Positions 1 to 64,000 of a stretch of 64,000 nt of DNA are shown one piece after another; position 1 is the stretch's first letter; the number at the start of each line of letters is the position of its first letter. This DNA comes from Actinacidiphila rubida (GTDB lineage: Bacteria; Actinomycetota; Actinomycetes; Streptomycetales; Streptomycetaceae), in NCBI RefSeq assembly GCF_900110255.1, contig NZ_FODD01000041.1:1-64000 (forward strand). The letters are read 5' to 3'. The notes beneath the pieces were generated by a model, which saw only the letters and a list, made by a program, of their open reading frames with translations, was not told the DNA's origin and did no database searches. The position numbers and the translations under genes are program-made.

Positions 1-10
1 GAGGTGCCTG

Positions 11-1003
11 ATGAAGGCGGTTGTGGTGACGGATCAGGCCGCGGGGACGGCGGGGATGGCTCTGGTGGAGCGTCCGAAGCCGGAGGCGGCGGGGAACGAC
101 GTGCTGGTGGAGGTTCATGCGTCGGGTTTCACTCCGGGTGAGTTGTCGTGGCCGTCGAGCTGGACTGATCGTCTCGGGCGTGATCGCACGCCGTCGGTTC
201 CCGGGCACGAGGTGGCCGGTGTGGTCAGCGCGCTCGGTTACGGGACGAGGGGGCTGTCGGTGGGGCAGCGGGTGTTCGGTCTCACGGACTGGACGCGTGA
301 CGGCACGCTGGCGCAGTACGTGGCGGTCGAGGCGCGCAACCTCGCGCCGCTGCCCGGCGACGTCGACTTCACCGTGGGTGCGAGCCTGCCGATCTCGGGC
401 CTGACCGCATGGCAGGGACTGTTCGTGCACGGGCGTCTCCAGTCAGGACAGCGCGTCCTGGTCCACGGGGCGGCCGGCGGAGTCGGCTCCGTGGTGACCC
501 AACTCGCCCGCGAGGCCGGCGCCTACGTCATCGGCACCGGACGCGCCGCCGACCGGCAGGCCGCAATCGACTTCGGCGCGCGCGAGTTCGTCGACCTCGA
601 CAACGACGTCCTGGAAGACGCTGGCGAAGTCGACCTGGTCTTCGACGTGATCGGCGGCGACATCGCGAAGCGGTCCGCACGGCTGGTGCGAGCCGGAGGC
701 ACGCTGGTGACCATCGCCGGCCCACCCGAAGCCCGACCGGCCGACGGACTGGCGATCGACTTCGTCGTGGAGGCCGACCGCACCCAACTGGGCGAGATCG
801 TCCAGCGGGTGAGGGACGGACGCCTGCGGACCGTCATCGGCCGGGTCGCGGACCTCGACGACGCCGTTACGGCGCTCAACCCCACCGAGCGAGCCAAGGG
901 AAAGACGATCATCCGCGTGCGCACCGGTTTCCTCGGCCAGGACACGACCGACCTCATCGACCCCAGGCACCCAGGAGTGGCCAAAGGGCCGCACCGGTCC
1001 TAG
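11..1003 (+). CDS. NADP-dependent MDR-family oxidoreductase (quinone oxidoreductase type)
   Basis: The 330-residue protein has the medium-chain dehydrogenase/reductase layout: an N-terminal GroES-like catalytic fold (GHEVAGVV near residue 65), then a Rossmann domain with the nucleotide-binding motif HGAAGGVGSVV near residue 152. The structural-zinc cysteine cluster of true alcohol dehydrogenases is absent, which puts it with quinone oxidoreductase or enoyl-reductase-like members that reduce alpha,beta-unsaturated carbonyls with NADPH. The ATG at 11 follows a GAGGTG ribosome-binding site at the very edge of the window. The substrate cannot be told from sequence. It is followed 37 bases later by a GNAT gene on the same strand, so the two may be cotranscribed. 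Confidence 0.85.
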   Translation: MKAVVVTDQAAGTAGMALVERPKPEAAGNDVLVEVHASGFTPGELSWPSSWTDRLGRDRTPSVPGHEVAGVVSALGYGTRGLSVGQRVFGLTDWTRDGTLAQYVAVEARNLAPLPGDVDFTVGASLPISGLTAWQGLFVHGRLQSGQRVLVHGAAGGVGSVVTQLAREAGAYVIGTGRAADRQAAIDFGAREFVDLDNDVLEDAGEVDLVFDVIGGDIAKRSARLVRAGGTLVTIAGPPEARPADGLAIDFVVEADRTQLGEIVQRVRDGRLRTVIGRVADLDDAVTALNPTERAKGKTIIRVRTGFLGQDTTDLIDPRHPGVAKGPHRS

Positions 1004-1040
1004 AGCAGCCCTCTGGGCTCCCCGACAGAAAGTGTGACCC

Positions 1041-1517
1041 GTGGCAACCAGCATCGAGGCCGAAGCGGCCATCCGTGAAGAACACAACGCGGCGCTCATT
1101 GCGGCACTGGACGAGACGCATCCCGGTGAGGTGGACTCCAGTTGGGAGCTTGATGTCGTCAACGACCCCGAGCGCGGCCGCTGGTTCGCGGCCGTCGGTA
1201 CCGAGGCGATCGCAGAGCTCTCGTACCGCTTCGTCGGCGGCCGCGTCGTCCTGCTGACGACATGGGTCGACCCCGCCTACCGCCACCACCGGGTCGCGCC
1301 AGAGCTCATCGCACGTGTGCTGGACGAGATTCGCCCGACCGGAAAGAAGATCACCGTGATCTGCCCGGTCGTGGGCGAGTTCATCGCCCGCAACCCGCGA
1401 TACCTCGACCTCATCGACAAGGCCCACCCGGGCTCCGGCGCCTACCCCCACCACCGACCCGCAGGCGAGGTGGACGACCAGCAACAGATCACCGCGTTCG
1501 AGAACGACGCGACATAG
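1041..1517 (+). CDS. Small GNAT-like N-acetyltransferase (YidJ/CG type)
   Basis: The 158-residue protein resembles the short GNAT subgroup (Pfam Acetyltransf_CG): a beta-rich N-terminal half (AELSYRFVGGRVVLLTTWVD), then an acetyl-CoA-site-like helix (YRHHRVAPELIARVLDEI) and an ICPVVGEFIARNP strand-helix typical of the group. It starts with GTG at 1041. These proteins are usually stand-alone with poorly known substrates, so no specific acceptor is proposed. Downstream the strand loses coding potential. Confidence 0.75.
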   Translation: MATSIEAEAAIREEHNAALIAALDETHPGEVDSSWELDVVNDPERGRWFAAVGTEAIAELSYRFVGGRVVLLTTWVDPAYRHHRVAPELIARVLDEIRPTGKKITVICPVVGEFIARNPRYLDLIDKAHPGSGAYPHHRPAGEVDDQQQITAFENDAT

Positions 1518-2089
1518 CCGTCGGCATCACCAGCCATCCGTGGAGCACGGAATGCCGGCCGGCCGAACCGAATCAGGCTGATCCCGTTCGGCGGACCGGC
1601 CCCCGTGGGCTGCCGGACCGAGTGCCACGGCGCCGGTGTACGCGGCGCTGCCCGGCCACGGCGACCCGGGCCCCTTGTCGTTCCTCGCCCAGGAGACCAA
1701 GGGCGGTCCCGTTATTGATCTTCGGCTGGTGGGGCGGCGGCTCATGCGCCGGAGGCTCGGGGCACGTCGGCCTGGGCGGCGCTCAGCATTCCTGGGTGAC
1801 GTGGCCGTGGACCTCGCGCAAGATGGTGGATGAGACTCCTCCGGGCGAATCCGCCCGGGGCGATGAGTCGGGGCGGTGCCGCCGGTACGTATCGGTGAGC
1901 ACCGGACCGAAGGGAAACCCTGGCGGAGCGTCATCGTCACGGGGGACAGATTCCGCCTCGGCCCCGCGCTGGAGGAGGGCGTGCTGCTGCTCGGGCGCGT
2001 CGCCTGGCAGCTGTTCGCGCGGATACGGCCCGGCCGCCAGGATCCCTGCGCCGCGCGACCGGTGCCGGGGAACCGCAACGACTGGACGG
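1518..2089. other. Non-coding / decayed stretch
   Basis: No intact gene is convincing here. Long open frames on both strands are low-complexity, Arg/Pro-rich, and look like GC-driven shadows. One fragment (1876-2133, + strand) resembles a reductase and is listed separately as a remnant. The stretch lies between the GNAT gene and a truncated HAD gene and looks like degraded coding DNA. Confidence 0.5.
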
Positions 2090-2133
2090 TTACCGAAGGT
2101 GTGGCTGACGCGCGTGAGCTGCGATGCGGGTGA
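1876..2133 (+). pseudogene. Remnant resembling a RibD-C / dihydrofolate-reductase-family protein
   Basis: The open frame reads VLLLGRVAWQLFARI followed by PGRQDPCAAR and a later WTVTEG. This recalls the ALLLGRVTYE.FA..WP core of the short dihydrofolate-reductase-like (RibD C-terminal) proteins common in actinomycetes. The N-terminal nucleotide-binding strand and the C-terminal third are missing, and only about 85 codons remain. It could be a chance resemblance; a decayed gene is the better guess given the truncated HAD gene beside it. Confidence 0.3.
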
Positions 2134-2620
2134 TGGTCCTGGCATTGTCCTCGAAGAGGTGCGCCTGCATGCCTGCCGCCCGGGCTGCCTCGACGTTGGC
2201 TGCGACGTCGTCGATGAACAGGCAGTTCTCCGGCCGCACCGCCAATCTGGCGCACGTGGTGTCGAACGCACGCGGGTCGGGCTTCTCCACGCCGATCTCG
2301 TGCGAGTAGACGATCTGCTCGACCAGCTCGTCGAAGTGGTACAGCGACGCCTCCCGCTCCCGCGCGCCGACGAAGCTGTTGCTCAGGATGCCCAGCCTGC
2401 AGCTTCCGCGCAGCCCTCGCACATAGCCGATCAACTCCTCGTTCGGCGTCCCCAGATACTCCGCCCACAGATCAGCCATGAACGACTCCACCTCGGGTGC
2501 GGCGAGGCACAAGCGGGCCGCCACCTGTTCGTGTACCTCGCTCTCGCTGACACTCCCGACTCTCCCCGCCCACCACACGTCACGCATCCGCTCATGGACG
2601 GTGCCCAGTGGCAGCTCCAA
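2090..2620 (-). pseudogene. 5'-truncated HAD-IA family hydrolase
   Basis: The protein keeps HAD motif II (LGILSNSF), the motif III lysine region (GVEKPDPRAF) and motif IV (CLFIDDVAANVEAA), which define a haloacid-dehalogenase-like phosphatase. Motif I (DxDxT/V), which supplies the nucleophilic aspartate and normally sits in the first 15 residues, is absent. The only start in frame is a TTG, with an in-frame TGA three codons upstream. About 30-40 N-terminal residues appear to be missing. As read, it cannot be a normal HAD hydrolase, so it is most likely a pseudogene. Confidence 0.65.
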
Positions 2621-2721
2621 CCGTCGTCAGCCCAACGGAGCAACGTGACGGGCGGATGACAGAAGCGGTGTGTAGCGTCGTCAGTGGCTGGTTGACCTGC
2701 GCACTGGGCAGGCGGCCACCC

Positions 2722-2793
2722 GCGCCAGTGGTGCAAGCAGCACGCCCGCCTTCCTGGCGGGAGGTCTTGGTTCGAGTCCGGGCTGGCGCTCCA
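2722..2793 (+). tRNA. Unusual tRNA-Gly(TCC)-like gene with a 5-nt D-loop
   Basis: The 72 nt fold as a cloverleaf: acceptor GCGCCAG/CTGGCGC, D-stem GTGC/GCAC closing a loop of only AAGCA, anticodon stem CCCGC/GCGGG with loop CTTCCTG (anticodon TCC at 2752-2754), a 4-nt variable loop, T-stem CTTGG/CCGGG with loop TTCGAGT, discriminator T and encoded CCA. G1-C72, C2-G71, G3-C70, C35, C36 and U73 agree with glycine identity. The D-loop lacks the conserved G18-G19 that docks with the T-loop, and the T-stem contains two G-U pairs. It may be a specialised or degenerate glycine tRNA. A strong hairpin follows 7 nt later. Confidence 0.6.
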
Positions 2794-2800
2794 CGAGAAG

Positions 2801-2825
2801 GCCCCCCACCGCATCGGTGGGGGGC
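2801..2825. terminator. Hairpin terminator after the tRNA-like gene
   Basis: Perfect 10-bp stem GCCCCCCACC/GGTGGGGGGC with loop GCATC. It lies between the + strand tRNA and the 3' end of the minus-strand transporter operon, so it could act in both directions. There is no T-run, as is usual in actinomycetes. Confidence 0.7.
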
Positions 2826-2917
2826 TACGGCCGTCAACAAGGCCTGGGACCCGCAGACGCGCGATCAAGCCGGCTACTGGTCCGGCCGTCGAACGGCAAC
2901 TCGTCCCCGGCACGTCC

Positions 2918-3976
2918 CTACTCCCGCTGCCGGCCTGAGGCTCCGCCCGAGTCAACGGGTCCGCCCCCGACGCCGGACGCAGGTCCGAGGGGGAAGTGGC
3001 AGGCGGCGGCGTGGGCGCCGGCCGTGGCGGGGGAGCGCAGCGGGGGTTCGTCGGTGGCGCACCTTGCGACGGCCTGGGGGCAGCGGGTGCGGAAGCGACA
3101 GCCCGAGGGCGGGTCCAGAGGACTGGGGACGTCGCCCTGCAGGCGCACCCGGGCGGACCTGCGGTCCGGGTCGGGGAGCGGGACGGGGACGGCGGACAGC
3201 AGCGCGTCGGTGTAGGGGTGCCGGGGCCCGTCGTAGACCTCCTCGACGGTGCCCTGCTCGACGATCCGGCCGAGGTACATCACCGCGACCCGGTCGGCGA
3301 TGTGCTCCACCACCGACAGGTCGTGCGCGATGAAGACGTACGCGATGCCCAACTCGCGCTGCAGCGAGGTGAACAGGTTGACGATCTGGGCCTGGACCGA
3401 CACGTCGAGCGCGGACACCGGCTCGTCGCACACCAGGATCTCCGGACGCAGCGCGAGTGCCCGGGCGATCGCGATGCGCTGCCGCTGGCCGCCGGAGAAC
3501 TGGTGCGGGTAGCGGCGGGCGTGGTCGGGGTTGAGGCCGACGAGTTCCAGGAGCTCGCCGACCAGGCGCCGGTGGTCGGCGCGCGGCGCGACGTCGCGGT
3601 GGATCAGGAACGGCTCGCGGACCAGGGCCTCGACGGTCATACGCGGGTCGAGCGAGGCGTAGGGGTCCTGGAAGACCAGCTTGATGTGGCGGCGGGCCGC
3701 CCGCAGCCGGCTGCCGCGTAGTTGGTCCAGGCGCTCGCCGAACAACCGGATCTCCCCGGACGTCGGCCGGTCGACGGCGGTCAGAAGCCGGGCCAGGCTC
3801 GACTTGCCGCAGCCGGACTCGCCGACCAGGCCGAGGGTCTCGCCGCGGCGCAGTTCCAGGTCGATGCCGTCGACGGTCCTGAGCCGGCCGGCGCCGCGCC
3901 GCAGCACGCCGCCACCGCCGACCGGGACGTGCTTGACGAGGTCGCGGACTTCGAGGATCAACGGTGCGGCGGTCAT
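2918..3976 (-). CDS. dppF: Oligopeptide/dipeptide ABC transporter ATP-binding protein (DppF/OppF type)
   Basis: The 352-residue ATPase shows Walker A GESGCGKSS (around residue 53), the Q-loop VFQDP, signature FSGGQRQRIAIARAL, Walker B EILVCDEP and the switch histidine in FIAHDLS. The C-terminal GCRFRTRCPQA segment is the oligopeptide-transporter C-terminal motif that in some homologues binds an Fe-S cluster. The start overlaps the dppD stop by ATGA, so translation is coupled. It is the last gene of a five-gene operon and would energise uptake with DppD. The substrate (peptide, nickel or another oligomer) is inferred from the family only. Confidence 0.9.
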   Translation of the reverse strand: MTAAPLILEVRDLVKHVPVGGGGVLRRGAGRLRTVDGIDLELRRGETLGLVGESGCGKSSLARLLTAVDRPTSGEIRLFGERLDQLRGSRLRAARRHIKLVFQDPYASLDPRMTVEALVREPFLIHRDVAPRADHRRLVGELLELVGLNPDHARRYPHQFSGGQRQRIAIARALALRPEILVCDEPVSALDVSVQAQIVNLFTSLQRELGIAYVFIAHDLSVVEHIADRVAVMYLGRIVEQGTVEEVYDGPRHPYTDALLSAVPVPLPDPDRRSARVRLQGDVPSPLDPPSGCRFRTRCPQAVARCATDEPPLRSPATAGAHAAACHFPLGPASGVGGGPVDSGGASGRQRE

Positions 3977-5031
3977 GCGCCCACCACCTCCTTCCAGTTG
4001 TGGCAGGCGCTGGTGCGCCGCGGGGCGACCGCCTGCGGGGACGGTGCCGTTGCGCAGGCGTCGGACGCGAGCGGGCAGCGCGGCCGGAAGGTGCAGCCGT
4101 CCGTCGACTCCGCGGGGTCCGGCGGGGAGCCCTGCAGCACGGTGAGCGCCCGGCCGCGCGAGCCCCGGCGGGGGATCGAGTCGAGCAGCGCGCGGGTGTA
4201 GGGGTGGGCGGGCCGGCGGTAGAGGTCCTCGGCCGGGGCCTGTTCGGCCACCCGGCCCGCGTACATCACCGCGACGCTGTCCGCGGCGTTGGCGACGATG
4301 CCCATGTCGTGGCTGATCAGCACGAGGCTGACGGCGTGTTCGGCCTGCAGGTCGGCGAGCAGTTCCATGATCTGCGCCTGCACGGTGACGTCGAGCGCGG
4401 TCGTCGGCTCGTCGGCGATGACCACCTCGGGGTTGAGGGCCAGCGCCATGGCGATCATGACCCGCTGCCGCATCCCGCCGGAGAACTGGTGCGGGTAGTG
4501 GCCGGCGCGGCGGGCGGCCTCCGGGATGTGCACGCGGTCGAGCATCCCGACCGCCGCCCGCTGCGCCTGGCGGCGGTTCATGTCGCCGTGCGCCCGGAAC
4601 ACCTCGGCGATCTGGTGGCCGACGGGCAGCACCGGGTTCAACGCGGACAGCGCGTCCTGGAAGACCATCGAGAGGTGCCGGCCGCGGATCTGCGCCAGGG
4701 CCCGCTGGTCCAGGCCCAGCAGGTCGATGCCGTGCAGCCGGACCGTGCCGCCGGTGACGCGTGCGCCGCGCGGCAGGATGCCCATCACCGCCCGGGCGGT
4801 GAGGCTCTTGCCGCAGCCGGACTCGCCGACCACGGCGAGGGTGCGGCCGGGCGCGGTGCGGTAGCTGACACCGTCGACGACGACGCCGCCGGCGCCCGGC
4901 CGGCCCGACGCGTCGGCGAACACCACCCGCAGATCGGTGACCTCCAGCGGGGGAGCGTCGGGGTCGTAGCCGGCGAAGCGGGACAGCGGGTGGCGCCGGC
5001 CGGTGGGCGCGTTGCCGGTGGTGGTGGTCAT
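3973..5031 (-). CDS. dppD: Oligopeptide/dipeptide ABC transporter ATP-binding protein (DppD/OppD type)
   Basis: The 352-residue ATPase has Walker A GESGCGKSL, Q-loop VFQDALSALNP, signature FSGGMRQRVMIAMAL, Walker B EVVIADEP and H-loop LISHDMG, ending in the CTFRPRCPLA peptide-transporter motif. I place the start at the ATG at 5031, which overlaps the dppC stop as ATGA. The longer open frame upstream only mirrors dppC in another frame. It pairs with the DppF-type ATPase encoded immediately downstream, the usual heterodimer of this importer class. Confidence 0.9.
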   Translation of the reverse strand: MTTTTGNAPTGRRHPLSRFAGYDPDAPPLEVTDLRVVFADASGRPGAGGVVVDGVSYRTAPGRTLAVVGESGCGKSLTARAVMGILPRGARVTGGTVRLHGIDLLGLDQRALAQIRGRHLSMVFQDALSALNPVLPVGHQIAEVFRAHGDMNRRQAQRAAVGMLDRVHIPEAARRAGHYPHQFSGGMRQRVMIAMALALNPEVVIADEPTTALDVTVQAQIMELLADLQAEHAVSLVLISHDMGIVANAADSVAVMYAGRVAEQAPAEDLYRRPAHPYTRALLDSIPRRGSRGRALTVLQGSPPDPAESTDGCTFRPRCPLASDACATAPSPQAVAPRRTSACHNWKEVVGA

Positions 5032-5954
5032 CGCAGCCTCGGATCGAAGGCGTCGCGGAGGCAGTCGCCCAGCAGCACGAAGCTGAGCACGGCCAGGGAC
5101 AGGAAGAGCGCGGGGAACAGCAGCAGCCCCGGGTGGACGGTGAAGTACTGCTGGGCGGAGTTCAGTTGGACACCCCATGAGATGGCGGGGGCGGACAGGC
5201 CGACCCCGATGAAGGTCAGCGACGCCTCCGCGGTGATCACCCCGCCGACGGTGATGCTGGTCAGCACCGCGACCGGCATGATCGCGTTCGGGATCACGTG
5301 CCGGAGCAGGATGCGCAGCGGCCCGGCGCCCAACTCGCGGGCCGCGGTCACGTAGTCCAGGCCGCGGGTGGCCAGCACCGAGGACCGCATGATCCGGGTG
5401 AGCACCGGCCACGAGAACAGCGCCAGCACCAGCGACACGCTCAGGATGCTGTGCACGCTGAAGGTCTCCAGCACCACGATCATCCCGACGAGCATCGGGA
5501 AGCCGAAGAAGACGTCCATCAGGCGGCTGATCACCATGTCGGTGACGCCGCCGAAGTAGCCGGCGAGCGAGCCGAGGACGACGGCGACCACCAGCGTGAG
5601 CGCGGTGGTGAGCAGGCCGATGCCGAGCGAGTCGCGGGCACCGTGCACCACGTTGCTGTAGAGGTCGCAGCCCTGGACGTCGAAGCCGAACGGGTGGCCC
5701 GACGTGGGCCCCTGCCCGCTGTGCTCCAGGGAGCACCGGTGCGGGTCGCCGTGCCCGAACCAGCCGGCGAAGGCCGACGGCACGGCGGCCATGGCGCACA
5801 GCAGCACGACCACGGCCAGCGGCAGGAAGAAGCGCGGGCGGCGCGCCAGGCGGTGGAGGGTGCCGCGTTCGACGCGCCGGGACGGCCCGGCCGCGCCGGG
5901 TACGGCGGCCACGGCCGGCGCGGCGGGCGTGGCCGGCTGCAGGGCACTAGTCAA
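5028..5954 (-). CDS. dppC: Oligopeptide/dipeptide ABC transporter permease (DppC type)
   Basis: About 308 residues: an N-terminal cytoplasmic tail, one TM segment (PLAVVVLLCAMAAVPSAFAG), a periplasmic stretch, then the BPD_transp_1 core with the EAA loop around AARELGAGPLRILLRHVIPN that contacts the ATPases. The best start is TTG at 5954. It overlaps the dppB stop by a few bases and is preceded by GAGGA at a 6-nt spacing, whereas the open frame extending further upstream has no ribosome-binding site. It forms the channel with DppB. Confidence 0.88.
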   Translation of the reverse strand: MTSALQPATPAAPAVAAVPGAAGPSRRVERGTLHRLARRPRFFLPLAVVVLLCAMAAVPSAFAGWFGHGDPHRCSLEHSGQGPTSGHPFGFDVQGCDLYSNVVHGARDSLGIGLLTTALTLVVAVVLGSLAGYFGGVTDMVISRLMDVFFGFPMLVGMIVVLETFSVHSILSVSLVLALFSWPVLTRIMRSSVLATRGLDYVTAARELGAGPLRILLRHVIPNAIMPVAVLTSITVGGVITAEASLTFIGVGLSAPAISWGVQLNSAQQYFTVHPGLLLFPALFLSLAVLSFVLLGDCLRDAFDPRLR

Positions 5955-6876
5955 GGCGGATCCTCGGGTCGAGTACGCCGTAGAGCAGGTCCACGACCAG
6001 GTTGACAAGGAGGAACACCAGCACCAGCAGGGTGCTGATGCCGACGACGGTCGGGCCGTCGTGCTGCTGGACGCTCTGGAAGACCTGGAAGCCCAGGCCC
6101 GGCAGGTTGAAGATGCCCTCGATGAGGATCGTGCCGGACAGCAGGTAGCCCAGGTTCGTCCCCAGCATGGAGACCACGGGAACCAGCGAGGTGCGCAGCA
6201 CGTGCCGGACCAGGACCCGGGAGCGGCTGAGCCCCTTGGCCGTCGCGGTGTCGACGAAGTCCGCCCCCAGGTTCTCCAGGACGCTGGCCCGGGTGAGGCG
6301 GGCGATCTCCGGCACCCCCAGCAGCGCCAGGCACAGCGCGGGGACCAGATAGCTCAGCGGCCAGCCGTCGTCGGTGCCCGAGACCGGGAACCAGTGCAGT
6401 TTGACGCCCAGCACGATCTGCGCGACGTAGGCGGTGATGAAGTACGGCACGCCCAGCACCAGGCTGGATCCGCCCAGCACCGCGAGGTCCGGGAGCCGGC
6501 CCGCGCGCAGCGCGGCGAGGTAGCCGAGACCGACGCCCGCGACCGCCTCGATGATCCAGGTCATCACCGCGAGCTTGACCGTGACCGGCCAGCTCGCGGC
6601 GATGATCGCGGACACCGGGGTGTTGGCGAGGTCGATCCCGAAGTCGCCGTGCAGCAGCCCGGTGAGGTAGTGCCAGTACTGCACCAGGAACGGGTCGCCG
6701 AGGTGGTAGTGCTCCTTGATCGCCGCGGCCGTCGCCGGCGTCACCACGTGGTCGGGGCCGGCCAGCGCCTGCACGGGGTCGCCCGGCAGCGCGTAGACGG
6801 CCGCGTAGATGACGAAGGTCGTGCCCAGCAGCACCGGGATCATGAGCAGGATCCGGCGCAGGACGTAACTAGCCAT
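5947..6876 (-). CDS. dppB: Oligopeptide/dipeptide ABC transporter permease (DppB type)
   Basis: The 309-residue membrane protein starts MASYVLRRILLMIPVL, the standard DppB N-terminus. It has the GDFG segment after the first periplasmic loop and an EAA loop around ATAKGLSRSRVLVRHVLR, and it ends with DLLYGVLDPRIR. About six TM segments are visible. It begins 42 bases after the binding-protein gene and its end overlaps dppC. The role is the channel half of the peptide-type importer. Confidence 0.92.
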   Translation of the reverse strand: MASYVLRRILLMIPVLLGTTFVIYAAVYALPGDPVQALAGPDHVVTPATAAAIKEHYHLGDPFLVQYWHYLTGLLHGDFGIDLANTPVSAIIAASWPVTVKLAVMTWIIEAVAGVGLGYLAALRAGRLPDLAVLGGSSLVLGVPYFITAYVAQIVLGVKLHWFPVSGTDDGWPLSYLVPALCLALLGVPEIARLTRASVLENLGADFVDTATAKGLSRSRVLVRHVLRTSLVPVVSMLGTNLGYLLSGTILIEGIFNLPGLGFQVFQSVQQHDGPTVVGISTLLVLVFLLVNLVVDLLYGVLDPRIRLD

Positions 6877-6918
6877 GCCCGCCCCCTCGGTGTGCGCCGG
6901 CGCCGGCGCGCGGCGCGG

Positions 6919-8532
6919 TCATCGGACCGTGACCGAGGACAGGTCGACGTCCCCGAGATAGCCGAGCTGGAGGCCGGAGAGCTTCTTGGCGTGCACCGCA
7001 CCGCTGACCGGGTAGTAGAGCGGCGCGAGCGGCAGGTCCGCCATCGCCGTACGGGTGGCCTGCTGGGCCAGCTTCAAGCCCGCGCCGGATGTCGTCGCGG
7101 CCGCGGCCCGGTTCATCAGGGAGTCGAAGGCGCCGCTCTTGTACCCGCCGACATTGGTGCCCGACGTGCTGCCGAACAACTGGTCCGCCTGCGAGTAGAG
7201 GTTGGGGTACGAGGCACCCATGTAGAGCAGGAACGGTCCCGTGGTCTTGTGCGCCAGCAGGTTCGGGTAGATCTGGTCGGTCGGCTGGACCTTCATGGAG
7301 AGGGAGCTGATGCCGAGGTTGCTGCGCAGCTGGTTGACGATCGCCTCGAGCACCGTCTGCATGTCGGGGTCCTGCTTGGTCCACAGGGTGAGCGAGCCCT
7401 TCCAGCCCCCCGCGGCCGCCAGCAACTGGCGTGCCCTGGCCGGGTCGTAGGAGCAGTCCGCGCAGTCCGTCCCGCCGCCGCCCGCGATGACGTTCGGCGC
7501 GATGCCGGCCGCGGTCTGCGCGTGACCCTGCAGGAGCGAGGCGACGATCGCCTTGCGGTCGACGGCCAGCGAGAAGGCCTCGCGCACCCGCACGTCGGCG
7601 AACCGCCGGTCCCACAGCGGGAATCCCAGGTAGACCACCGCGGCCGTCGGCGAGGTGACCAGCTGCGAGGAGTACATCCGGCTCGCGGTCGACAGGTCGT
7701 TGCCACTGGCGGTCGCGATGTCGACGGCACCGGACCGGAAGCTGGTGAACGCGGTGGCGTCGGTCTGGTAGGTCTTGACGGTGATCTGGGCGGCCTTGCC
7801 CTTCGCGCCCGGGTAGCCGTCGAAGCGTTTGAGGGTGATCTGCTGACCGCCGGGCGCCAGACCGGGCGACGCCACCTGGTAGGGGCCGTTGCCGATCGGC
7901 AGCCGGTCGTAGGCGGCGAGATCCTTGAACGCGGCCTTCGGCATGGGCGCGAAGGCCGTGCCCGCCAGCACATAGGGGAACATCGACAGCGGCTTGACCA
8001 GGGTGACCTTGAGCGTGCTCGCGCCGACGACCTGCACCCCGGAGAGCTTGTCGGTGGTGGGCTTGCCGCTGGTGGGGTTGAGCGCCGCGTACCCGTCGAT
8101 GTTCGCGAACAGGTACCCGTTCGTCATGGCGTTGGGCGCGTAGGCCGCCGCGTTCCACGAGTCGGCGAACGACTGGGCGGTGACGGGCTCACCGTTCTGG
8201 AACTTCCAGCCGCTCTTGAGCGTGATGGTCCAGTGCTTCTGGTCGGTGGACCGCAGCGACTGCGCGACGGCGTCGACGACCTTGCCGCCGCGGTCGACCT
8301 GGGTCAGCGGCGTCCATATCGCGTCGGCGACGCCGCTGAAGCCGGCCTTGCCCGGGGTGAGATGGGCGATGTACCAGCTCGGTACGCCGATCGAGTACGA
8401 GCCGCCCGCGGCACTCGTGCCACCGGACTGCGCACCACCCCCACCGCAGGCACTCACGGCGGCCAGTGCGCCGGCGGCTCCCAGGGCCACCACTGTCCTG
8501 CGGCTGACACGTCCTGGTCGTGGCGGAGTCAT
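6919..8532 (-). CDS. dppA: Peptide-type ABC transporter substrate-binding lipoprotein (SBP family 5)
   Basis: The 537-residue precursor has twin arginines (SRRTVVALGAAG, residues 10-21) and a lipobox VSAC with the lipidated cysteine at 29, so a Tat-exported lipoprotein is likely. The body matches family 5 extracellular solute-binding proteins: a W..-containing N-lobe, then RFADVRVREAFSLAVDRKAI, the conserved helix of the family, near residues 300-320. It is the first gene of the minus-strand dpp-type operon and is divergent from a PucR regulator that probably controls it. Confidence 0.9.
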   Translation of the reverse strand: MTPPRPGRVSRRTVVALGAAGALAAVSACGGGGAQSGGTSAAGGSYSIGVPSWYIAHLTPGKAGFSGVADAIWTPLTQVDRGGKVVDAVAQSLRSTDQKHWTITLKSGWKFQNGEPVTAQSFADSWNAAAYAPNAMTNGYLFANIDGYAALNPTSGKPTTDKLSGVQVVGASTLKVTLVKPLSMFPYVLAGTAFAPMPKAAFKDLAAYDRLPIGNGPYQVASPGLAPGGQQITLKRFDGYPGAKGKAAQITVKTYQTDATAFTSFRSGAVDIATASGNDLSTASRMYSSQLVTSPTAAVVYLGFPLWDRRFADVRVREAFSLAVDRKAIVASLLQGHAQTAAGIAPNVIAGGGGTDCADCSYDPARARQLLAAAGGWKGSLTLWTKQDPDMQTVLEAIVNQLRSNLGISSLSMKVQPTDQIYPNLLAHKTTGPFLLYMGASYPNLYSQADQLFGSTSGTNVGGYKSGAFDSLMNRAAAATTSGAGLKLAQQATRTAMADLPLAPLYYPVSGAVHAKKLSGLQLGYLGDVDLSSVTVR

Positions 8533-8789
8533 CTGGGGTACCTCCAGGGGCGGTCGGAATGTCGAGTGAGCCGAGACTGGCCCAGTACGGATGCGGCAGC
8601 TTCATCGGTCCGGGCAAAAACGCCCCCGCCGCTTTGTGTCGGCGCACATGCGGGTCTCGCCGCGCCACCGCCTGCCTGCTCCGCCCGGGCAGGCCGAAGT
8701 GCCCGGCGCGCCCTGTCCGCGCCCCGGAGGCGACTACCGTACGTCACCACGTCGTTGACCGGTAGGGGGTTCCGGGGGGTGCCTATGAT
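8533..8789. promoter_or_regulatory. Divergent promoter region, transporter operon / PucR regulator
   Basis: This 257-base gap separates two divergent genes and must hold promoters for both. A TATGAT hexamer at 8784-8789 lies 6 nt before the ATG at 8796, which would fit a leaderless regulator transcript, but no good -35 sits 17 nt upstream. No clear inverted-repeat operator was found by eye. Confidence 0.4.
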
Positions 8790-10442
8790 GTGCCGATGCC
8801 GAGCACCTCCCGCCCCGCCCCGCAGGTCACCGACGCGTCGGCGCCCGACGATTCCGGTGGTACGACGCTGCGCCGCCTCCGCGAGCACCTGGGTCCGCTG
8901 GTGCTCCAGATCGAGTGCGCACCCCAGAGTGAGGACGTCCTCATCGGCCGGCAGGTGATCCACGACCCGTGCGAGCCGGTGCCCGCGCAGGCCGACGGCG
9001 TCCTGCTGGCGGTGGGCGGTTCGCCGGGCGGCGCGGACTTCCTGGCGGCGATCGGGCAGGCCGGCGCCGCCCGTTACAGCGCCGTGGTCGTCAAGGCCCG
9101 CGGCGGCGACCTGGCCGCGGCGTCCGCGGCGGCCAGGTCGGCCGGCGTGGCCCTGCTGGTGATCCCCGACGACATGCCGTGGCGCCATCTCGACGCGCTG
9201 GTCACCGCCGCCACGAGCGCGTCGGGGCCGGCCCAGGACACGTACACCTCGATCGGCATGGGTGACCTGTTCCCGCTGGCCAACGCCATCGCGTACCAGG
9301 TGGGCGGGGCGATCACCATCGAGGACCCGCTCGGCCACGTGCTGGCCTACTCCAACCTGCCGCACCAGGAGATCGACGAGATCCGGCGCCAGGGCATCCT
9401 CGGGCGGCAGACGCCGGACCGCCCGACGAACCTCGACGAGTACCAGCGGGTCATCCGCGCCGACGGCCCCGTGGTGTTCGACATTCCCGACACCAAGCAC
9501 GTCAACCGGCTCGCCGTGGCGGTCCGCGCCGGGCCGCAACTGCTCGGCCTGCTCTGGGCGCTGGACGGCAACCCGCCGCTCGGCGAGGGCGCGGAGGCGG
9601 CCCTGGAGGAGGCCGCGAAGGTGACCGCCCTGCACCTGCTGCGGGCCCGCAGCCACCGGGACCCGGACCGGTGGAGCCGCGGCGAGGCCCTGGCCTCGCT
9701 GCTGGAGGGAGCCGTGTCGGGCCGCACGGCCGCCGCGCAGCTGGGGATCGCGGGGGACACCGCGACGACCGTGGTGGCGTTCGCGCAGGCCGCGCCCGAG
9801 GAGATGCCCGGACTCGGCGGCGCCCGCATCGTCGACCTGGTCGGCCTGTACTGCGAGGCGTGGCACCCGCAGGCGCTGTGCACCACCACCGGCGGCCTGG
9901 TGTACGCCCTGCTGCCGACCAGGACCGACCCGGGAGCCGAACGCCGTGTGGTGAAGTTCGCCGAGAACGTGGTCACCACCGTGCAGCGCAGCGCGGGACT
10001 GGCCCTCCAGGCCGGCATCGGCGTCCCCGCCGCCCAGCTCGACGAGGTGCCCAACGGCCGGCGCACCGCCGACCGGGTGCTGCGGGCGCTGGCCGGCGAC
10101 CCGCAGGCGCCGACGGTCGCCACCGTCTCCGACGTCCGCAGCCGGGTGACGCTGATGGAGCTCACCGAGCGGGGCGCCGCGGCCGTCGACCTGCCACCCG
10201 GTCCGGTGCAGCGGATCATCGAACACGACGTGGAGCACTCCACGACCTATGCGCAGTCGCTGCTGGCGTACCTGGACGCCTTCGGCGAGGCGATCCCCGC
10301 GGCGGCCCGGCTGGCCGTGCACGAGAACACCCTGCGCTACCGGATCCGCCGCATCCAGGAGCTCTTCGACCTCGACCTGGACGACCCCGACACCCGGCTG
10401 GTGGCCTGGCTGCAACTGCGGCTGCACCAGATCGCCGGATAG
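8790..10442 (+). CDS. PucR family transcriptional regulator
   Basis: About 550 residues. The N-terminal part resembles the purine-catabolism regulator domain. The centre is a GAF/CdaR-like domain (YQVGGAITIEDPLGHVLAYS). The C-terminus has the PucR helix-turn-helix LAVHENTLRYRIRRIQELF followed by a short helix. GTG at 8790 and ATG at 8796 are alternative starts; the ATG matches a possible leaderless transcript. PucR-type proteins usually activate neighbouring uptake or catabolic genes in response to a ligand. The divergent position against the binding-protein gene argues that it controls the transporter operon and perhaps the following two enzymes. Confidence 0.85.
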   Translation: MPMPSTSRPAPQVTDASAPDDSGGTTLRRLREHLGPLVLQIECAPQSEDVLIGRQVIHDPCEPVPAQADGVLLAVGGSPGGADFLAAIGQAGAARYSAVVVKARGGDLAAASAAARSAGVALLVIPDDMPWRHLDALVTAATSASGPAQDTYTSIGMGDLFPLANAIAYQVGGAITIEDPLGHVLAYSNLPHQEIDEIRRQGILGRQTPDRPTNLDEYQRVIRADGPVVFDIPDTKHVNRLAVAVRAGPQLLGLLWALDGNPPLGEGAEAALEEAAKVTALHLLRARSHRDPDRWSRGEALASLLEGAVSGRTAAAQLGIAGDTATTVVAFAQAAPEEMPGLGGARIVDLVGLYCEAWHPQALCTTTGGLVYALLPTRTDPGAERRVVKFAENVVTTVQRSAGLALQAGIGVPAAQLDEVPNGRRTADRVLRALAGDPQAPTVATVSDVRSRVTLMELTERGAAAVDLPPGPVQRIIEHDVEHSTTYAQSLLAYLDAFGEAIPAAARLAVHENTLRYRIRRIQELFDLDLDDPDTRLVAWLQLRLHQIAG

Positions 10443-10450
10443 CGCCGGCC

Positions 10451-10479
10451 GCCGGCGCCCGTCCCGCGGGGGCGCCGGC
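10451..10479. terminator. Hairpin terminator after the PucR regulator
   Basis: 10-bp stem GCCGGCGCCC/GGGCGCCGGC with a 9-nt loop, starting 9 bases after the regulator stop codon. A GC hairpin without a T-run. Confidence 0.5.
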
Positions 10480-10598
10480 CGGCCGCTGTGCGTTCCGACA
10501 ACGCCGCCCGGCCCAATTGCGTGGGCTCCACGAACACCGGCGCCCCTCCCCGCGCTTACCGTCGCCCGGACAACACAGCCGAGCCGATGGGGGAACCC

Positions 10599-11243
10599 AT
10601 GCTGGACCAACCGATCTACGCCCTGACCGACCCGGTGCGACTACGCGAGCTGGTCGCCGCCCACGGTTGGGCGACCCTGGTGAGCGCCACCGGGGGCGGC
10701 CCGGTGGTCTCCCATCTGCCCGTGATCCCCGATCCCTATCCCGACCCTGACGCGGACGGGGACGGGGACGCGTTGACGATCCTGGGGCATCTGGCGCGGG
10801 CCGACGCCGAACTCCACGAACTGGGACGGCACGACGTGGTGGTGATCGTCGAAGGTCCTGACGGTTACGTCTCCCCGAGCACCTACCGCGCCGGACCCTA
10901 TGTCCCGACCTGGAACTTCGTCGTCGCCCACCTGCACGGCCGGCCGGCCGTCCTGGACGCGGAACAGACCTACCGCGTCCTGGAGCGCACGGTGGAGCAC
11001 TTCGAGGCCGGTCGGCCCGAGCCGTGGCGGCTGGCGACCGTCGAGGACTACGCCCGCGACATCGCGCCCTACACCACCGGCTTCCGGCTGCGGCCCAGCC
11101 GGGTGGCGGGCAAGCACAAGCTGAGCCAGGACAAGCCGCACGACGTCGCGCTGCGCGCCGCCGCCGCGCTGGACGTCGACGGCCCGCACGGCAACAGGGC
11201 CCTGGCCGCCGCCATGCGACGGGTGCTGGTGACCGGTGACTAG
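10599..11243 (+). CDS. PaiB-like FMN-binding protein
   Basis: The 214-residue protein (ATG at 10599 with a GGGGGAA stretch upstream) has the PaiB/Pfam FMN_bind_2 features: SHLPVIPDP near the N-terminus, GHLARADAEL, VVIVEGPDGYVSPSTY, and a YVPTWNFVVAHLHGRP block that is diagnostic, with a C-terminal LSQDKPHDV motif. Family members bind FMN and some act as regulators, as in Bacillus sporulation and protease control, but the biochemical role is largely unknown. Its stop overlaps the start of the next gene, so the two are probably co-translated. Confidence 0.85.
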   Translation: MLDQPIYALTDPVRLRELVAAHGWATLVSATGGGPVVSHLPVIPDPYPDPDADGDGDALTILGHLARADAELHELGRHDVVVIVEGPDGYVSPSTYRAGPYVPTWNFVVAHLHGRPAVLDAEQTYRVLERTVEHFEAGRPEPWRLATVEDYARDIAPYTTGFRLRPSRVAGKHKLSQDKPHDVALRAAAALDVDGPHGNRALAAAMRRVLVTGD

Positions 11244-12771
11244 CCCGCAGACCGCCACCGCGGACCAGGCGGCGCAGGCCGCGCCGGTGCAGCTGCGCAA
11301 CGTCCGGCTCGGCTCCGGCGGACCGCTCGCGCACCTGCTGATCGCCGGCGGCCGGATCGCCGCCATCACCTCCGAGGCCCCCGCGCGCACGGCCGGCGAG
11401 GTCGTGGACGCCGGCGGCCGCACCGTGCTCCCCGGCCTGTGGGACGCGCACGTGCACATGGTCCAGTGGGCCAGCGCCCGGCGCCGCGTCGACCTGTCCG
11501 GCGCCGGCTCCGCCGCGGCGGCGGCCCGGCTCATGGCGGAGGCGGCGGGGAGCGGGGAGCGCCCGTACGACGAGCCGCTGATCGGCTTCGGCTTCCGTGA
11601 CGGGCTGTGGCCCGACCGGCCCGAACCCGCCCTGCTCGCCTGGTCGGACGCCTCCGGCCGGGCGGTGGCCCTGGTCAGCAACGACCTGCACACCGCGTGG
11701 CTCAACCGGGCGGCTCTGGAGGCGCTCGGCCGCCACGGCCACCCGACCGGCGTGCTGCGCGAGGCCGAGTGCCTGGACGCGGTGGCGCGGCTCAGCGCGG
11801 CCGCCCCCGAGGTCGTCGACCGCTGGGTCGCCGACGCGGTCGGGGCCGCGGCCGCGCGCGGCGTGGTCGGCTTCCTCGACTTCGAGTACGCCGACAACGT
11901 CGCGGACTGGACGCGCCGGGCCCGGCAGGCTCCGCTGCGGGCGCGGGTGGCCTGCGCGATCTACCCGGCGTATCTGGACGAGGCGATCGCACGGCGGCTG
12001 CGGACCGGCGACGCGCTGCCGGACACCGGCGGGATGGTGCGGGTGGGGCCGCTGAAGCTCTTCGTCGACGGCTCGCTCAACACCAGGACCGCGCTGTGCA
12101 ACGAGCCGTATCCCGGGACGCCGGCGGCCGGCCAGGAGTACGGCATCCTCCAGACCGAACCGGCCGAGCTGGAACGGCTGATGGCGCACGCGGCGCGGCA
12201 CGGCATCCACAGCGCCGTGCACGCGATCGGGGACCGCGCCAACACGATCGCGCTGGACGCCTTCGAGAAGGTCGGCTGTGCCGGGCGGATCGAGCACGTC
12301 CAGCTGATCGACCGGGCCGACCTGCCCCGCTTCGCCAGAGCGGGCCTGGTGCTCGGCGTGCAGCCCGCGCACGCCGCCGACGACCGGGACGTCGCCGACC
12401 ACCACTGGGCCGGCCGCACCGACCGGTCCTTCGCCTACGCGGATCTGGCGCGGGCCGGCGCGCAGTTGCAGATCGGCTCGGACGCACCGGTGTCCCCGCT
12501 CGACCCGTGGCGGGGCATCGCCGCAGCGGTGTACCGCACCGGGGCGGACCGGCGGCCCGAGTGGCACCCGGAGCAGGCGATCGGGCTGCCTTCCGCGCTC
12601 GCCGCCGCCGCGGCGGGCCGACGCGCCCTGCGTGTGGGGGACCGTGCGGATCTCGTGGTCACGGAGGACGATCCGGCGGCACGGGCCGCGCACGACCTGC
12701 CCGGCATGCCGGTGTTCTGCACCATGCTCGCCGGCCGCTTCACCCACCGCGCGGACGGCGCCGCCTCATGA
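11236..12771 (+). CDS. Amidohydrolase family protein (YtcJ-like)
   Basis: The 511-residue protein has the metallo-dependent hydrolase layout: a small composite beta-domain at both ends, the DAHVHMVQW metal site at about residue 73, the FVDGSLNTRTALC block typical of YtcJ-like enzymes, HAIGD and IEHVQL histidine sites, and a SDAPVSPLDPW aspartate motif near the end. It starts with GTG at 11236, overlapping the preceding gene by 8 bases. YtcJ relatives hydrolyse amide or formamide bonds, and the substrate here is unknown. Placement beside a peptide-type transporter suggests use on an imported amide, which is inference. Confidence 0.85.
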   Translation: MTSPQTATADQAAQAAPVQLRNVRLGSGGPLAHLLIAGGRIAAITSEAPARTAGEVVDAGGRTVLPGLWDAHVHMVQWASARRRVDLSGAGSAAAAARLMAEAAGSGERPYDEPLIGFGFRDGLWPDRPEPALLAWSDASGRAVALVSNDLHTAWLNRAALEALGRHGHPTGVLREAECLDAVARLSAAAPEVVDRWVADAVGAAAARGVVGFLDFEYADNVADWTRRARQAPLRARVACAIYPAYLDEAIARRLRTGDALPDTGGMVRVGPLKLFVDGSLNTRTALCNEPYPGTPAAGQEYGILQTEPAELERLMAHAARHGIHSAVHAIGDRANTIALDAFEKVGCAGRIEHVQLIDRADLPRFARAGLVLGVQPAHAADDRDVADHHWAGRTDRSFAYADLARAGAQLQIGSDAPVSPLDPWRGIAAAVYRTGADRRPEWHPEQAIGLPSALAAAAAGRRALRVGDRADLVVTEDDPAARAAHDLPGMPVFCTMLAGRFTHRADGAAS

Positions 12772-12825
12772 AGCCCTCGAGCGCTGAGGCCCCGCGGCCC
12801 TGAAGCCCGTCACGTCCCCCACCCA

Positions 12826-12853
12826 GCGGCCGGCCGGCTCACCGGCCGGCCGC
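12826..12853. terminator. Hairpin terminator after the amidohydrolase
   Basis: A perfect 12-bp stem GCGGCCGGCCGG/CCGGCCGGCCGC with loop CTCA, 55 bases after the stop codon of the + strand gene. Confidence 0.7.
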
Positions 12854-12908
12854 CGCCTCGTGCGTGCGGGGCGCGGGGGAAGTCCCAGGCGGCCGCCGGA
12901 CACGGGTC

Positions 12909-12940
12909 AGGGGCCACCGGACGGGAGTCCGGTGGCCCCT
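12909..12940. terminator. Hairpin terminator for the convergent carboxypeptidase gene
   Basis: Perfect 14-bp stem (AGGGGCCACCGGAC and its complement) with loop GGGA, just beyond the minus-strand carboxypeptidase stop. Two separate hairpins thus lie between the convergent genes. Confidence 0.75.
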
Positions 12941-12956
12941 CGGCGGGGAGGCGGGG

Positions 12957-14639
12957 TCAGCCGAGAGAGATCTCGGCGCGGGTGGTGCCGGCCCGGGGAT
13001 GCCGGGCGGTGACCGAGGCGACGGTCCCGGAGGGGGCGCGGACCGTCCACTCCACGGCGGTCAGGTCCGGCGTGCCCGGGTCGTGGCCCCACCACGTGGT
13101 GGACGACAGGGTCCCGCTCCTGCCCTCCAACTGGCCGAGACGCTCGACGCGTTCACCGGTGACCAGCTCGGCGCCGTCCGGCAGTGCGATCTCCGCGGCC
13201 AGTTCCCCGGCCACCTGGCGGTTCAGCGCGGTGCGCGTGACGTACGTGGGCAGCCAGCCGGTGTTGCCGACGACCAGCCGGATCCGGTGGACGCCGGGCG
13301 CGACCTCGGCGGCGGACAGCCGCCGCACTTCCAGGCGCGGCGAGGCCAGCGCCTGGAAGACCACCCAGTCGGTGTGCGGGGCCACCTCGGCCTCGATCCG
13401 GTCCATCGGCGGGTTGTACCAGTAGTTGATCATGTCCCAGCCGCCGAGCTCCACGGTCCCCAACTGCGGGTGCTCGAACGGGTACCAGTCGACGAAGCCC
13501 TTGCCGTCGAGCTCGGTGTCGCTCCACTTGATCATCCGCAGGTCGTCCGCGACCGGGTGGTCGATCAGCCAGCGCGAGGCGTGGTACGACTCGATGCCGG
13601 CCGCCCGCTGCGGGCTCCAGAACTCGGTGATCCAGGCGAAGATGCCCAACTGGTGGTAGTACCAGCCGAGTTGTCCGCCCCGGAAGTCCGCCGCCGGGTC
13701 GTGCTTGAGGTCCTGGAAGGACATCACGTCGTAACCGGTGAGCTCCGCCGCCTTGGCACCGAAGACCTCGTACACGTGCTGGTCCGGCCCGGGCAGCCGC
13801 ACGTCGGCGTTCATCGGCGGGAACAGGTGGAGGCCGCCGAAGGTGTGGCAGGTGACGTACCCGGTGATGTTGGGCCGGTCGGTGACGGCCCGCAGCACCG
13901 CCTGCGTCTCCGGCTCCGAGCCGGGGAACGGGCCCGCGTTGCGCGGCAGCGACGGTGCCGCCTCCCAGTCCGTCGGCAGGTTCTGGCCCAGGTCGAGGCC
14001 CTCGACCGGCTCCGCGACCTCGACCACGTCACCGCGGTAGCCGGTGATGTCGCCCTCCTGGAAAAGCCGGAAGTAGTCGCCGCCGACCTCGTCGGGTTCG
14101 CGCGGGACCAGCAGCCGGGGCTCGTCCGGGTGCGTCTTCCACGGCCCGTCGGCGTCGCGCATCCGCATGAACAGCGCCCGCCCGTCGCCGTCCACGTCCC
14201 GCAACTGCAGGCCAGGCTCAGCGTCCGGGCTCGGGTGCGGGCGCACGCTGGAGCGGATGAAGCGGCCCTCGGCCATCGCGTGCTCGTGCCCGTCGGGGTT
14301 GAGCCGCGGCACGACGTAGAGCGTGCGGGTGTCCAGCAGCCGGGTCACCCGCTCGTCGCTCCCGTGGCCGGACAGCAGGTGGTGCACGAGGTGCAGGGCC
14401 GCGAAGCACGACGACCACTCGGTGCCGTGGATCCCGGCCTCGACGAAGTAGGCCGGCTTCTCGGCGGCGGGCCCGGTCGCGGTGTTGGTGAGGGTGAGCA
14501 GCCAGACGTCCCGCCCTTCCCACGAGCGCCCCACGCTCTCCAGCGCCGCGAGGTCCGGACGGCTGTCCGTCCAGTCGCGCAGCAGCGCGGTCAACTCGTC
14601 GTGGACGTAGAACCGGTCGAACGTCAACGGGCGGATCAT
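12957..14639 (-). CDS. M14 family zinc carboxypeptidase
   Basis: About 560 residues. The metal-binding HxxE of M14 peptidases is seen as GIHGTEW (His71, Glu74). RLNPDGHEHA carries the conserved NPDG segment, CHTFGG holds the third zinc histidine, and ITEFWSP contains the catalytic glutamate. No signal peptide is visible with the start at 14639 (MIRPLTFDRF), so it looks cytoplasmic; upstream in-frame sequence is not protein-like. The C-terminal ~150 residues form an extra beta-rich domain. It would remove C-terminal residues from peptides, fitting the peptide transporter nearby. Confidence 0.85.
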   Translation of the reverse strand: MIRPLTFDRFYVHDELTALLRDWTDSRPDLAALESVGRSWEGRDVWLLTLTNTATGPAAEKPAYFVEAGIHGTEWSSCFAALHLVHHLLSGHGSDERVTRLLDTRTLYVVPRLNPDGHEHAMAEGRFIRSSVRPHPSPDAEPGLQLRDVDGDGRALFMRMRDADGPWKTHPDEPRLLVPREPDEVGGDYFRLFQEGDITGYRGDVVEVAEPVEGLDLGQNLPTDWEAAPSLPRNAGPFPGSEPETQAVLRAVTDRPNITGYVTCHTFGGLHLFPPMNADVRLPGPDQHVYEVFGAKAAELTGYDVMSFQDLKHDPAADFRGGQLGWYYHQLGIFAWITEFWSPQRAAGIESYHASRWLIDHPVADDLRMIKWSDTELDGKGFVDWYPFEHPQLGTVELGGWDMINYWYNPPMDRIEAEVAPHTDWVVFQALASPRLEVRRLSAAEVAPGVHRIRLVVGNTGWLPTYVTRTALNRQVAGELAAEIALPDGAELVTGERVERLGQLEGRSGTLSSTTWWGHDPGTPDLTAVEWTVRAPSGTVASVTARHPRAGTTRAEISLG

Positions 14640-14890
14640 GCGGTGTGTCCTCGCAATCGCACGGCGGCAACCTGGCAGGCGCGGCCAGTCTGCGCGGGGT
14701 GCGCACACCGTGCTTTGGGCGTGCGGCCAATCTTTCCCCGCTGAGTTCTCGCCCGCCGCCAATCACACGACGCCGGCCCGGCGGCCACAGTGCTCCCTGA
14801 CCGAGAACGCGGATGACCGAGGTCATTCCTACCTGATTGCCTGCCGGGCCGTTGCGGCGCCTTCGCCCCGGCCGAGATTGGACCCGCGCG

Positions 14891-15610
14891 ATGACAGCCA
14901 CAGCGGACCTCGGCACTCCCGAGATCCACCACCAGCACCGCGACGTGACCGGCGGCTGGCTGCGTCCGGCCACCTTCGGCGTGGTGGACGGCCTGGTGTC
15001 GAACTTCGCCCTGGTCGCCGGCGTGGTCGGCGGCGGCGCCGGCGCGCACGCCGTCGTCCTCACCGGACTGGCCGGCCTCACCGCCGGCGCCTGCTCGATG
15101 GCCACCGGCGAGTTCGTCTCGGTGTCGTCGCAGAACGAACTGGCGCAGGCCGAGATCGCGCGCGAGCGGCGCGAACTGGCGACCAACCCCCAGGAGGAGC
15201 TGCGCGAGCTGACCCTGGCCTACGAGGCCAAGGGCGTGCGGCCGGAGCTGGCCGCGGAGATCGCGCGCGAGCTGACCGCGGACCCCGAGGTCGCCTGGCG
15301 GGTGCACGTCCGGGAGGAACTGGGCGTCGACCCGGACGACCTGCCCTCGGGATGGACGGCGGCGGCCTCCTCCTTCGCGGCGTTCGCACTGGGCGCCCTC
15401 GTGCCGCTGCTGCCCTTCTTCTTCGGCGCCTCCACCCTCGCGGCCGCGCTGATCGCCAGCTCCGCGGCCCTGATCGTCACCGGCGGGCTGACGGCCAGAC
15501 TGACCGCGCGCTCCGAGTGGTTCGGCGCGAGCCGGCAGCTGGTGCTGGGCGGCCTGTCGGCCGCGGTGACCTTCGGGGTGGGACTGCTGGTCGGTACGGG
15601 GGTGTCGTAA
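14891..15610 (+). CDS. VIT1/CCC1-family divalent metal transporter
   Basis: The 239-residue protein starts at ATG 14891, after a non-homologous open extension. It has the VIT1/CCC1 signature: a first TM helix with FGVVDGLVSNFALVAGV, the second helix SMATGEFVSVSSQNE, a cytoplasmic acidic stretch rich in Glu (residues ~75-125) that binds metals in the plant VIT1 family, and three C-terminal TM helices. Family members move Fe2+/Mn2+ out of the cytosol. It opens an operon with a fused electron-transfer flavoprotein and an ExxE membrane protein, a set suggesting metal transport linked to redox (inference). Confidence 0.88.
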   Translation: MTATADLGTPEIHHQHRDVTGGWLRPATFGVVDGLVSNFALVAGVVGGGAGAHAVVLTGLAGLTAGACSMATGEFVSVSSQNELAQAEIARERRELATNPQEELRELTLAYEAKGVRPELAAEIARELTADPEVAWRVHVREELGVDPDDLPSGWTAAASSFAAFALGALVPLLPFFFGASTLAAALIASSAALIVTGGLTARLTARSEWFGASRQLVLGGLSAAVTFGVGLLVGTGVS

Positions 15611-15613
15611 CCG

Positions 15614-17569
15614 ATGGCGACGACGGACACCGCCGGCGGCGGGGGCGCCCAGGACGCACCGCAGGCGAAGCGCGCGCCGGAAGCGGCGCGCCCGCCTGCT
15701 GCGGCACCGCCCGCGGACGCCACCGCCGGGGACCGGCGTCCGCTGCACACGGTCGCGCTGGTCAAGCAGGTGCCGCTGGGCGACCATCCCGGCACGCTGG
15801 ACGCCCAGGGACGGCTGCGCAGGGACGGCTTCGCCACCGAGCTGAACCCCTGGTGCCGCCGCGCGGTGACCCGGGCCGTCGAACTCGGCGCGGCGGCCGG
15901 CGGCCGCACCACGGTGATCACGATGGGACCGCCGGCCGCCGCCGATGTCCTGCGCGAGGCGCTGGCCTGCGGGGCGGACGAGGGCCTGCTGGTGTCGGAC
16001 CCCGAACTCGCCGGCGCCGACTGCCTGGTGACCGCCAAGGCGCTGGCCGCCGCCGTCCGGGCGCTGGGCCCGGTGGATCTGGTGCTCGTGGGACGCAGCA
16101 CCGTGGACGGCGGTACCGGCACGGTCGGGCCCATGGTCGCCGAGCTGCTCGGCCTGCCCTTCGCCGGGCCGGCCCTGACCATCGACACGGCCGGCGCCGA
16201 CACGCTGCGCGTGGTGCTCCAGCTCGACGCCGTCACCGAGACCGCCGAACTCGCCCTTCCCGCCGTCCTCGCCGTCGCCGAGCGGTCCTGCCGTCCGGCG
16301 AAGGCGGCTCCCGGCACGTGGCCCGACCCGGCGCCGATCCGCACGCTCACGGCGGACCGGCTCAGCGGCAGCCGGCCGGGCACCGCCAGCCCGACCCGGG
16401 TGGACCGCGTCCGCTATGCCGCCCCCACCCGCCGCCCGGTGCTGCTGTCCGGCACCCCCGCCGAGCAGGCCGCCCGGGCCGTCGAGCTGGTCACCGCACG
16501 TGCGGCCGCGCACGACGGGCCCGGCCCGCGCACGGCGGTCCCGGCGCCGAACGCCGCCACGCCGTGGACCGGTCACTCCCGCGCGGCCCTTCCCGGCCCC
16601 GCCGTCCTGGCGGTGACCGGCAGCCCCGACGACGGCGGTCGCGCGCTGCTCGGCGAGGCTGCCGGGCTCGCCGCCGCCATCGGCGGCCACGTCGTGGCCG
16701 CCACCCCGCCCGCCGACCCCGTCGCGCTCGCCGCCTGGGGGGCAGACGCCGCCCTGCGGTTCACCGGCACCGAGCCCCGCCCGGTGGCGGCCGCCCTCGC
16801 CGCCCTCGTCCGCGGCAGCGCCGCCCTTCCCTGGGCGGTGCTCGGCGGAGCGACGCCCTGGGACCGGGAGGTCCTGGCCAGGCTGGCCGTGCACCTGGAC
16901 ACCGGGCTGCTCTCGGATCTGACCGGCGTCGGGACCCGCCCCGGCCGCGAGGGCCGGGTCCTGCTGGCGGGCGGCAAGCCGGCGTCCAACGGCAGCCATG
17001 CCGACGTCAGCAGCACCGGACAGCCGCAGCTCGCCACCCTGCGCACCGGCGCCTTCGCGCCGCGCGTCCCGCGCGCCCTCCTCGCGCCGATCCCCGTCGC
17101 GGCCCTCGACGTGCCGCACGACCCGCACGTGTGGCGCTGGGGCCGCGAGGCCGAGGACGACTTCGACGCGCTCGAGCGGGCCGGCACGGTGATCGGTCTC
17201 GGGGCCGGTGTCGACGCGGGCCGGTACGCGGAGATCGAGCCGCTGCGCGCCGTGCTCGGTGCGGAGCTGGCCGCGACCCGCAAGGTCACCGACGCCGGAG
17301 CGCTCGCCCACTGCCGCCAACTGGGCGTCACCGGGCGGGCCGTGGCGCCCCGGCTGTATCTGGCGATCGGGATCTCCGGAAGTCCCCACCACCTGGCCGG
17401 AGTCGACCGCGCCGGCACCGTCGTGGCGGTCAACAGCGACCCGGACGCACCCGTGTTCGCCCACTGCGACGTCGGACTGGTCGCGGACTGGCAGGACGTG
17501 GTCCCCGCGCTGACCGCCGCGTTCCACCGGACGCCGCGGCCCGCGCCCGCGGTGGCCGCCGCACCCTGA
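15614..17569 (+). CDS. Fused electron transfer flavoprotein, beta and alpha subunits (EtfB-EtfA)
   Basis: The 651-residue chain joins both ETF subunits. Residues ~48-260 are EtfB-like (VALVKQVPLGD, LNPWCRRAV, VGRSTVDGGTGTVGP). After a linker, ~330-640 is EtfA-like, with an N-terminal Rossmann half and a C-terminal FAD domain containing GVTGRAVAPRLYLAIGISG, HLAGV and DPDAPVF. A disordered Ala/Pro-rich leader precedes the first domain. ETFs carry electrons from flavin dehydrogenases to a quinone reductase. No dehydrogenase or FixC/FixX partner is adjacent; the neighbours are membrane metal-transport-like genes. It lies 3 bases after the VIT1-like gene. Confidence 0.88.
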   Translation: MATTDTAGGGGAQDAPQAKRAPEAARPPAAAPPADATAGDRRPLHTVALVKQVPLGDHPGTLDAQGRLRRDGFATELNPWCRRAVTRAVELGAAAGGRTTVITMGPPAAADVLREALACGADEGLLVSDPELAGADCLVTAKALAAAVRALGPVDLVLVGRSTVDGGTGTVGPMVAELLGLPFAGPALTIDTAGADTLRVVLQLDAVTETAELALPAVLAVAERSCRPAKAAPGTWPDPAPIRTLTADRLSGSRPGTASPTRVDRVRYAAPTRRPVLLSGTPAEQAARAVELVTARAAAHDGPGPRTAVPAPNAATPWTGHSRAALPGPAVLAVTGSPDDGGRALLGEAAGLAAAIGGHVVAATPPADPVALAAWGADAALRFTGTEPRPVAAALAALVRGSAALPWAVLGGATPWDREVLARLAVHLDTGLLSDLTGVGTRPGREGRVLLAGGKPASNGSHADVSSTGQPQLATLRTGAFAPRVPRALLAPIPVAALDVPHDPHVWRWGREAEDDFDALERAGTVIGLGAGVDAGRYAEIEPLRAVLGAELAATRKVTDAGALAHCRQLGVTGRAVAPRLYLAIGISGSPHHLAGVDRAGTVVAVNSDPDAPVFAHCDVGLVADWQDVVPALTAAFHRTPRPAPAVAAAP

Positions 17570-17677
17570 CCCGGCCGCGTGGTCCGCCCGCCGGCACCGG
17601 CCCGGCCGGTGTCACCCTTCCCGTACTGCCTCCCGCCGTCCCCGGGTCCCTTCCGGGCCTCACCCAAGGAGTTCACC

Positions 17678-17734
17678 GTGTCGTCTCGCACGTTCACCCC
17701 ACGTACCGGCCGCCCCGGAGGTGGTTGCCCGTGA
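17678..17734 (+). CDS. Possible 18-residue leader peptide coupled to the next gene
   Basis: A GTG start at 17678 has an excellent ribosome-binding site AAGGAG at 17666-17671 (6-nt spacing) and opens an 18-codon frame ending in TGA at 17732-17734, which overlaps the GTG start (17731) of the membrane protein as GTGA. The membrane-protein start has no good ribosome-binding site of its own. The peptide is basic, Gly/Thr-rich and has one Cys near the end. It may be a translational coupler or a regulatory leader; it could also mark an earlier, frameshifted N-terminus. Confidence 0.4.
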   Translation: MSSRTFTPRTGRPGGGCP

Positions 17735-18543
17735 CCGGCCTCGTCCTCGTCCTCACCGTCTTCCTGGCCTGCGCCGTCGAAGCGGTGGAGGCCCTGACCA
17801 TCGTGCTGGCGGCGGGCACCAGCCGGAACTGGCGCTCGGCCCTGCAGGGCACCGCCGCGGCCGTGGCGGCCCTCGCCGTGACCGTGGCGGCGCTCGGGCC
17901 GGCCATCGGGCTGATCCCGTTCCAGGCCTTGCGCCTGGTGATCGGCGCCCTGCTGCTGGTCTTCGGGCTGCAGTGGCTGCGCAAGGCGATCCTGCGGGCG
18001 TCGGGTTACAAGGCGCTGCACGACGAGGCCGACGCCTACGCCAAGGAGGTCGCGTCGGCGAGCGCCGCGGCCGGCGGCGGGCGCGGCGTCGTCAGCGACT
18101 GGTACGCCTTCACCCTGTCCTTCAAGGGCGTCTTCCTCGAAGGGCTCGAAGTCGCCTTCATCGTCGTGACGTTCGGCAACAACCAGGGCAGCGTGCCGCT
18201 CGCGGTCCTCGGCGCGGTCGTCGCGGTCGTGGCGGTCATCGGTGTGGGCCTCGCGGTCCGCGCGCCGCTGGCCAGGGTGCCGGAGAACAGCATGAAGTTC
18301 GCCGTCGGCATCATGCTCACCGCCTTCGGCACGTTCTGGTCCGCCGAGGGAGCCGGTGTCGAATGGCCCGGCGCCGACGCGGCCCTGCTGGTCCTGATCC
18401 CGGCGATCGCGGTGCTGGGGCTCGGCACCGCCGTGCTGATGCGCCGCACCAAGACCGCCGGCGCCGGTGCCCCCGCGGTCGCCGACCCGGCGTCCGCGGC
18501 GCCGACGGCACCGTCCCCGACGGCGAAGGGAAGCCTGTCGTGA
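17731..18543 (+). CDS. FTR1-like polytopic membrane protein with two ExxE motifs (COG4280-like)
   Basis: About 270 residues and seven or so TM segments, built as two similar halves. Each half has a helix with a paired-glutamate motif: VEAVEALT (Glu17, Glu20) and LEGLEVAF (Glu137, Glu140). This is reminiscent of the RExxE iron-binding motifs of FTR1 permeases, though the flanking arginine is missing in the first. The C-terminal tail is Ala/Pro-rich and probably disordered. I infer a cation-handling membrane protein. Start GTG at 17731, coupled to the leader ORF. The exact family should be checked. Confidence 0.65.
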   Translation: MTGLVLVLTVFLACAVEAVEALTIVLAAGTSRNWRSALQGTAAAVAALAVTVAALGPAIGLIPFQALRLVIGALLLVFGLQWLRKAILRASGYKALHDEADAYAKEVASASAAAGGGRGVVSDWYAFTLSFKGVFLEGLEVAFIVVTFGNNQGSVPLAVLGAVVAVVAVIGVGLAVRAPLARVPENSMKFAVGIMLTAFGTFWSAEGAGVEWPGADAALLVLIPAIAVLGLGTAVLMRRTKTAGAGAPAVADPASAAPTAPSPTAKGSLS

Positions 18544-18746
18544 AGTGGATCCGCTCGTTCGCACTGTTCTGGTACGACTTCGTCGTCGGCGACGACTGGC
18601 GGGTCGCGGCCGGGGTGGCGGTGGCGCTGGGCGCGACCGCGGGCCTGGTCCACGGCGCCGGCGTGAACGCCTGGTGGCTGCTGCCCGTCGCGGTCGTCGC
18701 CCTTCTCGGGCTGTCCCTGCGGCGTGCGGTCGCCGCGGCCCGCTGA
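18540..18746 (+). CDS. Small two-TM membrane protein of the ETF/metal operon
   Basis: 68 residues from GTG at 18540, overlapping the preceding stop as GTGA. It has a short amphipathic start (VKWIRSFALFWYDFVVGDDW) and two hydrophobic segments (residues ~22-42 and ~46-60), ending in an Arg-rich tail. It matches no family I recognise. Tight coupling implies it acts with the ExxE membrane protein, perhaps as an accessory subunit. Confidence 0.65.
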   Translation: MKWIRSFALFWYDFVVGDDWRVAAGVAVALGATAGLVHGAGVNAWWLLPVAVVALLGLSLRRAVAAAR

Positions 18747-18777
18747 CCACCGCCCCGCCCGTTCCGCCCGGTGCGCC

Positions 18778-18808
18778 CGGGGCGGCGGGGCACGGCCCCG
18801 CCGCCCCG
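18778..18808. terminator. Strong hairpin terminator, end of the ETF/metal operon
   Basis: Perfect 14-bp stem CGGGGCGGCGGGGC and complement with a 3-nt loop, 32 bases after the stop. It lies between convergent genes. Confidence 0.8.
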
Positions 18809-18910
18809 CCCCCGGCGGTGGCAGGACGCCCTGGCTCGGTCAGCGGCCTCCACCGCCTCGCGTTGCCCCCTGCCGGACAGCCGGCAGGATCACGAAGCGC
18901 GCGCCCGTGC

Positions 18911-20101
18911 TCAGAATCCGCCGTTCAGGTCGTACCAGTCCTGGTCGTAGATCTGGCCGGGGGCGAACCATCCCTTGCCGTTGCCCGCGTACAACCGCAA
19001 CTCGTTGGCGGAGTCGCCGGCATAGGGGTTGTCGAAGCCGTCCTGCGTGGCGGCCATCAGGTCGTTGTGCCCGTCGGCGTTGACGTCACCGACGCTGATG
19101 AAGGAGCTCATCACGTTCCAGCCGGCGCCGATGAGCCTGCGGGCCGCGAAGCCGCCCTTGCCGGTGCCGGGGTAGAACCACAGCTTGCCCAGTTCGCGGG
19201 CCAGCAGGTCGGGATGGCCGTCGCCGTTGAGGTCGCCGGGGCCGGTGGTGGCGCTGACGGACTTCCAGCCGGTGTCGATCTTCTTCCGGGCGGCGAACGC
19301 GCCGTGTCCCGTGCCCGGGTACAGCCACAGGGTGCCCGCGGTGTCGCGGGCCACCAGGTCGCCGCGCCCGTCAGCGGTGACGTCTCCGACGGCGCTGATG
19401 GTCGTCATCGTGTTCCAGCCGGCGCCGATCAGGTGGCGTGCGCCGAACTTGCCGTACCCGTTGCCGGGGTAGAACCACAGCTTCCCGGTGGTGTCGCGGG
19501 CGAGGAGGTCCTCGCGGCCGTCGCCGTTGAGGTCGCCGTGCCGGGTGAGGGCCGTCATCACGTTCCAGCCGGCGCCGATGAGCGTGCCTGCGCGGGTGCC
19601 CGAGACGAACCACAGCCGGCCACTGCGGTCCCGGGACAGAAGATCGGCCCGCCGGTCACCGTTCAGGTCACCGAAGCCGGCCGCCTTCGAGGCCTGGTCG
19701 GAATACCACTCCACGTACGGGGTGTCGTCGCAGTCCCGTTCGTTGCGGACCAGCTTGATCGAGCTGATCTTCCTGTCCAGGCTGGAGTCGTACATGGTGA
19801 CGCCGTTGCCCCGGGGCTCGGCGAAGAAGCTCCCGCTGTAGCTCGCACCGTCGAACCAGCAGGCGACTCCGGAGGTCCGGTTGTAGTAGGACCGGATCCT
19901 GTTGTCCCAGGTGCCCAACGTGGCCATGGACACCTTGGTCTTCAGCATCGAACCCGTGGCGTTCAGCCCCGACCACCCGCAGGCGTAGCCCGCCGGACAG
20001 TCGCTCCCCGGGCTGCTGGCCTGCGCCGGCGCGGCCAGCGAGCCCACCGCGAGTGCTGCACTGCCTGCCGCGACAGCGAGCCGCCTCACGCTTCGTTTCA
20101 T
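18911..20101 (-). CDS. Secreted peptidase-inhibitor-I36-like / FG-GAP (VCBS) repeat protein
   Basis: 396 residues from ATG at 20101. A Sec signal peptide (KRSVRRLAVAAGSAALAVGS, cleavage after AQA) leads into an SSF-I36-like cysteine domain (CPAGYACGWSGLN, residues ~34-130). After it come about five FG-GAP/VCBS repeats, each with the calcium-binding-like pattern GDLNGDGxxDLLARD and LWFYPGTG (residues ~140-390). The repeats build a beta-propeller. Such fusions are common in Streptomyces and thought to be extracellular adhesion or inhibitor modules; the target is not known. Monocistronic, convergent to the preceding operon. Confidence 0.85.
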   Translation of the reverse strand: MKRSVRRLAVAAGSAALAVGSLAAPAQASSPGSDCPAGYACGWSGLNATGSMLKTKVSMATLGTWDNRIRSYYNRTSGVACWFDGASYSGSFFAEPRGNGVTMYDSSLDRKISSIKLVRNERDCDDTPYVEWYSDQASKAAGFGDLNGDRRADLLSRDRSGRLWFVSGTRAGTLIGAGWNVMTALTRHGDLNGDGREDLLARDTTGKLWFYPGNGYGKFGARHLIGAGWNTMTTISAVGDVTADGRGDLVARDTAGTLWLYPGTGHGAFAARKKIDTGWKSVSATTGPGDLNGDGHPDLLARELGKLWFYPGTGKGGFAARRLIGAGWNVMSSFISVGDVNADGHNDLMAATQDGFDNPYAGDSANELRLYAGNGKGWFAPGQIYDQDWYDLNGGF

Positions 20102-20254
20102 CGGTGTTCCCTCCCCATTGGCCGGTTCTTCACCGGCCAGCGGACTATATCCGGGGGCAGGTCCTGGAGCGACGAGGGCCGGTCGTTCGCGGGTGGCCGA
20201 GGGGTGCGGCCTCGCCGCCGCGGGCACGCAGCCGGTCCGAAGGGGGAGCCGGGT

Positions 20255-20866
20255 TCAGACGGGCGGCGTGGGCCGGTCCAGAGCCTCGCGTCCGGCGCGG
20301 ATGAAGAGCCGCAGCACGTGCTGCACGTCGTTGAAGCGCGCCGTGATCTGCTCGTCCATCTCCAGGACGTCAGCGCTGTCCAGCGGGCCTGCCATGGCCC
20401 TCGCCTCGTGCTCCTCGGCGCAGGTGAGCAGGTCCCGGAGGCCGGCTATGCAGTCACCCACCCGCTCGGCCACCTCGTCGGGTCCCTGCAACTCGACCGT
20501 GTAGGACGTCTGCAGTGCCTCCCGGTACGTCATTCTGCCGCGCAGCCGGATCTCCTCCCGCTGCACGGACTCCGGAACGCCGGGAAGGCAGCTTCGGTGA
20601 TAGTCGAGAGCCGCGATCCGGGCCGTCTGGGATTTCAGGGCGAACTCCTCGTAGATCGCCTTCCGGTGCTCTCGACGCCACCGGTGGTGCTCCAGGCGGA
20701 GATCGAGTTCCTGAAGCCTTTCCCGCTGACGTGACTGACGTTCCTCCTGTTGCTCCAGAGCCTGTTGATTGGCGCGCTCCGATCGCAGAGCGAGAAAACC
20801 CGTCAGACCACTGCCGATCAGGGTTCCGAACATTCCCATGAACGAGAGGAGCAGAGAACCGGCCAC
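20255..20866 (-). CDS. Hypothetical single-TM protein with coiled coil
   Basis: 203 residues. An N-terminal TM segment (SFMGMFGTLIGSGLTGFLAL) is followed by a charged Glu/Arg/Gln-rich helix (residues ~28-65) predicted as a coiled coil, and then a mainly helical soluble domain. I do not recognise the family. It is divergent from another small N-terminally anchored protein 248 bases away, with which it shares overall design but no obvious sequence. The GTG start has a weak ribosome-binding site; ATG codons a few residues in are alternatives. Confidence 0.6.
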   Translation of the reverse strand: MAGSLLLSFMGMFGTLIGSGLTGFLALRSERANQQALEQQEERQSRQRERLQELDLRLEHHRWRREHRKAIYEEFALKSQTARIAALDYHRSCLPGVPESVQREEIRLRGRMTYREALQTSYTVELQGPDEVAERVGDCIAGLRDLLTCAEEHEARAMAGPLDSADVLEMDEQITARFNDVQHVLRLFIRAGREALDRPTPPV

Positions 20867-21114
20867 ACCTATTGTCTGCGCAGCCCTGCCCCCGATTACT
20901 CGTCGCCCGCCCCGAGACTTACGTCATCGCTCAGCGCACGACGCCATGAGATCCCGCCACACGGACGCCGACGTCCCAGCACGGGGGTGAAGCGCATCGC
21001 GCGCTGCCGCGTGCGGGTGGTGAGTGTCGGTGAACCCCGGCCGGAGGCCCGCCGCCAGGGTCATGATGAGGGAGGGGGACGGCCTGTGCGGTCGTGCCGG
21101 GGGGAAGGCCTGAC

Positions 21115-21705
21115 GTGTTCAATCTCGTGGCCATAGCGCTGTCAGTGCTCGCACTGCTCATCACCTTGTACGGGGCCGTCTCGCAGGCCGCCCTGCAACG
21201 CCGGAGCAATCAGCTGCCGGCCTACGTGGACCTGCTCTCCGACTTCCGTTCCGTGGACTTCCACGACCGCTATCGGTTCGTGACGCAGCGCCTGCCCCTG
21301 GAGTACGAGCCCGAGTTGGGGCTGTCCGAGCTCCCGGACGACGTGCGCAGGCAGGTGTACGACATCGTGTACTACTTCCAGACCTTCGCGACCCTGAGGC
21401 TGACGGGCATCCTGGACGACGAGGTGGTGACGCTTCTTCGGATACGGGTGATCCGGGTGTGGGAGGCGACCGCGCCGTTCGTTCTCCGCGAGCGGGAGCT
21501 CATGGGCACCGACGGCCAGTACCTGCTCCGCACCCTGGAGGACTGCGCGCACGACGCGCAGCGGATGTCGCACGACGTGCTTGACCAGCTGATGCACCGC
21601 AGCCGGACGCAGCGCACCTGGCACCGGCGCAGGTCCATGCTGCGCCGCCTCGTCCGCCGGGGGCGATCGACAGCCGTCCCCCTCCCGCCGGCCACGACGG
21701 ACTAG
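21115..21705 (+). CDS. Membrane-anchored protein, DUF4760-like
   Basis: 196 residues from GTG at 21115, with GGGGGAAGG upstream. The N-terminus is one TM helix (LVAIALSVLALLITLYGAVS). The remainder is a helical cytoplasmic domain with conserved-looking aromatic patches (RYRFVTQRLPLEYEPE, YDIVYYFQTFATLRL). The arrangement resembles DUF4760 proteins, whose role is unknown. It may work with the divergent coiled-coil protein. The C-terminal 30 residues are Arg-rich. Confidence 0.6.
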   Translation: MFNLVAIALSVLALLITLYGAVSQAALQRRSNQLPAYVDLLSDFRSVDFHDRYRFVTQRLPLEYEPELGLSELPDDVRRQVYDIVYYFQTFATLRLTGILDDEVVTLLRIRVIRVWEATAPFVLRERELMGTDGQYLLRTLEDCAHDAQRMSHDVLDQLMHRSRTQRTWHRRRSMLRRLVRRGRSTAVPLPPATTD

Positions 21706-22151
21706 TACAGGTCGAGAACCAGCAACTGGGCCTCCGTCAGACGGGCCAGTGCATCGTCGGTGAACCCGGCGCCGGCAGCTTCCTGGGCACCTGCGGCGTC
21801 TACGGGATCGACACGGACCGGAACTTCGAGTCCGTCTACGCGGACGCGTCGAACCACGCCTACGCCAACGTCCGCATCCGCAGTACCGAACTGAACGAGT
21901 GCCTTGCCGTCCTCAACCAGGTCGGCCCCGGCGGATTCGGCCAGGAGGTCGCTCCGCGCCCCTGCGACACCGCGACCGACCAGGAGTGGGCCAGCACCCG
22001 CAGCGCGGACGGCTACCTCAACTACTTCAACTTCCAGTACCGGGTCTGCCTGGACGGCGGATACTCGGACACCTACGGCTACCCGGAGAACGGCTGCAAC
22101 GCCAACGGCGAGAACTACTACCAGGACTGGTCCTACCTGGGCCCTGCCTGA
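21705..22151 (+). pseudogene. Remnant of a secreted lectin-like domain
   Basis: An open frame of about 148 codons with no usable start runs into the preceding gene and stops at TGA 22149. It reads like a ricin-type or similar carbohydrate-binding domain: GLRQTGQCIVGE, NECLAVLNQ, CDTATDQEWAS, YRVCLDGG, and regular cysteines. Signal peptide and upstream domains are gone, so this is probably the 3' piece of a deleted secreted protein. Translation with no start codon explains why standard gene finding would miss it. Confidence 0.55.
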
Positions 22152-22284
22152 CCGTGCCGCCCTCCGCACACCGCGGCCCCAGCGGCCCTCGCCCCGCCAG
22201 GAGCGGTGGGGGTGAAGGAGGAGTGCGAGTGCGCCTGTGCCGAAGTATCGGCCGGCGGGGCCGCACGGGGCTATAACCGGGTGC

Positions 22285-23178
22285 ATGACGCTCGACATCC
22301 CCGACGAGGTCCGGAACAAGGTGGTCGCCGAGGGGAACGCGTCGTGGCTCGACGAGTTGCCCTCGGTCGTCGAGTCCCTGGCGCGGGACTGGTCGCTGAC
22401 CCTCGGCGCCACGCTGCGCGGCGGCCACGCGGCGCTCGCCGTGGAGGCGACACTCACCGGCACGACGGCGGCGGTCCTCAAGGTGGGTGTCCCAGGCGCG
22501 CGGCGCGAGCTGGCCCGCGAGGCCGCCGCCCTGCGCCTCGCCGACGGCGACGGGTACGCCGGCCTGCTGCGCGAGGATCTCGACCGCGACGCGCTTCTGC
22601 TCGAACGGCTCGGGGCCGCGATGTCCGACGTCGTGCCCGATCCCGCCACCCGGCACGACCTGCTGTGCGACGTCGCGGCCCGGGGGTGGCGCCCGGTCGG
22701 CCCCGGCGTCGGCCTGCCCACCGGCGCCGACGTGGCACGCCGGTACGCCGATCTGCTGCCGCGGCTGTGGGAGGAGACGGGACGAGCGTGCTCGCCCGAG
22801 ACCGTCGAGGACGCGCTCGCGTGCCTGGAGCGCCGCCGCCGAGCGCACGACGACCGCCGCGCCGTCCTCGTGCACGGCGACGTCCACGAGCTCAACGCCC
22901 TGCAGGCGGCGGACGGCACGTTCAAGCTCATCGATCCCGACGGCCTGCGCGCCGAGCCGGCGTACGACGTCGGCACCCTCGTGCGCTGCAACCCCGGGTA
23001 CGGCGACGACCTGCGGGCCAGAACGCGGCGACTGGCCGCGCGCACCGGTCTGGAGACGACCGCGATCTGGGAGTGGGGCACGATCCACCGCGTCATCAGC
23101 GGCCTGTACAGCCGGAGCATCGGCTTCCAGCCCTTCGGTGACCTGCTCCTCGCCGAGGCGGACCGGCTCACCGCATGA
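22285..23178 (+). CDS. APH(6)/hydroxyurea phosphotransferase family kinase
   Basis: 297 residues from ATG at 22285. The protein has the aminoglycoside-6-phosphotransferase layout: an N-lobe with VLKVGVPG (ATP lysine), LLLERLGAAM, the catalytic loop VLVHGDVHELNAL, and the metal aspartate in LIDPDGLRAEPAYDVG. Members phosphorylate streptomycin or hydroxyurea, but chromosomal copies in actinomycetes are often of unknown substrate and may not confer resistance. The gene is alone on its strand, after a lectin remnant. Confidence 0.8.
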   Translation: MTLDIPDEVRNKVVAEGNASWLDELPSVVESLARDWSLTLGATLRGGHAALAVEATLTGTTAAVLKVGVPGARRELAREAAALRLADGDGYAGLLREDLDRDALLLERLGAAMSDVVPDPATRHDLLCDVAARGWRPVGPGVGLPTGADVARRYADLLPRLWEETGRACSPETVEDALACLERRRRAHDDRRAVLVHGDVHELNALQAADGTFKLIDPDGLRAEPAYDVGTLVRCNPGYGDDLRARTRRLAARTGLETTAIWEWGTIHRVISGLYSRSIGFQPFGDLLLAEADRLTA

Positions 23179-23411
23179 ACAGCGCGCTTCGGCGCAAGGG
23201 ATCTTCGCCGATGACCGCGGGCCTCTGGAACTCCGCCCGGGCGCTCAAGAGCTGATCGCCGGCCGGCCCGCGGCCGTGCGTCGACCGGGGTAACAAAACG
23301 ATCAGACATTGACCTGCGCCGGGTGAGCGTCAACGATGGCGAGGAGCTCGCGGGTCCGCCGTCCGGCGACGCGTTGCCGAGCGACCACACGAGGATCCGA
23401 GGAGCACGGGC

Positions 23412-24266
23412 ATGAGCAAGGTGGCCGTCACGGGCGCGACCGGGAAGACCGGGCGCGTCGTCGTCGCCGACCTGAGGGCGCACGGGCACGAGGTGCTCGC
23501 GGTGGACGCGGCCGTCGGGGCCGCCGACCGCGCCTGGGCCGCGGGGCTCGGCGCGGAGCTGCTGTGCGCCGACCTGACCGACCACGGCCAGGCCGTGGAC
23601 GCGCTGCGCGAGGCCGGCACCGTGGTGCACCTGGCCAACATCCCGGCGCCCGGACTGTTTCCGCCCGCCCACACGCTCAACACCAACACGGTCATGAACC
23701 ACAACGTGTTCCTCGCGGCGGTCCACAACCGGCTCAGCCGCGTCGTGTGGGCGTCCAGCGAGACGACCCTGGGCCTGCCGTTCGACGTGCCGCCGCGCTA
23801 CGCCCCGGTGGACGAGGACCACTTCCCCTACCCGACGAGCACCTACGCCCTGTCGAAGGTGCTGGCCGAGACCGCCGCCGAGCAGATCGCGGGCTGGTCC
23901 GGCATTCCCTTCGTCGGCCTGCGGCTGTCCAACGTCCACGTCGAGGCGGACTACGCGCTCGTGCCCGGGTACCAGGACGACCCGCACCTGCGGAAGTGGA
24001 ACCTGTGGGGCTACGTGGACGCCCGCGACGTGGCGCAGGCCTGCCGCCTCGCCCTGACCGCGCCCGTCACCGGCTCGCAGAACTTCGTGATCGCCGCTGC
24101 CGACACCATCATGGCCCGCCCCTCGGCGGACCTGCTCGCCGAGGTCTTCCCGACCGTCGAGCTCACCCGCGAGCTGGCAGACCCCTACGACACCCTCCTC
24201 GCCATCGACCGGGCCCGCAGCGTCCTCGGCTACGCACCCCGGCACTCCTGGCGCGACACCCTCTGA
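23412..24266 (+). CDS. NAD-dependent epimerase/dehydratase (extended SDR)
   Basis: 284 residues with the Rossmann motif VTGATGKTGRVV at the start, the ASSETTLG serine region, and the catalytic Tyr-Lys as YALSKVLAE (residues ~155). This resembles uronate dehydrogenase and nucleoside-sugar epimerase relatives. A GAGGA ribosome-binding site lies upstream of ATG 23412. It is followed by a minus-strand FCD regulator and could belong functionally with the sugar-catabolic operon to the right, although it is not in the operon. Confidence 0.8.
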   Translation: MSKVAVTGATGKTGRVVVADLRAHGHEVLAVDAAVGAADRAWAAGLGAELLCADLTDHGQAVDALREAGTVVHLANIPAPGLFPPAHTLNTNTVMNHNVFLAAVHNRLSRVVWASSETTLGLPFDVPPRYAPVDEDHFPYPTSTYALSKVLAETAAEQIAGWSGIPFVGLRLSNVHVEADYALVPGYQDDPHLRKWNLWGYVDARDVAQACRLALTAPVTGSQNFVIAAADTIMARPSADLLAEVFPTVELTRELADPYDTLLAIDRARSVLGYAPRHSWRDTL

Positions 24267-24343
24267 GCCGGGTGGGGGGCTCGTGCCCCTGCCCCTCCGG
24301 GTGAGGACGCCGTCCGCGCGCGGGATCGCGGGGACGGACCGGT

Positions 24344-25123
24344 TCAGCCGAAGACGCGGCGCTGGATCTCGCGACGGTAGTCCTCCAGCGTCTGGTCGAG
24401 ATGGACCGTGGCGGCTTGGGCGGCGGCTTCCGGGTCGCCCTCCCTGATGGCGCGGTAGATCGCCTCGTGCTCCACCACGGCCTCCTCGGCGTGGCCGCCC
24501 ACGGTGCCGTGCAGCCCGATGGTGCTGGACTGGTGCTGGAGACGGCGGACTTCACGCACCGCGTCGACCAGGAACGGGTTCTGCGAGGCCTGCGCCACGC
24601 TCAGGTGGAAGTCGTCGTCGCCGCGATCGAACAGCTCACGCTGTCCCGTCGTGTGCCCCTCGCGGCACATCTGGGCGGCATCCTCGATCGCCCGCAGATC
24701 CGCCGGCGTCGCCCGGGTCGCCGCCAGCCGGCTGGCGGCGACCTCCTGCACCCGGCGGAACTCGAAGAGCCGGTAGACGTGGTCGAGGTCGGTGGGCAGG
24801 AAGAAACTCCCCCAGCGCGAGGACCCCAGCATGCCCTCGTCGTTGGCCACGAAGAGGCCGCGCCCCTTCTGCGCCCGGACGCGCCCGAGAGCCGAGAGGA
24901 TCTTGACCGCTTCCCGTACGACCGTGCGGCTGGTGCCCAGGCGCGACGCCAACTGGTTCTCCGTCGGCATCCGATCGCCCGGCTGCAGTCTCAACTCGGC
25001 GATGAGTTTCAGGATCTCCTCGGCCACGAGTTCGTAGCCGGGCCGGTACGCCGGTGCCTCCTCGGCCGCGTCCTGCGCCGGCACTGGACGGTCCGTTGCC
25101 GCCGGTACGGGCTTGCCGTCCAA
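24344..25123 (-). CDS. GntR/FCD-family transcriptional regulator
   Basis: About 259 residues from the TTG at 25123, which has AAGGAGG seven bases upstream; the longer open frame beyond it is Arg-rich and not needed. The winged helix is at residues ~35-95 (MPTENQLASRLGTSRTVVRE), followed by an all-helical FCD effector domain with metal-binding-type residues (FHLSVAQASQNPF, VVEHEAIYRAI). FCD regulators of sugar-acid and uronate operons are frequent. The gene is divergent from a sugar ABC transporter/dehydrogenase operon and shares with it a palindromic site, so it probably represses that operon. Confidence 0.85.
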   Translation of the reverse strand: MDGKPVPAATDRPVPAQDAAEEAPAYRPGYELVAEEILKLIAELRLQPGDRMPTENQLASRLGTSRTVVREAVKILSALGRVRAQKGRGLFVANDEGMLGSSRWGSFFLPTDLDHVYRLFEFRRVQEVAASRLAATRATPADLRAIEDAAQMCREGHTTGQRELFDRGDDDFHLSVAQASQNPFLVDAVREVRRLQHQSSTIGLHGTVGGHAEEAVVEHEAIYRAIREGDPEAAAQAATVHLDQTLEDYRREIQRRVFG

Positions 25124-25217
25124 CGACCGCCTCCTTCGTCTTCCGCCGCGAGCCACGCGACGCGCGGCCACTCCCGCGTCTCGCCGCAGCATACACCGGT
25201 CGCACCTTGTTCCCAGG

Positions 25218-25232
25218 ATGTGTACGACACAT
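25218..25232. promoter_or_regulatory. Candidate GntR/FCD operator ATGTGTACGACACAT
   Basis: A perfect inverted repeat ATGTGT-ACG-ACACAT, matching the TGTnnnACA type bound by many GntR/FadR-like regulators. It is 95 bases upstream of the FCD gene start and 292 upstream of the binding-protein gene. Confidence 0.6.
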
Positions 25233-25255
25233 TCTCGCTCTTCGCTGCCGCTTAG

Positions 25256-25280
25256 CGGGAGAAACTGGTCATTTCTCCCG
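25256..25280. promoter_or_regulatory. Perfect hairpin CGGGAGAAA-N7-TTTCTCCCG
   Basis: A 9-bp perfect stem with a 7-nt loop in the control region between the two divergent genes. It may be a second operator or a leader hairpin. Confidence 0.4.
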
Positions 25281-25332
25281 GGTTATGAGTCGTCTGCGTT
25301 AAAAGATCTTGAAAATAACCATGCTCATCCTG

Positions 25333-25362
25333 TTGACGGGGTGGGCTCTCAGCCCTTGTTAT
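25333..25362 (+). promoter_or_regulatory. Candidate promoter of the sugar-catabolic operon
   Basis: TTGACG at 25333-25338 is followed after 18 bases by TGTTAT at 25357-25362, giving an untranslated leader of about 150 bases before ATG 25524. A weak match at -10, good at -35. Confidence 0.4.
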
Positions 25363-25523
25363 GTGTGACCAAAGCACGGTGTCGTTGCGCCTGAAACATT
25401 CGGGTGGAGACGGCTTCATCCCGGTCGGCAGGACCGCTCACGCCCGCGGTCGGCCCGCCGGGCAGGACATGTTCGGCCCGCGTCCCCTCGGCGGACGGGC
25501 CCCACGAGACAGTGGAGTTGCTG

Positions 25524-26888
25524 ATGACAGCCAAGGTCCGCGCGGTCGGCGCGCACACACCATGCGGAACCCGCAGACGCAGCGGCCTGCTGGCCGCCGC
25601 CGGAGCTCTCGTCCTGGCGGCCGTGGCCGCCTGCGGTGGCGGCGGCACCAGCGCATCGGCCGGCGGCTTCCACCCCGTCAAACAGACCGGCGGGCCGCTG
25701 ACCGTGTGGGTGGACTCCTCCCGCCTGCCGGCCGCGAAGCTCTACCAGCAGCAGCACCCCGAAGTGAAGATGGACATCGTCACCTACGACGGGGACGCCA
25801 ACGGCTCCAACTACCTGCGCACCAAGGTCAGCCTGTTCAACCGGACCCGCAAGGGCTGGCCCGACGTGGTCTTCAGCAGCCAGAACAACGAGACCACCTG
25901 GGCAGTGGACGCCGGCTTCACGGCTCCGCTCGACAAGGGCCTGATCCCCGCCTCGACGCTGTCCGGCTGGGCCCAGGGGGCCAACGCCCCCTGCGAGGTG
26001 AACGGCACGCTGTACTGCCTGCGCAACGACCTCGCGCAGACGGTCCTGTGGTACAACGCGCCGCTCATGAAACAGTGGGGCTATCAGGTCCCGCAGACCT
26101 GGGAGCAGTACCAGGCCCTGGGACAGAAGGTGGCCACCGAGCATCCCGGTTACCTGGTGGGCTCGGCCGGCGACTCCTGGGCGCCTGAGCTCTACATGTG
26201 GCCCAGCAAGTGCGGCGCCAACCAGATCGCCGGTCCCAAGGCCGTCACGGTGGAGACCACCAGCGCGAACTGCACGCGCATGGCGTCGTTGCTCGACACG
26301 CTCATCACGCACAAGTCCATGTCCCTGAGCAGCGTGTTCAGTTCGGACTTCGACAAGAACCAGGCGTCGAAGATCCTCATGATGCCCGGCCCGTCCTGGT
26401 TCGGCGGAGCCCTGTTCCAGGGCACCTTCAAGACCCCCGCGCACCAGATCTCCGTCGCACCGATGCCCAGGTGGTCCGCTGACGCCGCCAGCACGTCGGG
26501 CAACGTGGGCGGCGGCACCTGGCTGATGTCGGCGCACAGCGCGAACCTGAAGGCGGCGGCCGCCTTCCTGACCTGGGTGACCACGTCGGACGACTACCAG
26601 GCGAAGCTCGCCCCGGGGTATCCCGCGTACGCGCCGGCGGCGAAGAACTGGCTGGCCAAGCAGGGGTCCTCCGGCTACTTCGCGGGTGACATCTCCGCTC
26701 CGCTGCAGGCCGCGGCGAACCAGGTCTGGCCCGGCTGGGGTTACGGCCAGTTCAGCCAGGAAGCCGTCTGGGCCGCCACGCTGACCCCCAAGCTGACAGC
26801 CGGGCAGTCCATCGTGTCGCTCCTGCCTGCCTGGAAGACCGCCATCGCCAACTACGCCCGTGCCGACGGGTACAAGGTGAGCCCGTGA
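25524..26888 (+). CDS. Sugar ABC transporter substrate-binding lipoprotein (SBP family 1)
   Basis: 454 residues. Start ATG 25524 gives a lipoprotein signal: basic N-terminus, hydrophobic stretch GLLAAAGALVLAAVAAC with the lipobox cysteine at 37. The mature part has the MalE-type pattern (LYQQQHPEVKMDI, WPDVVFSSQN, VLWYNAPLMKQWGYQVPQTW) of sugar-binding proteins. It is the first gene of the operon and its stop overlaps the permease start (GTGA). The sugar is probably the deoxy-sugar or oligosaccharide processed by the downstream enzymes. Confidence 0.88.
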   Translation: MTAKVRAVGAHTPCGTRRRSGLLAAAGALVLAAVAACGGGGTSASAGGFHPVKQTGGPLTVWVDSSRLPAAKLYQQQHPEVKMDIVTYDGDANGSNYLRTKVSLFNRTRKGWPDVVFSSQNNETTWAVDAGFTAPLDKGLIPASTLSGWAQGANAPCEVNGTLYCLRNDLAQTVLWYNAPLMKQWGYQVPQTWEQYQALGQKVATEHPGYLVGSAGDSWAPELYMWPSKCGANQIAGPKAVTVETTSANCTRMASLLDTLITHKSMSLSSVFSSDFDKNQASKILMMPGPSWFGGALFQGTFKTPAHQISVAPMPRWSADAASTSGNVGGGTWLMSAHSANLKAAAAFLTWVTTSDDYQAKLAPGYPAYAPAAKNWLAKQGSSGYFAGDISAPLQAAANQVWPGWGYGQFSQEAVWAATLTPKLTAGQSIVSLLPAWKTAIANYARADGYKVSP

Positions 26889-27799
26889 CCGCGCCGCCCA
26901 CCACGGTCGGCCGGACCGCGGCGCGCACCACGCGCACGCTGTGGTCCGGCCGGGCCGGATACGGCTTCGTCGCCGCCTACGTCGTCCTGCTCATCGCGTT
27001 CGGTCTGGTGCCGACCGGATACGCGATCTACTTCGCCTTCACCGACGGCGGCGGCTCGTTCAACGGCCTGTCCAACTTCTCCACCGCCGTGAGCGACTTC
27101 CGCTTCGCCCCGGCCGTCGAGCACGTGGCGCTCTACCTGGCGTGGTGGCTGGCGTCGCTGGTCGTCTTCGTGGTGGGGCTCGCCCTGCTGCTGCACCGCC
27201 TGGCGCTGCAGGGGGTGAGCCGGGCGCTCCGCTTCCTGTACTACGTGCCGGGAGCGCTGGCGGGGGCGGCCAGCGTCATGGTGTGGCTGTTCGTCCTGGA
27301 CCCGACGGTGAGCCCGGTGGGCTTCCTGTTGCGGGCCTTCGGCTATCACACCTTCGGCGAGGTGATCGCACCGGGCCATCTGCCGGTCCTGTTCACCCTC
27401 ATCGCCTTCTGGACCGGTGCCGGGGGCTGGATCGTCGTGATGTACGGGGCGCTGAACAACATCTCGCCCGACGTACTCGAGGCCGCCCGGATCGACGGAG
27501 CGGGGCCGTGGCAGACGGCCTGGAAGGTCCAGATCCCGCTGCTCCGCAAGTGGATCGTGTACATGGTCATCCTGGCCTTCGCCGGTGGAACCCAGCTGTT
27601 CGTCGAACCGCAGCTGCTGTCCCAGGCGAGCACCGGGGTCGCCGGCCGCGACTACTCCCTCAACCAGCTCGCCTACGACTTCGCGTTCCAGAACAACGAC
27701 GTCAACACCGCGGCGGCCGTATCCGTCGAACTGCTCGTGGTCGGGCTGGTCGTGGCAGGGATATTCGTCGCCAGATCGGGGTTCTTCGATGCAGACTGA
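26885..27799 (+). CDS. Sugar ABC transporter permease, MalF/UgpA type
   Basis: 304 residues, six TM helices. The EAA-like loop VLEAARIDGAGPWQTAWKVQ is at residues ~195-215. The GTG start overlaps the stop of the binding protein by 4 bases. It forms the channel with the next gene. No ATPase gene lies in the operon, as is usual where a shared MsiK-type ATPase serves sugar importers in Streptomyces. Confidence 0.9.
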   Translation: MTAPPTTVGRTAARTTRTLWSGRAGYGFVAAYVVLLIAFGLVPTGYAIYFAFTDGGGSFNGLSNFSTAVSDFRFAPAVEHVALYLAWWLASLVVFVVGLALLLHRLALQGVSRALRFLYYVPGALAGAASVMVWLFVLDPTVSPVGFLLRAFGYHTFGEVIAPGHLPVLFTLIAFWTGAGGWIVVMYGALNNISPDVLEAARIDGAGPWQTAWKVQIPLLRKWIVYMVILAFAGGTQLFVEPQLLSQASTGVAGRDYSLNQLAYDFAFQNNDVNTAAAVSVELLVVGLVVAGIFVARSGFFDAD

Positions 27800-28733
27800 C
27801 ATACGGCGGCCGGCCGTCGCCGTCGGGCCCGGCACCCGGTCACGGCCGCGGCGTACCCGGCCGGGCCGACCCGGGCGGGGCCGTCCGAACCCCCTGCCGA
27901 CGCTGGTGCTCCTGCTCTTCGTGATCTTCTTCGTGCTGCCCGTGCTCTGGCTGCTGCTGGCCGCCACCAAGACCGACGACCAACTGGTGCACGACAACCC
28001 GCTGTCGTTCGGCTCCCTGCACGCGCTGCGGGCCAACTGGGACGCCCTGACGTCCTATCAGGGCGACGCCATGTTCATGTGGCTGCGGAACTCGGCGGTG
28101 TACTCCTTCCTCGCGCTGGTGATCACGCTGTGCGTGGCCGTGCCCGCGGGCTACGCGCTGGCGATGACCGAGTTCCGGGGCCGGCGCACGCTGCTGATCG
28201 CCACCCTCGTGGTGATGCTGATGCCGAACGCGACGCTGGTCGTCCCGCTGTTCCTGGAGGTCAACGCGGTCCACCTGATCGGCTCGATGTGGTCGATCAT
28301 CCTGCCGTACGCGTTCTACCCGTTCGGGGTGTACCTGACCTACATCTACTTCAGCACCGCACTGCCCCGAGATCTGCTGGACGCGGCCCGGCTCGACGGA
28401 TGCTCGGAGTTCGGCGTCTTCCGCCGGGTGGCCCTGCCCCTGGCGGCGCCGGTCGTGGCCCTCGTCGGATTCTTCAGCTTCGTCGCCAACTGGACGAACT
28501 ACTACCTGCCTTACGTCATGCTGCCGCAGAGCGACCAGTTCCCGGTCCAGGTCGGGCTGGGGACGCTGCTGGACTCCGTCCCGCAGTTCAACCCGACCGC
28601 CGGCACGCTGGAGGTCCAGCGTCCCGAGCTCGCCCTCGCCACACTCCTGGCGATCGTCCCGGTGCTGGCCGTCTTCCTCTTCTCCCAACGGTTCCTGGTG
28701 TCCGGCATGCTCGCCGGCGCGACCAAGAACTGA
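27789..28733 (+). CDS. Sugar ABC transporter permease, MalG/UgpE type
   Basis: 314 residues from ATG 27789, overlapping the previous gene by 11 bases. An Arg/Pro-rich cytoplasmic N-terminus precedes six TM helices; the EAA loop LLDAARLDGCSEFGVFRRVA lies near residue 200. It pairs with the MalF-type permease. Confidence 0.9.
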   Translation: MQTDIRRPAVAVGPGTRSRPRRTRPGRPGRGRPNPLPTLVLLLFVIFFVLPVLWLLLAATKTDDQLVHDNPLSFGSLHALRANWDALTSYQGDAMFMWLRNSAVYSFLALVITLCVAVPAGYALAMTEFRGRRTLLIATLVVMLMPNATLVVPLFLEVNAVHLIGSMWSIILPYAFYPFGVYLTYIYFSTALPRDLLDAARLDGCSEFGVFRRVALPLAAPVVALVGFFSFVANWTNYYLPYVMLPQSDQFPVQVGLGTLLDSVPQFNPTAGTLEVQRPELALATLLAIVPVLAVFLFSQRFLVSGMLAGATKN

Positions 28734-28847
28734 CCTGACCGCCTGGTCGCGGCCCCGCACCACGCGCGGCGCACCGCCCGCAGGGGCGCTGCGCGGGCAC
28801 CGCCATGCCCGAACGCGGCCCTCCCGACAGCGAATGGAGCCCCTTCC

Positions 28848-30779
28848 ATGCATCCCGTCATCACGGCCTCGGTGCCGCTGCTCGAACCGCCGGGCTGGGC
28901 GACAGCGCAACGGGAGCTGTTCGATCTGCTCGACCGTGCCTGGCGCCGGTTCGCCCGTGACTTCACCGAACCGGACGGGCGGCTGCGGTACACCTCCGGG
29001 CTGACCTCCCGCGACGGTGTCGACGACTTCTACGAGGTGTTCTTCAACTGGCCCCAGCTGTACCTGCTCGGCGGCGCCGACGACCTGCTGGCGCACTCCG
29101 AACGGCACTGGGAGGGGGTCACCCGTCAGCTGACCGAACTGGGCATGCTCAAGGACGAGTACGAGCGCGGATACGACTGGTTCCACCAGGGCGAGAGCCT
29201 GCTGCTGCTGTACTTCCTCTGCATGGCCGCGCCGGGCCGGTGGTCCCACCGGGCCCGCGCTTTCGCCGAGCTGTACGTGGACCCCGAGTACGGGAACTAC
29301 GACCCGGATCACCGCATCATCAGGCGTCCGCACAACGGCAGCGACCCAGGGCGTGACGGCCTGTTCGACGGCGACGCGTACCCGTGGCTGCCGAAGGAAG
29401 CACAGATGTACGGCTTCCCGCTCGACTGGACCGTCTCGCCGGACACGCGGCAGCCCACCCCGGAGTCCGACCCGCGTCTCGGCGAGGAGATGCACCGCCG
29501 GATGGGCTCGGGCGACACCGCCGTCAACCTCGCCGCCGCCGGCCTCGTCCTCAACGCCTGGATGCTCTCCGGCGAGCGGCGCTACGCCGACTGGATCGCC
29601 GAGTACGTCGGCGCCTGGCGCGAGCGCGCCGCAGCCAACGGCGGTGTGCTGCCGGACAACGTGGCACCGGACGGCACGGTCGGCGGCCTCCTGGAGGGCC
29701 GCTGGTACGGCGGCCACTACGGATGGTCCTGGCCGCACGGCTGGTACAGCGTGGGGCACGCCGCGGTCGTCGCGGCGCTCGCCGGAGCCGCCGCCACCGG
29801 CGACGACTCGTACCTCGACCTGGTGCGCCCGGCGCTCGACGGCATCATCGCGCGCGGCAAGGTGATCGCCTTCACCGAGTCCGATTCCAGCATCCGCTCC
29901 AAGTGGATCCCGCAACTGGCCGAGGACGTGGACACCTCCACCCTCCACGTGCCCTTCCGGTACAAGGACGAGGGGTGGTTCGACTACAACCCCATGCTCA
30001 TGGCCGTGCCGACCGCGTTGTGGCACCACACCGCCTCGGACGCCGACCGGGAGCGCATCGAACGCCTCCGCGCGGCCAGCGGTTACGACTGGCGCACGGT
30101 CCGCTCCTTCCGGAGCAAGGAGGAAGCCGGTCACGAGGAGCCGTGGCTGGCGTTCCTGGCCGGAGACGACCCGGCGTATCCGGAGAAGATCCTGGCCGCC
30201 GCCCAGGCCCAGGTGCGCCACCGCCTGTCGCGCATGGAGCTGTACCAGGACACCGAGGTGGCCGAGGCGGACATCCACCTGTGGCAGCAGTCCAACCCGG
30301 TGGTGACCGAGGCCCTGGTCCAGCTGACCTGGGGAGGTCCCCAGGTGGTCTACAACGGCGGGCTGCAGCAGGCACGCCTGCGCTATCACGACGCCGCCGC
30401 CATGCGACCCGGCCTGCCCGCCGGTGTCGCCGCCCTGGTCTCGGCCATCGACCCGGAGGCCACGGTCGTGGACCTGGTCAACCTCGATCCCGAGTCGGCG
30501 CGCTCGGTGATCGTCCAGGCGGGCGCCTTCGCCGAGCACACCATCCGCTCGGCGGAGCACACCGTCTGCGAGGACCCGTCCTGGATCGGCGACCTGTACG
30601 ACTACGGCCACACGGCGCCGAAGGTCACGGCCGCGACGACGACGGTCGGCGGCCCGTGGCTTCGGGTGGAGCTGCCCCGCTCCAGCACCGTCCGGCTCAC
30701 CCTCCGGCTCGACCTGCGCACGCAGGCCCCGTCCTACCGCACTCCGTTCGACGAGCCGTCGCGGGAGAACGCGTCGTGA
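28848..30779 (+). CDS. Unrecognised 643-residue cytoplasmic protein, probably an (alpha/alpha) toroid enzyme
   Basis: No signal peptide is seen. The sequence is rich in aromatic residues and repeats of helical hairpin character (YDWFHQGESLLLLYFL, YPWLPKEAQMYGFP, HYGWSWPHGWYSVGHAAV, WLAFLAGDDP), which recalls six-hairpin glycosidases, lyases and epimerases. The last ~110 residues look like a beta-domain. I could not assign a family. The tight operon with a sugar importer and oxidative sugar enzymes (its stop overlaps the next start as GTGA) suggests that it hydrolyses, cleaves or isomerises the imported compound. Confidence 0.75.
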   Translation: MHPVITASVPLLEPPGWATAQRELFDLLDRAWRRFARDFTEPDGRLRYTSGLTSRDGVDDFYEVFFNWPQLYLLGGADDLLAHSERHWEGVTRQLTELGMLKDEYERGYDWFHQGESLLLLYFLCMAAPGRWSHRARAFAELYVDPEYGNYDPDHRIIRRPHNGSDPGRDGLFDGDAYPWLPKEAQMYGFPLDWTVSPDTRQPTPESDPRLGEEMHRRMGSGDTAVNLAAAGLVLNAWMLSGERRYADWIAEYVGAWRERAAANGGVLPDNVAPDGTVGGLLEGRWYGGHYGWSWPHGWYSVGHAAVVAALAGAAATGDDSYLDLVRPALDGIIARGKVIAFTESDSSIRSKWIPQLAEDVDTSTLHVPFRYKDEGWFDYNPMLMAVPTALWHHTASDADRERIERLRAASGYDWRTVRSFRSKEEAGHEEPWLAFLAGDDPAYPEKILAAAQAQVRHRLSRMELYQDTEVAEADIHLWQQSNPVVTEALVQLTWGGPQVVYNGGLQQARLRYHDAAAMRPGLPAGVAALVSAIDPEATVVDLVNLDPESARSVIVQAGAFAEHTIRSAEHTVCEDPSWIGDLYDYGHTAPKVTAATTTVGGPWLRVELPRSSTVRLTLRLDLRTQAPSYRTPFDEPSRENAS

Positions 30780-31723
30780 AGCGCAACATGCTCGGCTCCA
30801 CCGGCCTGGAGGTCTCCGAGGTGGGCTTCGGAGCCTCGCCCCTCGGGGCGGTCTACGGCGCGTTCGCCGAGCCGGACGGCATCGACGCCGTGCACGCGGC
30901 GCTGGACCTCGGCGTCTGCTTCTTCGACGTCTCGCCGTACTACGGGGCCACCCTCGCCGAGACGGTCCTGGGCAAGGCCCTGCACGGTGTCGACCGTGCC
31001 GATTACGTCCTGGCCACCAAGGTCGGCCGGTACGGGGACGAGGACGTCGACTTCAGCGCCGAGCGCGTCAAACGCAGCGTGCAGGAGAGCCTCAAGCGTC
31101 TGCAGACGGACCACATCGGCCTGATCCAGTGTCACGACATCGAGTTCGGGGACCTCGGCCAGATCGTCCACGAGACGCTTCCCGCCCTGCGCGAGCTCGA
31201 GGACGCGGGTCTGGTGCGCGCGGTGGGCGTGACGGGATACCCGCTCGACGCCCTGCGGTACGTGGCGGCCCGGGTCCGGGTCGACACCGTGCTGTCCTAC
31301 TGCCAGTACACCCTGCAGGACCGGCGGCGGGCGCAGCGCAGACGGGCGTTCGCCGAGACCGGCGCCGAGGTGATCAACGCCTCGCCGCTGGCCATGGGGG
31401 CGCTCACCCAGCAGGGGCCGGCTGCCTGGCACCCCGCGCCCGCGCCGGTCCTCGAACGCTGCGCGGCCGCGGCCGCGCTGTGCCGGTCGCTCGGAGCCGA
31501 CATCGCCAGGCTGGCCGTCCAGTTCGCCGTCGCCACCGGCGGCTTCGCCACCAACGTCATCGGCACTTCCGGCGCGCAGGACATCCGCCGGACCGTCAGG
31601 TGGATCGAACAGCCACTGGACCAGGCACTGTTGAGGGCCGTCGACACCTGCCTGGCACCGGTGCGTGATCAGGGCTGGATCAACGGGCTCCCGGACAACC
31701 AGCACCCCGGGGAGCATGTGTGA
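30776..31723 (+). CDS. Aldo/keto reductase, L-fucose/L-galactose dehydrogenase-like
   Basis: 315 residues from GTG 30776. It shows the AKR pattern: GSTGLEVSEVGFG, catalytic Asp-Tyr in FFDVSPYYGA (Asp ~48, Tyr ~53), the lysine in LATKVGRYG, and histidine in IQCHDIE. The C-terminal sequence resembles the sugar 1-dehydrogenase group (AKR L-fucose or L-galactose dehydrogenases, which make the lactone). Overlaps of 4 bases on both sides show tight coupling with the 643-residue protein and with the lactonase gene, which would act next. Confidence 0.8.
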   Translation: MKRNMLGSTGLEVSEVGFGASPLGAVYGAFAEPDGIDAVHAALDLGVCFFDVSPYYGATLAETVLGKALHGVDRADYVLATKVGRYGDEDVDFSAERVKRSVQESLKRLQTDHIGLIQCHDIEFGDLGQIVHETLPALRELEDAGLVRAVGVTGYPLDALRYVAARVRVDTVLSYCQYTLQDRRRAQRRRAFAETGAEVINASPLAMGALTQQGPAAWHPAPAPVLERCAAAAALCRSLGADIARLAVQFAVATGGFATNVIGTSGAQDIRRTVRWIEQPLDQALLRAVDTCLAPVRDQGWINGLPDNQHPGEHV

Positions 31724-32658
31724 GCGCCTCCCGCTCTGCCCACAGCCTCCCGGCCGGACCCGCGCCGGTGATCGACAGCCACGTCCACTTCTGGCAGCCG
31801 GACAGGCTCCGCTACCCCTGGCTTTCCGGCGTCCCCGCACTGGACGGTCCGTTCGGCCCCGGCGATCTCCTCCACGCCCTTCGCGAACCGGTGGAGGCGG
31901 TCTTCGTCGAAGCGGGACGGATCCCCGCCCAGGCAGCCGACGAAGTGGAGTGGGTGCGCCAACTGGCCCGCACCCGGCCATGGATCCGCGGCGCCGTCGC
32001 CCACGTGTCCCTGGACGACCCGGGCACGGCACCTGAGGCCATCCGCCGCTTCGCCGCCGACCCGTTCGTCGTCGGCGTGCGGCACAACGTCCAGGACGAG
32101 GAGCCGGGCTTCACCGCGGGCGCCGGCTTCCGCGAGGCGGTGCGCCTGCTGGGCGAGGCGGGGCTCGCGTTCGACGCGTGCGTGCGGCAGCCGCAACTGG
32201 ACGAGCTCGCCGAGCTGGCGGCGGCGTGCCCGCGGACCCGCATCGTCCTGGATCACCTCGGCAAGCCGTCCGTCCCGGCCGTCGACTCAGCGTGGCGGTC
32301 GTCCCTGCGCCGGCTGGCCCGGCAGGACAACGTCGTCTGCAAACTGTCCGGGCTGGCCACCGAGGCCGCCCCCGGCACGGAGCCGGCGGGCCTGGTGGCG
32401 ATCCTGCGCGAGGCCCTGGAGGAATTCGGTCCGGACCGGTGCCTGTACGGCGGCGACTGGCCGGTCATGACCCTGGCCACCACGTACGAGTCGTGGCTCG
32501 GCCTGGTCCGCACCGCGCTCGCCGACCTGCCGGCCGCCGACGCCGACGCGGTGATGTGCGCGAACACCGTCCGCACCTACCGCCTGGAGCAGGCCCGAGC
32601 GCCGGCCGCCGGTCACGACGGGGCCGGGCGGGCTTCCGGAGAGGCAGAACCCCGATGA
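31720..32658 (+). CDS. COG3618 amidohydrolase, probable L-fucono- or L-rhamnono-lactonase
   Basis: 312 residues, GTG start at 31720. It has the amidohydrolase-2 barrel motifs: VIDSHVHFWQPDRLRYPW at the N-terminus, GVRHNVQDE, IVLDHLGKP, and LYGGDWPV near the C-terminus, typical of COG3618 lactonases that open sugar lactones. The coupling to an aldo/keto reductase fits a dehydrogenase-lactonase pair. The dehydratase expected next in the L-fucose/L-rhamnose path is not in the window. Confidence 0.82.
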   Translation: MSASRSAHSLPAGPAPVIDSHVHFWQPDRLRYPWLSGVPALDGPFGPGDLLHALREPVEAVFVEAGRIPAQAADEVEWVRQLARTRPWIRGAVAHVSLDDPGTAPEAIRRFAADPFVVGVRHNVQDEEPGFTAGAGFREAVRLLGEAGLAFDACVRQPQLDELAELAAACPRTRIVLDHLGKPSVPAVDSAWRSSLRRLARQDNVVCKLSGLATEAAPGTEPAGLVAILREALEEFGPDRCLYGGDWPVMTLATTYESWLGLVRTALADLPAADADAVMCANTVRTYRLEQARAPAAGHDGAGRASGEAEPR

Positions 32659-32717
32659 AACGCCATGCGCAGACCAACCGGCTGCGGCTCGAACGACGCG
32701 AGGAGTCCCCGGCGTGA
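32655..32717 (+). CDS. 20-codon micro-ORF bridging two operon genes
   Basis: ATG at 32655 overlaps the lactonase stop (ATGA) and the frame ends at TGA 32715-32717, overlapping the next GTG start (GTGA). The product is highly basic, with many Arg and a C-terminal EESPA. The gap is thus filled exactly by a coupled frame, and the GAGGAG inside it is the ribosome-binding site of the next gene. It could be a translation coupler or a chance frame. Confidence 0.3.
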   Translation: MKRHAQTNRLRLERREESPA

Positions 32718-33762
32718 CCGAACGAAGAGTCGCCTACACCGCACCCCGAACCCTGGCCCTGGACACGGAGGGCACCGCGACCACTCCGCCCCCGCCAGGG
32801 CAGGTGACGATCGACGTCGCCTACACCGGGATCTGCGGCACCGATCTCCACATCTTCCACGGAGCCATGGACGCCCGGGTCCACCCGCCGGCGGTGATCG
32901 GGCACGAGATGTCGGGCGTCGTCGCCGGGACAGCGCCCGACGTGACGCGATGGCGGTCGGGCGACCACGTCACCGTCATGCCGCTGATCTCGTGCGGACA
33001 GTGCCCCGCCTGCCGGTCCGGCCACCGGCACGTGTGCCACCGCCTCGTGTTCCTCGGCATCGACGCGACGGGGTCGCTCCAAACGCGCTGGACGGTCCCG
33101 GCCGACACGCTCGTCCGTCTTCCTGACGGCCTCCCGCTGGACCACGCCGCACTGACCGAGCCCACGGCGGTGGCCGTACACGACGTGCGGCGGGCGGAAC
33201 TGCGCGGTGACGAGAAGGCCCTCGTCGTCGGTGGCGGCCCGATCGGACTGCTCATCGCCCTCGTCGCCCGCCGTACCGGAGCCGACCTGCTCGTGGCCGA
33301 GCCCGATCCCTACCGTCGCGGGATCGCCGACTCACTCGGTCTGGCGACACTGGATCCGACCGCCGTCGACGCCGTCCAGGCGGTCGGCGACTGGACCGCC
33401 GGCGCCGGCGCGGACGTGGCCTTCGAGGTCTCCGGCGCGGAAGCCGGCGTGAACACGGCAGTCGACGCACTGGCGACGCGCGGGCGCCTGGTGCAGGTCG
33501 CCATCCATCCCGTCCCACGCCCGGTGAGCCTTCACCGCTTCTTCTGGCGCGAGCTCACCCTCGTGGGGGCACGCCTGTACGAACGCCGGGACTTCGAGAC
33601 AGCCGTGGACCTGATCGCCGACGGCCACGTGCCCGCGAAGACGCTCATCTCCCGGATCGATCCGCTCGACCGGGCCGCCGAGGCCTTCGCACTCCTGGAG
33701 TCCGGCGGCGGCGTCATGAAGGTCCTGATCGACTGCCAGTCCGACACGGGAGCGCACGCGCG

Positions 33763-33766
<4 letters not shown>
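32714..33766 (+). CDS. Zinc-dependent alcohol/polyol dehydrogenase (MDR family)
   Basis: 350 residues from GTG 32714. It has the catalytic-zinc ligands (GICGTDLHIFHG, GHEMSG) and the structural-zinc cluster with four spaced cysteines (CGQCPACRSGHRHVC), and the Rossmann motif VVGGGPIGLL. It resembles sorbitol or threonine dehydrogenase relatives acting on sugars or sugar acids. The stop overlaps the following SDR start (ATGA). Confidence 0.85.
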
Positions 33767-34536
<770 letters not shown>

Positions 34537-34546
34537 CCGGCAATCG

Positions 34547-34583
34547 CCGGCACCGGGCGTTCCGCACCCTCCGGCGGTGCCGG
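34547..34583. terminator. Hairpin between the convergent operons
   Basis: CCGGCACCG at 34547-34555 pairs with CGGTGCCGG at 34575-34583 (9 bp, 19-nt loop). A second CGGTGCCGG copy follows at ~34594. It lies between the SDR and the GH51 gene, which face each other. Confidence 0.45.
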
Positions 34584-34617
34584 GCCGGGCGGCTCGGTGC
34601 CGGGCGCCGGTCTGCGC

Positions 34618-36117
34618 TCAGCGGAGTGCGATCGCCGTCCACGACACGGGAGGCAGCTCGATGGTGATCGTGCCGTCGGTGAGCGCCGCACTCTTGTTCG
34701 CGAACGGAGTGACCCGGTGCTGCTCGGCGAGTGTGTTCCGCGCGTACGCGTCGGAGTCGGCGAGCGTGATCGCCTCGGCGATGCGCGAGGAACCGAGACC
34801 GCGCACGTCGATCGTGACCTGTGCGGCCTCCGCGAGGTCCCGGTTGACGAGGAAGACCGCGGCGCGGTCCTCGTCGACGGTCGCGACGACGTCGACGAGC
34901 GATGCCTCGCCGTGACGTGCCGTCGTGTACGTCGGCGCCTCGGTCACGGGACGGATCACCTCGCCGGAGGCGAGCCGGCTCGTGATCGAGAACGGGTAGA
35001 AGGTCGTCTGCCGCCAGGCCGGTCCGCCGGGCTCGGTCATGATCGGCGCGATCACGTTGACGAGCTGAGCGAGCGATGCCGAGGTGACCCGGTCGCTGCG
35101 CTTGAGGAGTGTCATCAGCAGGTTGCCGACCACGACCGCGTCCGCCACCGTGTACACGTCCTCGAGCTGCCGTGGCGCGTGCCGCCACTCGTCGTTGACC
35201 TCCTCGGAGGCCATGTGCTCCTTGAGGTACCAGACGTTCCATTCGTCGAAGGAGACGTTGATCTTCTTGGCCGACCGCTTCTTGTACCCCACATGGTCGG
35301 CGGTGGCGACGACGGTGTCGATGAAGTAGTCCATGTCGGTCGCCGAGGCGAGGAACGAGCCGAGGTCGCCGTCGTGCTCCTGGTAGTACGCGTGGCACGA
35401 GACGTAGTCGACATGGTCGTAGGCGTGCTCGAGAACGGTGCGCTCCCAGTCGCCGAAGGTCGGCATGCCGGACCCGGAGGAGCCGCAGACGACGAGTTCG
35501 AGATCCTTGTCCGCCGTCTTCATCGCGGCGGCGGTCCGTGCGGCCAGCTTGCCGTAGTCGTCCGCCGTCATGAAGCCGGTCTGCCACGGCCCGTCCATCT
35601 CGTTGCCGAGGCACCACATCCGCACGTCGTGCGGCTCCGGTGTGCCGTTGGCGACGCGGAGGTCCGACAGCGTCGTACCCGAGGGGTGGTTGGCGTACTC
35701 GAGGAGGTCCAGCGCGGGAAGGATGCCCCGCGTGGCGACGTTGACCGCCAGCATCAGCTCGGAGTCGGTGAGCTTGAGCCACCGGGCGAACTCGTCGAGT
35801 CCGACCTGATTCGATTCGAGCGAATGCCAGGCGAGGTCGCGGCGCACCGGGCGCTTCTCGCGCGGCCCCACCGAGTCCTCCCAGCGGAACCCGGACACGA
35901 AGTTGCCGCCCGGGTAGCGGATGGTCGTGCTGCCGAGCTCCCTGACGAGTGCGACGACGTCCATGCGGAACCCTTCGTCGTTCGCACTCGGGTGTTCCGG
36001 CTCGTAGAGCCCGGTGTAGACGCAGCGGCCGAGGTGCTCGACGAACGAGCCGAAGGTGCGGCGCCGGACAGGGGCGATGACGGCCCGCCGGTCGAGCTCG
36101 ATGTGGGCGCGGGGCAA
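34618..36117 (-). CDS. abfA: GH51 alpha-L-arabinofuranosidase (cytoplasmic)
   Basis: 499 residues, no signal peptide. GH51 hallmarks: IRYPGGNFVSGFRWED near residue 66, acid/base Glu173 in LGNEMDGPWQ, nucleophile Glu292 in FDEWNVWY, and a C-terminal beta-sandwich. Intracellular GH51 enzymes cut arabinose from imported arabino-oligosaccharides. It is the last gene of an operon with a sugar importer (48 bases after the permease), so the imported material is probably arabinose-containing. Confidence 0.93.
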   Translation of the reverse strand: MPRAHIELDRRAVIAPVRRRTFGSFVEHLGRCVYTGLYEPEHPSANDEGFRMDVVALVRELGSTTIRYPGGNFVSGFRWEDSVGPREKRPVRRDLAWHSLESNQVGLDEFARWLKLTDSELMLAVNVATRGILPALDLLEYANHPSGTTLSDLRVANGTPEPHDVRMWCLGNEMDGPWQTGFMTADDYGKLAARTAAAMKTADKDLELVVCGSSGSGMPTFGDWERTVLEHAYDHVDYVSCHAYYQEHDGDLGSFLASATDMDYFIDTVVATADHVGYKKRSAKKINVSFDEWNVWYLKEHMASEEVNDEWRHAPRQLEDVYTVADAVVVGNLLMTLLKRSDRVTSASLAQLVNVIAPIMTEPGGPAWRQTTFYPFSITSRLASGEVIRPVTEAPTYTTARHGEASLVDVVATVDEDRAAVFLVNRDLAEAAQVTIDVRGLGSSRIAEAITLADSDAYARNTLAEQHRVTPFANKSAALTDGTITIELPPVSWTAIALR

Positions 36118-36165
36118 TGCGGTGGTCCTATCTGTGGGAGGGCGCGGAGCGTGTCGCGAGCGGTG

Positions 36166-37068
36166 TCAGCCCTTGACCGCTCCGGTGAGACCGCCGACGA
36201 TCCGCTTCTCGAAGACCGAGAAGACGACCAGCGCGGGCAGCATGGCGAGTGAGGTGAACGCGAGGACCTTCGCGGTGTCCGTCGAGTACTGCGAGGAGAA
36301 CGCCTGGACCCCGAGCGGAAGCGTGAAGTTCGCCTGCGCGTTGAGGACGTACAGGGGCAGGACGTAGTTGTTCCAGCTCCCGACGAACGCGAGGATGCCG
36401 ACGGTCACCACGCCGGGCAGCGACAGCGGGATCACCATGCGGAAGAAGAAGCCGAGTCGGCTCGCACCGTCGATCGCGGTGGCCTCCTCGATCTCGTTCG
36501 GAATGGCCCGCAGGAACGGCACCAGGATGATGACCGTCATCGGCAGGCCGAAGGCGATCTGCGGGACGATCACGCCCAGGAGGTTGTCGATGAGCCCCAG
36601 GTCCTTGATGACGATGTACAACGGGGTGATCGCGATGACCATCGGGAACATCAGGCCGGCGGCGAACAGGGAGTACATCGCGCCCTTGAGCCGGAAGTCG
36701 TAGCGTGCGATCACGAAACTCACCATCAGGCCGAGGACGACGATGCCGGCGGTGCTCGCCAGCGCCACGATGACGGAGTTGGCGAACTCGCCCCAGAAGG
36801 TCGTCGACCGCAGGACGGCGGCGTAGTTGCCGGCGACCCAGGGGTGCGGCAGGGCGGCCGGGTTCGTGGTGATCTGCGAGTTGGTACGGAATCCACCGAC
36901 CACGATGTAGAGCACCGGTGCGACGCAGACCCCGATGAAGAGCAGCGCCACGAAGTAGGTGAACGGATTCCCCCACTTCTGCGGCGTGTCCCGACGGCCG
37001 CTTCGGTCCACGGGGGTGTTCGGCTCCGCGGTGGGGGAGAGCCAGGACCCGGCGGCGGTGGCGCTCAT
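36166..37068 (-). CDS. Sugar ABC transporter permease, MalG type (arabino-oligosaccharide operon)
   Basis: 300 residues with six TM segments, the EAA loop EEATAIDGASRLGFFFRMVI at ~residue 195, and a C-terminal VFEKRIVGGLTGAVKG that is standard in the family. The start overlaps the stop of the upstream permease by one base (TGATG). Confidence 0.9.
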   Translation of the reverse strand: MSATAAGSWLSPTAEPNTPVDRSGRRDTPQKWGNPFTYFVALLFIGVCVAPVLYIVVGGFRTNSQITTNPAALPHPWVAGNYAAVLRSTTFWGEFANSVIVALASTAGIVVLGLMVSFVIARYDFRLKGAMYSLFAAGLMFPMVIAITPLYIVIKDLGLIDNLLGVIVPQIAFGLPMTVIILVPFLRAIPNEIEEATAIDGASRLGFFFRMVIPLSLPGVVTVGILAFVGSWNNYVLPLYVLNAQANFTLPLGVQAFSSQYSTDTAKVLAFTSLAMLPALVVFSVFEKRIVGGLTGAVKG

Positions 37069-38102
37069 CAGGAGACTCCTTCGGTGACGGCGCCCTGGAG
37101 GTCGCGGCGCAGGACGAAGCGCTGGTAGAGCAGCGCGACGACGAGCGAGATCAGGAACATCACGACCGCGATCGCGTTGCCGTAGCCGTAGTTGCCCGCG
37201 TTGCGGCCCTGCGCGACCATGTAGATCGCCATCGTCGAGGTGCCCGCCGTGCCCGAGACGTACGGACCCCAGATGATGTAGACGAGATCGAACAGTTGCA
37301 GCGAGCCGATGATCGACAGGAACGCCCAGATCCGGATCGTCGGCCCCAGCAGCGGCAGCGTGATGCGGCGCTGGATCTGCCAGTACGAGGCACCGTCGAT
37401 CTGAGCCGCCTCGAAGAGTTCGTCAGGGATCGACTGCAGGCCCGCGAGCATCAGGATCACGGCGAAGCCGATGTACTTCCACGAGACGATGCCGATCAGC
37501 GTCCAGATGGCCAGCTTGGGGTTGGAGAGCCAGTCGGCCTGCAGGAAGCCCAGGCCGGAGCTCCGCAGCAGGTCGTTGAGGGCGCCGTTGCTCTGGAGCA
37601 TCAGGCTCCAGCCGGTACCGACGACGACCTCCGAGATGACGTAGGGCACGAAGATGAGGACACGGATGAGCGAGCGGCCGCGGATCCTCTGATTGAGCAG
37701 CAGCGCGAGAGCGATCGCCAGCGGTCCCTGGATGAGCAGCGAGAGCACCATGATCAGGAAGCTGTGCCGCAGAACCTGCTGGAACGCGTGGTCGGTGAGG
37801 ATCAGCCTGTAGTTGTTCAGGCCCACCCAGTCGGTCGGCGCCCCGTAACCGTGCCACCGGTAGAAGCCGTAGTAGGCGGCGAGGGCGACGGGGAAGACCA
37901 CGAACGCCAGGAACATGATGATCGCCGGACCGGACAGCACCGCGATCTCGAGTCGCGTCTTGCCACGACCGCGGCGGCGCACAGCCGCTCGCGGCGTGGC
38001 CGGGGCCGTGGCCGGGGCCGTGGCCGGGGCCGCGCCCCCGACCGGAGACGCGCCCCGCGACCGGCGGCCGGTGGCCGTGTCAGTACCCAGGGGGTTGCTC
38101 AT
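37068..38102 (-). CDS. Sugar ABC transporter permease, MalF type (arabino-oligosaccharide operon)
   Basis: 344 residues. A long Ala/Pro/Thr/Arg-rich cytoplasmic N-terminus contains three APAT units encoded by a perfect 12-bp tandem repeat. Then come six TM segments; the EAA loop FEAAQIDGASYWQIQRRITL is near residue 225. It lies 11 bases after the binding-protein gene. Confidence 0.9.
   Translation of the reverse strand: MSNPLGTDTATGRRSRGASPVGGAAPATAPATAPATPRAAVRRRGRGKTRLEIAVLSGPAIIMFLAFVVFPVALAAYYGFYRWHGYGAPTDWVGLNNYRLILTDHAFQQVLRHSFLIMVLSLLIQGPLAIALALLLNQRIRGRSLIRVLIFVPYVISEVVVGTGWSLMLQSNGALNDLLRSSGLGFLQADWLSNPKLAIWTLIGIVSWKYIGFAVILMLAGLQSIPDELFEAAQIDGASYWQIQRRITLPLLGPTIRIWAFLSIIGSLQLFDLVYIIWGPYVSGTAGTSTMAIYMVAQGRNAGNYGYGNAIAVVMFLISLVVALLYQRFVLRRDLQGAVTEGVS
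37996..38031. repeat. 12-bp tandem repeat, three copies
   Basis: GTGGCCGGGGCC three times in a row, coding for the APAT units of the permease N-terminus. Length variation in this run would change only the disordered tail. Confidence 0.85.
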
Positions 38103-38113
38103 GGTCTCCTTGT

Positions 38114-39409
38114 TCAGCCCTTCTCGGCAGCGCTGTTGGTGTCCTTGACGATGTCCGCGGCGGTCCCCTTGCCGGCGATCAGGTTCACCACGGCGGTGTT
38201 CATGGCGTTGCCGACGTTCTGGCCGTACTCGGTGTCAAGGAACTGCATGGAGTAGGCGGCCTTGTTGAACGCCTGCAGCGCCGAGATGTTGTAGGAGTCC
38301 GTCACGACCCCCTGGGCGGTCTTGTTCACCGGGATCGTGACGAAGGCCTTGGCGTAGGCCTCCTGCTGCTCCTTGGTCACCAGGAACTCCAGGAAACCGA
38401 ACGCCTCCTTCGGCGCGTTCCTGGACAGGGAGTACCCGCCGCTGCCGCCCATGATCGCGCTCGGGTCGCCCTGGCCGCCTGCCACCGCGGGGAAGGGGAA
38501 CCAGGCCAGGTCCGGGAGCGGCTTCTGGTCCGGCGTCAGTCCGGCGACCACTCCGGGTTCCCAGTTGCCCATGAGTTCCATGCCGGCCTTGTGGTTGGCG
38601 AGCATGCCCGCCGAAGACCCGGCGCCCTGCTGCGAGGAGGCCGTCAGGAACCCCTTCTGGAAGGGGTCGACCTTCAGGAACGAGGCGAGGTCCTCACCGG
38701 CCTTGGTCCAGCAGGGATCGGTGAACTTGAGCGACTTGCCGGCCTGCTCCATGGTGTCCTGGCTGCACTCGCGGACCGCGAAGTTGTAGTACCAGTGCGC
38801 GGCCGGCCAGGCGTCCTTGGCGCCCACCGCGACGGGCGCGACGTGGATCGCCTTCAGTTTCGCGACGTCGGACTCCAGTTCCTCCATGGTGGTCGGCGTC
38901 GAGGTGATGCCGGCCTGCCGGAACAGGTCCTTGCTGTAGTAGATGCCCTCGGGCTGCGTGTCGAGCGGAATCGCGTAGACCTTGCCGTCGATCGAGTCGC
39001 TGGCGAGAGCCGCGGTCCCGACGTTCGCGGTGTCCGTGGCGGTGAGGCTCAGCGCCTGGATCTGGCCGGCGTCGAGCATGGCCTGCATCTTTCCGCCGCC
39101 GCGCTGCAGGAAGATGTCCGGCGCGGAACTCGAGTTGAGCGCCGTCTGCAGTTTGCCGTCGAAGTCCTCGTTCTGGATCCGCTGGATCTTGATCGTGACG
39201 TTGGGGTGCAGGGAGTGGTAGGTCTTCACGGCGTCCTGGAAGTACTGCGCGCCAGGCCCGGGTGACGCGTTCTCCCAGAAGGTCAACGTGACCTTGCCGC
39301 CGGACGGACCACTGCTGTTGTCCGCGCCGCCGCCGGCGCAGGCCGTGGCGGCGAGTGCGAGGCCCACGCCGATCGCGACGGCCGCCACGCTGTATGTCTT
39401 CCTCGTCAT
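38114..39409 (-). CDS. Sugar ABC transporter substrate-binding lipoprotein (SBP family 1)
   Basis: 431 residues. Lipoprotein signal with Cys24 in ATACAGGG. The mature part reads as a MalE-type oligosaccharide-binding protein (LTFWENASPGPG, YHSLHPNVTIKI, GIYYSKDLFRQAGI, MGNWEPGVVAG). First gene of the transporter/GH51 operon. Two GTGAGCGnTAAC sites lie 150-240 bases upstream, so the operon is probably induced with the secreted hydrolases. Confidence 0.9.
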   Translation of the reverse strand: MTRKTYSVAAVAIGVGLALAATACAGGGADNSSGPSGGKVTLTFWENASPGPGAQYFQDAVKTYHSLHPNVTIKIQRIQNEDFDGKLQTALNSSSAPDIFLQRGGGKMQAMLDAGQIQALSLTATDTANVGTAALASDSIDGKVYAIPLDTQPEGIYYSKDLFRQAGITSTPTTMEELESDVAKLKAIHVAPVAVGAKDAWPAAHWYYNFAVRECSQDTMEQAGKSLKFTDPCWTKAGEDLASFLKVDPFQKGFLTASSQQGAGSSAGMLANHKAGMELMGNWEPGVVAGLTPDQKPLPDLAWFPFPAVAGGQGDPSAIMGGSGGYSLSRNAPKEAFGFLEFLVTKEQQEAYAKAFVTIPVNKTAQGVVTDSYNISALQAFNKAAYSMQFLDTEYGQNVGNAMNTAVVNLIAGKGTAADIVKDTNSAAEKG

Positions 39410-39559
39410 CCTTGGATCCCTGATCTGTCGTCATTGCTTCAGCTGAACTGGGAACAGCGGGGGCCGGCCGGCGGCGTACGACGTCCGGCGCCGAGGGCAG
39501 GCCGAGGCAATCGCCATGGACGGTCTTGCTCGGTCAAACGGTTGGAGGGTAGCTATTGC

Positions 39560-39571
39560 GTGAGCGCTAAC
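39560..39571. promoter_or_regulatory. LacI-type operator GTGAGCGCTAAC
   Basis: Near-palindrome centred on AGCGCT. Upstream of the arabino-oligosaccharide importer operon; the same motif recurs five more times to 51.2 kb. Confidence 0.65.
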
Positions 39572-39636
39572 AATGAGCTCACTCGCAGCGCGCCCGACGC
39601 GAGCGGCCGGGCCGCGTTCGGATGTCTCCTAGGCTG

Positions 39637-39648
39637 GTGAGCGTTAAC
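39637..39648. promoter_or_regulatory. LacI-type operator GTGAGCGTTAAC
   Basis: Second copy of the motif, 77 bases from the first (one base off the common form), upstream of the same operon. Confidence 0.5.
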
Positions 39649-39939
39649 AGACACTCCTCCCCGTGCGCTTCGGCTCGTGCCGCAGCCCATCTCTCACGCC
39701 CGGCGTGGATCCGGGAGGGGAACGGAGTTCTCCTCCCAAGGGGCGACTGCAAGGGCTGCATAACGAAAGATTTTGTGCGAGCTGCGATCGTTTCGGGAAC
39801 CTTAGGTTCTGGGTCAGGGCACGTCAATACATCGCGCAAGGAGGCCCGGCGAGAAGTTGACGACCCCAACGAGGCCTACTGAGCAGGCGCCTGGCGCTTC
39901 CATCTGCGTGGATGTGCGAAACCTTTCGAGTGTGATGAC

Positions 39940-41469
39940 TTACGTTTCGATCGGGGAGGCCGGGAGGTAGTCGAACCAATCGAATGCGACGGTGCCCTCG
40001 ACGGCGTACATGCCGATGACGCGCCCGGTGAACCCGGTCGCCACCTCGGTCGACAGATAACGTCCTTCCAACTCGGCCAGGGGCTCGGCGTCCTCGGCGT
40101 CGGGGTCGCCCAGCCAGAAGGCGATGGTGTCCGGCCCGGTGGGCTCGATGCCGGGTGCTTCGGGTGAGGGCGACACGATGCCGGTCGTGCGGATCGTCAC
40201 GGTGAGGGCGAGGGTGCCGGGGGGCACCGGACGGCTCGCCACGGTCTGGCGCAGTGGACCGATGCGGGCGACGACGCCGAGCTCTCCCTCGCCGGCCTCC
40301 AGGTCGAAGTGGTGAGCCTCGTCCATGCGCACGCTCAGACCACCGCGCCCGGAGCCGGGGTCGAGCGACACGCTGATGCGGCACTCGTGGTGCTGCTGGC
40401 GGTGGCCGACGAAGGTGTAGCCGGGGCGGTCGAGGGCCGGACCGGTGGCTCGGAGCGTCAGCCAGCCCGGCCGGTCGGTCAGCGACCAGCTGCCGGCAGC
40501 CCGGGCATAGGGCGAGATCCAGTGCGGGGCGAGTGCGGTCGCGTCGAAGTCGTCGCGGGCGGGCGGCGCCGGGACGGGGTGCCAGGCCCCGGCGGGTGCG
40601 GCATGGCGCTCGGGCACGGGTGCCACGGTGGGCCAGCCGTCGGCGTCCCATTCCACGGGGGTGAGAAACGTTTCGCGGCCCAGCACCTGGAAGTTGGGGG
40701 TGTAGCCACGGGGCCGGGTACCGAGCAGCACCATCCACCAGCTTCCGTCAGGCGCCGTGACCAGGTCGGCGTGACCGGTGCTCTGGATGGGGTGGTCGGT
40801 GCCGCTGTGCGACAGCAGCGGGTTGCCGGGTGCGCCTTCCCAGGGGCCGCGTGGTGAGCGTGCGCGGGCGATGGACACGGCGTGGCCGCGTTCGGTGCCG
40901 CCCTCGGCGAGCAGCAGGTACCACCAGTCACCGATGCGGTAAAGGTGCGGCGCCTCCGCGTACTTCAGGCCGGTGCCCGACCAGGTGGGGAACGGGCCCT
41001 CCAGGACTTCGCCCTTGACCGGGTCGATCCGGGCCAGATGGACGCCGGGGACGGAGAAGGCGCACCAGCAGGTGCCGTCCTCCTCCCATGCCAGGTCGGG
41101 ATCGATACCGGGCAGATCGATCCACACCGGGTCGGACCAGGGACCTTCGGGTCGCTCGGCCGTCACGATGTAGTTGCCGCCGTCGCTGACGTTGGTGTTG
41201 ATCACCCAGAAGAGGCCGTCGTGATGGCGGATCGTCGGGGCGTAGAGCCCGCGGGAGGCCATTGCCCTGGGCAGTGGCAGCGGTAGTTGACCGGGGCGGT
41301 CCAGCACGTTGCCGATCTGCCGCCAGTGCACCAGGTCCCTGCTGTGGAAGATCGGCAGGCCGGGGAAGTATTCGAAGCTCGAGCAGACCAGGTAGTAGTC
41401 GTCACCGACCCGGCACACGCTCGGGTCGGGGTGGAACCCGCTGATCACGGGGTTGTCGTACAGGTGCAC
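39940..41469 (-). CDS. GH43 beta-xylosidase / alpha-L-arabinofuranosidase, cytoplasmic
   Basis: 509 residues from GTG 41469 (GGAAGGGAG just upstream); no signal peptide. The five-bladed GH43 propeller is shown by NPVISGFHPDPS (base Asp at ~14), GIDPDLAWEEDG (second Asp), and LKYAEAPHLY (acid Glu). A C-terminal ~190-residue beta-sandwich (from about GSWSLTDRPGW) matches the GH43 C2 domain of XynB-type enzymes. These convert xylo- or arabinoxylo-oligosaccharides. It is divergent from the GH59 gene with an operator on each side. Confidence 0.9.
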   Translation of the reverse strand: MHLYDNPVISGFHPDPSVCRVGDDYYLVCSSFEYFPGLPIFHSRDLVHWRQIGNVLDRPGQLPLPLPRAMASRGLYAPTIRHHDGLFWVINTNVSDGGNYIVTAERPEGPWSDPVWIDLPGIDPDLAWEEDGTCWCAFSVPGVHLARIDPVKGEVLEGPFPTWSGTGLKYAEAPHLYRIGDWWYLLLAEGGTERGHAVSIARARSPRGPWEGAPGNPLLSHSGTDHPIQSTGHADLVTAPDGSWWMVLLGTRPRGYTPNFQVLGRETFLTPVEWDADGWPTVAPVPERHAAPAGAWHPVPAPPARDDFDATALAPHWISPYARAAGSWSLTDRPGWLTLRATGPALDRPGYTFVGHRQQHHECRISVSLDPGSGRGGLSVRMDEAHHFDLEAGEGELGVVARIGPLRQTVASRPVPPGTLALTVTIRTTGIVSPSPEAPGIEPTGPDTIAFWLGDPDAEDAEPLAELEGRYLSTEVATGFTGRVIGMYAVEGTVAFDWFDYLPASPIET

Positions 41470-41577
41470 GGGGTGTGCTCCCTTCCCGGTGCCGGGAGAG
41501 TGGCGATTGTTTCGAAATGATTTCCGAATGTTCTTTGGGGGGAATTTACGGATCGCCATCAGGGGAGTCAAGAGTGG

Positions 41578-41589
41578 GTGAGCGCTCAC
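41578..41589. promoter_or_regulatory. LacI-type operator GTGAGCGCTCAC (perfect palindrome)
   Basis: Perfect 12-bp palindrome 109 bases upstream of the GH43 start codon. Confidence 0.7.
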
Positions 41590-41739
41590 ATCCCACGGCT
41601 CGGGGCTTGTCCATTCGCGGCCAGGAGATGGGATGTGGCTCAGCAAACGGCCGTGGCGTGCCCTGACTGCGCGTGACCCGTCAACCCTCGCTGCTTGGCC
41701 CTTCCGGCAAGCAGCGCATGGTGACGTGCGGGCCCCTGA

Positions 41740-44417
<2,678 letters not shown>

Positions 44418-44418
<1 letters not shown>

Positions 44419-44438
44419 CCGGCCCCCGATCGGCCGGT
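44418..44438. terminator. Weak hairpin between GH59 and GH29
   Basis: 7-bp stem ACCGGCC/GGCCGGT with 7-nt loop, starting at the GH59 stop codon. Probably only partial termination. Confidence 0.35.
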
Positions 44439-44485
44439 TCCCCGCTCCCCGACCTCCAAGTCGACCCACCCGAGAGGCCCCCCAC

Positions 44486-46492
44486 ATGCCCTCCTCCTTC
44501 CCCTTCCCGCCCTCTGCGTCGTCCCGCCCGATCAGCCGGCGCGGCCTGCTGGCGGCCGCCGGCGCGGCCACGGCCTTCGGCCTGCTGAGATTCGCCCCCG
44601 AGGCGGCCGCCACCGCCGGTCCGGGCAGCTACACTGCGGCCTGGTCCTCGGTCGACCAACACCCCCCGGCCCCGGCCTGGTTCCAGGACGCCAAGTTCGG
44701 CATCTACTACCACTGGGGCGTGTTCAGCGTCCCCGCCTTCGGCAACGAGTGGTACCCGCGCAACATGTACATCGGCGGCTCCGCGGAGAACCAGCACCAC
44801 GTCGCCACCTACGGCGACCCGTCGGTGTGGCCGTACAACAACTTCATCGACGGTGCCCGCGACAAGGCCGGCAACTTCGTCCAGTTCGCACCCAAGCCGG
44901 TCTCGCAGGGCGGCGCCTGGGACCCCGACGCCTGGGCGCAGCTGTTCAAGGCCGCGGGCGCGAAGTTCGCCGGTCCCGTGGCCGAGCACCACGACGGGTA
45001 CTCGATGTGGAACAGCCGCTCCAACCCGTGGAACTCCGTACAGCACGGCCCCCGGCTCGACCTGGTGGGGCTGCACGCGCAAGCGATCCGCGGGCAGGGA
45101 CTGAAGTTCATGGCCTCGCTCCACCACGCCTATCACTTCAACGGCTACTACGACCACGTGCCGTACCAGTCGGACGCCACGCTGCGCGTCCTCTTCGGGC
45201 AGCAGGGCACGGCAGCGGAGAACCAGCTCTGGTACAACAAGCTGATCGAGGTCATCGACGGCTATCAACCGGACCTGATCTGGCAGGACTTCGACCTCGG
45301 CCTGGTGCAGGAGTCCTATCGGCTGCAGTTCCTCGCGCACTACTACAACCAGGCAGTCGCCTGGAACAAGGACGTCGCCGCGACCTACAAGGACGGCTTC
45401 GACACCGCGGGTGAGGTCCTCGACTTCGAACGCGGCGGCCCGTCCGGACTGCTCACCCCGTACTGGCTGACGGACGACAGCATCTCGTCCTCCAGCTGGT
45501 GCTACACGGTCGGCATCGGTTACTACACCACGCAGGCCCTGCTGCACGCGCTGATCGACCGCACCAGCAAGGGCGGCACGATGCTGCTGAACATCGCTCC
45601 CATGGCCGACGGCACCATCCCCTCCGGCCAGCAGACGATCCTGCGCGGAATGGGCGACTGGCTCGGCCGGTTCGGAGAGGCGGTCTACGGCACCCGGTCC
45701 TGGGCCAGTTACGGTGAGGGCCCGACCGCGATGGGCGGCGGTTCCTTCAGCGGCCCCAAGGCCGGCACCGCGCAGGACATCAGGTTCACCCGCAGCCAGG
45801 ACAACAAGGTGCTGTACGTCACCGCGCTGGGCTGGCAGGGCGGGACCATGACTGTCGCTTCCCTGAATTCGGGCCAGTTCGACATCAGCACGCTGACAGG
45901 CGCGCAACTGCTGAACAACACCGCCGGCAGCTACATCAACCTGTCGACACCCACCCAGGACGCGGCCGGCCTGCATCTGGCCATGCCTTCGTCCAACGCG
46001 CCCTTCAGCGCCCTTGCCTACACGGTCAAGCTCACCTTCTCCGGCCAGATCCCCGCTCCTGGCAGCGGAGGCGGATCCACCACCTGGGTACGGATCGCCA
46101 ACGTCACGACCGGCCTGGTACTGGACAGCGGTGGGAACGTCGCCTCCGGTTCCAACCTCAAGCAGTGGAACTACGACGGAAGCACCAACCTGCAGTGGCA
46201 ACTCGTGGACCTCGGCAACGGCTACCACCGCATCGTGAACCGCACCAACGGCATGGTGGCCGACAGCTGGGGCAACACGGCCAACGGCGCGCCCGCCCGG
46301 CAGGCGGCCTGGAACGGCGGCAACAACCAGCAGTGGTCGCTCACCAGCCTCGGGAACGGGCGCCTGCAGATCGTCAACCGCGGCACCGGAACCGCCCTCG
46401 ACGGCGCAGGCAGCACGGCGGCCGGCTCGACCACAGTGCTGTGGTCGCCGAACTCCAGCACCAACAACGAGTGGACCGTCACCGGCGTCTGA
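44486..46492 (+). CDS. Secreted GH29 alpha-L-fucosidase with RICIN-type lectin domain
   Basis: 668 residues. A Tat signal (ISRRGLLAAAGAATAFG, residues ~16-32) leads into the GH29 barrel: WFQDAKFGIYYHWGVFSVPAFGNEW at ~65-89, VAEHHDGYSMW, and nucleophile Asp268 in PDLIWQDFDLG. A beta-sandwich follows (~residues 430-510), then a RicinB_lectin_2 domain (IANVTTGLVLDSGG.. NQQWSL). It releases terminal L-fucose, the probable feed for the dehydrogenase operon at 25-34 kb. A second lectin fragment follows the stop codon in another frame. Confidence 0.9.
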   Translation: MPSSFPFPPSASSRPISRRGLLAAAGAATAFGLLRFAPEAAATAGPGSYTAAWSSVDQHPPAPAWFQDAKFGIYYHWGVFSVPAFGNEWYPRNMYIGGSAENQHHVATYGDPSVWPYNNFIDGARDKAGNFVQFAPKPVSQGGAWDPDAWAQLFKAAGAKFAGPVAEHHDGYSMWNSRSNPWNSVQHGPRLDLVGLHAQAIRGQGLKFMASLHHAYHFNGYYDHVPYQSDATLRVLFGQQGTAAENQLWYNKLIEVIDGYQPDLIWQDFDLGLVQESYRLQFLAHYYNQAVAWNKDVAATYKDGFDTAGEVLDFERGGPSGLLTPYWLTDDSISSSSWCYTVGIGYYTTQALLHALIDRTSKGGTMLLNIAPMADGTIPSGQQTILRGMGDWLGRFGEAVYGTRSWASYGEGPTAMGGGSFSGPKAGTAQDIRFTRSQDNKVLYVTALGWQGGTMTVASLNSGQFDISTLTGAQLLNNTAGSYINLSTPTQDAAGLHLAMPSSNAPFSALAYTVKLTFSGQIPAPGSGGGSTTWVRIANVTTGLVLDSGGNVASGSNLKQWNYDGSTNLQWQLVDLGNGYHRIVNRTNGMVADSWGNTANGAPARQAAWNGGNNQQWSLTSLGNGRLQIVNRGTGTALDGAGSTAAGSTTVLWSPNSSTNNEWTVTGV

Positions 46493-46611
46493 CGGTCGCT
46501 ACCCCGTCCGGACTGCGCCTGGACGTCACGGGTGCCTCGACGGTCAACGCCGCCCTGGTCGAACTGTGGCCCTGCCACGGCGGCAGCAACCAGCAAGGGA
46601 ATCTCTGGTAA
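46493..46611 (+). pseudogene. Remnant of a CBM13 (ricin B) repeat behind GH29
   Basis: Directly after the GH29 stop, in another reading frame, the DNA encodes SGLRLDVTGAS..ALVELWPCHGGSNQQ and then TAA. This is clearly the last repeat of the same lectin type that ends the GH54 and GH10 proteins. It shows that this end was rearranged, by a frameshift or a partial module insertion, and lost its tail. Confidence 0.7.
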
Positions 46612-46628
46612 GAGCAGGCAGCGACAGC

Positions 46629-46660
46629 ATCGCCCTCGGCCCGCAGGGACCGAGGGCGAT
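46629..46660. terminator. Hairpin terminator for GH29
   Basis: Perfect 11-bp stem ATCGCCCTCGG/CCGAGGGCGAT with a 10-nt loop. Confidence 0.7.
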
Positions 46661-46875
46661 CCGTCGTCGCGGAGCCGGGACGCGGCAGTGGTTTCTGCGT
46701 GGCCATCGACCGCGGCGGTCGGCGGGTGGCGCCTCGCCCGTGCAGGCGGGGCGCTTCGTGCCCGGGTCACGGGGGGCTTCTCGCTGCGTGCACACCCGGT
46801 TGCTGCGCGCCTTTGTCCCACAGCCGCAGAGCGGTTTCGGCATCAGGCGGAAGGTACGCGGTGCTCACGTGGGTG

Positions 46876-46900
46876 GGCCCGCCGGCGGTGCCGGCGGGCC
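46876..46900. terminator. Hairpin terminator for the GH54 gene
   Basis: Perfect 11-bp stem GGCCCGCCGGC/GCCGGCGGGCC with loop GGT, 44 bases past the minus-strand GH54 stop. Confidence 0.7.
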
Positions 46901-46943
46901 GTTTGACAGGCGCGGTGTGTGGCTGTGGTTCAGGAAGTGCCGG

Positions 46944-47338
46944 TTATCCGAGGGTCCATTGCTGGTTGCTGCCGCCGTTGCAGGGCCACAGTTCGGCCAG
47001 GGCGCCGTTGGCGGTGGAGGCACCGGTGACGTCCAGACACAGTCCCGACTGGGTACCGGTGACCGTGCCGTTGGAGTTCAGCTGCCACTGCTGGTTCGCG
47101 CCACCGTTGCACGTCCAGGTCTCGACCTTGGTACCCGCTGCCGTCTGGTTGTCATACGCATCCAGACACAACTGCGTACCACCGGACACCACCGTCAACT
47201 CGTTGGCCGACGTATGCGTCCACGCCTGGTTCGCCTGCCCGCTGCAGTCCCAGATCTGCACCTGCGTACCCGGCACAACCGAACTGTTCGGCACATCAAG
47301 GCACTTACCCGCACCCACCGCGTGCAACGCACCCGACG
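46944..47338. repeat. 395-bp inverted repeat, left arm (CBM13 module)
   Basis: Encodes the lectin of the GH54 gene and is ~98% identical (about nine differences by eye) to 50371-50765 on the other strand, which encodes the GH10 lectin. The equal length and the sharp start at CGTCGGGTGCG suggest that one module was copied recently. Confidence 0.85.
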
Positions 47339-48530
47339 TGCCGCCTCCGCCGGACGAGGAACCTCCGTAGGCGGCCGCGGTGATGTTGGCCTGCACCGCA
47401 TTCTCCGTCGCGTCCGAAGGATAACCGCTGGTCATGACGCCTTCGTAGAAGGTGCCTTGGGCGCCCTTGCTGTTGTCGCCGCCGGTCCCGAGGATGATGG
47501 CGCCCTGCTTCTTCATCGGGTTGTAGCCGGAGACGTTGGGGCGCACGCCGCTGTAGAAGGTGGACAGGCCGCCGCTCTGGGCGTTGCCGCCGCGGATGCT
47601 CCACTGGTTGGCACCGCCTTTGATGATGGCGGTGGTGTAGCGGTAGTTGATGGTGGGGTCGTTCGCGTTGTAGTGCTGGTTGACGCCGGAGAACAGGCCG
47701 TTCTCGAGGTCGGCCATGATCCAGGGGCCGTTGCCGGCGCCGTAGCCCCACACCTTGATGTTGCCGAAGTAGATGGCTTCCATCGTGCCGTTGCCGTCGT
47801 CGTTGCTGTTGGTTTCGGCGTTCCCGTAGTCGAAGCAGCAGCCGCCGTTGTAGTGCGTGCCGTCGAAGATGGCGTACATGCCCTCGGGGTTGTCGCCGGT
47901 GGCGATGCCGTTGGTGTGGTTGTTGCGGTAGCCGGTGCCGGGAGGGATGTAGACGCCGTAGGCCTTGTGGCCGCCGACGGTGGTGGGGGCGGCGGTGGCG
48001 TTGGCGAGGTTGTCAGGTCCGCCGGCCGCGCCGCCCGCGGGGGCTTGGGTGAGGCTGTTGCCCCGGCCGGACTGGTCGTAGATCATCGTGATGACGCAGG
48101 TGGTGCCGGCACAGAAGCTGTCCTGCGCGGAGGCGTCGGCGTAGCCGCCGGCGCTGAGCAGGCCGATGTCCTTGGTGGCGTTGTCGGACGCGCGGCGCAC
48201 CTGGTACAGGGCGCCGTTGTAGGAGGCGTACAGCGCCCGGGTGGTGCTGTGCGCGGCCACACACGGAGTACCGCCCGACGCGTAGATGTCACAGGGTCCG
48301 GATGTCGCAGCCCCGGCCGTTCCGGCCGTTGCCGTGGCACCGGCCAGGGCGCCCGCGATGAGGACCGCGGCGGCCGCCAGCTTGGCGGGCAGGCCGAACA
48401 ACCGACGGCCCGGGGACGTGCGGAGGGAGCGCGCTCGGTCGGAGTGGGGCTTGCGGGAGGCGGAATCCCAGGGACGCCGTCGGGGGCGCGTCCGTAACCG
48501 TGAGTGCGGCTGGTCTGGTACGTCGTTCAT
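46944..48530 (-). CDS. Secreted GH54 alpha-L-arabinofuranosidase (AbfB type) with CBM13 lectin
   Basis: 528 residues, ATG 48530, with a hydrophobic signal (LAAAAVLIAGALAGA, cleavage near AGA/ATS) after a long basic N-terminus. The GH54 domain ([23 protein letters not shown], ~[14 protein letters not shown]) keeps the residues of the fungal AbfB pair: Glu in MADLENGLFSG and Asp in GTGGDNSKG. A glycine-rich linker leads to a three-repeat ricin B lectin (GKCLDVPNSS ... NQQWTLG). The lectin part is nearly identical to that of the GH10 gene. An operator lies ~240 bases upstream. Confidence 0.9.
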   Translation of the reverse strand: MNDVPDQPHSRLRTRPRRRPWDSASRKPHSDRARSLRTSPGRRLFGLPAKLAAAAVLIAGALAGATATAGTAGAATSGPCDIYASGGTPCVAAHSTTRALYASYNGALYQVRRASDNATKDIGLLSAGGYADASAQDSFCAGTTCVITMIYDQSGRGNSLTQAPAGGAAGGPDNLANATAAPTTVGGHKAYGVYIPPGTGYRNNHTNGIATGDNPEGMYAIFDGTHYNGGCCFDYGNAETNSNDDGNGTMEAIYFGNIKVWGYGAGNGPWIMADLENGLFSGVNQHYNANDPTINYRYTTAIIKGGANQWSIRGGNAQSGGLSTFYSGVRPNVSGYNPMKKQGAIILGTGGDNSKGAQGTFYEGVMTSGYPSDATENAVQANITAAAYGGSSSGGGGTSGALHAVGAGKCLDVPNSSVVPGTQVQIWDCSGQANQAWTHTSANELTVVSGGTQLCLDAYDNQTAAGTKVETWTCNGGANQQWQLNSNGTVTGTQSGLCLDVTGASTANGALAELWPCNGGSNQQWTLG

Positions 48531-48768
48531 GCGGTGTTCTCCCTGTTCGAGGCAGCCACGCAGGACTGCGGTGGTGGATCTGGCGACGAGGCCGGCTGGA
48601 GTTCTCACGGGACCGGCCGCGGCCCGGCACGGGCAGCCCACGGCGGATCGGGTGCCGGCGGGCAGATGCGAAGGCATGTGGACGCCTTCGCGTCAGTGGT
48701 TCTGACGTTCACGCTGGTCTCCTGGCAGGTGGGGGTCAGCCAAGGCAACACACGCTCACAAGGGAGGT

Positions 48769-48780
48769 GTGAGCGCTAAC
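48769..48780. promoter_or_regulatory. LacI-type operator GTGAGCGCTAAC
   Basis: 239 bases upstream of the GH54 start; identical to the core at 39560. Confidence 0.65.
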
Positions 48781-49054
48781 ATTCTGCCTCGGACAGGCGC
48801 CCTCCTGTCGAGGCAGAGTCGGTCGTCGGAACGACGGCAGCGTGCAGCACGGTGCACCCGGTGTCAACCCCGCCGGCAGTCGATCCGATTCGTGCGCTGG
48901 TCGCGGGCCGAAGTGCGGGCGACGACGTCCCGCCTGAGCCCCAGCGGGCGTGTGCGCAGCCCGCAGCAAGGGTGGGGGAGGGGGCGCGCCTCTCGTCGAC
49001 ACCACATCATCCCAGTTCAGTGAGGGTTCGTTCAGTGCCTCGACCGCTCGGTTC

Positions 49055-49143
49055 CGGATCGGTTCCTTGACGTGTGCCGACCCAACTGCTTACCTGAGGC
49101 CTGCGGTCCCGCCCGGTCGCCCGCCGATTCTCGAATCGGTTCA
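49055..49143. promoter_or_regulatory. Two CGAATCGGTTC-like sites upstream of GH10
   Basis: CGGATCGGTTCC (49055-49066) abuts a TTGACG -35-like box (49067-49072), and CGAATCGGTTCA (49132-49143) lies 134 bases before the ATG. They resemble the CGAATCGATTCG sites at 57.3 kb and may bind the same LacI protein. Confidence 0.4.
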
Positions 49144-49276
49144 CCCTCGCAGCGCGGCAGCAACAGCCCACGGACGGGCCGATTCCGCTCATCGCCACGC
49201 GCGGGACATCGCCTTCCTCCCAGCGGTGTGCGCGTCACACAACAGCCCTGGCTGTCGCACCCATGTTGGAGATCAC

Positions 49277-50765
49277 ATGACCCCCCACACCCCAGCGCGA
49301 GGGAGGCGCCAGAACCGGCTGGCCCTCGTGCCCGCCGGTCTGACCGCCGCCGTCGCCGCGGCGTCCCTGCTCACCTTCGGCATGGCGCCGTCCGCGCACG
49401 CCGACACGTCCCTGCGCAGTCTGGCCGAGGCCCAGGGACGCTACTTCGGCACCGCCCTGACGCGGTCGGACCTGAGCAACACCGCTGAAACCGCCGTCGC
49501 CAACGCCCAGTTCGACATGGTCACCCCCGGGAACGAGATGAAGTGGGACACCACCGAGCCCGGCAACGGGCAGTACAACTTCGGCCCCGGTGACCAGATC
49601 ACGTCCTACGCCGCGTCCCACGCCATGCGCGTGCGCGGGCACAACCTCGTCTGGCACGCTCAGCTTCCCTCGTGGGTGAGCAACCTGCCGTCGAACCAGG
49701 TGCAAGCGGCGATGGACCGCGCACATCACCACCGAGGCAAGCCACTACCGCGGCCAGGTCTACGCATGGGACGTGGTCAACGAACCGCTGAACGGCGACG
49801 GCTCCCTCGTCAACGACGCGTTCTCCAGGGCCATGGGCTCCGGATACCTGGCCGAGGCGGTACGCACCGCGCACGCCGCGGACCCCGGCGCCAAGCTCTA
49901 CATCAACGACTACGGCATCGAGGGCGAGAACGCGAAGAGCAACTCCCTTTACAACCTGGCCAAGTCGATGCTCGCCCAGGGAGTGCCGCTCGGCGGCATC
50001 GGCTTCGAGAGCCACTTCATCGTCGGCCAGGTCCCCTCGGACTTCAAGGCCAACATGCAGCGCTTCGCGGACCTCGGCCTCGACGTGGCCGTGACCGAAC
50101 TGGACGACCGGATCCAGCTGCCGGCGTCCAACTCCGCGCTGCAGCAGCAAGCGACGGACTACGGCAACGTCGTCCGCGACTGCCTGGGCGTCTCGCGCTG
50201 CGTGGGTATCTCGCAATGGGGGGTGGACGACGCCAACTCGTGGATCCCGGGAACCTTCCCCGGGTGGGGCGCGGCCACGATGTACGACGGCAACTTCCAG
50301 CCCAAACCGGCCTACACGGCCACCGTCGCGGCGCTCGGCGGCAGTGGCGGCACCACGCCCCCGCAGGGTTCGTCGGGTGCGTTGCGCGCGGTGGGTGCGG
50401 GTAAGTGCCTTGATGTGCCGAACAGTTCGGTTGTGCCGGGTACGCAGGTGCAGATCTGGGACTGCAGCGGGCAGGCGAACCAGGCGTGGACGCGTACGTC
50501 GGCCAACGAGTTGACGGTGGTGTCCGGTGGTGCGCGGTTGTGTCTGGATGCGTATGACAACCAGACGGCGGCGGGTACCAAGGTCGAGGCCTGGACGTGC
50601 AACGGTGGCGCGAACCAGCAGTGGCAGGTGAACTCCAACGGCACGGTCACCGGTACCCAGTCGGGACTGTGTCTGGACGTCACCGGTGCCTCCACCACCA
50701 ACGGCGCCCTGGCCGAACTGTGGCCCTGCAACGGCGGCAGCAACCAGCAATGGACCCTCGGATAG
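49277..50765 (+). pseudogene. Frameshifted secreted GH10 endo-xylanase with CBM13 lectin
   Basis: ATG 49277 starts a signal peptide (LTAAVAAASLLTFGMAPSAHA) and the first ~145 residues of a GH10 barrel (SLAEAQGRYFGTAL, VTPGNEMKWDTTEP, VRGHNLVWHAQLPSW). After 49717 an extra C throws the frame; the rest continues in the next frame from ITTEASHYRGQVYAWDVVNEP (acid/base Glu) to VTELDDRIQ (nucleophile Glu) and a complete CBM13 module. Deleting one base at 49718 restores one open frame. Either a recent loss-of-function mutation or a sequencing error; both catalytic residues are preserved. Confidence 0.85.
50371..50765. repeat. 395-bp inverted repeat, right arm (CBM13 module)
   Basis: Lectin module of the GH10 gene, near-identical to 46944-47338 in inverted orientation. 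The first half uses G- and T-ending codons (GGT, GTG, GAT, AAG TGC CTT) unlike the C-rich neighbours, consistent with an imported or converted segment. Confidence 0.85.
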
Positions 50766-50797
50766 CTCCCGAAGCGACGAGAGCAGAGAGCCGACGT

Positions 50798-50833
50798 CCC
50801 GTGAGCTCGCCGGTACCCCGGCGGGCTCACGGG
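50798..50833. terminator. Hairpin terminator after GH10
   Basis: Long stem CCCGTGAGCTCGCCGG / CCGGCGGGCTCACGGG (one T-G pair) with a 4-nt loop. Confidence 0.75.
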
Positions 50834-51126
50834 CCATGCCGATGCATCAGTTGCTGTCGTACTCATTACGCCGCTCGCCCGCGGAACGACGCCAGCGCGT
50901 GAGCCTTCGCCTTCGCTGCGGAAGCCTGCGTCTGTTCGCGGACTGCGCGGAGGGACGGATGTGTTCCCTGCCGCGGGAAGGGCGCCTTCTCGCCGTTGCG
51001 TGTGCTGACCTGGCCGTTCGTATGTGGTGTCACGCAGGCCGGGGCAACGGCCGGCACTCCGCGTCCAGGGCTGTGCCCGGGCTGGTGGCGGCGATCAATG
51101 CAGCACTCTTGAGTTCGCCGTTCTGA

Positions 51127-52842
<1,716 letters not shown>

Positions 52843-52848
52843 CGGCAC

Positions 52849-52880
52849 ACGCCGTCCCCGGCCCCGCCCGGGGACGGCGT
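52849..52880. terminator. Hairpin terminator after the second GH54
   Basis: 12-bp perfect stem ACGCCGTCCCCG/CGGGGACGGCGT, loop of 8 nt, 6 bases after the stop. Confidence 0.8.
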
Positions 52881-52923
52881 TTGGACCCCTCGCGAAGCCC
52901 GACTCACCGGAAGAGAGCCCGTT

Positions 52924-55329
52924 ATGGTGTTCACCCGTCGAAGCCGGCCGGGCCTGGACCGGCCCCTGACCGGCATCGTCGTAGCGGCGGTGGCCGCGGG
53001 CGTAGTGCTCGCCGTCCCCGCCGTGACGGCACGCGCCGCGACCATGACCACGCTGTACGCGTCACCAGCCGGGAGCGGCACCTCCTGCTCCGCCGCCGCA
53101 CCGTGTTCCCTGACCCAGGCGAAGTCCTCCGTCGAGGCCCTCACCGCAAACATGACCGGTGACGTGGTGGTGTCCATGGCGGGCGGAACCTATCGCCTGA
53201 CCGAGCCGTGGAAACTGACGGCCGCCGACTCCGGACGCAACGGTCACACGGTGACCTGGCAGGCGTCACCGGGACAGTCACCGGTCGTCTCCGGTGGCCA
53301 GCAGGTCACCGGCTGGTCGCTGAAGGATGCGTCGAGCAACGTCTACGTTGCGTCGGTGCCGGCCGGCGTGGACTCCCGGCAGTTGTATGTCGACGGCGCA
53401 TCGGCGCCTCGGGCGGCGGTCACGATCTCCCGCAGTGATGTGAAAGTCACCTCGAGTGGGATGACCATCGTCAACCCGGCATTGAACTACCTGGCGTCTC
53501 TGCCGGAGCAGAACCGGATCGAGGTGGAGAGTCAGGACTCGTTCACGGACCGCTATGCGCCGGTGCAGTCCGTCAGCGGTTCCTCGATCACGATGCAGCA
53601 GCCCGCGTGGAACAACAACAACTGGGGCTACGACACGATCGCGAACCCCTTCGCGGGCGGCCAGATGTTGCTGGAGAACTCCTACTCCTTCCTGAAGAGT
53701 ACGGGGCAGTGGTACCTCGACCCCCAGGCCGGTCAGCTGTACTACAAAGCACCGGCCGGCTGGAACCCCAGCGCTCACGACGTCGAACTCCCGCGCCTGA
53801 CCTCGCTGCTCCAGATCAGCGGCAGCTACACGGACCCCGTCCACGACATCGCCTTCCAGGGCATCTCCTTCCAGCACACCACCTGGCTGCAGCCCTCCAC
53901 CGGCACCGGTTACGCCGACCAGCAGAGCGGTACGTTCCTCGGACGGTCCTTCAGCCAGCCCTCCGACTTCCTGTCCTCCTGCCAGTCCGGCTGCCCGCTG
54001 TTCGAGGCCGCCCGCAACAGCTGGAGCCAGGTACCGGCCGCGGTGCAGGTCTCGGCGGCGCACACCGTCACCTTCTCCGGGGACACCTTCACCCACCTGG
54101 GCCAGGTCGCCCTCGGCATCGGCAACGACGCCGACGCCCACGCCTCGGGGATCGGCCTCGGGGCGTCCGGGATCAGCGTGTCCGGCAGCACCTTCACCGA
54201 CGACGCGGGCGCGGGCATCGTCGTCGGCGGCGTCCAGCCCGACGCCCACCACCCCTCCGACCCGGCGATGACGGACCAGGACATCACCATCCAGGGCAAC
54301 CGGATCAACGGCGTCGCCAAGGACTACAAGGACATGGCCGGGATCCTGTCGACGTATGTCACGCACGCGGTGATCAGCCACAACGAGGTGTCCGACCTGG
54401 CGTACGACGGCATCGACGTCGGGTGGGGCTGGGGGGCCAACGACCCCGGTGGCAGCCAGGACTACAAGAACCGCGGCCTCTACGCCTACCAGCCCGTCTA
54501 CACCACGCCCACGACCCTGAAGAACACCGTCGTCACCGGCAACCTGATCCACGGCACGAAGAAGGTGTTCCACGACGGCGGCAGCCTGTACAACCTGTCC
54601 GCCAACCCCGGCTCGGTCTTCGACGGCAACTACATCTACGACAACCAGCACACCGTCGGCCTCTACCTCGACGAAGGCTCCCGCTACGTCACGATGTCCC
54701 ACAACGTCGTCCAGGACTCCGGCGTGTGGGCCTTCACCAACGCCGGCGCCACCAACAACACCAACGACAACACCTTCGACACCAACTGGTACAACTCAGG
54801 CGCCACCCAAGTCGCCACCGGCGCCCCCCACAACAACACCCTGACCGGCAACGTGCTGGTCAGCGGCACCAGTTGGCCGTCGGGGGCACAGCAGGTGATC
54901 AGCCAGGCGGGTGTGCCCGCCGGCGGCGGTGCCACGGCCGGCGCACTGCACGCCGCGGGCGCCGGCAAGTGCATGGACGTACCGAACGCGTCCACCGCAC
55001 CCGGAACGCAGACGCAGATCTGGGACTGCTCCGGCGGCGCCGACCAGCTCTTCACACGCACCACCGAAGGCGGGCTGAGCGTCTACAGCGGTGCGAGCCT
55101 GCTGTGTCTGGACGCCAACGGACAAGGCACCGCGCCCGGTACGCCGGTCGTCGTGTGGACCTGCAACGGCCAGAGCAACCAGCAGTGGACACTCCAATCC
55201 GACGGCACCGTCACCGGGGTGCAGTCCGGGCTCTGCCTGGACGTCACGGGAGCATCGACGGCCGACGGCGCGAAGGTCGAACAGTGGACCTGCAACGGCG
55301 GCGCGAACCAGAGGTGGAGCCTGTCCTGA
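52924..55329 (+). CDS. Secreted right-handed beta-helix protein with CBM13 lectin
   Basis: 801 residues. A signal peptide (TGIVVAAVAAGVVLAVPAVT, cleavage after ARA) is followed by LYASPAGSGTSCSAAAPCSL, the usual start of parallel beta-helix carbohydrate enzymes, then helix repeats with NxV/NxI steps (VSGSTFTDDAG, ITIQGNRINGV, AVISHNEVSDL, NTVVTGNLIHG, VFDGNYIYDNQ), and a ricin B lectin from ~residue 675 (GKCMDVPNAS). It could be a glycoside hydrolase of the GH120/GH28 type or a polysaccharide lyase; no catalytic motif is certain. Same strand after the second GH54. Confidence 0.8.
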   Translation: MVFTRRSRPGLDRPLTGIVVAAVAAGVVLAVPAVTARAATMTTLYASPAGSGTSCSAAAPCSLTQAKSSVEALTANMTGDVVVSMAGGTYRLTEPWKLTAADSGRNGHTVTWQASPGQSPVVSGGQQVTGWSLKDASSNVYVASVPAGVDSRQLYVDGASAPRAAVTISRSDVKVTSSGMTIVNPALNYLASLPEQNRIEVESQDSFTDRYAPVQSVSGSSITMQQPAWNNNNWGYDTIANPFAGGQMLLENSYSFLKSTGQWYLDPQAGQLYYKAPAGWNPSAHDVELPRLTSLLQISGSYTDPVHDIAFQGISFQHTTWLQPSTGTGYADQQSGTFLGRSFSQPSDFLSSCQSGCPLFEAARNSWSQVPAAVQVSAAHTVTFSGDTFTHLGQVALGIGNDADAHASGIGLGASGISVSGSTFTDDAGAGIVVGGVQPDAHHPSDPAMTDQDITIQGNRINGVAKDYKDMAGILSTYVTHAVISHNEVSDLAYDGIDVGWGWGANDPGGSQDYKNRGLYAYQPVYTTPTTLKNTVVTGNLIHGTKKVFHDGGSLYNLSANPGSVFDGNYIYDNQHTVGLYLDEGSRYVTMSHNVVQDSGVWAFTNAGATNNTNDNTFDTNWYNSGATQVATGAPHNNTLTGNVLVSGTSWPSGAQQVISQAGVPAGGGATAGALHAAGAGKCMDVPNASTAPGTQTQIWDCSGGADQLFTRTTEGGLSVYSGASLLCLDANGQGTAPGTPVVVWTCNGQSNQQWTLQSDGTVTGVQSGLCLDVTGASTADGAKVEQWTCNGGANQRWSLS

Positions 55330-55353
55330 GAGCCATCGCCTGAGAGGCGAGCC

Positions 55354-55385
55354 GGTGCACCGGGGCCATCACACCCCGGTGCACC
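55354..55385. terminator. Strong hairpin between convergent genes
   Basis: 12-bp perfect stem GGTGCACCGGGG/CCCCGGTGCACC, loop CCATCACA. Confidence 0.8.
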
Positions 55386-55436
55386 TGCGCTGCGCGAGCA
55401 GGTCACGAGTGCGACGGCCGTCGGGCGACACGTGGG

Positions 55437-57203
55437 TCACGCCCGAGCGCTTCCGCGTGCTCCTTCCGTGTCGGGCGCGGTGGCGCGCTCATGGCGGGCG
55501 TGGGCGAGGAGCAGGTAAGCACTGGCTGTCCAGGTGTACGCGCGGTCCCGCTGCCCCTCGCCCGAGAGTGCGTCGAAGTTCTCGGCGAAGCCGGACGTCT
55601 CGCACAGCGACAGGAACCGGCGGCTGACCTCGTCGGCCAGCTCGACGTGACCGGCCCGGCGCAGTCCGTCCTCGACGAGAAGGGTGGCAGGTGCCCAGAC
55701 GGGGCCCCGCCAGTATCCGTCCGGCGCGTACCGCGGAGAGTCCGGATGTTCGGTGGCCAGGCCGAACGGCGTGAGATGAGAGGCGATTCGCTCGGCGAGC
55801 CGTGCCCCGACATCCGGCGGCAGGCGGTCACCCAGCACGATCGGCATCAGGTCGAGCAGGCTTCGGCTGGTGGAAAGCTCACCGGTGCGCGGTGTACGGG
55901 CGCAGAATCCGTCGCCGGTCCAGAGTTGTTCCAGGAGTGCGTCCTGCAGGGACTGCGCGGTGCGCAGGTGCCGGTCCGCGGCTTCGTTCTCGCCGACTTC
56001 CCTGCCCAGTTCGGCCAGCTCCGCCAACTGCAGCACGAGGAAGGCGGCGAGATCGGCCGTGATCAGCACGCGCCGGGTGTCGAAGGTGGTGGCGTTGTCC
56101 CAACCGCTGTCGTTGCCGTGCTGGTAGTGCGGCAGCCTCTCGCCGGACGCCGTGCGAGCGGTCAGCCAGAAGGCGGTCCACCGCTCCAGTCGACGGTAGG
56201 TCCTCCGCAGCTCGCCGCGGGCGGGACGGCCGGGAAGGCTCTCGCGCAGCCTCCGCAGAGCCCAGCCGTGCACGGGCGGTTTGACGAAGTTGTACAGCAC
56301 CTCGGAGTGGGTGACGGAGTCCGGTAGCGCCCCGGACTCGTCCTGGTGGTCGAAGGGCAGCTGGAACTGATCCCATGCCAGCGCCGGCAGCGACGGAGCC
56401 AGTGCCAGGGCGTTGAAGCAGTGGTCCCAGCTCCACACCTTGTCCATCCAGTGCTTGGACATCAGCACCGCGGAGCGGCCCAGGAGCCCCGCAGGCCGCA
56501 CGGTCGCCGACCACAGGACGTAGGCCGCGAGTTCCGCGGCGGGAGCCGCGCCGGCCGGCACCCGTACGACGGCGTCCGCGAAGTCGCGGAAATCGGCACT
56601 GGTTCTCGCCGCGACCGATTCGAAGTCGAGGCACGCGGAGTAGGGCGCGCGCGCACTGTCGATCTCCTCGACGACGGCCTCCCAGCCCTCCGCTCCCGAC
56701 AGGACCAGCCCGCGGGCCGCGTCGCCGAGTTCCTCCGTGCCGCACGTACGCGACACCGCGCCTGTGAGCAGGGTGATCCGGTACCGGCGGCCCGTCTCGT
56801 ACGAGGTGAACACGTGGGAGCCGTCGACCGGATCGCGGTAGAAGTAGGTGCCGGCGAACGGCGTCAGGTCGCCGGCGGCGGGCGTGATGGCGAGGTCCAG
56901 GTGCTCGCCGCGCAGCCGCACGGTGTCGGCCGTCTCGTAGGCGAGTGAGACCTGGCCGCCGTCACCTTGCCAGACCAAGCGGGACGGTGTGGCGTGCCAG
57001 TCGGTCTCCGCCCGGTGTGCGCTTACGGGGAGGCGCGGGGTCAAGCGCAGGACCGGGTGCATGCCGCTCTGGTGCGAGACGAGATGCAGGTCCTCTTCCT
57101 GACGGCCTTGGGCGGTGATCGGTGAGATGCCGAACCACGCCCCCTGGCGGCTGAAGGGCATGGTCGCGATCGAGAAGGCGGAGCTGTCGGAGGCTGCGGT
57201 CAC
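55437..57203 (-). CDS. GH63-like (MGH1-type) glucosidase / trehalase-fold enzyme
   Basis: 588 residues, no signal peptide, so cytoplasmic. N-terminal beta-sandwich (residues ~1-220), then an (alpha/alpha)6 barrel with MDKVWSWDHCFNALALA, HQDESGALPD, HGNDSGWDNATTF and RGPVWAPATLLV, the set seen in GH63/MGH1-like alpha-glucosidases and related trehalase-fold enzymes. It acts on an imported di- or oligosaccharide, substrate unknown. Divergent from a LacI regulator with an operator in the spacer, and so likely under its control. Confidence 0.8.
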   Translation of the reverse strand: MTAASDSSAFSIATMPFSRQGAWFGISPITAQGRQEEDLHLVSHQSGMHPVLRLTPRLPVSAHRAETDWHATPSRLVWQGDGGQVSLAYETADTVRLRGEHLDLAITPAAGDLTPFAGTYFYRDPVDGSHVFTSYETGRRYRITLLTGAVSRTCGTEELGDAARGLVLSGAEGWEAVVEEIDSARAPYSACLDFESVAARTSADFRDFADAVVRVPAGAAPAAELAAYVLWSATVRPAGLLGRSAVLMSKHWMDKVWSWDHCFNALALAPSLPALAWDQFQLPFDHQDESGALPDSVTHSEVLYNFVKPPVHGWALRRLRESLPGRPARGELRRTYRRLERWTAFWLTARTASGERLPHYQHGNDSGWDNATTFDTRRVLITADLAAFLVLQLAELAELGREVGENEAADRHLRTAQSLQDALLEQLWTGDGFCARTPRTGELSTSRSLLDLMPIVLGDRLPPDVGARLAERIASHLTPFGLATEHPDSPRYAPDGYWRGPVWAPATLLVEDGLRRAGHVELADEVSRRFLSLCETSGFAENFDALSGEGQRDRAYTWTASAYLLLAHARHERATAPDTEGARGSARA

Positions 57204-57311
57204 CGGTGTGCGCTCGATCCTTTGAGGCGACGACAGTTGGCCGTGCGGGGTGCGGAGCCGACGAGAAGGCTCCGTGCCGGGAAGGTGGCAGGAGGTGGCC
57301 GATTCTCTCGG

Positions 57312-57323
57312 CGAATCGATTCG
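57312..57323. promoter_or_regulatory. Operator CGAATCGATTCG (perfect palindrome)
   Basis: Perfect 12-bp palindrome between the GH63-like gene and the LacI gene, 109 bases upstream of the GH63-like start codon. Confidence 0.7.
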
Positions 57324-57324
57324 A

Positions 57325-57343
57325 CCTACCTCGGGAAGGTAGG
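57325..57343. promoter_or_regulatory. Inverted repeat CCTACC-N7-GGTAGG
   Basis: 6-bp arms flanking TCGGGAA, immediately next to the operator; may be a second regulator site or a promoter element. Confidence 0.4.
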
Positions 57344-57372
57344 CTCACCCGCCCGACCAGTCAAGGGGTGAT

Positions 57373-57384
57373 CGAACCGATTCG
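57373..57384. promoter_or_regulatory. Operator copy CGAACCGATTCG
   Basis: One base off the perfect palindrome, 42 bases before the LacI start; suggests autoregulation. Confidence 0.6.
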
Positions 57385-57425
57385 CCCCGAGTATGATCGT
57401 CACCGCGGCCGGGGTGAGGAGCTGG

Positions 57426-58457
57426 ATGAACATCGGGGAGATCGCGCGGAGAGCGGGTGTGTCGCGCAGCACGGTGTCCTACGCCCTCAGCGGCAAGCGC
57501 CCGGTCGCCGCGGGCACGCGCAAGCGCATCCAGGACGTGATCGACGAGCTCGGTTACCGGCCCAACGCGGCCGCGCGCGCCCTCAAGGAGGGCCGGACGC
57601 GCACGATCGGGCTGGTGATCCCACCCGCGGGCCGGCGGCTCAGCCACATGCAGCTCGACTTCGTCGCAAGTGTCGTCGAGGCGGCCGCCGGTGCGGACCT
57701 CGACGTACTGCTCTCGCCCTCCGGCGGAGACCACGACCGCTCCTTCGAAGGGCTTGTCTCGGGGAGCCGCGTCGACGGGGTCATCCTCATGGAGATCCGC
57801 CTGGAAGACGCCAGGGTGGACAGGCTGCGCCAGGCCGGCCTGCCCTTCGTCGGCATCGGGCACACCGCGGACGACCGGCCGATGTGCTGGATCGACGTCG
57901 ACTACGCGGGACTCATCCGCCACACCGTGCGCCACCTGGCCGACCTCGGGCACAGGAAGGCGGCGCTGATCAACCGCTCTCCCGAACTGGTCGCGTCCGG
58001 TTACGGCCCGGCTCTCCGGGCGCGGGAGGGGTTCACGGCAGCCGTGGCCGAACGCGGCCTGGCGGGCGTGGAGGTGGCGTGCGGGGAGGACGCCCGGTCC
58101 GGCCAGGAGACCGTCGAGGATCTCCTGCGGGACCACCCCGGCCTCACTGCGATCACCACCATCAACGAGGCCGCCCTCCCCGGCATCCAGCGGGCGCTGG
58201 GCGACGCCGGGCTGACCGTGCCGCGCGACTTCTCGGTCACGGGCGTGGCGGCGCACTCGTGGGCCGAGGACTTCCGGCCGCCTCTCACCGCGGCCGACGT
58301 CCCGGCCCTGGAGATGGGACAGCAGGCGGTGGCCCTTCTGATCGAGCGGATCGCGGCGCCCTCCACGCCGCCCCGTCACATCCTGCTGGCGCCGCCGATC
58401 TCCCTTCGCTCCAGCACGGGGGCCGTACCGTCCCGCCGCGACGCCACCGCGGGCTGA
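57426..58457 (+). CDS. LacI-family transcriptional regulator
   Basis: 343 residues from ATG 57426. The LacI DNA-binding domain is at the very N-terminus (IGEIARRAGVSRSTVSYALS, hinge AARALKEGRTRTIGLV) and a periplasmic-binding-type effector domain follows. Probably recognises CGAATCGATTCG-like palindromes found next to it, before the GH39-like gene at 58668 and, in weaker form, before GH10. Upstream there is a divergent hydrolase. The inducer is unknown. Confidence 0.88.
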   Translation: MNIGEIARRAGVSRSTVSYALSGKRPVAAGTRKRIQDVIDELGYRPNAAARALKEGRTRTIGLVIPPAGRRLSHMQLDFVASVVEAAAGADLDVLLSPSGGDHDRSFEGLVSGSRVDGVILMEIRLEDARVDRLRQAGLPFVGIGHTADDRPMCWIDVDYAGLIRHTVRHLADLGHRKAALINRSPELVASGYGPALRAREGFTAAVAERGLAGVEVACGEDARSGQETVEDLLRDHPGLTAITTINEAALPGIQRALGDAGLTVPRDFSVTGVAAHSWAEDFRPPLTAADVPALEMGQQAVALLIERIAAPSTPPRHILLAPPISLRSSTGAVPSRRDATAG

Positions 58458-58562
58458 ACCCGCCGGGGGGAGTCAACCGAGGGCGAACGTGCGGGCTGTG
58501 GCGGCGCCCCGCCGCCGTCCGGGAGGGCGGTCCTGTCCGCCGGCCCGTCCCGCGCACCGCAT

Positions 58563-58590
58563 TGACCCCGGGTGCACGCGGCCGTAGCAT
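58563..58590 (+). promoter_or_regulatory. Candidate promoter of the GH39-like gene
   Basis: TTGACC (58563-58568), 16 bases, TAGCAT (58585-58590). Two operator-like palindromes begin 6 bases after it, covering the expected start site. Confidence 0.45.
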
Positions 58591-58595
58591 CCCGT

Positions 58596-58621
58596 CGAAC
58601 CGTTCCGACGGAATCGATTCG
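58596..58621. promoter_or_regulatory. Tandem operators CGAACCGTTCCG and GGAATCGATTCG
   Basis: Two CGAATCGATTCG-like sites two bases apart, between the promoter and ATG 58668. Their position would block transcription when the LacI protein is bound. Confidence 0.6.
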
Positions 58622-58667
58622 ACCACCGTGCGCCGTGCGCCAGCCTGCCTGCACGAGGAGGACATCG

Positions 58668-60464
58668 ATGAGAAGAAGGGTCAGACCGGGCCGCCTGGCA
58701 ACTGCCGCGGCGGCCGTCCTCGGACTCGCCGCGTTATGGGTGGCGCCTGTCGCCGGTCACGCGGCCACCGCCACGTCGTTGAGCGTCGATCTGAGTTCCT
58801 CCCGTGGGCCCTCGACGGGCGTCGGGGTGGGCTTCCTCTACGGCATCACCCAGGACGGCAGCCAGCCGGCCGACGCGTACCTGCAACCACTGGGCATCAA
58901 CGCCTTCCGCGGCGGCGGATGGTTCTCCGGCGGCTGGATCAAGGACGGATACCGGTACGGCTCCGCCACCCAGGCCGACGTCGACTCGATCACCGCGCAG
59001 GCCCGGCGGCTGACCCGGTCGCCTTACCACGCCCAGTACCAGGTGCTGGTCAGTGACATCTACGGCAACAACGGCGGCCAGCCGTCCACCACGGTCTACC
59101 CCTGCGACAACGGCGACTGCTCCAACTGGATCAGCTTCATCGACTCCACCGTCGGGGCGCTGCAGGCCTCGGGCCTTCCCTTCGCCTACGACATCTACAA
59201 CGAGCCGGACATCTCGGTGTTCTGGAAGCGCGGCATGAACAGCGCGCAGTACTTCCAGATGTGGGACAGCGCCTACCGGGAGATCCGCCGCATCGCCCCG
59301 AGCGCCCCGATCGTGGGCCCGTCCCTCGCCTTCACTCCGCAGAGCAATCCCACGGAATGGAGCACCTGGCTGTCCCACGTCAAAGCGGCCGGCACCGTTC
59401 CGGACATGATCACCAATCACGACGAGGGGGACGTCGACGACCCCGTGACCGTGAGCCAGGCCATCAACGCCGATCTGGCGGCGGCGGGAATCGGCACGAG
59501 GCCGCTGTCCGCGAACGAGTACCAGCCCGCGGACCGGCAGACCGCCGGAGTGACGGCCTGGTACCTGGCTCGCTTCGCGCAGTCGGGGTACAGCAACGCG
59601 ATGCGCGGCAACTGGGTCTGCTGCGTGACCCCGAACCTCACCGGCGTGCTCACCCAGGTCAACGGGACCTGGCAGCCCAACGGCAACTGGTGGGCGATGC
59701 GGGCCTACGCGGACATGACCGGGACCCTCGTCGCGACGTCCGGGGAGGTCGGCTCCACCGCGGTGTCCGCGTCGCGGGACAGCACCGCCGGACGGGCGGT
59801 GGCGGTGATCGGCGACAGCAACGGGTACACCGGAGGCGCTTCCCTGACCTTCAACGGTCTGGGTTCCGTGCCGTGGCTGGCGAACGGCGGCAGCGTGCAT
59901 GTGTCGGTTCAACGCATCCCGGACCAGGCGCCGTTGGCCAGCCCGCAGGTGGTCTACGACCAGAACCTGAGCACCTCGGGCGGATCCGTCACCGTGCCCT
60001 TCACCTTCCAGGCCGCCCACGACGCCTTCGCGGTCTACGTGACGCCCGCCGGGTCGACCGGTGGCGGCACCAGCGGCGAGTTGCACGCGGTGGGTGCAGG
60101 CAAGTGCCTGGACGTGCCGGACGGCAGCACGTCCCCGGGCGCCCAACTGCAGATCCGGGACTGCCAGGGCGGTGCCGGTCAGACCTTCACCCGAACGTCC
60201 GCGGCGCAGTTGACCGTGTATGGCGGCAGTGACGAGATGTGCCTGGACGCCAGCAACAAGGGCACGTCACCCGGTACCAAGGTCATCGTCTGGCCGTGCA
60301 ACGGGCAAACCAACCAGCAGTGGAACCTCAACTCCGACGGCACGGTCACCAGTGCCCTGTCGGGGCTGTGTCTGGACGTCACCGGGGCAGGCACCGCCAA
60401 CGGCGCGCCCGTCGAGCTGTGGACCTGCAACGGTGGCAGCAACCAGCGGTGGAGTCTTGGGTAG
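58668..60464 (+). CDS. Secreted clan GH-A (GH39-like) glycoside hydrolase with CBM13 lectin
   Basis: 598 residues, ATG 58668 after GAGGAGGAC. Signal ATAAAAVLGLAALWVAPVAG. A TIM-barrel with acid/base Glu179 in YDIYNEPD and nucleophile Glu284 in LSANEYQP, spacing as in clan GH-A families such as GH39. A C-terminal beta-domain precedes a ricin B lectin from ~residue 475 (GKCLDVPDGS... NQRWSLG). It is a paralogue of the gene at 61456. Exact family and substrate uncertain. Confidence 0.82.
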   Translation: MRRRVRPGRLATAAAAVLGLAALWVAPVAGHAATATSLSVDLSSSRGPSTGVGVGFLYGITQDGSQPADAYLQPLGINAFRGGGWFSGGWIKDGYRYGSATQADVDSITAQARRLTRSPYHAQYQVLVSDIYGNNGGQPSTTVYPCDNGDCSNWISFIDSTVGALQASGLPFAYDIYNEPDISVFWKRGMNSAQYFQMWDSAYREIRRIAPSAPIVGPSLAFTPQSNPTEWSTWLSHVKAAGTVPDMITNHDEGDVDDPVTVSQAINADLAAAGIGTRPLSANEYQPADRQTAGVTAWYLARFAQSGYSNAMRGNWVCCVTPNLTGVLTQVNGTWQPNGNWWAMRAYADMTGTLVATSGEVGSTAVSASRDSTAGRAVAVIGDSNGYTGGASLTFNGLGSVPWLANGGSVHVSVQRIPDQAPLASPQVVYDQNLSTSGGSVTVPFTFQAAHDAFAVYVTPAGSTGGGTSGELHAVGAGKCLDVPDGSTSPGAQLQIRDCQGGAGQTFTRTSAAQLTVYGGSDEMCLDASNKGTSPGTKVIVWPCNGQTNQQWNLNSDGTVTSALSGLCLDVTGAGTANGAPVELWTCNGGSNQRWSLG

Positions 60465-60469
60465 GCCGC

Positions 60470-60495
60470 CCTCCGAACCGCTCCGGGTTCGGAGG
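60470..60495. terminator. Hairpin terminator after the GH39-like gene
   Basis: 10-bp perfect stem CCTCCGAACC/GGTTCGGAGG, loop of 6 nt, six bases after the stop. Confidence 0.75.
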
Positions 60496-60582
60496 AGCAC
60501 GACACCGCGTCCTCGCCTGTCTCCTCCGACATGGGATGACCTGCTACCCTCGTCCGGCGTCGGCGGGGAGCGGGGGCGGACA

Positions 60583-61263
60583 GTGTCGCTGACGGACAAG
60601 GCGATCGCACGTATCAGGGAGCTCATCCAGTCCGGTGCCCTGCCCCCGGGCGCGAAACTGCCTCCCGAGCCCCGGTTGGCCGTCGACCTCGGGCTCTCCC
60701 GCAACTTGATGCGCGAGGCCGTCAAAGCCCTCGTCGTCGCCCGCGTCCTGGAGATCCGGCGGGGAGAGGGCACCTACGTCACGAGCCTGGAGCCGGCACT
60801 GCTGCTGGAGGGACTCGGCTCGGCCGTGGAACTCCTGCGGGGCGACAAACTCCTGGAACTCATCGAAGTCCGCAGGCTCTTCGAGCCGATCGCCACCGGG
60901 CTGGCCGCCACGCGCCGTTCCGCCGACGATCTCGCCGACATCAAGCGCCACTTGGACGCGATGGCGGCGGCCCGCGACGACGTCGAACTGCTGAACAGGC
61001 ACGACGTCGCCTTCCACCAGGCGGTCATCGGCTCGGCCGGCAACAGCACGCTGGCCACCCTGCTCGAAGGCATCTCCGGCCGGACGGTGCGCGCCCGGGT
61101 GTGGCGAGGCCTCGTCGACGACCGGGCCGGCGACCGCACCATTGCCGAACACCGCGCCATCTACGCGGCGTTGGCAGCCGGGGACCGAGCTCTGGCGGAG
61201 GCCGCGGCGCTGGTCCACGTGAGTACGACCGAGCAGTGGTTGCGCGAGCACATCGAGCCCTGA
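60583..61263 (+). CDS. GntR/FCD-family transcriptional regulator (second)
   Basis: 226 residues from GTG 60583 with a GGGGG-rich ribosome-binding site. Winged helix: LPPGAKLPPEPRLAVDLGLS, MREAVKALVVARVLEIRRGEGTYV; then an FCD domain (HDVAFHQAVIGSAGNSTL, IAEHRAIYAAL). It lies between two paralogous GH39-like genes and likely controls one or both. Confidence 0.85.
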   Translation: MSLTDKAIARIRELIQSGALPPGAKLPPEPRLAVDLGLSRNLMREAVKALVVARVLEIRRGEGTYVTSLEPALLLEGLGSAVELLRGDKLLELIEVRRLFEPIATGLAATRRSADDLADIKRHLDAMAAARDDVELLNRHDVAFHQAVIGSAGNSTLATLLEGISGRTVRARVWRGLVDDRAGDRTIAEHRAIYAALAAGDRALAEAAALVHVSTTEQWLREHIEP

Positions 61264-61455
61264 CCGAACTCTGCGTACTCCCTTGACCTCTCCGTGCGGC
61301 ACTCCTACGTTGTGGATGGAAAAACCGTTGCTCTTTTGCGCAGCGGTTCGGGCCGCGCGCCGACCGATGCGACGCCGCAGGACGGGCGGTGTCACTGACG
61401 GGCGGGTTCCGGCCGTTCCATCCCCTCACACCACTCCTCTGGAGGACATGTCCTC

Positions 61456-63195
61456 ATGCGTGGAATCGCGCATCCCCGACGCGCCCGCAGGCTGACGTCC
61501 GCCGTCAGCCTCGGTGCCGCGGCACTGGCCATGGCTTCGGCCGCGTTCACCGGTCCGGCCGCCCACGCGGCCGCGTCCCCGTCCACCACCCTCGTGGTCA
61601 ACGCCGGCCAGGTCCTGCGGCCCGTCACGCATGTCGCGACCGGCAGCCTGTACGGTCTGGCGAACGCGGGTACTCCGGCCGACACCCTGGTGCAGGCGAT
61701 CAAGCCGAACACGTTCGTGCAGAAGCCGCAGGGCGGCCACCAGCAGCCGACAGGAGACATTCTCACCGTCGCCCCGAAGGCGGCCAGAGCCGGTGCGAAG
61801 GTGGTCAACCGGTTGTCCGACTACTACGCGGGCTGGCCGTACCAGTTCAGCTGGAGCAACTGGCTGAGCGTGGTCGACGACCAGATCGCGCAGACGAAGG
61901 CGTCCGGCATCACCAACCTGGCCGCCTACGCGCCGTGGAACGAGTCCGACAACACCTGGCAGAGCTCCAACGGCACCTTCGAGGACTTCTGGACCAGGAC
62001 CTACCGGGAGATCAGGACGAAGGACTCCTCGACCCCGATCCAGGGGCCGAGCTTCTCCGACAACATCGGCGACATGGACAACTTCCTGCGGAACGCGGTC
62101 GCCACGAACACCGTTCCGGACATCATCGCCTGGCACGAGCTGACCCGCGCCTCGAAGATCGCCGGTGACGTCGCCACGGTGACCTCGCTGGAGGACAAGT
62201 ACGGCATCAGCCGGCGGCCCATCGCGATCGAGGAGTACGCCGCCCCCTCGGAAGTGGGTGTTCCCGGCGCGCTGGTCGGCTACATCGCGAAGTTCGAACG
62301 ACTGGGCGTGCACGACGCCGAGTTGGCCTTCTGGAACCAGTCCGGGGCGCTGGGTGACCTGCTGACCGGTCAGGGCGGAAGTCCCAACGGTGCCTACTGG
62401 CTGTACAAGTGGTACGCCGACATGAGCGGCAGCATGCTCGCGACCACGCCGCCGGCGCAGACCGGCATCGACGGCGCCGCGGCGCGCACCAGCGCGGGGA
62501 ACGAGATCGACGTCGTCTTCGGCGGCAGTTCCGGCGATTCGGCGGTGACCGTCAACGGCCTCGGCGGGCTGGCGGCCTTCGGGTCCAGCGTCCACGTCAA
62601 GGTCGAGTACACGCCGTCCCCCGGGCGCACCGTCGCGGTCTCGGGGCCCACCACCGTGTCGGAGTCCGACTACGCGGTGAGCAACGGTTCCGTCACCGTC
62701 CCGGTGACCGCGAACAGCACCTACGCCTACCACCTCGTGATCACCCCGGCCGGCAGCAGCGGTGGAACTCCGGACGGCGCCTACGGGATCAGCAACAAGA
62801 ACAGCGGTCTGGCGCTCGACACGCAGAACCAGGGCACGAGCCAGGGCACGCCGGTCGACCAGGCCACCCCCGGCAGTTCCGCCACCCAGACCTGGACACT
62901 GGTCTCCGCCGGTTCCGGTCTGTACAAGATCCGCAACCAGGCCAGTGGCCTGCTGCTCGGCATCACCAACATGAGCACGTCGGACGGTGGTACCGCGCTC
63001 ATCTGGACGGACAACGGAACCGCCGACCATCTGTGGCGCGTGGTGCCGGACGGCACGGGCTACGACAAGATCGTGAACAGCAACAGCGGTCTGCTGCTGG
63101 GCGTGCAGAACATGAGCACCAGCAGCGGCGCCCAGGTGCTGCAGTGGGAGGACAACGGAACCGCGGACCATCTGTGGAAACTGACCGCGCGCTGA
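61456..63195 (+). CDS. Secreted clan GH-A (GH39-like) glycoside hydrolase with RICIN-type lectin
   Basis: 579 residues, ATG 61456 after GGAGGAC. Signal peptide LTSAVSLGAAALAMASAAFT, cleaved after AHA. The barrel keeps acid/base Glu163 in PWNESD and a nucleophile near Glu260 in IEEYAAP. A beta-domain follows and then a RicinB_lectin_2 domain with two SGLLLG.xNMSTS repeats. The lectin type differs from that of its paralogue at 58668. GATGGAAAAACCGTTG-like AT-rich sequence precedes the gene; no operator of the known types is seen there. Confidence 0.82.
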   Translation: MRGIAHPRRARRLTSAVSLGAAALAMASAAFTGPAAHAAASPSTTLVVNAGQVLRPVTHVATGSLYGLANAGTPADTLVQAIKPNTFVQKPQGGHQQPTGDILTVAPKAARAGAKVVNRLSDYYAGWPYQFSWSNWLSVVDDQIAQTKASGITNLAAYAPWNESDNTWQSSNGTFEDFWTRTYREIRTKDSSTPIQGPSFSDNIGDMDNFLRNAVATNTVPDIIAWHELTRASKIAGDVATVTSLEDKYGISRRPIAIEEYAAPSEVGVPGALVGYIAKFERLGVHDAELAFWNQSGALGDLLTGQGGSPNGAYWLYKWYADMSGSMLATTPPAQTGIDGAAARTSAGNEIDVVFGGSSGDSAVTVNGLGGLAAFGSSVHVKVEYTPSPGRTVAVSGPTTVSESDYAVSNGSVTVPVTANSTYAYHLVITPAGSSGGTPDGAYGISNKNSGLALDTQNQGTSQGTPVDQATPGSSATQTWTLVSAGSGLYKIRNQASGLLLGITNMSTSDGGTALIWTDNGTADHLWRVVPDGTGYDKIVNSNSGLLLGVQNMSTSSGAQVLQWEDNGTADHLWKLTAR

Positions 63196-63203
63196 GGCGC
63201 CGC

Positions 63204-63238
63204 CGCCGCTGGGTGCCCGAGCCGGGCGCCCAGCGGCG
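63204..63238. terminator. Bidirectional hairpin terminator
   Basis: A 16-bp stem around CCGCTGGGTGCCCG/CGGGCGCCCAGCGG (one T-G pair) with loop AGC, between convergent genes. Confidence 0.8.
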
Positions 63239-63260
63239 CAGCGGGCCTCGCTCCCCCCGA

Positions 63261-64000
63261 TCAGGCCGAATCGCGGATGACCAGGCGGCACGGAACCGTT
63301 TCCACGCCGCTCACGGTGCGGCCGTCGATCGCGTCGAGCAGGCGCAGCGCGGCGATCCTGCCGATCTCGGGAAGGTTCATGTCGACCGTCGTCAACGGAG
63401 GGCGGGAGGCCAGCGCCATCGTGTCCCAGTTGTCGTAACCGATGACGGCGACGTCCTCGGGGACGCGGTGCCCCTCCTCGCGCAGAGTGTCCGCGGCGCC
63501 GCGGGCGATCTGGTCGTTGCCGCAGAAGAAGGCGTCGGTGTCGGGAGCAGTGCGCAGGACGGTGTGCGCGGCGCGGCGGCCCCAGGCCTCGCTCCAGTCA
63601 CCGAAGTGGACACGCCCGCCCGAGAGTTCGAGCGAGGCCTGGCCGATCAGATCCTCCGTGAGTCTGGCCCGGTGGCGCGCGGCGGCATGGTGGGCCGGTC
63701 CGGTGATGTGAGCGATGCGCCGGCGCCCGGAGCCGATGAGGTACTCCACCGCCAGCCGGGCACCGCCCTCGTCATCGGAGGCCACGGACATGTCAGCGGG
63801 GTCGGTCGAAGGGGTGAAGGCGTAGACGGTGGGCACTCCCTGCAGGCCGTTCAGGGGCTCCCGCGAATCGGTACGGCGGCCGGTGACGATGATGCCGTCC
63901 ACGCGGCGCGCCAACAACGCGTCCACGTAATGGCGTTCGCGGATGGCGTCACCCCGGGTGTCGCACAGCAGAACGGAGATCTTGCCCGCGCCCAGCGCGT
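63261..64000 (-). CDS. LacI-family transcriptional regulator, N-terminus outside the window
   Basis: The frame reads to the edge of the window with SVLLCDTRGDAIRERHYVDA before the first in-frame GTG at 63926, so the true start and the helix-turn-helix lie beyond 64000. The visible part is a LacI effector domain (LLARRVDGIIVTGR, IAHITGPAHH, AFFCGNDQIARG, VIGYDNWDTMALASRPPLTTV). It is a candidate for the protein binding the GTGAGCGCTCAC operators, unproven. Confidence 0.85.
   Translation of the reverse strand, partial: ALGAGKISVLLCDTRGDAIRERHYVDALLARRVDGIIVTGRRTDSREPLNGLQGVPTVYAFTPSTDPADMSVASDDEGGARLAVEYLIGSGRRRIAHITGPAHHAAARHRARLTEDLIGQASLELSGGRVHFGDWSEAWGRRAAHTVLRTAPDTDAFFCGNDQIARGAADTLREEGHRVPEDVAVIGYDNWDTMALASRPPLTTVDMNLPEIGRIAALRLLDAIDGRTVSGVETVPCRLVIRDSA

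Follow-up and report, generated by a model that had tools for sequence, protein, structure and literature searches.

A fused electron transfer flavoprotein gene between genes for a VIT1-family transporter and an OFeT-related membrane protein in Actinacidiphila

Transporters of the VIT1 family move divalent metal out of the cytosol against protons, and the cytosolic glutamate pairs of one member, EgVIT1 (structure 6iu3), reportedly have a role in metal binding. MbfA is described as a bacterial VIT-type exporter that requires an attached ferroxidase domain (PMC7762939). Two further families of membrane proteins are relevant here, the FTR1/EfeU iron permeases, whose motif is RExxE (REGLE; PMC8065604), and the GDT1/UPF0016 proteins, whose motif is E-x-G-D-(R/K)-(S/T) (PMC7380456).

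Here we describe a locus in which relatives of these transporters lie beside a fused electron transfer flavoprotein (ETF), within a window of 64,000 nucleotides (the whole stretch of DNA analysed) from the soil actinomycete Actinacidiphila rubida. Searches of the open-licence PMC literature returned no account of an operon of an ETF and a vacuolar iron transporter, none that describes this combination in its title or the opening of its abstract, and nothing on COG4280 or on mycofactocin together with electron transfer flavoprotein. We tentatively propose, with a probability of about 0.4, that the operon handles a divalent transition metal (Fe2+ and/or Mn2+), that it was assembled in one lineage from two modules, and that the ETF works as a redox partner to the metal being moved.

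Layout and conservation of the locus

A sequence-only reading had claimed four co-directional genes at 14891-18746, all of which are found in place; the features of the locus are these.

14640..14890, no strand: upstream intergenic region between the VIT gene and a divergent Peptidase_M14 gene (conserved blocks in an alignment of 5 loci)
14891..15610, + strand: VIT1-family divalent metal transporter, 239 aa (PF01988; phmmer to 6iu3)
15614..17569, + strand: EtfB-EtfA fusion, 651 aa (PF01012, PF00766; NCBIfam stretches; PDB ETF matches)
17678..17734, + strand: leader ORF of 18 codons, its stop overlapping the start of the next gene (sequence; same layout in L022, L106 and L107; enrichment scan)
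17731..18543, + strand: OFeT_1-related membrane protein, 270 aa, two 3-helix repeats and one helix (PF16955; AF2 model; internal repeat)
17779..17790, + strand: first ExxE, residues 17-20 (VEAVE), in helix 1 (invariant in 57/57)
18139..18150, + strand: second ExxE, residues 137-140 (LEGLE), in the first helix of repeat 2 (invariant in 57/57)
18540..18746, + strand: 68-aa membrane protein, constant partner of the OFeT-like protein (sequence; neighbourhood survey)
18778..18808, + strand: 14-bp G+C hairpin just 3' of the last gene, weak candidate terminator (RNA fold)

The spacing is also as first read, with a 3-base gap between the VIT and ETF genes, a 161-base spacer before the OFeT-like gene and a GTGA overlap between the latter and the gene for the 68-residue protein, and from this spacing it is likely that the four genes are co-transcribed as an operon. 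The operon is made up of two modules, VIT-ETF and the OFeT-like gene with its small partner. The gene divergent from VIT matches PF00246, and several blocks of the region between them are conserved in the window, L022, L106, L107 and L169.

The leader ORF noted in the spacer is present, running from GTG at 17678 to TGA at 17734 behind an SD-like AAGGAG, and each of the four species with the operon has a readable 18-codon ORF at the same place, its sequence hardly conserved. In a scan for ORFs that follow an SD and stop at the start codon of the next gene, 17 of 100 distinct upstream regions had one, compared with 39 of 655 control starts; such ORFs are modestly enriched and not universal. No Rfam riboswitch or leader RNA (the Mn2+ element yybP-ykoY is an example of those sought) matched at gathering score in seven loci, and no metal-regulator site was identified at the locus. 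The sole Rfam match in positions 14200-19200, ASdes, was rejected as sub-threshold (24.9 bits against 40, E 0.019) and antisense inside the ETF gene. Scans for sigma-70 promoters and T-run terminators found none and are uninformative for a high-G+C actinomycete; the 3' hairpin (fold of 18744-18830, z -2.1) has no T-run and was missed by the terminator scan.

Four species of Actinacidiphila share the four-gene order, in line with the co-occurrence first proposed, and a fifth, incomplete genome carries VIT-ETF up to the contig end. Four upstream genes are common to the four species, so that shared ancestry alone may account for some of the conservation; downstream of the 68-aa gene no common gene was found, and the conserved block ends there. 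The co-occurrence does not extend beyond the genus: the four-gene set was not found outside it, and a broad scan of OFeT-like loci, many of them cut by contig ends, recovered it in one of 80, that one from the same genus. Among the genomes searched VIT-ETF is likewise confined to this genus, where its coupling is tight in all six copies, five with the 3-base gap and one (L132) with a 4-base ATGA overlap.

The VIT1-family transporter and the fused flavoprotein

The assignment of the first gene to VIT1/CCC1 is borne out by a full-length match to PF01988 (profile positions 1-213 of 214; 223.4 bits against a cut-off of 28.1, E=3.8e-66) and a phmmer match to 6iu3 (E 1.4e-22), and two glutamate pairs of the cytosolic cluster that it shares with the family align with glutamate pairs of that structure. 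Whereas MbfA needs its ferroxidase domain, the VIT protein here has no ferritin-like domain in Pfam and is followed instead by a separate ETF gene.

The 651-residue protein is indeed a fusion holding the domains of both ETF subunits and the FAD domain, as in ordinary EtfA/EtfB, but on a single chain with EtfB first: an EtfB part (about residues 47-292), a linker, and an EtfA part (about 335-635) with the FAD domain at 520-597 (PF01012, 155.3 bits, 2e-45; PF00766, 72.7 bits, 2.4e-20). Residues of the FAD domain, including TRKVTD, Q569, G571, T573, N607 and D609, are kept in all seven aligned fusions, and flavin binding is predicted. The nearest solved chains to the EtfB part are bifurcating-type ETFs such as 5ol2 and 4kpu, but one loop Asp is replaced here; the beta loop reads DGG in the window and DAD, DSD or DGD in three fusions from outside the genus. 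As the sequence-only reading had noted, the ten flanking genes scanned include no acyl-CoA dehydrogenase or ETF-quinone reductase, nor do they include a ferredoxin or quinone partner of a bifurcating ETF. The fusion scores under every NCBIfam cut-off shown, and a mycofactocin-associated ETF was ruled out by score (105 of 240 bits for NF038209 and 64 of 200 for TIGR04503).

An EtfB query (E<=1e-20) found matches in 58 of 110 genomes of the phylum and a fusion query in 34 of 35 genomes of the genus, mostly ordinary separate EtfA and EtfB at 31-44% identity; one fusion (L162) was present among seven loci examined from the EtfB matches, and plasmids gave no ETF match at E<=1e-40. Fused relatives outside the genus are 34-47% identical; around three of them, over 10-18 kb of sequence, neither a VIT nor an OFeT-like gene was found. 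Their neighbours are genes for CoA-transferase III, a short-chain dehydrogenase, a Rieske protein and luciferase-like proteins (L176), an enoyl-CoA hydratase and an MFS gene (L172), and ABC uptake genes (L162, a low-G+C locus with genes taken from the ORF list). These three neighbourhoods, and the restriction of VIT-ETF to one genus, favour the view that the fusion simply serves a dehydrogenase encoded at another locus, as ordinary catabolic carriers do, and stands beside VIT by chance or through shared regulation, having no contact with metal. Against it, VIT-ETF recurs within the genus in two diverged forms (54-56% identity between L132 and the window type) with different downstream genes, always with VIT first and tightly spaced. 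On balance we regard the ordinary-carrier view as doubtful, though it deserves serious weight.

The same tight coupling, seen even in L132, which lacks the OFeT-like pair, makes the ETF a likelier partner of VIT than of the FTR1-like protein. One may go further and take VIT-ETF as the functional unit, in which the ETF supports the redox chemistry of iron at VIT; the OFeT-like pair would then import or export metal on its own and just happen to come next. In L132 VIT-ETF is followed by tldD-pmbA-like genes, and a second OFeT-like pair in the genome that holds the window (L105) has no ETF, but the order of all four genes in four species, in a block ending after the 68-aa gene, speaks against so loose an association, which we think rather unlikely.

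The OFeT-related protein and its small partner

The FTR1-like claim for the third gene holds in part. With OFeT_1 the protein scores 36.7 bits, over the cut-off of 26.9 (best stretch 105-184 of 207 profile positions), although a six-frame genome search gave 21.6 bits at this gene, under the cut-off; 56 of 57 relatives match OFeT_1 at E<=1e-4. Two ExxE motifs lie 120 residues apart, as first noted, and are kept in all 57 aligned relatives. The Arg of RExxE is absent, the preceding residue being V at the first motif and L at the second in 57/57, and RExxE occurs elsewhere within the first 200 residues in one relative. The protein thus shares with OFeT/FTR1/EfeU permeases the Pfam match, seven helices and a doubled ExxE, but lacks their Arg and has a constant 68-aa partner; no oxidase partner of the FTR1/EfeU kind is encoded among the ten flanking genes scanned. 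With the GDT1/TMEM165/UPF0016 cation/proton antiporters it shares two 3-helix repeats with an acidic pair, but their ExGD(R/K)(S/T) motif is found in none of the 57 relatives. Pfam GDT1 matches occur in 8 of 57 (best E 2.5e-07), and 15 of 20 plasmid homologues among the matches listed are annotated as TMEM165/GDT1 family.

The AF2 model (pLDDT 89.1) has seven helices, and the internal repeat scores z 7.0. Foldseek gave no match in the PDB at E<=0.001, and searching with a profile built from the 57 relatives brought up no PDB chain even at E<=5. VIA structural comparison aligned 260 chains; its matches were generic transporters, none with Z above 7.9. Known FTR1, OFeT and GDT1 structures were absent among the matches listed in this comparison, which has no bearing either way. 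Within the genus, then, neither objection that the sequence-only reading had allowed for applies: the membrane protein matches OFeT_1 and has invariant ExxE pairs beside a VIT1 gene, and the four genes stand together in four species, with no common gene found downstream.

The fourth ORF encodes, as read, a 68-residue membrane protein; it has no Pfam match and carries the motif FWYDFVVGDDW, of which G17-D18-D19 are kept in all 89 distinct relatives scored, though not in the four plasmid loci. Its pairing with the OFeT-like protein is constant (73/73 and 16/16 loci with enough flank). Neighbouring genes were called by codon position with a home-made program, and of the 95 distinct loci the 21 in which it called no OFeT-like gene were excluded from the choice of neighbours. 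The pair mostly has no VIT or ETF nearby, and 40 scanned neighbour proteins, a set that deliberately omits three operon ETFs and 16 ABC ATPases, show no general link to redox genes. Of 67 loci, 24 have ChrB at most 2 kb away and 19 adjoin an FbpABC/PhnSTU-like ABC operon; PAP2, BacA or DedA genes adjoin some copies, and on some alphaproteobacterial plasmids the pair adjoins ChrB or PAP2 genes. ChrB and the FbpABC-like operons are metal or oxyanion contexts. The binding protein of the ABC operon resembles FbpA/HitA; as far as the alignment shows, the FbpA metal ligands are not kept. The ABC operon was therefore rejected as a proven iron importer, its NCBIfam matches (phosphonate, thiamine) all lying below cut-off as well.

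That the pair acts on another substrate or stress (an oxyanion such as chromate, or a lipid carrier) and is merely co-transcribed is unlikely, for although ChrB near the pair (0 beyond 2 kb in 96 loci, 953 kb), the PAP2, BacA or DedA genes and the missing FbpA ligands would suit it, the OFeT_1 matches, the invariant ExxE and the VIT neighbour at this locus do not.

A proposed redox-assisted metal operon

The idea of redox-linked metal transport, put forward from the sequence, survives in its metal half: OFeT_1, ExxE and the VIT1 Glu cluster make metal handling by the operon likely. A redox link to it is plausible at most, the combination not being seen beyond the genus and the OFeT-like protein mostly occurring apart from this ETF; that the ETF exchanges electrons with one or other of the membrane proteins is our inference. 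In the metal-operon reading that we prefer, VIT1 would export cytosolic M2+ against protons, as its family does, and the fused ETF, with a soluble dehydrogenase as its most likely electron source, would act on the redox state of the cargo, so that iron at the cytosolic glutamate domain of VIT stays or becomes ferrous and can be exported. The OFeT/GDT1-like protein and its 68-aa partner would be a second metal transporter, the paired ExxE helices forming a cation site, added to the same transcript as a further cistron, preceded by a leader ORF and ribosome site of its own. This reading draws on the families, the four-gene order in four species, the VIT-ETF coupling, the FAD residues (7/7) and ExxE (57/57), and on the OFeT-like pair near ChrB and FbpABC-like operons and the precedent of MbfA (PMC7762939). 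We counted against it the failure to find the set outside the genus, the upstream synteny, the OFeT-like pair's want of a general redox link among the neighbours scanned, and the failure to find an Rfam element or a metal-regulator site.

A bolder version, which we consider unlikely, is that the ETF was taken over to serve a VIT-type metal exporter as its own redox partner, its flavin electrons setting the valence of the metal moved, and that the same operon encodes a second transporter, built of two subunits and based on ExxE. To our knowledge this would be the first ETF with a metal ion or metal transporter as its client in place of a dehydrogenase or quinone. If the ETF does serve metal transporters, ETFs would gain a client outside the dehydrogenases, and bacterial iron export would gain a reductive step matching the oxidative one of MbfA. 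The survey also defines a widespread and apparently uncharacterised two-gene transporter, an OFeT-like protein with a small GDDW protein, which many actinobacterial loci link to ChrB and to an ABC operon of the FbpABC/PhnSTU-like kind.

Layout of the proposed operon and conservation within the genus

The four ORFs of the proposed operon lie exactly where the sequence-only reading of the window had placed them, with the spacing that it gave (a 3-base gap, then 161 bases, then a 4-base overlap), and the products of the first three have Pfam matches over the curated cut-offs; the Pfam search assigned no family to the 68-aa protein.

Features of the operon and its 3' neighbour in the window
14891-15610, VIT1 (Pfam match over curated cut-off)
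15614-17569, EtfB-EtfA fusion (Pfam matches over curated cut-off)
17678-17734, + strand, leader ORF
17731-18543, OFeT-like protein (Pfam match over curated cut-off)
18540-18746, 68-aa protein (ORF without Pfam family)
18911-20047, other strand, just 3' of the operon, Inhibitor_I36/FG-GAP repeat protein (Pfam)

In this 9.0-Mb genome the upstream flank encodes, by Pfam, a PucR-type regulator, an FMN_bind_2 protein, an amidohydrolase and a Peptidase_M14 protein. The usual ETF partners are missing from the flanks scanned, as had been claimed: none of ten flanking genes is an acyl-CoA dehydrogenase or ETF-quinone reductase, and the Pfam scan of these ten found no oxidase gene. Window positions 34618-63998 apparently hold carbohydrate-degradation genes and sugar ABC transporters, judging from the gene list alone.

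The OFeT-like protein is present in 15 of the 35 genus genomes, at 18 places; all 18 were read with flanks, and four have VIT and ETF upstream. The full operon occurs in the window genome (G000) and in G005 (locus L022), G014 (L106) and G026 (L107), the ETFs of the latter three being 71-72% identical to that of the window. Comparison of the flanks, using home-made gene calls and blastp (E<=1e-8), found four upstream genes common to all four loci and, within the stretches read, no shared gene 3' of the 68-aa gene, which argues that the conserved block ends at the operon's last gene. Gene order and families, like the invariant sites described below, are direct observations. In G015 (71% complete) the start of VIT-ETF lies beside the same upstream gene and a contig end cuts the locus (L169). 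A second, diverged VIT-ETF copy in that genome (L132; 54-56% ETF identity, with a 4-base ATGA overlap of VIT and ETF) is followed in the same direction by tldD-like and pmbA/tldD-family genes (1718-10276 in all) and has a divergent aconitase gene upstream; its 14-kb contig contains no OFeT-like match.

The leader ORF reported in the 161-base spacer is there, and all four operon species share its layout: 18 codons behind a ribosome-binding sequence, with the stop codon overlapping the OFeT-like start. In 17 of 100 relatives an SD-preceded ORF ends at the start codon, compared with 39 of 655 control gene starts, and the simplest reading of the leader ORF is translational coupling with the OFeT-like gene. 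Alignment of five loci reveals several conserved blocks upstream of VIT, searches found no known RNA element, and a G+C hairpin of modest significance lies 3' of the last gene. Upstream of solitary OFeT-like genes in five congeners (L108-L111, L114) there are CTACAGNNCTGTAGAC-like dyads, similar to each other, which we take to be reminiscent of BlaI/CopY-type operators.

The fused ETF inside and outside the genus

A query with the EtfB part (E<=1e-25) matched 3 of 91 family genomes, all from this genus, and 3 of 108 in a class sample; a shorter EtfB piece (E<=1e-32) matched 3 of 256 class genomes, the window's own genome being counted in both class samples. Single-chain EtfB-EtfA proteins occur in G245 and G398 and in G123, which belongs to another class; they show 34-47% identity over nearly the full length (that of G398 reaches a contig end). 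In G246, from the class sample of 108, the EtfB and EtfA matches fall in separate places (L171). No VIT, OFeT-like or 68-aa match was found near the three outside fusions in the 10-18 kb read. Fusions have as neighbours enoyl-CoA hydratase and MFS transporter genes at L172, ABC uptake genes at L162, and CoA-transferase III, short-chain dehydrogenase, Rieske and luciferase-like genes at L176. The co-occurrence of the four genes was kept in four genus members and was not found outside the genus in our samples; the fusion itself is thus not specific to the operon, and the VIT partnership is, as far as these samples go. The VIT-ETF-OFeT-like combination is lineage-limited in the samples examined and assembled from known families.

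Conventional EtfA-like and EtfB-like pieces (38-42% identity) lie elsewhere in the window's genome, so that the fusion is an extra ETF. All four operon ETFs have DGG in the beta nucleotide loop, where L132 has DGN and the outside fusions have DAD, DSD and DGD (L176), a difference suggesting that the beta site of the operon ETFs may be altered.

The OFeT-like protein and its small partner

We aligned 57 OFeT-like proteins: that of the window, four from alphaproteobacterial plasmid loci, and 52 from loci of congeners and genome contigs, most of these actinobacterial and some of them MAGs with other labels. E17, E20, E137 and E140 are kept in all 57. The two halves align with a score of 70 (shuffle mean 30.5; 0 of 1000 shuffles as high), and the AlphaFold model (pLDDT 89.1, pTM 0.73) has seven long helices, which we interpret as two three-helix repeats and a single helix (3+3+1), each repeat carrying one ExxE in its first helix. 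A profile search gave OFeT_1 in 56 of 57 relatives (E<=1e-4) and GDT1 in 8. Unlike the REGLE of FTR1, however, the motif lacks the Arg, with V or L there instead (one of the 57 rows has RExxE elsewhere), and the GDT1 motif occurs in none of the 57; PDB fold searches with the model gave no informative match. The protein is best called an OFeT/GDT1-like transporter in a subfamily of its own.

The 68-aa protein follows it in all 73 genome-scan loci (of 80) with enough downstream sequence and in all 16 congener loci, one locus being counted in both (L067 = L119), and G17, D18 and D19 are present in all 89 distinct sequences scored. At the four plasmid loci a clearly diverged 60-74-aa ORF follows, with the GDD motif in none. 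The loci are the best 80 of at least 445 relatives, plus congeners, and the fractions describe close relatives only.

Among 67 distinct loci that have 1.7 kb or more of sequence on each side, a ChrB homologue (ChrB_N, PF20229) lies within 2 kb of the pair in 24 (18 convergent downstream, 4 divergent upstream, 2 other; L023, L024, L040, L043, L056, L112 and L113 are among the loci with ChrB near the pair), an FbpC-like ATPase lies upstream in 19, and both occur in 14. No ChrB match was found beyond 2 kb in 96 loci (953 kb). ChrB_N matches 7 of 35 genus genomes and nothing in the four full-operon genomes; the literature searched yielded no mention of this conserved ChrB-pair association. The Mesorhizobium and Cereibacter plasmid loci L139 and L141 also have a ChrB_N gene near the pair. 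At L024 a binding protein, permease and ATPase, resembling ferric-iron and phosphonate systems, precede the pair. The commonest families in 40 other neighbouring proteins are ABC ATPase (4), ChrB_N (3) and PAP2 (3); no redox family recurs among the 25 families, of 50 in all, that were covered.

PAP2, BacA or DedA genes, which we take to be undecaprenyl-phosphate cycle families, stand beside the pair at L139 (5180-5956), L142 (5158-5886), L140 (7102-7728), L050, L061, L073, L092 and L098, and the pair may have a link to lipid carriers. At L114, L120, L039, L050, L065, L092, L095 and L098 a membrane protein bearing a GETxxDF-like motif, presumably COG4705-like, lies 1-8 kb from the pair. The window's genome has a second pair (L105 8878-9866; contig G000:C76), the two proteins being 82% and 96% identical to those of the window; the 19.5 kb read around it contain no VIT, ETF, ChrB or ABC match.

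A possible redox role in metal transport

The glutamate cluster of VIT can be aligned with that of the VIT1 structure 6iu3, whose glutamates bind metal. VIT would export a divalent metal, the substrates of the operon's transporters following from family knowledge; the fused ETF would have a redox role for the VIT cargo, in the simplest case by holding iron in the ferrous state for export, and the OFeT-like pair would be a second metal transporter on the same transcript. Co-transcription of the four genes and electron transfer by the ETF are what we infer here. MbfA, reported as a VIT-type exporter needing an attached redox domain (PMC7762939), is a published precedent. No description of the combination was found in the titles and abstract openings of the literature searched or in passages of PMC6085437, PMC7380456, PMC8065604, PMC2751784 and PMC7762939. 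The operon raises a testable question, whether the fused ETF serves metal transport.
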